Source of the DNA: Myxococcales bacterium
Lineage (GTDB): Bacteria > Myxococcota_A > Polyangia > Fen-1088
NCBI GenBank assembly: GCA_025350815.1
Contig: JANXXE010000126.1
Span: forward strand, 1 to 36,588
Reading direction: 5' to 3'
DNA length: 36,588 bases
The notes under the pieces: model-generated
What the model saw: only the letters and a program-made list of their open reading frames with translations
What the model was told of the DNA's origin: nothing
The model's database searches: none
Part shown: in pieces, positions 1-36,588 of the stretch
Position numbering within the stretch: the stretch's first letter is position 1
How the letters are laid out: each line of letters opens with the position of its first letter
Translations under genes and position numbers: made by a program

Positions 1-322
1 CCGTGGCCAGCGTGCCCACGCCGAAGGCAACGCCCAGGAAGCGCGACGAAACCACCGGGCTGACGCCCAGTTTGAGGCCCGCGGCCAGCAACACGGTCCA
101 CAGGAAGTTCGTGAAGCCTTCGACCCGTTCGCCCAAGTTGAAGACCAGCTGACCGTGCTGGGCCAGGTTCTTGGCGTAGCGGAACGAGATGTACGCGTCG
201 TCGTTGACGAAGTCGAAATACACCGCGTGCGGCAGCAGTACCGCGGCGGCAAGAACAACAGGCCAGTAGCGTCGCAGGATCAAGACGATAGCTACCCGAA
301 CGTGCCGCCGTTCCAGCCCCAC
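1..322 (-). CDS. GT-C membrane glycosyltransferase, N-terminal part (runs off left edge)
   Basis: About 107 residues are readable on the reverse strand before the window ends. After a short basic N-terminus comes a hydrophobic helix (roughly residues 9-33), then a conserved stretch with the motif NDDAYISFRYAKNL and, further on, GERVEGFTNFLW. This pairing is typical of GT-C polytopic glycosyltransferases of the GT39/arabinofuranosyltransferase-like (AftB-like) type, where the acidic pair in the first outer loop is catalytic or metal-binding and the sugar donor is a polyprenyl-phosphate sugar. The GTG start at 322 is chosen because no other good start precedes the first helix; it overlaps the end of the upstream tautomerase-like gene by 31 bases, so a TTG at 283 is an alternative. 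The two genes probably share a transcript. The sugar and acceptor cannot be told from this fragment. Confidence 0.8.
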   Translation of the reverse strand, partial: MGLERRHVRVAIVLILRRYWPVVLAAAVLLPHAVYFDFVNDDAYISFRYAKNLAQHGQLVFNLGERVEGFTNFLWTVLLAAGLKLGVSPVVSSRFLGVAFGVGTLAT

Positions 323-645
323 AGTGCGCCTTGCACGCCCGAAAACTCGATGTAGATGCGATCCTTTGCCACCCCCAGCCCCTCGGACAACATCGTGCAC
401 AGGGTCCCGGACAGGATTTCCGCGTGGGGGCCCGACACGTGGTCCACGTTCTTCACCTGGGCGAAACAAGCGGGGGCGCTGTTACCGGCGAAGAACAGCG
501 CCACCGGCGGGCCCAGCAGCACCATCACGTAGGCCTCGGGTTTTCGGAACTCGGTCGCCAGCAGCGCCGACAGGCGCCTGAAAAGTTGGTCGCGCGCCCC
601 GGGGGCGAGAGGGGGTGCGGAGGTCGACAGGGACAAAAGCGGCAC
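292..645 (-). CDS. MIF/phenylpyruvate tautomerase-like protein
   Basis: A 117-residue protein of the macrophage migration inhibitory factor (MIF) branch of the tautomerase superfamily. Family members are trimers that use the N-terminal proline, exposed after Met removal, as catalytic base for keto-enol tautomerisation. The GTG at 645 is chosen because it places Pro directly after the start and gives the family's usual length (human MIF is about 115 residues); the ATG at 684 and the ATG at 729 would bury this proline. Visible family features are KPEAYVMV (the lysine matching MIF Lys32), DRIYIEF near the end and a terminal GWNGGTF. No strong Shine-Dalgarno sequence precedes the GTG. It overlaps the glycosyltransferase gene downstream and is divergent from the HAD gene at 718. 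The physiological substrate is unknown. Confidence 0.82.
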   Translation of the reverse strand: MPLLSLSTSAPPLAPGARDQLFRRLSALLATEFRKPEAYVMVLLGPPVALFFAGNSAPACFAQVKNVDHVSGPHAEILSGTLCTMLSEGLGVAKDRIYIEFSGVQGALWGWNGGTFG

Positions 646-717
646 GGCCGCGGCAGGATAGTCCGACTTGCGTGGGGGTGCCATGGGGTTGGCGCGACCT
701 GATAAGGTAGCGGCCGG

Positions 718-1353
718 ATGATTCGCCACATCATCTGGGACTGGAACGGCACGTTGCTGGACGACGTGGATTGCTGCGTCGACACACTGAATGTGTTGCT
801 GGCGGCGCGGGGCATGCCGGCTGTCTCACGGGATATGTACCGGGCCCGCTTCGGCTTCCCGGTGAAGGACTTCTACCTGGGTCTGGGTTTCGACTTCGGG
901 GCCGAGGACTTCGGCGCCCTGTCGCACGAATTCATCGCGGACTACCGCGTGCGCGTGGCGGCCTCGCAGCTGGGGGCGGGGGCCCTGGCCTTGCTGCGAG
1001 ATCTGCAAGCGGGCGGCATCGGCCATGTGGTGCTGTCGGCCATGGAACGCACGCTGCTGGGCGATATGTTGCAGGACTATGGTGTCCGGCCGTTGCTGAA
1101 GGCTTTCCATGGCACGGCGGATCTGCGCGCCGGCTCGAAGGTGGAGGTGGGCGTGGCGGCCATGCGCGAGCTGGGCTTTTCGCCCGACGAGGTCCTGCTG
1201 GTGGGCGACACCCTGCATGACCACGAGACAGCGCAGACCATCGGCTGTCGCTGCGTCCTGTTCTCGGGCGGCCACCAAAGCCGCGAACGCCTGACGGCCG
1301 CCGGCGTGGATGTCGTCGACTCGCTGGCCGAGGTCGTCGCCCTGTGCAAATGA
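718..1353 (+). CDS. HAD-superfamily hydrolase (phosphoglycolate phosphatase-like)
   Basis: A 211-residue cytosolic HAD hydrolase with an alpha-helical cap (about residues 18-80), expected to remove phosphate from a small metabolite. Motif I is D8-W-N10-G-T, motif II is Ser107, motif III is Lys141 and motif IV is G163-D164-T-x-x-D168. The usual second Asp of motif I is Asn10. The DWNGT form is recurrent in a known HAD subgroup, so this does not by itself mean loss of activity. The ATG start follows a purine-rich AAGGTAG stretch. The gene is divergent from the MIF-like gene and convergent with the DUF3108 gene, with only 12 bases between stop codons. The exact substrate cannot be inferred. Confidence 0.88.
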   Translation: MIRHIIWDWNGTLLDDVDCCVDTLNVLLAARGMPAVSRDMYRARFGFPVKDFYLGLGFDFGAEDFGALSHEFIADYRVRVAASQLGAGALALLRDLQAGGIGHVVLSAMERTLLGDMLQDYGVRPLLKAFHGTADLRAGSKVEVGVAAMRELGFSPDEVLLVGDTLHDHETAQTIGCRCVLFSGGHQSRERLTAAGVDVVDSLAEVVALCK

Positions 1354-1365
1354 AGGGGCCGCGCC

Positions 1366-2199
1366 CTACCGGGGTGGTGCGTGCATCGCCGCGCGCAGCC
1401 AGGGCACCCACGGTCGCACGGCGAGGCGCTGGAAGAATGGCGGGGCCTGCCGGGCCCTGCGTTCCACACTGACCAGGTCAACGCGCACCTCGCCCACGTC
1501 CAGCGGCAGGGCCATCCGCACCGGCGTGCGGTAGGTGTCGTCCGCCAGCCACAACGTGAAGGTGCGCGCAGGCCGATCGGGATCCGGCTGTCCATCCCAC
1601 AGCAGGGGCTCGGCGTGGCCGTCGATGCGTAACGTCGGCTGGCCGCCCGGCCCGTCGAGAAATTCCGCGCGCGCCGCCTGCACGGTCATGGTCCACAGGG
1701 CACGCCCGTCGACGACATCGAAGGTCTCGCCTGCGGGTTCTGGCAGCGCCAGGCGCAGGCGCAGCAGAAAACCAACGGGATCCAGCACCGGCCGCGCGCG
1801 TGCGAAGGTGTGCCACTGTCCGGGCACGCCGTTGCGGCGGCGGATCAGCGTCAGGGTGCCGGGGCGCGGCTGGTCGACGTCGTCCTCGGTGATGCGATCA
1901 CCCTCGGTCCTCCTGTGGTGCCACCGTCGGGTCAGCGCCCCGCCCGGATCGAAGGCGCTGTTGATGTCCTTGTCGATTTGGCCCAGGCCCAGCAGCGATC
2001 CGCTGGCCCGTCCCACGACCTGCACGCCGCCGACATTGTCGGTGGCATCGCCCGGCGATAACTGGATGGTCACATCGCCCAGCTGGCCCAGCACGCCGTA
2101 CGTCACGCGGTAGCGCGTAATCTCATGCAGCGACGACAGGGGCGGCACACCAGTCACGGCAGCGACGGCGAGAATCGGCAGCAGCGCAAGCCCAGGCAT
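1366..2199 (-). CDS. DUF3108-family exported protein
   Basis: A 277-residue protein with an N-terminal signal peptide (a hydrophobic run in about residues 3-20) followed by a beta-rich domain matching the DUF3108 pattern. An early YRVTYGVLGQLGDV strand appears near residues 28-42, and a late WLADDTYRTPVRM strand lies near residue 215-228. DUF3108 proteins are envelope proteins, probably beta-barrel or lipocalin-like, without an assigned biochemical role. The ATG at 2199 is preferred over the in-frame TTG at 2226 because GAAGAA lies just upstream and the longer start would add an odd Gly/Arg-rich leader. It is divergent from the gene at 2293; the 90-base spacer is unusually AT-rich for this window and probably holds both promoters. 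Confidence 0.82.
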   Translation of the reverse strand: MPGLALLPILAVAAVTGVPPLSSLHEITRYRVTYGVLGQLGDVTIQLSPGDATDNVGGVQVVGRASGSLLGLGQIDKDINSAFDPGGALTRRWHHRRTEGDRITEDDVDQPRPGTLTLIRRRNGVPGQWHTFARARPVLDPVGFLLRLRLALPEPAGETFDVVDGRALWTMTVQAARAEFLDGPGGQPTLRIDGHAEPLLWDGQPDPDRPARTFTLWLADDTYRTPVRMALPLDVGEVRVDLVSVERRARQAPPFFQRLAVRPWVPWLRAAMHAPPR

Positions 2200-2292
2200 G
2201 TTTCTTCGACGTCCGCCGCCCCCCAAATATTTTCAGGTGTGGTTTTCATTCGTACATTCAAAAACTTGCGCTGATCCCGCGGGCGCCGCTTC

Positions 2293-2802
2293 ATGTTGAA
2301 GATGCGACGACCCAAACGCTTCCTGTGGTTGGCACTGGCCACCTTCATGGTTGCGCCTGCCAAGGCCCGCGCCCGCCCGCGGACGAACCTTGCCTCGGCG
2401 GCGCTGCCCCCGCCGCAGAAGCAGGGGCGCCGCCGGCTGGAACGCGATCACGTGCAACAGACCTTGCCGCCGGTGACTTCGCCCTGCGGGCGTCACGTGG
2501 TCAGCGTGGTGGGCGGCGCCGTATTCGTCGATGGTCGGCGCGTGCATCCCGACACCGGCTCCGTCTATGTGCTGGTGCCCCCGATCTGGCGCCGCGACGG
2601 CGGCGCGGTGGCGTGGCTGGAACGTGGGGATGGGGAAACGCGCCTGGTGGTCATGCCCGAGATGGGGCGGGCCACGCAGGCGCTGCCGTGGTCCCTGCCT
2701 GCGGCCACAGCGGCCGATCAGGTCTTCTGGGCGGGTTCCAACCGGGTGGTTATCGGCCCGGGCCTGCTGCAGCCGCGCGCGGTTGCCAGCTGGACCGAGT
2801 GA
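2293..2802 (+). CDS. Small exported protein of unknown function
   Basis: A 169-residue protein that I do not recognise. It has a signal-peptide-like N-terminus (basic start, then hydrophobic residues around 10-22, ending in an Ala-rich cleavage region). A proline-rich spacer follows, then a beta-rich region with short repeated strands such as RHVVSVVGGAVFVDGRRV and GAVAWLERG, reminiscent of one or two blades of a beta-propeller. The second ATG at 2302 is an equally good start; neither has a clear Shine-Dalgarno sequence. It converges with the phosphodiester-glycosidase-like gene, whose stop lies 15 bases away. Its position between two exported-protein genes suggests an envelope role but nothing more specific. 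Confidence 0.65.
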   Translation: MLKMRRPKRFLWLALATFMVAPAKARARPRTNLASAALPPPQKQGRRRLERDHVQQTLPPVTSPCGRHVVSVVGGAVFVDGRRVHPDTGSVYVLVPPIWRRDGGAVAWLERGDGETRLVVMPEMGRATQALPWSLPAATAADQVFWAGSNRVVIGPGLLQPRAVASWTE

Positions 2803-2817
2803 CCGCCGGCCAGTGGC

Positions 2818-3549
2818 TCAGCGTTTGCGCAACACCAGCGCGTCAGGCACCGCGTAGCCGCCGGGCACTTCGATCCTCAGCGCACCGACGCTGGCTGACA
2901 GTTGTGTCGATGGGCCACCGTCCAGCAACAGGGCGGCATCGAAGCCGACACCTTCCAGAAAACCTGCCAGGCGGCTGGCCTCGATCTCGTTGCGCGTGAC
3001 CAGCACGGTCAGATAACGGCCGGCGCGATCCAGCGCCACGGCGGTGCGCCGGGCCGATTGCGGTTTCAGTTTCAAGGCCTGTCCCTGCCACAGGATCCGC
3101 GGACCGACCTGTATCGCGCCGACAATGTCCGCCCCGGGCTGGAAATCGCGGGAGTGAAGGATCTGCGCACGCCCGGCGCGCAGCACCAGTACGCCCCAGT
3201 CCACATTCGGGCGCAGACCGATCACAGTTTTGCCACCGGCGACACGCAGGCCAAGCGAGTGCCAGTCCGTGTCGAAAAATCCACCGTTGACCACGGCCGC
3301 AGCGTCCAGGTGCGCGCGCACGGCGGCGGCCGTTTGCGGCCGTTCTGCGTGAACGACGACCTCGGGCCGGTAATGTTCCAGGTCGAAACGAAGAAGCTCG
3401 ACGGTGGTCTCAGCGACGGTCGCGCTGTCGTGCTCGACCCCCGGCGCCACGGTCGTCCACCCGGGGGCTACCGCGGCGGCGGCCAGTGTCAGCGTGACGG
3501 TGTTGAACATCGGAAGACCCAAGGTCCACCACGCCCGCCTTCCGATCAA
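2818..3549 (-). CDS. Phosphodiester glycosidase-family protein (NAGPA/DUF2233-like)
   Basis: A 243-residue protein of the family related to the NAGPA (uncovering enzyme) catalytic domain. Hallmarks are NGGFFD at 88-93, RRTAVALD at 167-174 and LLLDGGPST at 207-214. Family members cleave or bind sugar-phosphodiester linkages, and bacterial ones are usually exported. The N-terminus has a double Arg followed by hydrophobic residues to about 30, so it is probably secreted or membrane-anchored. The TTG at 3549 keeps the basic residues of this signal; the ATG at 3510 (codon 14) is the alternative and would leave a signal without positive charge. In a cluster rich in glycosyltransferases and sugar-binding modules, a cell-envelope glycan substrate is plausible but not shown. 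Confidence 0.8.
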   Translation of the reverse strand: MIGRRAWWTLGLPMFNTVTLTLAAAAVAPGWTTVAPGVEHDSATVAETTVELLRFDLEHYRPEVVVHAERPQTAAAVRAHLDAAAVVNGGFFDTDWHSLGLRVAGGKTVIGLRPNVDWGVLVLRAGRAQILHSRDFQPGADIVGAIQVGPRILWQGQALKLKPQSARRTAVALDRAGRYLTVLVTRNEIEASRLAGFLEGVGFDAALLLDGGPSTQLSASVGALRIEVPGGYAVPDALVLRKR

Positions 3550-3643
3550 GTGACCGATGCGCCGACAAGGTCGGCGTCTTTGTGCCCCGCATCCCTGACG
3601 GGCAGCGTTGCCTGCCCAGATCCGAGAGCATTGTCGTGATCCT

Positions 3644-3659
3644 TGGCACGAGAATTCGG
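3644..3659 (+). promoter_or_regulatory. Possible sigma-54 promoter core
   Basis: TGGCACG at 3644-3650 matches the -24 element of sigma-54 promoters exactly. Four bases later comes TTCGG, a partial match to the -12 element (consensus TTGC). It lies about 97 bases upstream of the ATG of the MYXO-CTERM lipoprotein gene at 3756. Sigma-54 promoters are common in Myxococcota, but the imperfect -12 element keeps this tentative. Confidence 0.3.
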
Positions 3660-3755
3660 TACAAGGTTCGATTGCCCCTTGTGTCGTGGCACTAGCAGTG
3701 GTTAGTGTCCGCCAGCCTGCTATTCATGAGGCGAACGATTCGACGAGGGGATACC

Positions 3756-4835
3756 ATGACTTCAAAGACACGCGCAGCTTCTGCATCCGTTCTTGGTGGG
3801 GCTGTGATCGCCCTGTTGTCGGCGATGGGTTGCGTCAGCAACGACCACGGCAGCGTCAGTACCGGCACCTACAAGGCCGTAGGGGATGATGCCGGATCTG
3901 ACGGTCCCGCTGATGCACGTCGCCCGCGCGATGCGGGCCGCGCGCGCGATGGCGGCGCGCCAGATGTCGCGATCATCGATGCCTCTCTCGATGACACCGT
4001 TTACGATGTGGTTCCGGATGCGTACCGGGGCGAGGTTCCGTATGGACCGCTGCCGGTCAAAATCAACTTTCAGCGCACTGACACGGTGGGGATGCCCGCG
4101 GGTTATCTGGCCGACACGGGCTTGATGTTCTTTGATCGGGGCAACAAGTACGCGTATGGCTGGGATCAGGATATCTCGTCGGTCAGCCGCGAGCGTATGT
4201 CGCCCATTTCCGAGGACCAGCGCACTGACACGTTTGCGCAGATGCAGAAGGACATCAATCCGACGGCGTTTTGGGAGATTTCGGTCCCGAACGGCCTGTA
4301 CTACGTACACATCGTTTCAGGCGATCCCAATTTCACCGACGGGATGTTCAAGATCTTGGTCGAAGGCGTGATGGTTGTCGACGGCATGCCCACCGATGAC
4401 AACCACTGGGTCGAGGGCAGCGGGATGGTGACCGTCAAGGACGGGCGCCTGACTGTGACCAGTGCCCCCGACGCCATAAACAACAAGATCAACTTCATCG
4501 AAATTTCCCGCATGCCGATCCCCGATGCCGGCGCGATCTTCCAGCGCGACGCCCCGCCCGAGCCGGACGCGGCACCGGAAGTCGATAGCGCGCCGGCGAA
4601 GCTGGACTCGGGTTCTTCACCCACCGGTGGCACCGGTGGCACCGGTGGCGGTTCGACGACCGCAAAGAAGGACGCCGCGGCCGCCGATCCAACGGTCGAC
4701 GAGCCCGTCGCGCCGGCCCCGAAGCGCAGCTCTGGCGGCTGTGCGGTGGCAAGTGGCGACACGACCGCCGGGGTGCCGCTCTTGCTCGGTGCCCTGCTGT
4801 TGGGTGCCCTGACGCTTCGTCGTCGTCGCCGCTGA
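3756..4835 (+). CDS. Malectin-like lipoprotein with MYXO-CTERM sorting tail
   Basis: A 359-residue surface protein. The start ATG at 3756 follows GAGGGG and opens a signal peptide ending in SAMGC, a probable lipobox with Cys26. A D/A/R-rich linker (40-95) leads to a beta-sandwich at about 100-253 that begins VKINFQ and contains YLADTG and YGWDQD, like malectin/carbohydrate-binding jelly-roll domains. A second low-complexity linker (260-326) contains a GGTGGTGGG stretch. The C-terminus (327-359) is GGC followed by a hydrophobic helix and five arginines, the MYXO-CTERM signal that directs proteins to the Myxococcota surface through a myxosortase-type protease. Carbohydrate binding is inferred from fold resemblance. 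An upstream in-frame start at 3705 is rejected because it would put basic residues before the signal. Confidence 0.85.
   Translation: MTSKTRAASASVLGGAVIALLSAMGCVSNDHGSVSTGTYKAVGDDAGSDGPADARRPRDAGRARDGGAPDVAIIDASLDDTVYDVVPDAYRGEVPYGPLPVKINFQRTDTVGMPAGYLADTGLMFFDRGNKYAYGWDQDISSVSRERMSPISEDQRTDTFAQMQKDINPTAFWEISVPNGLYYVHIVSGDPNFTDGMFKILVEGVMVVDGMPTDDNHWVEGSGMVTVKDGRLTVTSAPDAINNKINFIEISRMPIPDAGAIFQRDAPPEPDAAPEVDSAPAKLDSGSSPTGGTGGTGGGSTTAKKDAAAADPTVDEPVAPAPKRSSGGCAVASGDTTAGVPLLLGALLLGALTLRRRRR
4622..4650 (+). repeat. Nine-base tandem repeat within a coding linker
   Basis: About three copies of a CACCGGTGG unit lie inside the lipoprotein gene and encode the Thr-Gly-Gly repeats of the linker before the MYXO-CTERM tail. 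Such in-frame units can expand or contract without breaking the frame, which would change the spacer length between the binding domain and the membrane. Confidence 0.75.
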
Positions 4836-4856
4836 CGCGTGGGCGAAGGAGCCGGG

Positions 4857-6965
4857 TCAGGGTCCGAGGTGCGCCTCGGTCCAGTCCGGCTCCGCCTCGC
4901 ACACGGCCGGGTATTTCGTCATGCAGTAACGGTCGTGCCACCGGCGGCTGCGGCCGTCGATGACCAGGCAATCTTGGTTCCCGTCCAGGTTGTCGGGTTG
5001 TTGATCGTGAAACGCGGTGTAGCCGAACGGTTCGGCAGTCGTCCACGCGTAGGCACCCTTCACGCCGTCCGCCAGGTCGGTTGCGCCAATCCACAGGGCC
5101 TCGTGCGTGATGATGTCGCTGAAGACCGTCGCCTCGATGAATGCCTGTTCGGTCGCATCTCCCACCGTCGCCAGATGGATGCCCAGACGCTGGCAGCGCT
5201 CGCGCGCTTCTTGCCAGGTGGAAGGAACCGAAAGCACGCGGTATGAATGCCGCGTGACCGGCGATTCGTGCCATTGCGCGGTCTCGCAGATGTAGCTGTG
5301 CTGTTGCTCGCACCGCCGGGGCAGCCAGGCGCGGCCCGCTTCGATGCCCGCGGACACCACCAGGCAGGATTGCCGCGTTCCGGGACCCGTCGCTGCCCCA
5401 TGTTGGACACGGTCCCCCAAGAGATACGGCAACACCACCTCGCCGGTGGCCCATTCGTAGCCGCCCTCTCGCCCGCCGGCTCGCAGGCCCAGCCACGACG
5501 CCGACCGGGTCGACGCGGCTTTCACCAGGGCCTCGCACTCGACTGCGCTGGCACAGGTCGCGAGGAATCCACCCGTCGCCTGGCAGGCGTCGTCCGCCGC
5601 CAGCCAGTCAAGCGGTTGCTCGTACAATGTGAAACAGTGCCGAACGGCCGCGACGCCGTTGCCCTCGCAGTGGGCTGTACCGGGCGAGGGTGGGATCGGC
5701 AGCGTGGCAAGCGGGGCTGGGCGCGCCGGCGGCGCACGGGTGGCGGCGGCCGGCGCCTGGGTGGCCGCGCTCCGACCGTTGCCCACCTGCGCAGACGGTG
5801 CCCGCAACAGCCAAGCCGCCGCTGATGCGGTCGCCACCAGTCCGCCCAGTAGCAGCCAAAGCCCGCGTCTGGCGGGCAGTCGCGCTGGCGTGTCAACACG
5901 AGCCGCGTGTGTGAGTGCCGTCAACAGGTCGTCCATTGACGCGAATCGCTGTTCCGGCGTCCCCGCCAGGCCGCGCAGGACGGCCTCACGCACACCGTTG
6001 GGCGCCGGATCGTTTTTCGCATCCTCGCCCACCGGGGCGCCGGCGCTGGGCGTTTCGGCGCGGAACGGGTGATGCCCGAAAAGGCTCCAGTGCAGGGCCA
6101 CACAGAAGGCGAACTGATCGGACTTCGCGTCGGCGGTGCCCCGTCGGTGCTGTTCGGGCGCCATGAAGGCAGGGGTCCCCGCGGGTGCCGTCTGCAATGC
6201 GGTTAGTCCCGGATCGGACGGGGGCGCGCGATGCCCCCCCGGATACGAGGCGTCGCGTGCCAGACCGGTCGACCGTGCGAGGCCGAAGTCCGTCAATCGG
6301 GGAACGCCGTCGGCCCCGACCAGTACGTTGTCCGGCTTGAAGTCGCGGTGGATGATGTTCGCCGCATGGGCGGCGGCCAGGCCCCGGCCGGCTCCGATGA
6401 ACATGGCGAGAATTTCTCTCCAATGGCGCGGCCGTTCGGCCAGCCATTCCGTCAGTGTCACGCCCTGGATGTATTCGAGGACGATGAAGACCTGCCCGGC
6501 GAAGGTCCCTACGTCATGAATCAGAACGACATTGGGATGTGACAGCTTCGCCATCGCCTGCGCTTCCCTCAGCAGACCCAGCTGGGCCACGTCTTCCGAG
6601 ACGCCTTGGGCGGGATGGGAACGAAGCAGCTTCAGCCCCACGGTGCGATCGAGCTGGGGATCGTGCGCTTCGTACACCACGCCGCCCCTTCCCGAGCCGA
6701 CCGTTCGGGCGACCACGTACCTCGCCACGACGGTGCGTGGCGGCAGTATGCGCCCAACGGATGACGAGCCCCCGGCCCCGTCCCCTTCTCGAAACGGGAC
6801 CGGCTCCCCGGTGGCCGGTGACTGCGTTTCGAGCAGCGCAAGCTCGGCCACGGTCATTCGGCAGAGCATGCACGAGTCGACGTGTCGCTCGGCGAGGGCC
6901 CGCTCGTCCGGGGCCAGGGTGCCCCGCACGAACGCTTGCAGACCATCATCGGTCAAACACTCCAC
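4857..6965 (-). CDS. Transmembrane Ser/Thr kinase with anti-sigma-type zinc motif and two C-type lectin domains
   Basis: A 702-residue predicted receptor kinase. Residues 1-45 contain H28-x3-C32-x2-C35, the zinc-binding motif seen in anti-sigma factors. A Hanks-type kinase domain spans about 82-352, with the Gly-rich loop GSGRGGVV, Lys112, the HRD catalytic loop (H206-R-D208), DFG from D226 and the APE-like MAPEQ at 268-272, so it looks active. A single membrane helix (369-386) and a Pro/Ala linker lead to two C-type lectin-like domains at about 433-561 and 570-690. The second keeps a QPD triplet (656-658), the galactose-type calcium/sugar motif of the family, and a W-H-D in place of W-N-D (676-678). 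It converges with the lipoprotein gene and is divergent from the first DUF1592 gene across a 160-base spacer, suggesting it senses glycans outside the cell. Its substrate is unknown. Confidence 0.9.
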   Translation of the reverse strand: MECLTDDGLQAFVRGTLAPDERALAERHVDSCMLCRMTVAELALLETQSPATGEPVPFREGDGAGGSSSVGRILPPRTVVARYVVARTVGSGRGGVVYEAHDPQLDRTVGLKLLRSHPAQGVSEDVAQLGLLREAQAMAKLSHPNVVLIHDVGTFAGQVFIVLEYIQGVTLTEWLAERPRHWREILAMFIGAGRGLAAAHAANIIHRDFKPDNVLVGADGVPRLTDFGLARSTGLARDASYPGGHRAPPSDPGLTALQTAPAGTPAFMAPEQHRRGTADAKSDQFAFCVALHWSLFGHHPFRAETPSAGAPVGEDAKNDPAPNGVREAVLRGLAGTPEQRFASMDDLLTALTHAARVDTPARLPARRGLWLLLGGLVATASAAAWLLRAPSAQVGNGRSAATQAPAAATRAPPARPAPLATLPIPPSPGTAHCEGNGVAAVRHCFTLYEQPLDWLAADDACQATGGFLATCASAVECEALVKAASTRSASWLGLRAGGREGGYEWATGEVVLPYLLGDRVQHGAATGPGTRQSCLVVSAGIEAGRAWLPRRCEQQHSYICETAQWHESPVTRHSYRVLSVPSTWQEARERCQRLGIHLATVGDATEQAFIEATVFSDIITHEALWIGATDLADGVKGAYAWTTAEPFGYTAFHDQQPDNLDGNQDCLVIDGRSRRWHDRYCMTKYPAVCEAEPDWTEAHLGP

Positions 6966-7029
6966 GCGACCGATTAAAGCATGACCGGCCCGAGAGACAC
7001 CCCAACAGTATCAAGGGGATCGGGACATC

Positions 7030-7059
7030 TTGTGCCCAATGCCACCCATCCCACATTAT
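7030..7059 (+). promoter_or_regulatory. Weak sigma-70-like promoter candidate
   Basis: TTGTGC at 7030-7035 and CATTAT at 7054-7059 are separated by 18 bases, within the divergent spacer between the lectin kinase and the first DUF1592 gene. The hexamers match the consensus at only 3 and 4 of 6 positions. It is listed because this stretch is AT-richer than its surroundings and the first cassette must start transcription somewhere in the spacer. Confidence 0.22.
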
Positions 7060-7125
7060 CGCTGACTCAGTTGGCGGCAGGACCTGTCTCCTACAACGCA
7101 GACATAGGTTTGCGAAGGAGCTTAG

Positions 7126-8916
7126 ATGGGTTCAGGACGCCTCGACCACCCTCGACACTTTTTGAGGCGCATCGCGCCTGCCGTGGCCCTTGTCTGCCTG
7201 TCATGTACGGGTGATATCCAGCCGGCGGCCACCGATGGTCAGGGCGTCGGCCCCGATCGGCCGGGGATTGTGCCGATGCCGGGCGCGAAGCCGGTCGGAA
7301 CCGTTACCCAGCCGGGCAACCCCGGGTTCGGCCTGACGCCGGCCTTGCCGCCCGAGCGGGCCAGCAGCCCGTCGTGTAAGGCGGTCGAGCCGGGAGCCCA
7401 GGTCATTCGGCGTCTGACGCGCCTCGAATACAACAAGACCGTGCGGGACTTGCTTGGTTCTGACACGGCCCCCGCCACGGCCTTCCCGGCGGAAAACGTC
7501 GTCCACAGTTTTGACAACGAAGCGGTGTCGCTGACGGCTTCCCCTGAGTTGATCGAAGGCTATACAGACGCGGCCATTCGCCTTGCGACGGAGGCCGTCG
7601 ACACCAAGCTGAGCGCGATTCTCGGCTGCGATCCGGCAACCGTCGGCGAAGACGTGTGTGCCGGGAAGTTCGTCGATACCTTCGGCAAGCGTGCCTACCG
7701 GCGCCCGCTGACGGTCGAGGATCGCACGGTCCTGATGGACACGTACGCGCAGGGCAAAACGATCTCGGGATTCAAGGGTGGCATCCGCGTCGCCCTGGCG
7801 ACCATGCTGGGCTCGGTGCACTTCTTGTACCGGGTTGAATTTGGCGCCACGCCGAAGGCCGGGCAGACCGTCGCCAGTCTTACGCAGTGGGAGCTGGCCA
7901 CCAGGCTTTCCTACCTGATTTGGCGCACGATGCCCGATGCCACGCTGCTGGCCGCCGCGGAAGCCAACAAGCTTGGCACCCGCGACGAAATCGATGCGCA
8001 GGCGTCCCGCCTGTTGTCCGACCCGAAGGCCCGGGACACCGTGGCCGATTTTCACGAGCAATGGCTGCACCTGCGCGGCCTCGATGGACTGACCAAGGAC
8101 ACCAAGGTCTATCCCGCCTTCCACGCCGACACGCCGGGCCTGATGAAGCAGGAGACCCTGAAGTTTGTCGATCACGTGATCTGGGAGAGTGAGGGAACGT
8201 TGTCCCAGCTCTATACGGCGCCGTTCACCTTTGTGAACACGGCCCTTGCCCAGTACTACGGTCTGCCCGCACCGGTTGGCGCCGGCTTCCAGAAGGTGGC
8301 CGCCGACACGCAGGGCCGGGCGGGCTTCCTGACCCAGGGCGGGCTGATGTCGGTACTGGCGCAGGAGAATCAGACGCATCCCATTCGCCGCGGGGCCTAC
8401 GTCCGCAAGGAGCTGCTTTGCCAGACGCTGCAGCCGCCGCCCGATGGCGTGATGATCGTCTTTCCGCCCGTTGACCCCACCCTGACGGGCCGCGAGCGCT
8501 TCGTTCAGCACCGCGCCGATCCGAAGTGCGCAGCCTGCCACATGTTGACCGATCCCATCGGCTTCGGGTTAGAAACCTTCGACGGCATTGGGCAGTACCG
8601 TCAGAAGGAAAACGGCAAGACGATCGACACCACAGGCGATGTCGTGGGTCTCAAGGGTGGCGGCCAGTTCGCCGGCGCTGCCCAGCTGGGGGCCTTGTTG
8701 GCCAAGTCCGAGGAAGCTGGCGATTGCGCCGTCCTGGCCTGGTTCCGTTATGCCTACGGTCGCGACGCTGACAGTGTGGCCGACGCTTGCACGCTGGATG
8801 TGCTGAAGCGGACCTTCGCCGGCGCGAATTTCAAAGTGAAAGATCTGATCGCCGAATTGGCCAAGACCGACGCGTTCCAGTTTCGCCGCGTCATCACCCC
8901 GGGAGGTGCCCAGTGA
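7126..8916 (+). CDS. DUF1592-family exported protein, copy 1 (DUF1587/1595/1592/1588/1585)
   Basis: A 596-residue exported protein of the multi-DUF family first noted in planctomycetes. After a signal ending in LSCTG (possible lipidation) and a Pro/Gly-rich linker come DUF1587 (about 90-150, with [17 protein letters not shown]), DUF1595 (about 180-240, with [10 protein letters not shown]), DUF1592 (about 250-375), DUF1588 (about 395-495) and DUF1585 to the C-terminus. DUF1588 carries C468-x-x-C471-H472, a possible c-type heme site. The N-terminal cytochrome domain of many planctomycete relatives is absent. The biochemical function of the family is not established; polymer breakdown has been suggested from genomic context. 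The start follows GAAGGAG. The stop overlaps the GTG start of the DUF1552 gene, implying translational coupling. Confidence 0.9.
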
Positions 8917-10298
8917 ACCGCATGAATCGTCGCGCTGTGCTCCGAGGCCTCGCGGGCACATCAATCGCGCTGCCCTGGCTGGAAGCGATGAACATGCGCA
9001 AGGCGCATGCGGCGCCAGGGATGTCCGATACGGGATTTCCCAAGCGATTCATCGTGTGGGCGACCTGCAATGGCTTTCACCCGCCGATCTGGGATCCAAG
9101 CGGAGGCGAGACCGATTTCGTCATGCGTCCGGTGCACAAGGCGCTTGAACCGTTCAAGAAGGATCTGGTCATTGTGGCCGGGTTGAATGATGCCGCCTTC
9201 GGCGCCAGCCACGGCGATCTTCACTCGCGCGGCATGTGCACGTTCATGAGCGGGACCGAGTCCATCGTCAACGCCGCGGCCAACGGTGGGGCTTTTGGCG
9301 GCGAATCAAAGGCATCTGGCGGCATCACGCTCGACCAGGAAATCGTCAAGCGCCTGGCGCCCAATACCAAGTTCCCCTCGCTTGAGATGACCTTTATCGG
9401 TGCCGCCACGGGGCCGTATGGAACCACCAGCTATCTGGATGCGTCCAAGCCGCTGTCAGGATCGAAGGATCCGAACGCTGTTTTCAATCGACTGTTCTCG
9501 GGCGGCGCCGGGGGCGGCGCCTCGGCCGATCCAGCGACCGCCGCGCGCCTTGTGGCCGAGCGGCGCTCGATTCTGGACGGTGTCGGCAAAACGTATCAGG
9601 GATTGTTGCCCAAGCTCGGCATGGCCGATCGGGACAAGGTCGATTCGCATCTGACGCAGATCCGCGACCTCGAGAAGCGGCTGCAGGTGATGCAGCCGGC
9701 GCCCGCTGCGCCCGCCGGTAGCCCGGTGGGCGGCGCGACCGCGTGCCTGAAAGCGCCACCCGCCTCCAGCGCGTCGGACAGGCCCGCCCAGGCGGCCGCA
9801 TTTGTGGATCTGCTGGGGACGGCCATTGCTTGCGACCTGACCCGCGTTGCCACGATGCAGTGGGAGATGACCACGGGAAATTCCGTGTATTCGTGGCTGG
9901 GAATTTCTCGCGGGCATCACGACATGAGCCATGACGGCGACGAACGAAGCGACACAGTCGCCGAGTTGACGAAGATTCACACCTTCTACGTCGAGCAGTT
10001 GGCGCGTTTGGTCACCCGCCTGAAGTCCATTCCCGAAGGCAACGGAACCGCACTCGACAACACGATCATTCTGCACGTCTGCGACCTGGGGCGCGGCAAC
10101 AATGGGCACACGGGCACCAACAAGTTCCACATGTTACTGGGGCATGGCGGCGGCGCCCTGAAGAACGGAGGCCGTCTGCTACGCTATACTGGAGATGCCA
10201 ATAACAAGCTGTTTGTGTCGATCCTGCACATGTTCGACATTCCGGCCAACACCTTCGGCGATCCCTCGCTTTCGTCCGGCCCACTGGCGCGCCTGTAG
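8913..10298 (+). CDS. DUF1552-family Tat-exported protein, copy 1
   Basis: A 461-residue protein that begins with a twin-arginine signal (NRRAVLRGLAGTSIALPWLE), so it is probably folded in the cytoplasm before export, perhaps with a metal cofactor. The body has the DUF1552 layout: an early RFIVWATCNGFHPP strand, a middle helical region ending in LTQIRDLEKRL, and a late stretch with the RVATMQWE and SWLGISRGHHDMSHDG blocks and a C-terminal LGHGGG. DUF1552, like DUF1501, resembles the alkaline phosphatase/sulfatase fold, but no reaction has been assigned. The GTG at 8913 sits six bases after GGGAGG and overlaps the upstream stop; the ATG at 8922 is too far from that site. The long in-frame upstream extension to 8787 is rejected. 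Confidence 0.9.
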   Translation: MNRMNRRAVLRGLAGTSIALPWLEAMNMRKAHAAPGMSDTGFPKRFIVWATCNGFHPPIWDPSGGETDFVMRPVHKALEPFKKDLVIVAGLNDAAFGASHGDLHSRGMCTFMSGTESIVNAAANGGAFGGESKASGGITLDQEIVKRLAPNTKFPSLEMTFIGAATGPYGTTSYLDASKPLSGSKDPNAVFNRLFSGGAGGGASADPATAARLVAERRSILDGVGKTYQGLLPKLGMADRDKVDSHLTQIRDLEKRLQVMQPAPAAPAGSPVGGATACLKAPPASSASDRPAQAAAFVDLLGTAIACDLTRVATMQWEMTTGNSVYSWLGISRGHHDMSHDGDERSDTVAELTKIHTFYVEQLARLVTRLKSIPEGNGTALDNTIILHVCDLGRGNNGHTGTNKFHMLLGHGGGALKNGGRLLRYTGDANNKLFVSILHMFDIPANTFGDPSLSSGPLARL

Positions 10299-10308
10299 GT
10301 CCAACAAC

Positions 10309-11295
10309 ATGAAGTACCCTCTTCTTGTCCTGGTAATGACGGGCGTGTTTTGCGGCTGTTCGTCGGCCAGCAATTCATCCAAGGGGAATTCCCCACCCGC
10401 GACCGACGACAGCACGTCACAGGAAGTGGCTGACGCCCGCCCGGCGCAACCTGCGCCCAGCCCATCGGTGCCAGGATCGCCGGACGGCGGTGTGACGGCC
10501 ACTTCGGCTCCCGATGCCGCGGCACCGCTAAAGCCGGATGCCGCCGCTCAGGCCGCGGTCGACGCGGCGGCGGCTGACGTGGCTCCGACGGCTCCTTCAC
10601 CAGATGCGTTTTTCGGCGCCTCCCGTTGCCAGAGTGCCAATGTTCTTTTCTGTGAGGACTTCGAAAGCGGCACCCTGGATCCGACCAAATGGACCCTGAC
10701 CCAGACCGAGGCGTCGGTCGGCGTCGATTCCACAAAAGTGGCGCGCGGACAAAAGGGGTTTCACGTCAAGATCGTGAATCCCACGTCAGAGGTGTACCAC
10801 TTGGGCGCCATCACCACGGTCAAGACCTTTCCGGTGGCCGGACAGCGGCTGTTCGTTCGAGCCTTCGTGCAGCTTCCCGCGGTCAGCACCCATCGGCACT
10901 ACGGGGTCTTCCTGGCGGCCGGGAATACCCGCTACCACGTCGACGTGATTCCCGAATGGAACGCGCCGTATTTGCCCGCGAATTTCCGCCTGCTATGGGA
11001 CAAGGGGCCGGGTGGCGAGCCGCCGGCGACGTACGGAAAGCCCTGGACCCAGACGCCGCTCGGCCGCTGGGCCTGCTGGGAATGGGAGCTAAGGGGCACT
11101 AACAACGAGGTGCACTTCTCCATCGACGATGTCGATATTCCTGGGCTGAAGGTCGATGCGTCCATGAACTGGACGGCGCCGACCACCGCTCGCCTCCGTT
11201 TCGGGATTGAGTCCTTCCACGCCATGGACGCGGGGTTCAATCTTTGGATCGACGAAATTGCGGTCAGCGCCGAAAAGATAGGTTGCGTCCGGTAG
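10309..11295 (+). CDS. Lipoprotein with ConA-like (Cip1-like) beta-sandwich domain
   Basis: A 328-residue protein starting with a short signal ending in FCGCSS (Cys17, probable lipoprotein). Residues 20-105 are low-complexity, rich in Pro, Asp and Ala. From about 108 to the end is a beta-sandwich starting NVLFCEDFESGTLD and ending NLWIDEIAVS, the pattern of concanavalin-A-like domains of the Cip1/polysaccharide-lyase-like group. Two cysteines near the ends of the domain could form a disulfide. It follows the DUF1552 gene by 10 bases and is most simply the third gene of the first cassette. A role in binding or modifying a polysaccharide at the outer surface is inferred from the fold only. An in-frame start at 10195 is rejected because it lies inside the upstream gene and has no signal. 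Confidence 0.8.
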   Translation: MKYPLLVLVMTGVFCGCSSASNSSKGNSPPATDDSTSQEVADARPAQPAPSPSVPGSPDGGVTATSAPDAAAPLKPDAAAQAAVDAAAADVAPTAPSPDAFFGASRCQSANVLFCEDFESGTLDPTKWTLTQTEASVGVDSTKVARGQKGFHVKIVNPTSEVYHLGAITTVKTFPVAGQRLFVRAFVQLPAVSTHRHYGVFLAAGNTRYHVDVIPEWNAPYLPANFRLLWDKGPGGEPPATYGKPWTQTPLGRWACWEWELRGTNNEVHFSIDDVDIPGLKVDASMNWTAPTTARLRFGIESFHAMDAGFNLWIDEIAVSAEKIGCVR

Positions 11296-11373
11296 TCGCC
11301 GCCGCGCTGCACCCACCGTTCCGTGGTGTCTCACTCCCGGGGCGCCCCTGTCTTCTAGGTTGAGGGATTTCCC

Positions 11374-13077
11374 ATGAAAGCCAGCGTCGCACTGAGTCTC
11401 GCCGCGTCACTGACCCTCGCATGTTCGGGGTCGATCGAGCCGATGCCGGGCCCGCAGGCCGGTGGCCCTGCCGATATAGCGGGTCCGAGCATAGGAGGCT
11501 CGGGCGGTACCGGAAGTCCTTCCAAGCCCCCGGTTGGCGGCCCTGGCGGGGCTGCGCCCACACCCTCGGCATGCAAGCCCGCGGACCCGCTACCGGCCCC
11601 TCTCCGCCGGCTGACGCGACGCGAGTACAACAACACGATCGCTGACCTCATTGGCGACACGTCTGGACCTGCCAACAGCTTTTCGCCCGAAGCTGGGTCG
11701 ACTGGCTTCGACACCGCCGCCGATGGCGCCGCGCTGAACGACAAGGTCGTCGCCAACTACGCGACCGCGGCAGAAACGCTGGCCCGATCGGCGGCCAAAA
11801 ATCTCCCTGCACTCATGGGCTGCGACCCGGTCGCGATGGGAGAGCAAGCGTGTGCCACCCAGTTCATCGCCCGTTTCGGACGCCGCGTGTTCCGTCGACC
11901 CGTCAGCACCGACGAGCAGGCACGGTACGAGGCCTTGTTTGCGTCCAGCCGGCAGCTAGGCGGATTTGCAGCGGGCATCGAGGATGTCCTGCGCGCCTTC
12001 CTCATGTCGCCGCAGTTCTTGTATCGCGTGGAACTGGGCGCGGGCCCGGGTCCCCGCGCAGGTCTGACGAAGCTGTCACCCTACGAAATGGCCACCCGGC
12101 TGTCCCTCTTCTTTTGGGCTGCCGGCCCGGATGACGAATTGCTCAACGCCGCCCAGTCGGGGGGGCTGAACACGGTCGTCCAGATCAAGGCCCAGGCCCA
12201 GCGGCTCTTGATGCACGAAAAGGGCGGGCGCCTGGTTCGCGATTTCTACGATCAGTGGCTTGAGGCCGACGCCCTGGATTCACTGTTCCGTGGCGCCACC
12301 TTCACCCCGACCCTGGCCGGCAGTATGCGGCAGGAAATTCAGACCTACTTCGACCAGCTGATCCGCCAGCGAGGCGCTGGTTGGTCGGAGCTGATGACAA
12401 GCCGCACGAGCTTCGTCAACGACGAATTGGCGCGCCTTTACGAAATTCCGGGAATTACGGGTACGCAGTTCCGCGAAGTCATGCGCCAGGGTGACCGGCA
12501 TCGAGGCTTCTTGACGATGCCCGGGATTATGACATTGCGGGCGTTCCCCAACGAGGGTTCGCCTATTCACCGGGGCAAGTTCATCCGAGAGCAGGTCATG
12601 TGCGAACCGAAACTGATGCCACTCGCGGGAGTTGTCATTCCCAAGATCCCGCCGGCGGACGCAGGCAAGACATCAAGGCAGCAACTGGAGGAGAAGACGC
12701 AGGTCGTCGAGCCCTGCAAGACGTGCCACACTTTGATGAATCCACCTGGATTCGCTTTCGGAAAGTTTGACCAGGTTGGCGGTTGGCACGACGTCGACGA
12801 CCAGAAACGGCCCATCGACACCGCGGGGACGCTGTCCGGCACCGATGTCGACGGTTCCTTTCAGGGGCATGTCGAGCTGATCGAGCGCCTGGCCGGCAGC
12901 AAGCAGGCCAACGCCTGCGTGGGGAAGTTGTGGTTCCGTTACGCCGTGGCCCGCATGGAGACAGCGACGGATGACTGTACAATGCGGGATCTGTCAGACG
13001 CCTTCACGACCGCCAAGGGTGACGTAAGAAGTGTCATTCTTGGGCTCGCGACCTCGGACGCATTCCTTTACCGTTAA
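11374..13077 (+). CDS. DUF1592-family lipoprotein, copy 2
   Basis: A 567-residue paralogue of the 7126 gene product with the same order of DUF1587, DUF1595, DUF1592, DUF1588 and DUF1585 regions. The signal peptide ends in LTLACSG (Cys17, likely lipidated) and is followed by a Gly/Pro-rich linker. RRLTRREYNNTIADLIG marks DUF1587, FGRRVFRRPV marks DUF1595, and C448-K-T-C451-H452 in DUF1588 is the single possible heme site. The ATG has GAGGGA upstream. The 78-base spacer before it contains a ten-base palindrome (GGGGCGCCCC at 11339-11348) and no clear terminator, so it may be read through from the first cassette. Sequence divergence from copy 1 is large, suggesting an old duplication or separate acquisition. 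Confidence 0.9.
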   Translation: MKASVALSLAASLTLACSGSIEPMPGPQAGGPADIAGPSIGGSGGTGSPSKPPVGGPGGAAPTPSACKPADPLPAPLRRLTRREYNNTIADLIGDTSGPANSFSPEAGSTGFDTAADGAALNDKVVANYATAAETLARSAAKNLPALMGCDPVAMGEQACATQFIARFGRRVFRRPVSTDEQARYEALFASSRQLGGFAAGIEDVLRAFLMSPQFLYRVELGAGPGPRAGLTKLSPYEMATRLSLFFWAAGPDDELLNAAQSGGLNTVVQIKAQAQRLLMHEKGGRLVRDFYDQWLEADALDSLFRGATFTPTLAGSMRQEIQTYFDQLIRQRGAGWSELMTSRTSFVNDELARLYEIPGITGTQFREVMRQGDRHRGFLTMPGIMTLRAFPNEGSPIHRGKFIREQVMCEPKLMPLAGVVIPKIPPADAGKTSRQQLEEKTQVVEPCKTCHTLMNPPGFAFGKFDQVGGWHDVDDQKRPIDTAGTLSGTDVDGSFQGHVELIERLAGSKQANACVGKLWFRYAVARMETATDDCTMRDLSDAFTTAKGDVRSVILGLATSDAFLYR

Positions 13078-13105
13078 CCCACACGATGAGACGGGAGAGT
13101 TACCA

Positions 13106-14524
13106 ATGAGACTTCCGCGAAGGAATTTGTTGCGCGGGCTGGGGGGCGCATGCCTGTCTCTACCCTTCCTGGAGTCCGCAGGGCCAGCCTTCGGGGCAAC
13201 CACGCCGGCGCCCAAGCGTGCGCTTTTCGTCTTCACCAGCACCGGTAGCGTACGCAAGAACTGGAAGCCATCAGCGGTTGGAATGGATCCACCGCCGTCC
13301 CCGATTCTCAAGCCGCTGGCGACGCCTGAACTGAAGCCCTACCTGACCGTGCTGTCGGGAATCAATGCGGGCGCGGGCGGCGGAACCAATACCCATCTTG
13401 AGGGAATGGCTTGTTGCCTGACGGCCTCGGCGCTCAGCGGGGGCTACGCGACCGGAATCAGCATCGACACGGCGCTGGGCAACAAGTTCAAGGGCGTGAC
13501 GCCCTTCGAGTCGCTGCAGTTTGGCGTGAAGACGCGTAAACCACCGAACGGCTTTGGTGATTCGTTTATCACTTATCGAGATCGCGCCGGCGGCGGTGTC
13601 GAGGGCGTCTATCCCGAGGACAATCCGATCGCTATGTACGCCAAGCTGTTTTCCACCACAACGGGTGGTGGGGCAGGCGGGGCGCCGGTTCTGTCCCAGC
13701 AACTGGCCCGCAATCGCAGTGTGCTGGATTTCGTCGCCGACGAACACAAGCGAGTGGCCGCCTCGTTGAACGGTGCCGACCGGGCCCGACTGGAAGAGCA
13801 CTCCACGATGATACGGGCGCTCGAACAGAGCATGGTGGCCAATAGCATGCTCACCTGCGCCGCCCCCAAGCAGGGGATCGCGACCCTCAGTGATCCGGAA
13901 GCCGCTTCCAATTTCCGGGCAATCAGCGACATGAATATGGACATGATCGCAGCGGCGTTTGCGTGCGACCAGACGCGGGTGGCGACACTGCAGTACTCGA
14001 CCGGAGAATCCGGGCTGAACTGGGACGATGTCGACCCCGCGCTGAATTTCCGGGCCACCGCCGGACGGTCAACCGATAACGGCGTCGGGGCCGGTAAGGC
14101 CACTTCCTGGTGGCACGGGATTTCTCACATGCCGGATACCTGGGATCCCATCAATCCGAATGCCAGCGAAAAGCAGGCGCTGGAGGTCATTACGCGCATT
14201 CAGGCCTGGTTTGCCGAGCAGATTGGTTCATTGGCGCTTCGTCTGAAGAAGTACACAGACAAGGACGGCAAGTCGGTCCTCGACAATACGGTCATCTTCT
14301 GGACGACAGAAGTCGCACAGGGTGACCACGGCCGAAACGACATGCCGTTCACCGTGGTTGGTAACCTGGGCGGTGCCCTGAAGTCGAACATTCACCTGGC
14401 GTACAACGGCCGCCAGCATGGAGACGTCTTTGCGACCATTGGTACGGCGATGGGTCTGACAGGCTTCAATACCTTCGGCCGGCAGGGCTACACGCAGGGG
14501 CCGCTGACCGACTGGTTGAAGTAA
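13106..14524 (+). CDS. DUF1552-family Tat-exported protein, copy 2
   Basis: A 472-residue paralogue of the 8913 product. The N-terminus carries a Tat signal (PRRNLLRGLGGACLSLPFLE). DUF1552 blocks that can be recognised are RALFVFTSTGSVRKNW near the start, LEEHSTMIRALEQSM in the middle helical region, FACDQTRVATLQYS, WWHGISHMPD and a C-terminal FTVVGNLGGAL. The start at 13106 is set by GGGAGAG ten bases upstream; an upstream in-frame start at 13031 lies inside copy 2 of DUF1592 and lacks a signal at the right place. The 28-base gap to the DUF1592 gene supports one operon. It presumably works with that partner in the periplasm or at the outer membrane, though no reaction is known. Confidence 0.9.
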   Translation: MRLPRRNLLRGLGGACLSLPFLESAGPAFGATTPAPKRALFVFTSTGSVRKNWKPSAVGMDPPPSPILKPLATPELKPYLTVLSGINAGAGGGTNTHLEGMACCLTASALSGGYATGISIDTALGNKFKGVTPFESLQFGVKTRKPPNGFGDSFITYRDRAGGGVEGVYPEDNPIAMYAKLFSTTTGGGAGGAPVLSQQLARNRSVLDFVADEHKRVAASLNGADRARLEEHSTMIRALEQSMVANSMLTCAAPKQGIATLSDPEAASNFRAISDMNMDMIAAAFACDQTRVATLQYSTGESGLNWDDVDPALNFRATAGRSTDNGVGAGKATSWWHGISHMPDTWDPINPNASEKQALEVITRIQAWFAEQIGSLALRLKKYTDKDGKSVLDNTVIFWTTEVAQGDHGRNDMPFTVVGNLGGALKSNIHLAYNGRQHGDVFATIGTAMGLTGFNTFGRQGYTQGPLTDWLK

Positions 14525-14584
14525 CCCGGCCGGGCGACCTGCCTGGTTGCACCAGCGGTCCCCAGATGAGACAAATGGGATCCG

Positions 14585-15460
14585 GTGCCGCTCGCCCGTG
14601 TGTTCCTGGAACATCATGTCGTCGCGGATGCGCGTCCCGTCCCTAGTCAGGCGCTGACAAAGGCACTGCGCGATATGTGGCAGGCCGGGCAGACGGCCTG
14701 GCCGACCGTCCATCTTCCCGCCGAGGTGTTTGTGGCGCACGTGGCCGAGCGGGTGGTCGGCGGGGTCGAGGTGCTAGTGGCCTTGGCGATCATTCACGCC
14801 TCTGACCTGTATCTGGCCTGCGCCTGCACACACGCGGATCCCGTTGCCGTGGACGCGTTTCAGAAGCACTTCATCTTTCGCGTGATCCCGCCCGGCAAGC
14901 AGGTGTCGACGGGTTGGTCGGATGACGTCCGACAGATTGTGTGCGAGCGCCTCATCGTTGCGGCGCCCGGCGCGCAGCCCCGCATCGCACAGTACACGGG
15001 GCGTGGGCCTCTGCTGGCCTGGGTGCGAACCGCTGCGGCGCGCACCACCGTCAACATACGTCTTGCGCAACATGCGACGGAGAGCCTGGACGGGCACGGG
15101 GCTCTTGCCGCCAGGATGTCGGCGCCGGATCCTGACCTGTCCGTGTTGCGGCGCCACAGCCGCGAGTTTCGTCAGGCGTTCGAAGGTGCATTGACGCAGG
15201 TGTCCCCTGAGCAACGAAACGTCATCCGTTTTCACTTTCTGGAAGGTCTGACTGGGGATGTCATGGCCAAGATGTACGGCGTTTCCCGGCGCACCGTTCA
15301 CCGATGGATCGAGGAGGCCCGTAATAGCATCGTTGCGCTGACGCGAAAGGCGCTGGCGGACACCATGAAGACATCGCCTGATGATCTGGAAACCCTGATG
15401 CGTGTCCTGCAAAGCGATCTGGCCAGTACGGTCGTCCGCTACCTGGGCCCCGACAAGTAG
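14585..15460 (+). CDS. Sigma-70 factor of the Myxococcales paralogous family (Sig-70_gmx1-like)
   Basis: A 291-residue predicted sigma factor. The layout fits the large sigma-70 paralogous family of Myxococcota (TIGR03001 type): a poorly conserved N-terminal half, a region-2-like segment around 115-165 (GRGPLLAWVRTAAARTTVN) and a region-4 helix-turn-helix around 205-260 (SPEQRNVIRFHF, then GDVMAKMYGVSRRTVHRWI). It would direct RNA polymerase to a dedicated promoter set. The GTG start is the only reasonable one, since a stop codon lies 18 bases upstream in frame; GGGA precedes it. It is 60 bases after the second DUF1552 gene on the same strand, so may be co-expressed with, and may control, these cassettes. 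No anti-sigma partner lies next to it. Confidence 0.83.
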   Translation: MPLARVFLEHHVVADARPVPSQALTKALRDMWQAGQTAWPTVHLPAEVFVAHVAERVVGGVEVLVALAIIHASDLYLACACTHADPVAVDAFQKHFIFRVIPPGKQVSTGWSDDVRQIVCERLIVAAPGAQPRIAQYTGRGPLLAWVRTAAARTTVNIRLAQHATESLDGHGALAARMSAPDPDLSVLRRHSREFRQAFEGALTQVSPEQRNVIRFHFLEGLTGDVMAKMYGVSRRTVHRWIEEARNSIVALTRKALADTMKTSPDDLETLMRVLQSDLASTVVRYLGPDK

Positions 15461-15485
15461 CGGACGTTGGGCTCGTAGGGGTTTA

Positions 15486-16811
15486 TCAGTTGGCGGCGCT
15501 GCGGGCGACCGTCGCTTGCGGCGGCTTTTCGCCGTTCAGCAAGCGGTCGCGGGCGCTGCGCACGAGCGGCGCCACGTCGAAGCCCAGCGGCTGGCCCGCG
15601 TCGTACTTGCGCCGGGCTGAAACAATGGCCGCTTCCAGACCATCGGGTAACTTGTCTTTGCCGGTCTCGGGAATGGGGCGCCAGAAATCCATGTGCTCGT
15701 TGTAGAACCAAACGTATTCGTCCGCGCCCCCCATGGCGTTGTAAAGCTGACTTTCCAGGTAGCGAAGCTGTTCCCACCTGGTCAGGAAATCCGGGGGTAT
15801 CCAGCCCAATTTCTCGTGCGGCCAGTCGCCCATGATCCAATTTGGGAATACCGGCGTTCCCACCTGCACCTGCTGGCTGTATTTCTGCCACAATTCGGCT
15901 GGAACAATTGAACGGGCCCCTTCACGGATCAGTTTCCGCGCCCGCGCGAATTCAATATGGTCCGTGTAGTAGTAGGAATTCTCATTTCCGTCGACGAAAC
16001 GGACCCCTGGATTGGAGACTTCCAGCATTCCCATCATGAATTCGCCGAGCAGCGCGTACTTGTGACCCCGGTGGTGGAACGACGGCTGTCCGGGCACATC
16101 CGGCTGGTTCTCCCAGACGACCCATTTCTGATCGTTGGGGCCGATGTCGTAAAGCAGGCGCGCCAGCAGATGGAAATTGAGGAAGCGAACCGCCGGGGCC
16201 TCTGATTGCAGCGCCGCCATCACCTGCCGCCCGCGCAAGCGGACCTGACCGGGCAACTGCAACAGTCTGTCGACGGGATAGGTTCCCGGATAGAACCACG
16301 GGTTCGCGTCAGCACCCTCGATATCCTTGCCGTAGGGTTCGGGATCGAAGCAGACGCCCGCCAGGCGCCCATCCCGCACCAGGCGCGAGAACAGCTTCAT
16401 GTTGGCCACGATCGTGTCCCACTGCGGATCGTTGAACCAGTTCATCCGCTGGTGTTCGTTGGTGCCGTTGATGAACAGGAAGTTGTCCGTGAAACGCTGC
16501 CACTTGGTCGCGGCCAGCGCCTCGCGATCAGGGCGCAGGTCTTCTTCTTTCCACGGGGTGCTGTCGAACATGAACTGGTGCTTCGGCATCCGGATGACAA
16601 CACCGTCGAACGGTCGCTTTTCCATGTCGCGCACGTGCTCGCGCACGAAGGCGGGGTCCGGCGCGTCGTGGCCGTACTGGATAAGTTTTTTCCTCCGGGT
16701 GGCGTCGGGCGACGTACTGGGTGCCGGCGGCGTGGCCGCGCAACTGACCAAGGCGCTGGCCCCAGCCAGGCTCGCCGCAAAAATCACCAGGGATGTCGTA
16801 TGATTCACCAC
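15486..16811 (-). CDS. Large lipoprotein of unknown family, possible TIM-barrel glycoside hydrolase
   Basis: A 441-residue protein that I cannot place in a named family. A signal peptide ends in ALVSC (Cys24, lipoprotein) and a short Pro/Ser linker follows. The rest alternates beta strands and helices in a way that suggests a TIM barrel: DGVVIRM (69-75), GVCFDPEPYG (152-161), VRFLNFH, GVRFVDGNENSYYY and DEYVWFYNEHMDFW (364-377). Asp156/Glu158 and Glu372 sit at strand ends, where catalytic carboxylates of such glycosidases occur. This is inference, not a family match. It is the last gene of the third operon, 51 bases after the anti-sigma-like gene. Two adjacent GTG codons (16811 and 16808) follow GGAGG; the second has the better spacing. 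Confidence 0.75.
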   Translation of the reverse strand: MVNHTTSLVIFAASLAGASALVSCAATPPAPSTSPDATRRKKLIQYGHDAPDPAFVREHVRDMEKRPFDGVVIRMPKHQFMFDSTPWKEEDLRPDREALAATKWQRFTDNFLFINGTNEHQRMNWFNDPQWDTIVANMKLFSRLVRDGRLAGVCFDPEPYGKDIEGADANPWFYPGTYPVDRLLQLPGQVRLRGRQVMAALQSEAPAVRFLNFHLLARLLYDIGPNDQKWVVWENQPDVPGQPSFHHRGHKYALLGEFMMGMLEVSNPGVRFVDGNENSYYYTDHIEFARARKLIREGARSIVPAELWQKYSQQVQVGTPVFPNWIMGDWPHEKLGWIPPDFLTRWEQLRYLESQLYNAMGGADEYVWFYNEHMDFWRPIPETGKDKLPDGLEAAIVSARRKYDAGQPLGFDVAPLVRSARDRLLNGEKPPQATVARSAAN

Positions 16812-16862
16812 GCCTCCGGGACTCCCTATGCCGCCGCATGCAGCGGATCACGAGCGTGTCCC

Positions 16863-17846
16863 CTATTTTGCGTGGGCGGCCGTTACGCGAATGTCGTCGA
16901 TGTATAGCGGCCCGTCGGGGACGCGCCCGCCGGTGATGGTGATGTTCTCAATCGTGTCACCGGCCAATGCGGAATCGGGATTCAGCACGGGAAGTAGATC
17001 GGGTTCGCGAATGACGACATGTGTCCATGCACCAGTCGTGACACCCGCGAGTTTGGCCGAGTAGTTTCTGTGCCGGGTGGCGTTGTGGACCAAGACATTG
17101 ATTGGCGAGCCCTCGGCTACCCAGTAGTCGAACTCGATCGTGAGATCAGAGGACCACGTCAGGCTGAGCCTTTGGGTCACGACCCACACGCGAAACGTAT
17201 ATTCGCTCAGGGCGCCTTGCGCGCACAGGCTGCTGCCCGGCCGGGGCGGGCAGGTCGTAACCAGGCCGACTATCAATCCCCTCACTAGCGCGCCGCCTTC
17301 GTAGTCCTGCTCGTAGGTGCCGACCGCGTCAGCCTCGCCAGGGTCGGCGTGGGTTATGCCCTTAGTTGCCTGGTTGGCGGCGGGCGCCGTCCGAGCCTGG
17401 CGGGACCCCTGCAGTGGCAGGCCCCGCGATTCGGGGGCAGGCGCGCGCGGTGCGGTGGCCAACACGGTTTCTGTCGCCGCCTGCTTGGGGGGCGTCGCTG
17501 TCGTGCGGTGCCAGAAGGCCGCGGCCGCCAGGGCCATCGCGGAGGTGAAAAGGCCGACCGTCACGGCGGTCTTGCGCCGCCGCGCGACCGGCCGGCGCCC
17601 GTGCAGCTCCTGCATGACTCGATTTGCCAGGCGGCGCTCGCGCGACTGCTGGATTTGTTCCAGCACGGCAGGGCCCTGATCGGGCAGCTCACGCAACCCA
17701 CGCAGCGATGCCTCCATCCGGAGAGTGTCGACGAAAGTGGCCTCGCCTGCGTCGGAAGCTGACAGCAGACCCGCAAGCTCGGCCGCCTCGTCCGCCCCCA
17801 GTCCCCGATCAAGCAGGGTCTCGGTCAGTTCTTCAGCCCGATTCAT
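16863..17846 (-). CDS. Anti-sigma-factor-like membrane protein with outer jelly-roll domain
   Basis: A 327-residue single-pass membrane protein. Residues 1-90 are helical and acidic then basic, like the cytoplasmic sigma-binding part of planctomycete-type anti-sigma factors. A transmembrane helix lies at about 93-112, and a Pro/Ala/Thr linker leads to an outer beta-sandwich (about 165-325) with LTIEFDYWV, NATRHRNYSAKLAGV and a closing LYIDDIRV, resembling carbohydrate-binding jelly-rolls. Its ATG overlaps the ECF sigma stop by four bases (ATGA), a typical sigma/anti-sigma arrangement. The likely job is to hold the sigma factor until a ligand, plausibly a sugar polymer, binds outside. No zinc motif is present. 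Sigma binding itself is inferred from position and layout. Confidence 0.78.
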   Translation of the reverse strand: MNRAEELTETLLDRGLGADEAAELAGLLSASDAGEATFVDTLRMEASLRGLRELPDQGPAVLEQIQQSRERRLANRVMQELHGRRPVARRRKTAVTVGLFTSAMALAAAAFWHRTTATPPKQAATETVLATAPRAPAPESRGLPLQGSRQARTAPAANQATKGITHADPGEADAVGTYEQDYEGGALVRGLIVGLVTTCPPRPGSSLCAQGALSEYTFRVWVVTQRLSLTWSSDLTIEFDYWVAEGSPINVLVHNATRHRNYSAKLAGVTTGAWTHVVIREPDLLPVLNPDSALAGDTIENITITGGRVPDGPLYIDDIRVTAAHAK

Positions 17847-18418
17847 GCGTTCGCCATCCTACCCGTGACGCAGTCCTTTAGCACCTGCCGCGCCCGGAAT
17901 AGCAACTGCCGGGTCGCGCCCAGGCTGCGACCGATGCGTGCGGCCACCTGATCGAGAGAAAGGCCCTGCTCGTATCGTAGGGCCAGGGCCTCGTTTGCAG
18001 CCGGCTGAAGTTGCTGGCGGCAGTCGGCCATCGCTTTTTGGCGCGCAAATTGTTCGTCGTTGCCCGTCTCGTCTTCTTCGCCCAGGCTGGCCAGCACCGC
18101 CTGGTGGTAACGAGCCATTAGCTGATCTTTGCGGCCTGCCCCCCGCAACTCCATGCGGACCAGGTTGCGTGCGATGCCCCGCAGCCAGCGCCCCAGATCC
18201 TCACCCGCGCGGAATTGATCCAGGTGCTCGTACGCATTGACGAAGGCCTGCTGCAGCAGGTTCTCGCACGTCGCCCTATCGCCCAGTGTGGCCGATGCAA
18301 TCCACCAGACGCCGCGCTGGTGGCGGTTCAAGATCTCGCGAAATAGATGGGCCTCGCCGGAAAGGATCCGGCGCACCAGATCTCCGTCGGACAGCGACGA
18401 TGGCGGTTCGGTGGACAC
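17843..18418 (-). CDS. ECF-type RNA polymerase sigma factor
   Basis: A 191-residue ECF sigma factor. Region 2 lies at about 12-85 (GDLVRRILSGEAHLFREIL, then LLQQAFVNAYEHL and the promoter-binding WLRGIARNLVRMELR), and region 4 at about 130-185 (ALRYEQGLSLDQVAARIG followed by SLGATRQLLFRAR). It resembles the sigma factors of planctomycete and verrucomicrobial lineages that are paired with membrane anti-sigma proteins. The GTG start at 18418 is only two bases after the stop of the DUF1552 gene, and its own stop overlaps the anti-sigma-like gene, so it belongs to the third operon and probably activates it. The target promoter sequence cannot be identified from this window with confidence. Confidence 0.9.
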   Translation of the reverse strand: MSTEPPSSLSDGDLVRRILSGEAHLFREILNRHQRGVWWIASATLGDRATCENLLQQAFVNAYEHLDQFRAGEDLGRWLRGIARNLVRMELRGAGRKDQLMARYHQAVLASLGEEDETGNDEQFARQKAMADCRQQLQPAANEALALRYEQGLSLDQVAARIGRSLGATRQLLFRARQVLKDCVTGRMANA

Positions 18419-18420
18419 GG

Positions 18421-19875
18421 TTATGCGCGCAACCCCGCAACGGGGGTGGAAATGTCACCCAGCGGCGTGGTCACCCCGACGGCGTTCATGGCGGTGAACA
18501 CCACTTCGGCCGGGTGCCGCCCGCTGGCGACGATGTGACTGCCGCCGGCAAAACCACCGGCGTGCCCCCCGGTTACGACGATCATGTTCTCGGTCGAGTG
18601 GGCATCCACCGCACGGCCGGTTTCGGGGTCGAAGCCTTGTCCGCCCTCGAAGAACATGACCATGGCGGTGCAATCCAGCACGGTCTTGCCGTCGGTTTCC
18701 GGGAAACTGGCCAGACGCTTGGCCAAGGTGGCGAAGTGCTTGACGTGCCAGGCGACGCCATCGGCCATGTTGTCATTGTTGCCGCGGCTGTGCCCCATCT
18801 CGTGCAGATCGCTTTGCACGCCAATCAGCGGCACCATGCTCATGAAACACTGGGTCAGCGTGTACATGATGGACGCGACACGACTAAGGTTACACGCGAA
18901 GGCCATGGCGATGAATTCGTTGAGCACAGCCGCCCGCATTTCTTCGTTGCTGTAACCGGCGGTGGCCGTGAACGTCAGTTGGTCGCCTGAAATGCTGTGG
19001 TTCGCGCCGACGGGCGGGTCCGCTGCGGGATCGGCGGGGCGGCTGGTGCAGGACGCCCCTGGCGGGATCCCACCCGCAGCGCCCGTGGAGGCGGCCAATA
19101 CGCGTCCTTCAAGGTCGCGCAGTTCGTCGAAGTGTCGCTGCAATCGCAGCTTGTCCGCGCTGGATAGCTTCGGCAGCAGACGTTCGGTCTCGCCCTTGAC
19201 CAGGGACAGGACGCTTTTGCGCAGCAACTGATCTATGCTTTCCGCCGGCATAGCCGCCCCGGCTGGCGCGCCGAAGCTGGCGAACAGTGACTGGTAGGCC
19301 AATCGAGGGCTGACAATGGGATCCATCGATTTGCCGGCAAGCCCCGACGACAGCCGGCCGCGGTTGCCACCGGTGCCGCCCGCGTAGCTGACGGGTTGCA
19401 CCCGGTAAACCAGCGACTTCTGAATGGTCGTTCCGCCGATGGCCTCGGCCACGATTTGATCAGCGCTGGGACCGGTGGCGGCGGCGTCGCGGCTGGTGTG
19501 TTTGCGCCCGGTGGCCTGGGGCACCAAGGTGCCGCCGTGAAAGGCGGTGGTGCGTCCGCCCGGGGGCATGGTCCCATTCTCGATCCAGGGAACCTTCAGC
19601 TTGGACACCAGGCCAACGTGGCCGTGCACACCCAGGGTCGCGACAGGGGCCATGCCCTTGGTGCTTTCCCAGGCGGGGCCCGTGACCTTGGGCGGGATCG
19701 TCATGGGTCCGGCCCCGTCGTGGCCAAGCGAGCTGCCCCCGTAGGCCATCACGAATCGTGTCGGCGGCGCCGCGTACGCCTTTGTCGGCGTCATGATTTC
19801 CATCACGGGCAGTGCCACCCCGACGCCCCCCAACCCCCGGAGAACGGATCGACGACTCAGACGAAAAGGCGTCAT
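18421..19875 (-). CDS. DUF1552-family Tat-exported protein, copy 3
   Basis: A 484-residue third paralogue. The N-terminus has a Tat signal (SRRSVLRGLGGVGVALPVME). DUF1552 blocks include RFVMAYGGSSLGHDG near the start, LQRHFDELRDLEGRV in the middle helical region, MAFACNLSRVASIMYT, and LHEMGHSRGNND, equivalent to the His-rich GHHDMSHDG block of copy 1. The C-terminal VVTGGHAGG takes the place of the LGHGGG of copy 1. The conserved histidines and aspartates of these blocks are candidate metal ligands. ATG 19875 follows AGGAG with good spacing, nine bases after the DUF1592 stop. It is followed two bases later by the ECF sigma gene, linking structural and regulatory genes in one transcript. Confidence 0.9.
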   Translation of the reverse strand: MTPFRLSRRSVLRGLGGVGVALPVMEIMTPTKAYAAPPTRFVMAYGGSSLGHDGAGPMTIPPKVTGPAWESTKGMAPVATLGVHGHVGLVSKLKVPWIENGTMPPGGRTTAFHGGTLVPQATGRKHTSRDAAATGPSADQIVAEAIGGTTIQKSLVYRVQPVSYAGGTGGNRGRLSSGLAGKSMDPIVSPRLAYQSLFASFGAPAGAAMPAESIDQLLRKSVLSLVKGETERLLPKLSSADKLRLQRHFDELRDLEGRVLAASTGAAGGIPPGASCTSRPADPAADPPVGANHSISGDQLTFTATAGYSNEEMRAAVLNEFIAMAFACNLSRVASIMYTLTQCFMSMVPLIGVQSDLHEMGHSRGNNDNMADGVAWHVKHFATLAKRLASFPETDGKTVLDCTAMVMFFEGGQGFDPETGRAVDAHSTENMIVVTGGHAGGFAGGSHIVASGRHPAEVVFTAMNAVGVTTPLGDISTPVAGLRA

Positions 19876-19884
19876 GAATTTCTC

Positions 19885-21570
19885 CTATTCCTCGCGGCGG
19901 TGAACGAAGGTGGGCGAGCCGATGAGATCCAGCATCAGCGTGTCGAAGCGGAAATCCTTCTTTCCGGCGCGATCTGCCAGACGCGCAACCAGCGCGCGGT
20001 CGAGGTCGTCCAGGTTTGTGCGGCCGCTGGCGAAACGGTGCAGCTGTTCCACGACGCACGAATTGAGCAAGCCGGCCTCGAGCGCCCGGGCGGCAAGCTC
20101 GGCCGGACCCTTGAAGCGGCCGACGCCCACAATCTCGCCTTCGCCCGAGATGGGGCATTCGGGATGGTCGGCCTCAGTGGTACGGAAGCGGCCTTCCTTG
20201 TCATAGGCTTCGAGGCCAAATCCGACGGGGTCGATTTGATCGTGGCAGCCGCGACACCCGCCCTGATCGTGAGCCGCGTACCGCGTCTTCTTGCACGCGT
20301 CGGCGCCAACGGCGGGCGGTACGTTGTCGGTGTTCACGCCAGGCGGGGGCGGCGCGATGGGCTGACAGAAGAGATTTCGCCGCACGAAGAGCCCACGCAT
20401 GGTCGGGCTGGAATCATTGGCCTTTGTGCCCACCTGCAGGAAGCTACCTTGCGACAGCAGCCCGCGCCGGCCGCTTGGCCCCCACTTCACCCACTGGGGC
20501 TGCGTGCCGCCCGGCCCGGTGATGCCGTAGTGTTTGGCCAGCGCATCGCCGACGAAGGTTTCGTCCATGCGAAAGATGTCCTGCCAGGGGCGGCGGTCGT
20601 CGAAGATCACGCGTTCGATCAGGGCGCCGGTCTCCGTGCGCATGGCATCGGCCAACTCGGGCGCTTGCTTGAGTTCTTCGAAGCCAATCCACATGGCGTG
20701 AAAGCGCTTGATGCGGTCGCGGGCCCGGGGATCGGTGAGCATGTCGGTGGCTGCCGCGCGAACGGCGTCGGGCGTTTCCAGGCGCTTGCGGTCCGCGAGA
20801 TCGAAGAGCGCAGCACTGGGCATGCTGCCCCACAGCAGGTACGACAGTCGGGCTGCGACCTCATCGTCGGACAGCTTGTAGATGCCAGGCTGTCCGGCGA
20901 CGGGGGTTCCCAGTTCGATCCGATGCAGGAAGGAGGGGTGTTGCAGGAAAGCCCGCACCACGGCGTTGACGCTGACGTAGAAGTCGTTGGCCATCTGCCC
21001 GAGCGAGCCCAGGGTCAGGAAGCGCGTCACTTCATCGTCGGCGAGTGGCCGTCGCAAGGCGCGGCGGCCGAAGCTGGTCACGAAGGACTTCAGGCAGGCG
21101 TCGTCCTTGGCGCCGGCAGGCTGGCACCCTACGACGCGCGCGCGGCGCGTGGTGTCCTTGAGCAGCCGCCCGGTGGCGTCGGCGGCCAGCAACTCGACCC
21201 CTTCGACCAGGGTCTTCGAACTGGTCTGGTTAGTATAGTCGTTGTCGAATGGGGTGCGCGAGTCGTCCGGCAGGACCAGGTTGCTGCCCCCGGCCGGATC
21301 GCCCAGCAGATCGCGCACCGTCGCGTCGTATTCGGCCGCGCTGAGGCGTCGCATGCCGGCAGGAGGCGTCATATCAACGGTCGGCGCCGCCGCGGTGGGT
21401 ACGGGCGCCACGCCGGGCGTGCCCCCGGTGCCCGATGGCCTTCCTGGGCCTGGCGCGGCCGAGGCTAGACCCGTCGCGGGGGTGTCGCCAATGACGCCTG
21501 TGCAGGAGCCGCCAGCCAGAACAAGAAATACAAACGACCAGGGCCGTGAGACGGCAGGAATTAGGCGCAT
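19885..21570 (-). CDS. DUF1592-family exported protein, copy 3
   Basis: A 561-residue third paralogue leading the reverse-strand operon. The signal peptide ends in AGGSCTG (Cys23, possible but imperfect lipobox), then a Pro/Ala/Gly linker. RRLSAAEYDATVRDLLG marks DUF1587, FGRRALRRPL marks DUF1595, a central DUF1592 region follows, and C439-R-G-C442-H443 in DUF1588 is the only CxxCH. DUF1585 ends the protein. The predicted start has a perfect AAGGAGG four bases from being adjacent to the ATG, but this site is buried in a long hairpin in the leader, so translation of the operon may be controlled there. Function is unassigned, as for the other copies. Confidence 0.9.
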   Translation of the reverse strand: MRLIPAVSRPWSFVFLVLAGGSCTGVIGDTPATGLASAAPGPGRPSGTGGTPGVAPVPTAAAPTVDMTPPAGMRRLSAAEYDATVRDLLGDPAGGSNLVLPDDSRTPFDNDYTNQTSSKTLVEGVELLAADATGRLLKDTTRRARVVGCQPAGAKDDACLKSFVTSFGRRALRRPLADDEVTRFLTLGSLGQMANDFYVSVNAVVRAFLQHPSFLHRIELGTPVAGQPGIYKLSDDEVAARLSYLLWGSMPSAALFDLADRKRLETPDAVRAAATDMLTDPRARDRIKRFHAMWIGFEELKQAPELADAMRTETGALIERVIFDDRRPWQDIFRMDETFVGDALAKHYGITGPGGTQPQWVKWGPSGRRGLLSQGSFLQVGTKANDSSPTMRGLFVRRNLFCQPIAPPPPGVNTDNVPPAVGADACKKTRYAAHDQGGCRGCHDQIDPVGFGLEAYDKEGRFRTTEADHPECPISGEGEIVGVGRFKGPAELAARALEAGLLNSCVVEQLHRFASGRTNLDDLDRALVARLADRAGKKDFRFDTLMLDLIGSPTFVHRREE

Positions 21571-21574
21571 GCAG

Positions 21575-21608
21575 CCCTCCTTGTCTCCCTATGCCGGAGC
21601 AAGGAGGG
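21575..21608 (-). promoter_or_regulatory. Hairpin sequestering the Shine-Dalgarno site of the third DUF1592 gene
   Basis: Read on the reverse strand, CCCTCCTTG is followed by CTCC, a seven-base loop, GGAG, one unpaired A, and CAAGGAGGG. This forms a stem of nine plus four perfect pairs with a single bulged A. The 3' arm contains the complete AAGGAGG ribosome-binding site of the gene starting at 21570. A structure of this strength should block initiation unless it is melted or remodelled, for example by an upstream ribosome, a protein, a small RNA or temperature. It lacks a U-tract, so is unlikely to be a terminator. Confidence 0.7.
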
Positions 21609-21616
21609 GATCACGA

Positions 21617-21642
21617 CCACCGCGCGTTGTGACGCGTGGTGG
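21617..21642 (-). terminator. Strong 11-bp hairpin downstream of the Cys-rich gene
   Basis: CCACCGCGCGT and ACGCGTGGTGG pair over 11 positions (one G-T wobble in one strand reading) around a four-base TGTG loop. It lies about 50 to 70 bases beyond the stop of the Cys-rich lipoprotein gene. There is no run of T on the reverse strand, so it may be a transcript-end stabiliser, a factor-dependent stop or part of the structured leader of the next gene. Confidence 0.45.
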
Positions 21643-21655
21643 CTTTAGCGCGGTG

Positions 21656-21671
21656 CCCGCCTGGTGGCGGG
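21656..21671 (-). terminator. Short GC hairpin after the Cys-rich gene stop
   Basis: CCCGCC and GGCGGG pair perfectly around a TGGT loop, about 20 bases past the stop codon at 21690. No U-tract follows. Together with the hairpins at 21617 and 21575 it makes a chain of three stem-loops in the 119 bases between the Cys-rich and DUF1592 genes. Confidence 0.35.
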
Positions 21672-21689
21672 GCCGTCAATGCACACGTG

Positions 21690-22985
21690 CTAAGGCGCGC
21701 GGCAGGTGCCGCGGAGGGCGTTGCCGAAGCCCTGGCAGGTGTTGGTGCCAGTACAGGTCCGGTTATCGCAGCAGGGCTGATCGAGACCACCGCAAAGAGT
21801 GCAGTTTGGCGTGGCCCCGTTGACGGGGCAGAAGGTCCCGGCCGCCAGGCAGACGCGCCCGCTGCAGCAGGGCTCGGTCGCCCCACCGCATGCAGCACAG
21901 GTGCCGTTGTTGCCCCCGGTGCACAGAGCCGAGGGGCCCGTGCAGGTGCCGCCGGGGCAGCAGGGCTGGCCACTGGCCCCGCAGGTGCCACAGGAACCGT
22001 TTGTGCAGGTGCCGCCGATGCCGACCGGACAGGCGTTGGTCGCCCCCGTACAGATGTTGTTGGTGCAGCAGCCGCCATTGCCGCACTTGTTACCCGCGCA
22101 ACACGGCTGCCCAGGGCCGCCGCACAGCTCGCAAAGCCCACCTAGGCACCCGGCGCCGGCAGCGGTACAGGTCGAGCCTGGGCAGCAGGTTTCGCCTGCA
22201 GCGCCGCACGTGCGGCACTGCGCGGCGTTGTTGCCCAGCACGAAGCAGCTGGTGCCAGCGCCCGAACACGCCTGGTTGGCGCAGCAGGGCTGGCCTGCGG
22301 CCCCGCACGGCGCGCATTGGTTGTTTTGGTTGCAGGCGGTCCCGGCCCCCGAACAAGCGCGGTTGGCGCAGCAAACTTGTCCGCTGCCACCGCATTGCTG
22401 ACAGGTGTTGCCAGCGCCGCAGGCGTAGCCCGCCGTCAAGCACCTTTGCCCCGTCGCGCAGCAGGGCTGATCGGGACCGCCGCAGGTGGCGCAGGTGCCG
22501 CCCGAGCAGACCGTTCCGGACGGGCAGGCGCCGTTTTCGCAACAGCGCTGCCCCGGGGCCGTGCCGCACGCCGCGCAGGTTCCGCCGCCACAGATCGTGT
22601 TTGCGGCGGTGCACTGGGTGCCCTGGCAGCAGGGCTGGCCCGAGCCACCGCAGGTCCCGCAGGAACCCGTCGCGCACGTGCCAGGCACAGCGCCGCAGAC
22701 GGTGCCGGTCGCGACACACTGATTGTTCACGCAGCAGCCACCGCCCGCGCAGTTTCCGCCCGCGCAGCAGGCCTGACCGGCGGCGCCGCAAACCACGCAG
22801 GTTCCCAGACCGTTGTTTGCATTGCCGCCGCACGAGGTGCCCGCAGCCGAGCAGGTCCGACCAGCGCAGCAGGGTTCGGTCGCGCCGCCACACGTGGTGC
22901 AAAGACCAGCCGAGCAAACCGCATTGGCAGCCGTACAGGTATTGCCCGTGCAGCAGGGCTCGCCGGGATCGCCGCAGAAGGGGTT
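21690..22985 (-). repeat. Tandem cysteine-rich coding repeats
   Basis: The DNA behind residues 150-580 of the lipoprotein consists of 13 imperfect units of roughly 85-140 bases. Units share the coding pattern for CGG...GQPCC. Units differ enough in sequence that they are not recent copies, but neighbours 7 and 8 (both with ANxACSGAGT) are clearly closer to one another, as are 3 and 10, and 2 and 12, suggesting block duplications. Confidence 0.85.
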
Positions 22986-23432
22986 GCCGTCGGGGGTCAC
23001 GGTCGCATCGGGTGTTGCCATCGGTGCATCCGGTGTCACCGCGGGTACGTCCTTGGCCAGCGCATCGAGCTTCGCAGCCGGAGCGTCGGTCTTCGGGGCG
23101 TCGGCTGCGCCAGCGACGCCGTCACGGGCCGCATCCGTCGATCCTGCGCCAGCGTCCGTAACGGTACCGGGAAGGGCATCAACGTTACCCCCCATGCCGC
23201 CCCCTGCCATACCGGCGGTTCCGCCGCCGTTGCCTCCGGAGCCGGCGCCCCCACCGCCTGCGCTTCCGCCGCCACCCTTGCCTCCGGTCGTGGTACCGCC
23301 ATCACTGTCAGTGGTGACATCACCGTCGGGCGAAGACTTCGACCCGCCCCCGCTGCTCCCGCACGAGGCCACCGTGAACGCCACGAACACACCCGAAAGC
23401 CACGCACGCGAAACCGACTGGAGGTTGGTCAT
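21690..23432 (-). CDS. Lipoprotein with 13 cysteine-rich repeats
   Basis: A 580-residue protein with lipobox VASC (Cys24). Residues 27-82 are almost all Gly, Ser and Thr; 83-149 are an Asp/Ala/Pro-rich linker; 150-580 hold 13 tandem repeats of about 28-46 residues. The core of each is CGG-x-x-x-PCC-x(3-5)-C-x(5-8)-C-x(3-9)-C, giving about six cysteines per unit, so each unit is probably a small disulfide-bonded knot. Repeats 3 and 10 are longer, with an extra CC pair. The ATG at 23432 follows AGGAAAGGA with good spacing. Longer in-frame extensions to 24167 overlap the divergent sulfatase gene and are rejected. Function is unknown; a long, rigid, surface-exposed stalk or adhesin is plausible. 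It lies upstream of the third DUF1592 operon on the same strand. Confidence 0.85.
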   Translation of the reverse strand: MTNLQSVSRAWLSGVFVAFTVASCGSSGGGSKSSPDGDVTTDSDGGTTTGGKGGGGSAGGGGAGSGGNGGGTAGMAGGGMGGNVDALPGTVTDAGAGSTDAARDGVAGAADAPKTDAPAAKLDALAKDVPAVTPDAPMATPDATVTPDGNPFCGDPGEPCCTGNTCTAANAVCSAGLCTTCGGATEPCCAGRTCSAAGTSCGGNANNGLGTCVVCGAAGQACCAGGNCAGGGCCVNNQCVATGTVCGAVPGTCATGSCGTCGGSGQPCCQGTQCTAANTICGGGTCAACGTAPGQRCCENGACPSGTVCSGGTCATCGGPDQPCCATGQRCLTAGYACGAGNTCQQCGGSGQVCCANRACSGAGTACNQNNQCAPCGAAGQPCCANQACSGAGTSCFVLGNNAAQCRTCGAAGETCCPGSTCTAAGAGCLGGLCELCGGPGQPCCAGNKCGNGGCCTNNICTGATNACPVGIGGTCTNGSCGTCGASGQPCCPGGTCTGPSALCTGGNNGTCAACGGATEPCCSGRVCLAAGTFCPVNGATPNCTLCGGLDQPCCDNRTCTGTNTCQGFGNALRGTCRAP

Positions 23433-23481
23433 GAAGGATCCTTTCCTGGCTGCCGACCCGACTTTAAGCTGATGGACCAGC

Positions 23482-23512
23482 GTTAGAGTCGCGCCAATGG
23501 GATTCCCGTCAA
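23482..23512 (-). promoter_or_regulatory. Possible sigma-70-like promoter of the Cys-rich gene
   Basis: On the reverse strand TTGACG (23512-23507) is followed after 19 bases by TCTAAC (23487-23482), 50 bases upstream of the ATG. The -35 match is five of six, the -10 match four of six; the spacer is slightly long. The spacer includes GGGAATCCC, an interrupted palindrome that could be an operator. Confidence 0.35.
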
Positions 23513-23702
23513 GACATTTTTGCTGCGCCCTTCCCCGGGCCGGGGCGCTGTCGTAGCGATTCGTCAGGACCGCAATCGCGGCGCCCGTGTTTGCGGGGGG
23601 GGGCATCGCGGCCGTGCAGGCTGATTCACGGGCCCATCGGGGTCCGCCGCCTGCGCGGGACGCCCAATTTCGGGGCTGTCGCGCCCGGGGGTGGGGTGGT
23701 TG

Positions 23703-23708
23703 TATAAG
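23703..23708 (+). promoter_or_regulatory. Possible -10 element just upstream of the sulfatase-fold gene
   Basis: TATAAG lies 15 bases before the ATG at 23724, in an otherwise GC-rich stretch, with no good -35 hexamer at the usual distance. If used, the transcript would have a leader of fewer than ten bases, in keeping with the lack of a Shine-Dalgarno sequence there. Confidence 0.25.
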
Positions 23709-23723
23709 TCGTCGGTCCGACCG

Positions 23724-26498
23724 ATGTCGCAGCCACTTACAACCCGCGCCTTGATCCTTTCCGGCGTCGCCGCCGGGCTGACGGTGGGCCTTGGCGACGG
23801 TATCTTCGCCGCGTTGCAGGCGCATGCGACCGGGCCGGCGGCAATTGCTTGCGTCGTCTTGGTGCTCAGTCTGTACGTCCTGCTGGGCACGACCCTGGGG
23901 GCCGTCGTGGCATCGTTCTGGTTTGGCGCGCACTGGGGTCGCGCTCGGCAGGGCGCGCTGCTGCCCCGCGTGCTGGGCTGGCTGGCCGTCGGTGCGGTCG
24001 CGGCGGCGACGACTGCCGGCGCAGTGGTGGGCACCGCGGGTCGCAACAACCGCTTCCTGGCAGCCGGGGTGGTCTTGCTGGCGCTGTGGCTGGCTGGCGT
24101 TGCTGGCGCGCTGGTGGGGCCGGCGTTGGCGCGGCTTTTGGGTGGTGGCAAGACGGGCACGGCACACAGCCCCGTGACGTCCGCGGGTCTATGGCTGGCG
24201 GCGCCGATGGGGGCACTGGTTCTGGGTCTGTGCGTGTTCATGATTGTGTGGCGCACGCGCGCGCCGTTGCGGGGTCCGGCGCTGACCCTGCCGTTGCTGG
24301 CAGCCGCTTCGGTTGCCGGGATCGTCCCGTGGGCGCTGGCTCGGCTTTCTTCTGCGGCTGCGTTCGTGTCGCGCGGCAAGGCCGTGGGAGTGGCGCTGCT
24401 GGTCTTCGGCCTGCCCATCGTCGTTGTCGCGCGTGCGCGCTGGACCCAGGATCTGCAGTTCTTGCCGTGGCCGGACATCGCGGGCGGTGTCGCCCTGCTG
24501 GCGGTGACGTTCGTCTTCGTCGGGCTTCTGCGCCGTCGGGCGTTGACGGTGAATGGCACGGCGGCGTGGCTGGTGGGTGTGGGCGTGCCGGCCTTCATGG
24601 CGGTGTTCGTTGCGGGCGCGTGGGAGCCGGCGCGCAAGGCCGCCACCGCCCACGCCGCGATGGTCGGAACCTTGTTGGACAGCGCGCGCGCGGCCTTCGA
24701 TTTCGATCGTGACGGCTATCCCCGAGTGCTGGGCGGCGGCGACTGCAATGACCGCGATCCGGCCATCAATCCCGGCGCCTTCGACTGGCCGGACGACGGG
24801 ATTGACCAGGACTGCGACGGCCGGGATGCGTCACTTTCGGTATTGCAACCCGCGGTTTCCCAACCGGTGCCCGACACCGTGCCAGCCGCCCTGAACGTCC
24901 TGTTCGTGACGATCGATACCCTGCGCGCGGATCACCTGGGCTGCTATGGCTACGCGCGGCCGACCTCGCCGGTGCTGGACGCGCTGGCCGCACAGGGCAC
25001 GTTGTTCGAAAACGGCTGGGCGCATGCGCCGTCGACGCGATATTCCATGCCGGCGCTGGCCACGGGTCGCTGGCCCGCCGCGATTGCCTGGGGTGATTGT
25101 ATCGGCTGCGAATCCTGGTGGCCGCGCATCGCCACCCCGCAGGTGACAGTCGCGGAAGCCTTCCACCAGATGGGCTATCTGACCGCCGCGTTCTACAGCT
25201 ACAGCTACTTCCGGCAGGTCGACGCGCGTGGCTTCGAGCGCGGTGTCGACCAGTATCACGACGAGCGCGCGGCGCTGCACGTGAACGTCAACGGGCCCAT
25301 GGAATCCGTCGGTACGTCATCGCGCGAGGTGGCCGATGACGTGATCGCCTTCTTGCAGGCGCAGCGCGACCGCAAATTCTTCGCATGGGTGCATTTTTAC
25401 GATCCGCACCTGGGCTATGAACGGCATCCCGAGGCGCCGGCTTTCGGTGATGCTGCCGCGGATCTATATGACGGCGAGATCTGGTACACGGACCATCATT
25501 TCGGGCGGGTGCTGGCGACCCTGCAGCAATTGGGGCTTGACGGGCGAACCGCCATCTTCGTCACGGGCGATCACGGCGAGGGGCTGGGCGAGCACAACAT
25601 CAAGGCGCATGGTTACGACCTGTACGCCCCGCAGACCAAGGTGCCATTCATTGCGCGCGTCCCGGGTCTGGCGCCCCGGCGCGTGGCGGTTCCCGTCGGA
25701 CACGTGGACATCGCGCCGACGCTGGTGAACCTGGCCCGTGGGCCGCAGCCACCGACCTTTCTTGGGCGATCGTTGGTCGATCTGATGGTGACCGGGACGG
25801 CGTCCGGTTCAGCCCCGGCGCCGGTGTTTCAGGAAGTCGTGTTCGAGGGGCCGACGGTTCGGCGCGCGCTGGCGTCACAAACCCATCACCTGATCTGGCG
25901 TGTCGTTCCCGACAACACGACGGAATGTTACGACCTGGCGAAGGATCCGACCGAGGCGCACGATCTGTGGCAGACGTCCGCGGGCGAGCCGGCCTGCAGC
26001 GCGCTGAAGAATGAACTGGCCGACCGGGTGGCCACGCTGGCGCTGCACAAGATTGCCGACGGCGTGACGCCGGTCGGGGGACATGCGCCGTCGCCGGCGG
26101 TCGCGGCCGATGCGCGTCTGGGTACGGCGTTGCGCTTTGTTGGCTACGATCTCAGCGCGCCCACCGTGGCACGTGGTGGACAGGTCGACCTGGTCACGCA
26201 TTTCGAATCGCTGGAGTCATTGACGGGCTGGCGGATGTTCTTTCACCTGGAAGGGCCCGGGGGCTTTCGCAACCTGGACCACGTGCCCGTCGACGGCGCG
26301 TATCCGCTGGACCGGTGGCGGCCGGGGCAGCGCATTCGCGATCGACAGCGCATCGGGTTTCCGCAAGATGCCCCACCAGGCGTTTACACGTTGTACGTCG
26401 GCCTGTTCCGGCGCGGGGGCGAACGCATGCCGGTGACGCCGCCGGAAGCCACCGACGGGCGCAATCGATTGCGCGTGGCCACCATCGTCGTGAACTGA
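23724..26498 (+). CDS. Membrane sulfatase-fold protein with MopE-like metal-binding motif
   Basis: A 924-residue protein. Residues 1-310 form about eight or nine membrane helices. Next (about 325-370) is a D-x-D-x-x-P...GGDCND...DGIDQDCDG block, the calcium/metal-binding motif seen in MopE-like and thrombospondin-like surface proteins. The alkaline-phosphatase/sulfatase domain runs from NVLFVTIDTLRADH (391-404) through a GDHGEGLGEHN metal-site block near residue 615. The usual formylglycine position (C-x-P-x-R) reads P-S-T-R-Y-S around 436-441, so a Ser/Thr nucleophile is likely, more like phosphotransferases than true sulfatases. A C-terminal beta-sandwich (about 800-924) with PPGVYTLYVGLFRRGGERMPV resembles modules attached to GT39 enzymes. 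It may transfer or remove a phospho- or sulfo-group on an envelope polymer. An in-frame GTG at 23691 is the alternative start. The stop is one base from mutS2. Confidence 0.82.
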   Translation: MSQPLTTRALILSGVAAGLTVGLGDGIFAALQAHATGPAAIACVVLVLSLYVLLGTTLGAVVASFWFGAHWGRARQGALLPRVLGWLAVGAVAAATTAGAVVGTAGRNNRFLAAGVVLLALWLAGVAGALVGPALARLLGGGKTGTAHSPVTSAGLWLAAPMGALVLGLCVFMIVWRTRAPLRGPALTLPLLAAASVAGIVPWALARLSSAAAFVSRGKAVGVALLVFGLPIVVVARARWTQDLQFLPWPDIAGGVALLAVTFVFVGLLRRRALTVNGTAAWLVGVGVPAFMAVFVAGAWEPARKAATAHAAMVGTLLDSARAAFDFDRDGYPRVLGGGDCNDRDPAINPGAFDWPDDGIDQDCDGRDASLSVLQPAVSQPVPDTVPAALNVLFVTIDTLRADHLGCYGYARPTSPVLDALAAQGTLFENGWAHAPSTRYSMPALATGRWPAAIAWGDCIGCESWWPRIATPQVTVAEAFHQMGYLTAAFYSYSYFRQVDARGFERGVDQYHDERAALHVNVNGPMESVGTSSREVADDVIAFLQAQRDRKFFAWVHFYDPHLGYERHPEAPAFGDAAADLYDGEIWYTDHHFGRVLATLQQLGLDGRTAIFVTGDHGEGLGEHNIKAHGYDLYAPQTKVPFIARVPGLAPRRVAVPVGHVDIAPTLVNLARGPQPPTFLGRSLVDLMVTGTASGSAPAPVFQEVVFEGPTVRRALASQTHHLIWRVVPDNTTECYDLAKDPTEAHDLWQTSAGEPACSALKNELADRVATLALHKIADGVTPVGGHAPSPAVAADARLGTALRFVGYDLSAPTVARGGQVDLVTHFESLESLTGWRMFFHLEGPGGFRNLDHVPVDGAYPLDRWRPGQRIRDRQRIGFPQDAPPGVYTLYVGLFRRGGERMPVTPPEATDGRNRLRVATIVVN

Positions 26499-26499
26499 C

Positions 26500-28812
26500 G
26501 TGAGCGCGTCGTCCTCGTTCCACGGGTTTCTCGACTGGCCGGAATTGCTGGGGCGGCTGGCCGAGCGGGCGCAGTCGTCCCGCGGCGCCGCCGTGTGCGC
26601 CAGCCTGGCCCTGTGTGACAGCCCGGCCGAGGCGACCGCCCGCATGGCGCTGGTCACCGAAATGGTTAGCCTGCTGGAGGTCCGCGAAAGTCTGCCGTCG
26701 CTGGCCTTTCCGGATATCGAGCCGCATCTGGCCGCGGTCGAGCGCGGCGTTCCACTGGGCCCCGAGGAATTCAAGCAGGTGGTGGCGTTTTGCGAGGTCG
26801 GTGCGGCGGCTCGCAGGACGTTCTCGGATGCGACCGATGCCGTGGCCAGGCCGGGTCTGGATGACATCGCCGCGGCCCTGGGCACCCACGACGAACTGGC
26901 GACGCGCGCGCGGCAGACCTTCGACGCCAGTGGTGAAATTCGTGATTCGGCGTCGCCCGATCTGCTGCGTCTGCGCCGCGAACGCGATTCGCTGGGCGCG
27001 CACGTCAGGCAAGAGGCCGAACGTCTGCTGCATTCGGAAGAGTTCGCGCCCTATCTTCAGGATCAATTCGTCACCCTGCGCGCCGACCGCTTCGTGCTGC
27101 CCCTGCGTGCGTCGTTCAAGTCGATGGGCCTGGGTATCGTGCACGACACCTCGCGCACCGGCGAGACGGTGTTCGTCGAGCCGACGGCGGTGGTTGGCCT
27201 GAACAACCGCCTGAAGGTGGCCGAGATCGAGATTCGACGCGAATGCCGGCGCATTCTGGAAGAATTGGCAGCACTGGTCGCCACTGCCGCCGACGGGTTG
27301 CGCGCCGACGGGGACATCTTGACCCAGCTTGACGTGCTGGCGGCGCAGGCCCGGCTGTCGCGCGCCTACGGAGGGGCCCCGGTCGAAATTGTCGACGAGC
27401 CACTGGTCGACGCGCGGACCTTGCGCCACCCGCTGCTGGCCCTGCGCGCGACGGTCGAGAAGTTTGCCGTCACGCCGAATGACGTGACGCTGGGGCAGGT
27501 CGCCGGGCGTAGCGAGGCGCGTGTGCTGGTGATAAGTGGTCCCAACGCCGGCGGCAAGACGGTGTTGCTGAAGGCGGTGGGGCTGGCCGCGCTTCTGGCG
27601 CGCGCCGGGATGCACGTGCCGGCCGATCCGGGCAGCCGCGTTGGTTTCTTTCACCGGGTGCTGGCGGACATCGGCGACCAGCAGTCTGTTCTTGGGGATT
27701 TATCGACCTTCTCGGCCCACCTGGAAAACCTGGCGACGATTCTGACGCAGGCGGCGGCAGCCCCGAATGAAAGTCTGCTGGTATTGTGTGACGAGCTGAT
27801 GGCCGGGACGCATCCCGAGCAAGGCGCGGCGCTGGCGCGGGCGACCCTGGAGGCGCTGGCCGACTGCCACGGGTTGGTCATCGCCACCACGCACTATGAC
27901 AGCCTGAAGGCGCTGACCGACGGTGACGCGCGTTTTCGCAACGCGGGCATGGAATACGATCTGGCGCGCCTGCGTCCCACCTTTCGTCTCAAGGACGGCC
28001 TGCCCGGGCGATCGTACGCGCTGGACATCGCCGCGCGCATGGGCCTGCCGCATGCCGTCCTGACGCGCGCGCGGGGTCTGCTGGGCGGAAGCGCACAGGG
28101 GCTGGAGGAAGTGCTGCGCAGTCTCGAAGCGCGCGAGCAGGCGCTCGGGCGGGCAAGTCAGGCGCTGGATGACGCCCGCAGCGATCTCGAACAGCAGGCG
28201 GGCGACCAGCGCAGCGCCGCTGATCAACTGGGCCGTCGTGAGCGCGAGCTGGCGGCCAGCAAGCGGGTCGCTGTCGACGCCGCCGTGCGGGAGGCGCGCG
28301 ATGCCCTGGCCGAGATCGTACGCGAAGCGCGGCGTGTGCGTTCCGGCCCGGCGCTGCAGGCCGCGCGACAATCGCTGGAGCAGGCCGCGAAGACGGTGAC
28401 CGCCGGCCTGCCCGAGCCCGAGGCGCTGGATGTCCAGAAACTCCGCGACGCCCTGGCCACGCGGGCACTGGGGGTCAAGAGCGGTGCAGCGAAGAGTCGT
28501 TACCCGCAAGCCAAAGCCGCGCCGAAGGCCGAGCCCAGGCGTGACGCGGAGACCGTGTTGCAAAGCCGCGCCAACAGCGTCGATCTGCGCGGCATGCGCG
28601 CGGACGAGGCGCTGCGCGAGATGGAACGATATCTCGACCAGGCGGTGCTGGGGTCGACCGAGACAGTCTTCGTGATTCATGGCCACGGCACCGGGGCCCT
28701 GCGGCAAGTGGTGCGCGAATATCTGGCCACGTCGCCCTACGTGGAACGCTTTCGCGCGGGCGGTGCGGGGGAGGGCGGCGACGGTGTCAGCGTCGTGTCG
28801 GTGAAGGGATGA
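26500..28812 (+). CDS. mutS2: Endonuclease MutS2
   Basis: A 770-residue MutS2 protein, full length for the family. It has the N-terminal clamp/core helices, the ABC-type ATPase with Walker A GPNAGGKT (347-354), Walker B with D431-E432 followed by the signature MAGTHPEQG, a long coiled-coil insertion (about 530-640), and a C-terminal Smr nuclease domain (694-770) with DLRGMRADEA and HGHGTGALR. MutS2 is not a mismatch-repair protein; it acts on recombination intermediates and, as shown in Bacillus (also called RqcU), on collided ribosomes. The GTG start lies one base after the sulfatase-fold gene, and the stop overlaps the next gene (ATGA), so this housekeeping gene is embedded in an envelope-glycan operon by position. 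Confidence 0.95.
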   Translation: MSASSSFHGFLDWPELLGRLAERAQSSRGAAVCASLALCDSPAEATARMALVTEMVSLLEVRESLPSLAFPDIEPHLAAVERGVPLGPEEFKQVVAFCEVGAAARRTFSDATDAVARPGLDDIAAALGTHDELATRARQTFDASGEIRDSASPDLLRLRRERDSLGAHVRQEAERLLHSEEFAPYLQDQFVTLRADRFVLPLRASFKSMGLGIVHDTSRTGETVFVEPTAVVGLNNRLKVAEIEIRRECRRILEELAALVATAADGLRADGDILTQLDVLAAQARLSRAYGGAPVEIVDEPLVDARTLRHPLLALRATVEKFAVTPNDVTLGQVAGRSEARVLVISGPNAGGKTVLLKAVGLAALLARAGMHVPADPGSRVGFFHRVLADIGDQQSVLGDLSTFSAHLENLATILTQAAAAPNESLLVLCDELMAGTHPEQGAALARATLEALADCHGLVIATTHYDSLKALTDGDARFRNAGMEYDLARLRPTFRLKDGLPGRSYALDIAARMGLPHAVLTRARGLLGGSAQGLEEVLRSLEAREQALGRASQALDDARSDLEQQAGDQRSAADQLGRRERELAASKRVAVDAAVREARDALAEIVREARRVRSGPALQAARQSLEQAAKTVTAGLPEPEALDVQKLRDALATRALGVKSGAAKSRYPQAKAAPKAEPRRDAETVLQSRANSVDLRGMRADEALREMERYLDQAVLGSTETVFVIHGHGTGALRQVVREYLATSPYVERFRAGGAGEGGDGVSVVSVKG

Positions 28813-30770
28813 GCGAGCAGCAGATCGAGCCGGTACCGTCGCTGCGCGGGCGGATCCTGCGCGCGCTGCTGCTGCTGACCGCGTTGTTCGCGGCCGCCGG
28901 CGGGGCCGCGCAGCTTGTGTGGCACTGTCGCCTGTTCGCCGGCCGCATCGGCTTTCCGCTGGATCTCGAATGGATGGAAGGCGGCATGCTGGTGCACGCC
29001 CAGCGCATCGCCGCTGGCCAGCCGATCTATGCGCCCCCGTCGCTGGATTTCATTCCCTTTTTGTACACGCCGCTTTATCCCGCAGTGGTTGCGCTGGCCT
29101 CAAAGGTGTTTCCCCTTGGGTACGTTCTGGGCCGGGTGCTGTCGCTGCTGGCCTTCGCGGCGGCCGTGTCGCTGCTGGTAGCGGCGGCCGTGCGCGAAGG
29201 TGCAGGGGCGATCAAGCAATGGGCCTTGCCGGTTTTGATCGCCGTCGCGGGCGCGGGCGCGGTCGTCGCGGGATTTGCCTTCTCGGGCGCGTTCTATGAT
29301 CTGGCCCGTTCGGATTCGCTGTTGCTGCTGCTTGAAGCCGCGGCCCTGTATGCCGCCGCCTTTGGTTGCAGCCGTGGCAGCGGGGTGTGGGCGGGAATCT
29401 TCATCGCGCTGGGATTCTTCACCAAACAGACGGCTTCCGTCATTGGCCTGTCGATTGGTGTCGGGCTGCTGATTGCCAACTGGCGACGGGCCGTGGCCTA
29501 TGGCGCTGCCGCGACGTTGGTCCTGGGCGCGGGCATCTTGTGGCTGACGAAAGCGTCGTCGGGGTGGTTCTGGACCTACGTGTTCAAGCTGCACCAAAGC
29601 CACGCGTTCACTCGCAAGCTGGCCTTTGTCGATACGCCGCGGGCCCTGTGGGAACACCAGTCGCCGTTGTTCATTGCGCTGGCGCTGGCGACGATTGGTC
29701 TTGCTTTGGGTCGCCAGTTGCGTCGCAGCGACGCAATCTTGTGGGCCGCCGCCATCGGGGGCTTTGTTGCCACGTGCGTGGGTTTTGGCACGCAATGGGC
29801 TTTTGACAACGCCTATATCCCGGCTGTGTATTTCCCGGCCTTCGCGGGCGCGGTCCTCGGTGCGCGCTTGCTGGTTCACGCGGCGACGGCTTTGCGGCCG
29901 GGCGCCGTGGTCCTGGCGGGCCTGTGGGCGGTCGCTTTCGGCGTGCACGCCTTTCGCACTGGTCGCCCTGATGTCGCCCGTTTCGTCCCGCAGGCATCCG
30001 ATCACCTGGCGGCCGCGCGTTTCCTCGATCAGTTGCGCGCGTTGCCGGGCGACGGCTTCGTGCCGTTTCATCCTTTTTACAGCGCGCTTGCCGGCAAGCG
30101 CGTCTTTGTCCATCGCATGGGCGTGTTGGACGTGGGCGCGGCGCTGGGGCGCCCGGCGGGTCTTGACCAGGCCATCGCTGAACGGCGATTTCCGTTCGTG
30201 ATCCTCGACTGGAAATCACAGCCTGGGGAATGGCCGCTGCTGGAAAGCCGCTATCACGTGGTGCATGAATTCCGCGAAGGCGTGGACGCCGCGCGCATGT
30301 TTTCAGGCGCGCAGACCTGGCCGGTTGCGCTGATGACGCCCACGCACGATCCCGCGCCGCTGCCCGCCGGCGGCGTGCGGCTGGCGGATTTTGAATCGGG
30401 ACAGTGGAACGGTTGGACTGCCACCGGTGACGCCTTCGGCCCGACGCCCGCGCCGACGCCGCCCGGGCTGTTCGGGCATTTCGCTGTGGATTCCACGCGC
30501 TTTGGTGCAGGCGCGCGCGGGGCGTTGCGGTCGCCTGAATTCACCATCGGGCACGCCCACCTGCGTTTCACCCTGTCGGGCCCGCGCGATCCGGCCTTGC
30601 GGGTGCTGCTGCTGGACGGTCAGGAAACCGCGTTCGAGGTGTCACCCACAGGCGGCGCCGGTGACGTCGAATGGAACGTCGGCCCGCTGGCCGGCCGCAA
30701 AGTGGTGCTGGTCATCGAGGATCGGTCGCCCACAGGCGGCCTGGCCGTCGACGAAATAGTCGCGTATTAG
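28809..30770 (+). CDS. GT-C (GT39-like) membrane glycosyltransferase with C-terminal beta-sandwich
   Basis: A 653-residue polytopic membrane protein with about nine to eleven helices to residue 390. The first outer loop holds LDLEWMEGGMLVHAQRI and then FIPFLYTPLYPAVVA, typical of GT-C enzymes that use polyprenyl-phosphate sugars; the acidic DLE/ME residues are candidate catalytic residues. A loop domain (about 395-510) follows, and residues 515-653 form a beta-sandwich starting LADFESGQWNGW and ending LAVDEIVAY, like the C-terminal module of levanase/GH32-type enzymes and many sugar-binding domains. It starts with ATGA overlap to mutS2, so is translationally coupled. The acceptor is unknown; protein O-glycosylation or envelope glycan assembly are both possible. 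Confidence 0.82.
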   Translation: MSEQQIEPVPSLRGRILRALLLLTALFAAAGGAAQLVWHCRLFAGRIGFPLDLEWMEGGMLVHAQRIAAGQPIYAPPSLDFIPFLYTPLYPAVVALASKVFPLGYVLGRVLSLLAFAAAVSLLVAAAVREGAGAIKQWALPVLIAVAGAGAVVAGFAFSGAFYDLARSDSLLLLLEAAALYAAAFGCSRGSGVWAGIFIALGFFTKQTASVIGLSIGVGLLIANWRRAVAYGAAATLVLGAGILWLTKASSGWFWTYVFKLHQSHAFTRKLAFVDTPRALWEHQSPLFIALALATIGLALGRQLRRSDAILWAAAIGGFVATCVGFGTQWAFDNAYIPAVYFPAFAGAVLGARLLVHAATALRPGAVVLAGLWAVAFGVHAFRTGRPDVARFVPQASDHLAAARFLDQLRALPGDGFVPFHPFYSALAGKRVFVHRMGVLDVGAALGRPAGLDQAIAERRFPFVILDWKSQPGEWPLLESRYHVVHEFREGVDAARMFSGAQTWPVALMTPTHDPAPLPAGGVRLADFESGQWNGWTATGDAFGPTPAPTPPGLFGHFAVDSTRFGAGARGALRSPEFTIGHAHLRFTLSGPRDPALRVLLLDGQETAFEVSPTGGAGDVEWNVGPLAGRKVVLVIEDRSPTGGLAVDEIVAY

Positions 30771-30780
30771 GGGGGCGCCG

Positions 30781-33015
30781 TCAGCCCGGCTCGAAACGGG
30801 CCGCGCCTTGTTCGCGCGGGCCTTTCAGATCGAGAACCAACCGACCTGTGACAGCGTCGGTGCCGGGACTGGCCCACTTGCCCTTGCGCGTCTTGCCCTT
30901 GCTGACCAGTTCTCGCAATTGCGCCTGGGTCAAACGCTTGCCGGCGATTTCGAACCACACGACGAAAGGACAGCTTTCGCGCCAGCGGCTGCAGCCCCAG
31001 CCTCGCTTGCCCGCCACCAAGATGCCCTGCTTGCACAGCGGACACGACAAGGCGTCGTCGGCCGGCGTGGTCAGTGTTAGCGCGGCAGGCGTGCTGGCCG
31101 TCGGGACGTGGCGAACGGCGTCGATGACCTGCCGGACGTAGTCCCCGATGTCTTTCATGAAGGCGGGCCGCGTTTCTTGCCCGCGCGCGATGCGGGCCAG
31201 GCGCGCCTCCCACCTTCCGGTCAGCTCGGCCGAGCCCAGACTGGCCACCGGCAGTGCCGCGATGAGGGCGATGCCCATCGGCGTCGCGGTCAGGTGCTTG
31301 CCGTCGCGGGTCATGAAACCGCGTTTGACCAGGGTCTCGATGGTGGCCGCGCGCGTTGCCGGCGTGCCCAGCCCCGTATCTCTCATGGCGGCCCGCAAGG
31401 CATCGTCCTCGATCGCGCGCCCCGCAAATTCCATCGCGCTTAGCAACGTGGCCTCGGTGTGGCGCGGCGGCGGCTTGGTCTGCTTGGCGGCGGTTTCGAA
31501 CGCACCGGACAATCGCTGTCCTTCGGTCATCACGGGCAGCAACGCGGCCGCATCGCCTTCGTCGCCCGCCGAATCGTCGCCGCCGATGCCCGCCACCGCT
31601 TGCCAGCCAGGCGCCAGACGGACGCGGCCGCGCGCAACATAGCGGTCCGGGGGCGGCGGCAACTTGTCCAGCATCGTGTCGTCGCCGTCGGCACCGGCAG
31701 CCGGCTCGGTCTTCTGGGGCAACGCCGCTTCGCCCACGCGGATGACCACTTCGGTCGACGCGAATTCCGCGTCCGGGTAGAACGCGCCCAAAAACCGGCG
31801 CACCACCAGATCGAAGATGCGCTCTTCTTCGCGGTCGAGCGATCCCGGATTCACGATCTTTCCCGTCGGAATGATGGCGTGGTGGTCGGACACCTTGGCG
31901 TCGTCGAAGACACGCTTGGACGGCTTCGGTGGCGCGTCGGTCAGTGTTTGTGCGAACGCCTGATACGCGGGTAGCTGCGCCAGGCCGGCGAACAGTTTGG
32001 GCAATTCGCCCGCCATGTCGGCTGTCAGGTGGCGCGAATCCGTTCGTGGATAGGTCAGGATCTTGTGCCGCTCGTACAGGGCCTGCGCGGCCTCCAGGGT
32101 GCGCGTCGCGCTCATGCCGTAGCGACGGTTGGCGGTTCGTTGCAAGGACGTCAGATCGAACAGTTGCGGTGGAGGCTCGCGGGTTTTCTTCTGCTGCAGG
32201 CGTTCGACGACGGGACCGGCGGGATCTTGTGCCGCTGCGTGCGCGGCGTCGCGGGCCGTCACCGCCTGGGCCAGCGGCAATTCCGCAAAGCGGGTCACCT
32301 TGCCGTGGGTCCAGGTCGCACCGAAGGTGGCGCCGTCGCTGGTCAGCTTGGCGCGCACCTCCCAGTAGTCGCGCGGCCGAAAGGCGCGGATGGCTTGTTC
32401 GCGCTGAACGACGATGGCCAGCGTCGGTGTTTGCACCCGCCCGATCGAATACAGCGTCGATTCCCCACCGGTGCGGTTGCGGACGGTGACCGCGCGCGTG
32501 GCGTTCATGCCGACCAGCCAGTCTGCCTCTGACCGGCAGCGCGCGGCGGCCGCCAGGGCGTCGTACTGGGTGCCCGGCTTGAGCGTCGCGAACCCGTGCT
32601 TGATGGCCTCGTCGGTCATCGACGAAATCCACAGCCGCCGGATGGGCAGCCGGCAGCCCGCCAGTTCGTACACGTAACGGAAAATCAGCTCGCCCTCGCG
32701 ACCCGCGTCGCAGGCGTTCACCACCTCGGTGAATCGCCGGTCGCGCAGCAGATCACTGACTTGTTTCAGTTGATCGCGCGCGCTTTGCACCCCGCGCAGT
32801 CGGAACGTCACCGGGATCATGGGCAACGTGTCGAGCCGCCAGGGCTTCCAGCGCACATCGTAGGACGCCGGCTCGTCCAGTTCGACCAGATGGCCGATGC
32901 ACCAGGTGACGGTCAGATCCTTGCCCTCGATGACGCCCCGGCCACTGCCGCGCACGCCCAGCACCCGCGCCAGATCGCGGGCGACGGACGGTTTTTCGGC
33001 GACGACAAGTTGCAT
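30781..33015 (-). CDS. topB: DNA topoisomerase III (type IA)
   Basis: A 744-residue type IA topoisomerase, which cuts one DNA strand through a 5'-phosphotyrosine and resolves precatenanes and recombination intermediates. The TOPRIM domain opens the protein (VVAEKPSVARDLA, with Glu7) and includes the acidic ACDAGREGELIF block near residue 105. The catalytic tyrosine is Tyr322 in LTYPRTDSRHL. SIGRVQTPTLAIV near residue 195 is another family signature. The C-terminus has one four-cysteine-type zinc ribbon (CPLC...GCSRW...CPF) and a short topoisomerase C-terminal repeat. ATG 33015 is the natural start. It converges with the glycosyltransferase gene, with only 10 bases between stop codons, and is divergent from the remnant and LamG gene to its right. 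Confidence 0.95.
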   Translation of the reverse strand: MQLVVAEKPSVARDLARVLGVRGSGRGVIEGKDLTVTWCIGHLVELDEPASYDVRWKPWRLDTLPMIPVTFRLRGVQSARDQLKQVSDLLRDRRFTEVVNACDAGREGELIFRYVYELAGCRLPIRRLWISSMTDEAIKHGFATLKPGTQYDALAAAARCRSEADWLVGMNATRAVTVRNRTGGESTLYSIGRVQTPTLAIVVQREQAIRAFRPRDYWEVRAKLTSDGATFGATWTHGKVTRFAELPLAQAVTARDAAHAAAQDPAGPVVERLQQKKTREPPPQLFDLTSLQRTANRRYGMSATRTLEAAQALYERHKILTYPRTDSRHLTADMAGELPKLFAGLAQLPAYQAFAQTLTDAPPKPSKRVFDDAKVSDHHAIIPTGKIVNPGSLDREEERIFDLVVRRFLGAFYPDAEFASTEVVIRVGEAALPQKTEPAAGADGDDTMLDKLPPPPDRYVARGRVRLAPGWQAVAGIGGDDSAGDEGDAAALLPVMTEGQRLSGAFETAAKQTKPPPRHTEATLLSAMEFAGRAIEDDALRAAMRDTGLGTPATRAATIETLVKRGFMTRDGKHLTATPMGIALIAALPVASLGSAELTGRWEARLARIARGQETRPAFMKDIGDYVRQVIDAVRHVPTASTPAALTLTTPADDALSCPLCKQGILVAGKRGWGCSRWRESCPFVVWFEIAGKRLTQAQLRELVSKGKTRKGKWASPGTDAVTGRLVLDLKGPREQGAARFEPG

Positions 33016-33090
33016 GGCGGGTCCGGCCCCAGTGTAGCGGGCTTATCGGGCCCGATCCCCGGCAGATGCTTGGCGTGCGTCGAAAACTTA

Positions 33091-33309
33091 GTGCCTCACG
33101 TCGGAATTTCGGGCGGTGCTGGGCAGCCGATCCGACCCAGCAACGACCGTCGCGATGATGCTGCAGTCGCGTCTGATGACAACAGCGATCCCGTGCCGGT
33201 AAAGCGACCTGGCGGGAACGGTTGTACCGTTGGTGCCGCAATGGGACCGTGCGCGTTGCCCTGGCTGCCTTTAGCAGCGGCCCTGTTGCTGCGGTCGCGT
33301 CGCAGGCGC
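33091..33309 (+). pseudogene. Remnant of a MYXO-CTERM protein gene (C-terminal tail only)
   Basis: Between topB and the LamG gene, one forward frame encodes an Asp/Pro-rich linker, then GGNGC, a hydrophobic helix and RSRRRRS. This is the architecture of a MYXO-CTERM sorting signal: GGNGC at about 33211-33225, arginines ending at 33309. No signal peptide or folded domain precedes it and no stop codon follows directly (the frame stays open to 33471), so it looks like the tail of a decayed or deleted surface-protein gene. A small protein starting at the GTG at 33091 cannot be excluded but would have no export signal. Confidence 0.5.
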
Positions 33310-33370
33310 TCTCATCGCGCCGCGCCGCGGATTTGGACGCGATTCCTTATTTCTGGCAGGACGCCAGGCG

Positions 33371-33376
33371 TACAAT
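33371..33376 (+). promoter_or_regulatory. Possible -10 element before the LamG lipoprotein gene
   Basis: TACAAT, a five-of-six match to the -10 consensus, ends nine bases before the ATG at 33386. No good -35 lies at the usual spacing and no Shine-Dalgarno sequence precedes the ATG, so transcription could begin at or very near the start codon. Confidence 0.3.
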
Positions 33377-33385
33377 CCAACTGCG

Positions 33386-34417
33386 ATGAGTCCGGCGCGT
33401 TATTTGGCTGTGACCGTGCTGGTGGGTGTGCTGGACGCCTGTGCCGTGCACAGCGATGGCCTGGTGGATGACGCGGGCCCAGCGACACCGGGAGTTTTAC
33501 CCGGGGCGACGACCGGCCCGACGATGGCTGCGGGCGGGCCGGATGTTGGCGCCGCCGTAGAGGGGCCCAAGGCCCAACTAGACGGCGCTGCAACCGCGCC
33601 GGGAACCATGCGCGATGCGGACCCAGCCCCGGACGCTGCGGTGGGCAGCGGTACGACCCCCTTAATGCCGATGGTGGATGCCGCCGGTGCGCGCAACGTC
33701 GACGGCGCGGGCGCCGTGAATCCCAGCACGGATGCGCCGGCTGCCGAGGCGCATCCCGCGATGCCGCCAGACGACAGCCTGGTCGCGCACTGGAAATTCG
33801 ACGAGGCCGCGGGCAGGACTGTTGCGTCCGATAGCTCTGGCAACGGCAACGACGGCACACTGGCGGGCCCCGAGTCCCCGACGCCCTGGCAGCCAGGCCG
33901 GTTGGGGAATGCCTTTCACGTCGTGGGCATGAACCGCATCCTGATGGTCAGGCCATCGCCCAGCATCGCCAGCATGAGCGCGAATTTCACTGTGGCGGCG
34001 TGGGTCAACAAGGATGTCGTGCGTGACGAGAACTACCGATCCATGATTTCGCAGCAGGCCGGCAACGGCAACCGCGATGGCAACATTTTCAAGTTTGGTT
34101 TCTACAATGGCCGACTGCGCTTCACGGCCGACGGGTTGACCGACCTCACCGCGATGGGCCAGGCCCTGCCCCAGATCGGCCAGTGGGGCCACGTCGCGGC
34201 TACCTACGACGGCACGACGCTGCGCCTGTATCTAAACGGGACCGAAATTGCTGGCGTGAAAGTTTCGGGAAGACTGCGTTCCGGCGATAGGTCAATCATC
34301 ATCGGCAACGACCAGAACGGCGCCGGGCCCGATGAAGCGCTAGAGGGCTTTTTGGACGACTTGCGGCTATATAGCCGGGCGCTGGGCGCCGCGGAACTGG
34401 CCGCCCTGGCCAAGTAG
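33386..34417 (+). CDS. LamG-domain lipoprotein
   Basis: A 343-residue exported protein. The signal ends in VLDAC (Cys19), a likely lipoprotein although Asp at -2 is unusual. Residues 20-125 are a Pro/Ala/Gly/Asp-rich linker. A LamG/ConA-like jelly-roll spans about 130-340: LVAHWKFDEAAG, SSGNGNDGTL, FTVAAWVN, WGHVAATYDGTTLRLYLNG and a closing FLDDLRLYSRALGAAEL are canonical LamG landmarks. Such domains bind sugars or proteins at the surface and are often linked to polysaccharide breakdown. It stands alone between the MYXO-CTERM remnant and a probable glycosylation operon, 51 bases from the next gene on the same strand. Confidence 0.87.
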   Translation: MSPARYLAVTVLVGVLDACAVHSDGLVDDAGPATPGVLPGATTGPTMAAGGPDVGAAVEGPKAQLDGAATAPGTMRDADPAPDAAVGSGTTPLMPMVDAAGARNVDGAGAVNPSTDAPAAEAHPAMPPDDSLVAHWKFDEAAGRTVASDSSGNGNDGTLAGPESPTPWQPGRLGNAFHVVGMNRILMVRPSPSIASMSANFTVAAWVNKDVVRDENYRSMISQQAGNGNRDGNIFKFGFYNGRLRFTADGLTDLTAMGQALPQIGQWGHVAATYDGTTLRLYLNGTEIAGVKVSGRLRSGDRSIIIGNDQNGAGPDEALEGFLDDLRLYSRALGAAELAALAK

Positions 34418-34468
34418 GACTGCAGCCCTTCGACGCGTTCGACGGGACGGCTACCACCATCCGGCGTC

Positions 34469-35392
34469 GTGGGTTACGCTGCCGCGGCCGTGACCGAGGG
34501 CGTGCCTTTTAGACGAGATTCGCCGTGGCGGCGCCGCGCCAGCCTGGGCGTGGCGGCCGCGGTGGTGCTGCTTGCTTTGTCCGAGACTGTCTCGGCGCTG
34601 GTGGCGCCCCTGCGCGCGCCCAACGACGCCGACTGGGCCGCCGCCGAGACGCAGGTGCGTGCGGGGTTTCGGCCCGGGGATCTGATCGTCGCGGCGCCGG
34701 CCTGGTCCGACCAAGCCATGCGCCTGCGACTGGGCGATCTCATTCCCCTGCGTGTGGCGGCCCGCCTGGATGACGCGCGTTTCGGTCGCGTCTGGCAGAT
34801 TTCCCAGCGCGGGGCGGTGGCTCCGGAAGTTGCTGTTTCTCGCCAGGTCGCAGACAGCCGCCACGGCGCCCTGCGGGTGTCGCTGTTCGAGCGCACGGCC
34901 GCCCGGGTGACCTACGACTTCGTCGAGCAGTGGGCGCAGGCGCACGTCTTTCGTTTCGAGCCCGGGCGCGGCGACATCGCCTGCCAGAGGCTGCCCGACC
35001 GCCACCAGTGTCCGAACCTTCCCGCCAACTTTGTGCTGCCGCGGGTCCTGGAAGCCGACGCGACGTTGCACCGGGGTCTGTACACCGAACCTGTGCAGGG
35101 GGCGGCGGTGGTCGTTCAGTACAACGACGTGCCGCTCGGCCGCGAGTTGGCGATTGGCCACGGGCTGCACGATCCGTGGTGGCGCCGGCTGGGCGATGGG
35201 ACCGTCTGGATAAAAGTCCTCATTAACGGCAAGCCCGTCGGCGAATACGAGGCCGGAAATCGTACGGGCTGGCGGATCTTGCGCATCGACACCCGGGCCT
35301 GGGCGGGCGCGGGGAGAACCGTTCGCTTCGAGATCAGAAGCGCCAAGCCCTACGCCCGCCACTATGGCTTTGCCGCCGAGGCGCGCGACTGA
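34469..35392 (+). CDS. Membrane-anchored protein with beta-sandwich, partner of the next GT39 gene
   Basis: A 307-residue protein I cannot name. One hydrophobic helix lies at about 25-45 (a signal anchor after a basic stretch). The following region has PGDLIVAAPAWSDQAMRLRLGD, as in outer loop domains of GT39 enzymes. Residues 210-307 form a jelly-roll-like part (VVVQYNDVPLGRELAIGHGL, then VWIKVLINGKPVGEYE and FEIRSAKPYARHYGFAAEARD). It is two bases upstream of the GT39 gene, so it probably works with that enzyme as an external accessory domain, possibly recognising the acceptor. The start codon at 34469 is a GTG without clear Shine-Dalgarno sequence; a GTG at 34502 is an alternative. Confidence 0.72.
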   Translation: MGYAAAAVTEGVPFRRDSPWRRRASLGVAAAVVLLALSETVSALVAPLRAPNDADWAAAETQVRAGFRPGDLIVAAPAWSDQAMRLRLGDLIPLRVAARLDDARFGRVWQISQRGAVAPEVAVSRQVADSRHGALRVSLFERTAARVTYDFVEQWAQAHVFRFEPGRGDIACQRLPDRHQCPNLPANFVLPRVLEADATLHRGLYTEPVQGAAVVVQYNDVPLGRELAIGHGLHDPWWRRLGDGTVWIKVLINGKPVGEYEAGNRTGWRILRIDTRAWAGAGRTVRFEIRSAKPYARHYGFAAEARD

Positions 35393-35394
35393 CG

Positions 35395-36588
35395 ATGGCG
35401 CGGCGACCCTCGGTGGACGGTGTGATCGCGGCGTTGCTGTTTGCCGGCACGGTGTCATGGATGCTGGCTGTCGAGGGCGCGCAGGGCATCGGCCGCGACG
35501 AAGCCCAATACTTTCGCGCATCAGAACACTACTGGGGCTGGTTCGAGGAGCTTGGCGCGAACATCAAGCAAGGACACGCCGGCCGGTCCTTCACGCGCGT
35601 GGGACTCGATGCCTACTGGGGCGACAACCACGAACACCCGCCCATGATGAAGATCCTGTACGCGTTGTCCTGGCGCGCCTTCCACCGCTGCGAATGCCAG
35701 GCCGAGCGCGGTTACCACTTCATCCCCGTCACCAGCAAGCACCGGACGATCCCCTTGTTCAAGCGCGACACAACGGCGTTTCGTTTTCCGGCCATGTTGT
35801 TCGCGGGGCTACTGGCAGTGCTGGTCTTTCTGTTCACGCGCCGCTGGGTCGGCCGTGCGCCGGCGGCCGTGGCAGGGGTGTTGGCGATTGCGCAGCCGCA
35901 TTACTTTTTCCACGCGCAGATTGCCTGCTTCGACGCACCCATCACCACCATGGCGGTGGTGGTTGGATTTGCGTACTGGAAGTCCTTGCGTAGCCCGCGC
36001 TGGGGCATTCTGTGCGGCCTGCTGTTCGGTGTGGCGCTGGCAACCAAGCACAACGCCTGGCTGATGCCGTTCTTTCTGGGTGGGCACTATCTATGGATGC
36101 GCCGCGGGGATCTGTTGCGTCTGCGCCCGCCGCGCGTCCCGCTGGCCTTCGTGTCGATGGCGACCATCGGGCCCGTGGTGCTGCTGGCCCTGTGGCCCTG
36201 GCTGTGGCCGGCGCCGGTGTCGCGCGCGCGCGAATACGTCCAGCGCCACCTGCAGCACGAGCATTACCATTTCGAGTATCTGGGCGTGAACTGGGGCGGC
36301 CCGCCGAAGGACACCGACCTCAAGCTTCTGCGCGCGACGTTTCCCTTCGTGTCGACGGCTTTGACCGTGCCCGCAACCACCCTGGTCCTGGCGGCGATAG
36401 GTGGCGTGGTTTTGGCCAGGCGACGGCGACGGCGACCGGGCGATGCCGCGGACGTCCTGCTGCCCGACGATCCGCTGGCCCCGAAGGGTTCGTGGACGCG
36501 GCCGGGCGCCGATGTGGATCGAGCGCCGGGCGCGTTTCTGGCGGTTCAGATCTTCGGCCCCATGATGGTGCTGGCGATTCCGGCCGCC
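35395..36588 (+). CDS. GT39-family membrane glycosyltransferase (cut by right edge)
   Basis: At least 398 residues, open to the end of the window with no stop. The first helix (about 9-27) is followed by GIGRDEAQYFRASEHY, whose Asp-Glu pair is the catalytic motif of GT39/PMT-type enzymes that transfer sugar from polyprenyl phosphate. HPPMMKILYALSW in the same outer loop is also typical. At least six more helices follow, including AGVLAIAQPHYFFHAQIACFD and GVALATKHNAWLMP. A cytoplasmic-type basic, Asp-rich loop near 341-375 precedes the last readable helix. ATG 35395 comes two bases after the previous stop. The acceptor may be exported protein or an envelope glycan. The missing C-terminus prevents further subdivision. 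Confidence 0.85.
   Translation, partial: MARRPSVDGVIAALLFAGTVSWMLAVEGAQGIGRDEAQYFRASEHYWGWFEELGANIKQGHAGRSFTRVGLDAYWGDNHEHPPMMKILYALSWRAFHRCECQAERGYHFIPVTSKHRTIPLFKRDTTAFRFPAMLFAGLLAVLVFLFTRRWVGRAPAAVAGVLAIAQPHYFFHAQIACFDAPITTMAVVVGFAYWKSLRSPRWGILCGLLFGVALATKHNAWLMPFFLGGHYLWMRRGDLLRLRPPRVPLAFVSMATIGPVVLLALWPWLWPAPVSRAREYVQRHLQHEHYHFEYLGVNWGGPPKDTDLKLLRATFPFVSTALTVPATTLVLAAIGGVVLARRRRRRPGDAADVLLPDDPLAPKGSWTRPGADVDRAPGAFLAVQIFGPMMVLAIPAA

Follow-up and report, generated by a model that had tools for sequence, protein, structure and literature searches.

What do three DUF1592-DUF1552 pairs do, and why do they stand together beside two sigma factor genes in the genome of a relative of the myxobacteria? 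The question is raised by positions 7126-21570 of the window, that is, the whole 36,588-nucleotide stretch of DNA that was analysed. To our knowledge, no reaction has been assigned to any member of either family. A first-pass annotation had proposed that the locus is a dedicated, self-regulated and undescribed system acting on an extracellular polymer, with each pair tuned to a different substrate. The reading we favour, and to which as a whole we give about an even chance, is that the pairs are extracytoplasmic redox modules, inducible and partner-specific, that act on carbohydrate polymers.

Pfam searches bore out the gene order of the first-pass annotation, with pairs A and B on the forward strand and pair C on the reverse strand; three complete DUF1587-1595-1592-1588-1585 modules and three DUF1552 domains were found, all scoring far above cut-off. 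The forward strand carries DUF1592 A (7126-8916), DUF1552 A (8913-10298), a Cip1-like gene (10309-11295), DUF1592 B (11374-13077), DUF1552 B (13106-14524) and, as annotated, a Sig-70_gmx1 sigma factor gene (14585-15460; TIGR03001, 207.6 bits, cut-off 154.6). The reverse set likewise runs from DUF1592 C (19885-21570) and DUF1552 C (18421-19875, with a Pfam match that starts only at profile position 70) into an ECF sigma factor gene of the Sig-70_gvs1 type (17843-18418; TIGR02989, 125.0 bits, cut-off 124.55) and a gene for an anti-sigma-like protein with one transmembrane stretch at residues ~93-111 (16863-17846). The last gene of this operon (15486-16811) encodes a 441-aa lipoprotein-like protein with a conserved D-x-E-P-Y motif, for which no family match was found in Pfam and none in the PDB. 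The gaps between the reverse-strand genes are, in gene order, 9, 2, -4 and 51 bp. Next to the forward set, a reverse-strand gene (4857-6965) encodes a zf-HC2 anti-sigma-like finger, a Ser/Thr protein kinase, a transmembrane stretch and two C-type lectin domains (Pfam). The Cip1-like gene, the 441-aa gene and this kinase gene, which lies outside the annotated interval, had been omitted from the earlier description.

Judged by its sequence, DUF1592 is a c-type cytochrome. Each of the three proteins combines a signal peptide with a Cys-Ser/Thr-Gly site (Cys-Thr-Gly and lipoprotein-like in A) and one haem c motif: CAACH in A (8527-8541, forward strand), CKTCH in B (12715-12729) and CRGCH in C (20256-20242). 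The motif is present in all 107 relatives examined (CxxCH in 101, CxxxCH in 6), its second Cys and its His (Cys471/His472 in A) are invariant, and the genome contains cytochrome-assembly genes. The DUF1587-1595-1592-1588-1585 order, with CxxCH inside DUF1588, places the proteins in the PSCyt3/PSD family. An AlphaFold2 model of DUF1592 A (pLDDT 83, pTM 0.81) found no relative in the PDB by fold (best E 2.5), nor did the sequence, and DUF1592 probably has a fold of its own, so far unsolved. Homology to DUF1549/1553 was considered and rejected, with a weak C-terminal match at most.

The DUF1552 proteins begin with twin-arginine signals (MNRRAVLRG in A, MRLPRRNLLRG in B, LSRRSVLRG in C); the RR is kept in 99% of 108 relatives and a TatC gene is present in the genome. 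They match PF07586 above cut-off and have the histidines of the HxxSH region, as members of the DUF1552 (HXXSHH) family. The association of the two families is close. Across 80 loci from named genomes, mostly of Myxococcota, plus Planctomycetota, Verrucomicrobiota and Acidobacteria, DUF1552 adjoins DUF1592 in 79, and the 80th ends at a contig edge; family relatives have up to about 40 such pairs per genome. The genome scan for DUF1592 drew on a set of six sequences, an alignment of all 24 paralogues being too diverse. The present genome, which is 97.7% complete, holds 25 DUF1592 matches (one partial) and 24 DUF1552 matches, giving 24 pairs, mostly single and scattered. Within this genome the paralogue distances of the two families are strongly correlated (Mantel r 0.91, 0/5000 permutations; 0.84 once close copies are left out), as expected if each DUF1592 and DUF1552 works with its own partner. 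The idea of divergent pairs in the first-pass annotation was to this extent well founded. Each pair would then be a two-component exported redox enzyme: DUF1592 would be a surface-anchored cytochrome with a haem that carries electrons, and DUF1552 a folded, Tat-exported protein that may act with its own DUF1592 on an extracytoplasmic polymer or glycoside.

Clues to the substrate come from fusions and neighbouring genes. On a Pseudoalteromonas plasmid, three CBM26 domains, a GSDH domain and a cytochrome c are joined to a whole DUF1592 module in one protein of 2157 aa, and DUF1552 follows. CBM26 is a starch-binding module and GSDH is a glucose/sorbosone-dehydrogenase domain. L122 has a cytochrome c together with DUF1587 to DUF1585; the DUF1592 proteins of the window have no extra cytochrome. 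The Cip1-like gene between pairs A and B encodes a jelly-roll protein with a lipoprotein-like signal, and its profile matched Trichoderma CIP1 (3zyp, E 7e-18) as well as 8q28 (E 6.8e-6) and 8q2a (E 0.0024), named 'Gluconolactonase domain protein' and 'Putative lipoprotein', respectively. By name and by fit of length to the published X122 constructs, the latter two are probably TtX122A/B of Teredinibacter turnerae (PMC10916295). With profile matches to both CIP1 and probable TtX122, the protein belongs to the X122/Cip1 group and, on sequence grounds, is the X122 (Cip1) module of Cbp2D and TERTU_2913. These matches and the CBM26/GSDH fusion give the polymer link of the first-pass annotation a carbohydrate connection.

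The other half of the comparison is provided by X132. This C-terminal module, present in Cbp2D, TERTU_2913 and TERTU_3803, bears a CxxCH and starts with DUF1587 (PMC8981238, PMC10916295; printed as DUF1687 in the latter). From these published annotations, the DUF1592 module is probably the X132 of Cbp2D and TERTU_2913. X122 and X132, fused in those two proteins, would thus be encoded here by neighbouring genes. In keeping with such a role, cbp2D has an important part in growth on insoluble cellulose (PMC12542752). Against it stands the result that neither the X122 nor the putative PQQ dehydrogenase domains of T. turnerae were active when assayed alone (PMC10916295).

Not every context points to sugars. 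Sphingobium plasmids carry an operon of DUF1592, DUF1552, cytochrome c' and cytochrome b561, with genes for a TonB receptor, Rieske protein, flavin monooxygenase and acyl-CoA dehydrogenase around it and with CAZymes not beside it, and the substrate therefore need not be a glycan. This setting would suit pairs that oxidise small hydrophobic or aromatic molecules, such as terpenoids, steroids or lignin-type compounds, with the carbohydrate modules being lineage add-ons. We consider this unlikely, given the CBM26/GSDH fusion, the X122 neighbour and the gene for a glycoside-hydrolase-like protein that adjoins a paralogous ECF module (L036).

How the three pairs came together is a separate matter. 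Identity among A, B and C is 28-35% for DUF1592 and 26-30% for DUF1552, and closer relatives lie elsewhere: close copies of pair A (69-82%) occur at C25, C76 and C3 and one of pair B (56/71%) at C183, and the best relatives of pair C reach only 41-50%. Tandem duplication as the source of the three pairs is ruled out by the 26-35% identity and the location of the closest relatives. Neighbouring genes appear to travel with their own pair, since a 58% paralogue of the Cip1-like gene lies beside the B-type pair of C183 (L030) and a 58% paralogue of the 441-aa gene beside the A-type pair of C25; another paralogue of the latter adjoins the ECF gene of C42. The window looks like three separate pair units gathered at one place, and the notion of a dedicated three-pair system finds no support, given 24 mostly single pairs with the closest relatives of A, B and C elsewhere.

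We then considered regulation. The genome has seven gvs1-type ECF genes, four of which are found no more than 2.5 kb from a pair. Sequence this close to a pair makes up 4.3% of the genome, so that their proximity exceeds chance (P about 1e-4). The layout DUF1592-DUF1552-ECF-anti-sigma is found in the window and at C76, and ECF-anti-sigma-DUF1592-DUF1552 at C3 and C157 and also in Neorhodopirellula (L181). The remaining ECF genes are followed by DUF1549/1553 and DUF1501 (C42) or by a glycoside-hydrolase-like protein (C149), or, in the case of the second C3 copy, lie 8 kb from a pair and adjoin a Cip1-like gene. The anti-sigma-like protein of the window has a cytoplasmic N-terminus and an extracytoplasmic, beta-rich C-terminal domain common to FecR-type anti-sigma proteins. 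Its paralogues carry FecR or Laminin_G_3 domains, and all these proteins have in common that they span the membrane and possess a C-terminal domain on its outer side. No FecR domain was detectable in the window copy, which has only the C-terminal sensor domain, and no relation of that domain to Cip1 was detected; it nevertheless follows a TIGR02989 ECF as a transmembrane anti-sigma of the FecR/LamG kind. Of 20 ECFs of this type examined in two planctomycete and two verrucomicrobial genomes, every one precedes such an anti-sigma and 10 have PSCyt genes nearby.

These observations support regulation of pair C by the ECF/anti-sigma system in one operon. In the mechanism we envisage, pair C, the ECF factor, the transmembrane anti-sigma and the lipoprotein would form a single operon, induced once a signal, probably a carbohydrate, is bound by the extracytoplasmic domain of the anti-sigma. 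A search for a shared ECF promoter motif, which had low power, found none, shuffles scoring equally. Pairs with a nearby sigma gene are a minority in the genome. Pairs lying without sigma genes in close relatives had been named in the first-pass annotation as evidence against its proposal, and this is what was seen: among the pairs listed for three family relatives, none has a high-scoring ECF of this type beside it.

For the forward set, the regulatory assignment is more tentative. The two other gmx1 genes of the genome are not adjacent to pairs, and in 16 of 21 loci gmx1 has as its neighbour a gene for a similar Ser/Thr kinase, which in most cases includes a zf-HC2 finger. The kinase beside the gmx1 gene of C202 has two C-type lectin domains and 35% full-length identity to the kinase encoded at 4857-6965, which lies 7.6 kb from the window gmx1 gene. 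From this resemblance and the linkage at most loci, the 4857-6965 kinase is probably the partner of the window gmx1 sigma factor. Genes A, Cip1 and B sit between the two and would constitute a second operon, which we infer is probably controlled by gmx1 and the lectin-kinase. A general role for gmx1 in regulating DUF1592 pairs was discarded, the other copies in the genome being away from pairs and gmx1 being linked to kinases instead. Of the self-regulation claimed for the whole locus, the part concerning pair C thus holds, its operon recurring in the genome and in Neorhodopirellula, and the part concerning the forward set is weakened by the linkage of gmx1 to kinases in most relatives.

The seven gvs1 ECFs group with those of Planctomycetes and Verrucomicrobia with moderate support (85/86), and across 284 Myxococcota genomes, with 12 candidates scored per genome, E 1e-30 for the family was reached only here. 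Both results suggest that these ECFs may have been acquired by transfer between phyla. An apparent PVC origin would also fit an account in which rearrangement brought unrelated modules together by chance and the sigma genes control other genes, which is compatible with any biochemical reading and with A, B and C each having closer paralogues elsewhere and gmx1 and kinase forming a unit in most relatives. We find this account improbable, as pair C and its ECF gene are laid out as one operon and further operons of this type occur elsewhere in the genome as well as outside the phylum.

What DUF1552 contributes chemically is suggested by its fold. All top-ranked matches of an AlphaFold2 model (pLDDT 77, pTM 0.77) belong to the alkaline phosphatase/sulfatase superfamily, with modest scores (best E 1.5e-4, TM ~0.4), and a comparison of profiles relates DUF1552 to DUF1501 (96% probability, E 1e-9). 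Its near-invariant residues are H104, D141, H336, H340, D382 and H399 (numbered on the DUF1552 A ORF from 8913), and the conserved His and Asp residues probably bind metal. This fold class, along with the frequent presence of sulfatase genes near PSCyt genes in Verrucomicrobia (PMC5615132), would agree with DUF1552 being an ordinary sulfatase- or phosphatase-like hydrolase that DUF1592 only anchors or stabilises, in which case there would be no redox catalysis. That is quite unlikely in view of the conserved haem motif, the fusion to cytochrome c and a sugar dehydrogenase and the operon with cytochrome b561; moreover, at the sulfatase nucleophile position, as judged by eye, DUF1552 has a His conserved at 0.91. 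The AlkP-like fold, the haem motif, Tat export and the co-evolution of partners were all missed in the first-pass annotation.

Least probable, and by a wide measure improbable, is that the pairs donate electrons to copper LPMOs, the role put forward for Cellvibrio Cbp2D, where X183, the domain that reduces LPMOs (PMC8981238), has X132 as its C-terminal neighbour: no LPMO_10 match, the one LPMO family searched, was found in the 97.7%-complete genome with its 24 pairs, which makes such donation unlikely here, and the X183 domains of T. turnerae failed to drive its LPMO (PMC10916295).

A further-reaching version of the redox-module reading is that the DUF1592-DUF1552 pairs represent a novel kind of extracytoplasmic redox enzyme made of two proteins, in which partner-locked pairs have diversified for different polymers, with sugar-sensing anti-sigma and lectin-kinase switches, X132 as the haem half and DUF1552 as the overlooked catalytic half of oxidative polysaccharide attack; we think this rather doubtful. 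Should DUF1552 indeed be the catalytic half, it would help to explain what Cbp2D-type proteins do in bacteria. Such pairs occur by the dozen per genome in several phyla, and the ties to X132/X122, the one-to-one partner and the named sensor-sigma systems offer a testable handle in the form of an inducer, an operon and a pair.

The term 'undescribed' was too strong, since the planctomycete PSD/PSCyt families are known, DUF1592 has its likely counterpart in X132, and a link between ECFs and PSCyt was proposed earlier by Studholme et al., as cited in PMC2754498. The parts belong to known families; what is new is the combination of parts and the partner-locked co-evolution. The planctomycete PSCyt/PSD systems (PSCyt3 group; PMC5615132, PMC2754498) have the same domain set, a conserved second-family neighbour, many copies per genome and an association with ECF sigma factors, as here. 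Unlike them, the present locus, in a myxobacterial relative, has free-standing lipoprotein-like DUF1592 proteins, three different pairs together and a second (gmx1/kinase) sigma system. Cbp2D of Cellvibrio japonicus and TERTU_2913/TERTU_3803 of T. turnerae share the DUF1587 N-terminal in the CxxCH-bearing C-terminal module and the association with X122/Cip1 and with sugar-dehydrogenase/lactonase-like domains; they are long fused proteins, some with a CBM, whereas in the window the genes are separate, DUF1552 is the partner and a CBM in cis is absent. The biomass-sensing anti-sigma RsgI of Clostridium thermocellum, as described in PMC12203970, similarly has a substrate-sensing outer domain, a resemblance only, as its sigma family and sensor differ from those in the window. 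Finally, the DUF1549/DUF1553-DUF1501 (PSCyt2) pairs, with domains that differ from DUF1592-DUF1552, likewise combine a cytochrome with a Tat-exported AlkP-like partner and have the same ECF-FecR/LamG regulators (C42, C76).

A further case of a cytochrome close to an AlkP-superfamily protein is provided by L118 (C202:45500-58500), at which a cytochrome and a type I phosphodiesterase flank a gmx1 sigma factor and a lectin kinase. This cytochrome contains two CxxCH motifs, matches CBB3 and shows a weak match to SoxA/TsdA. In the DUF1592 proteins of L022 and L025, CxxxCH replaces CxxCH as the haem motif, and the same is true of L086, L087 and L100.

At another locus (L023:6383-7957, C66), two DUF1592-DUF1552 pairs flank a FecR-like protein with a transmembrane stretch, the FecR score of which is slightly below the Pfam cut-off; no ECF gene was found adjoining this gene. 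At L036 (C149), a gene for an MGH1/GH63-like glycoside hydrolase comes after the ECF-FecR anti-sigma.

In the window, the reverse-strand gene at 21690-23480 encodes a very cysteine-rich protein with a lipoprotein-like signal, a Gly/Asp-rich linker and then numerous CGGxGQPCC-type repeats. The product of the forward-strand gene at 3705-4835 is secreted and has a MYXO-CTERM-like GC...RRRRR tail at its C-terminus. A sulfatase (23691-26498, forward strand) combines approximately 10 N-terminal-side transmembrane helices with a MopE-type metal-binding motif.
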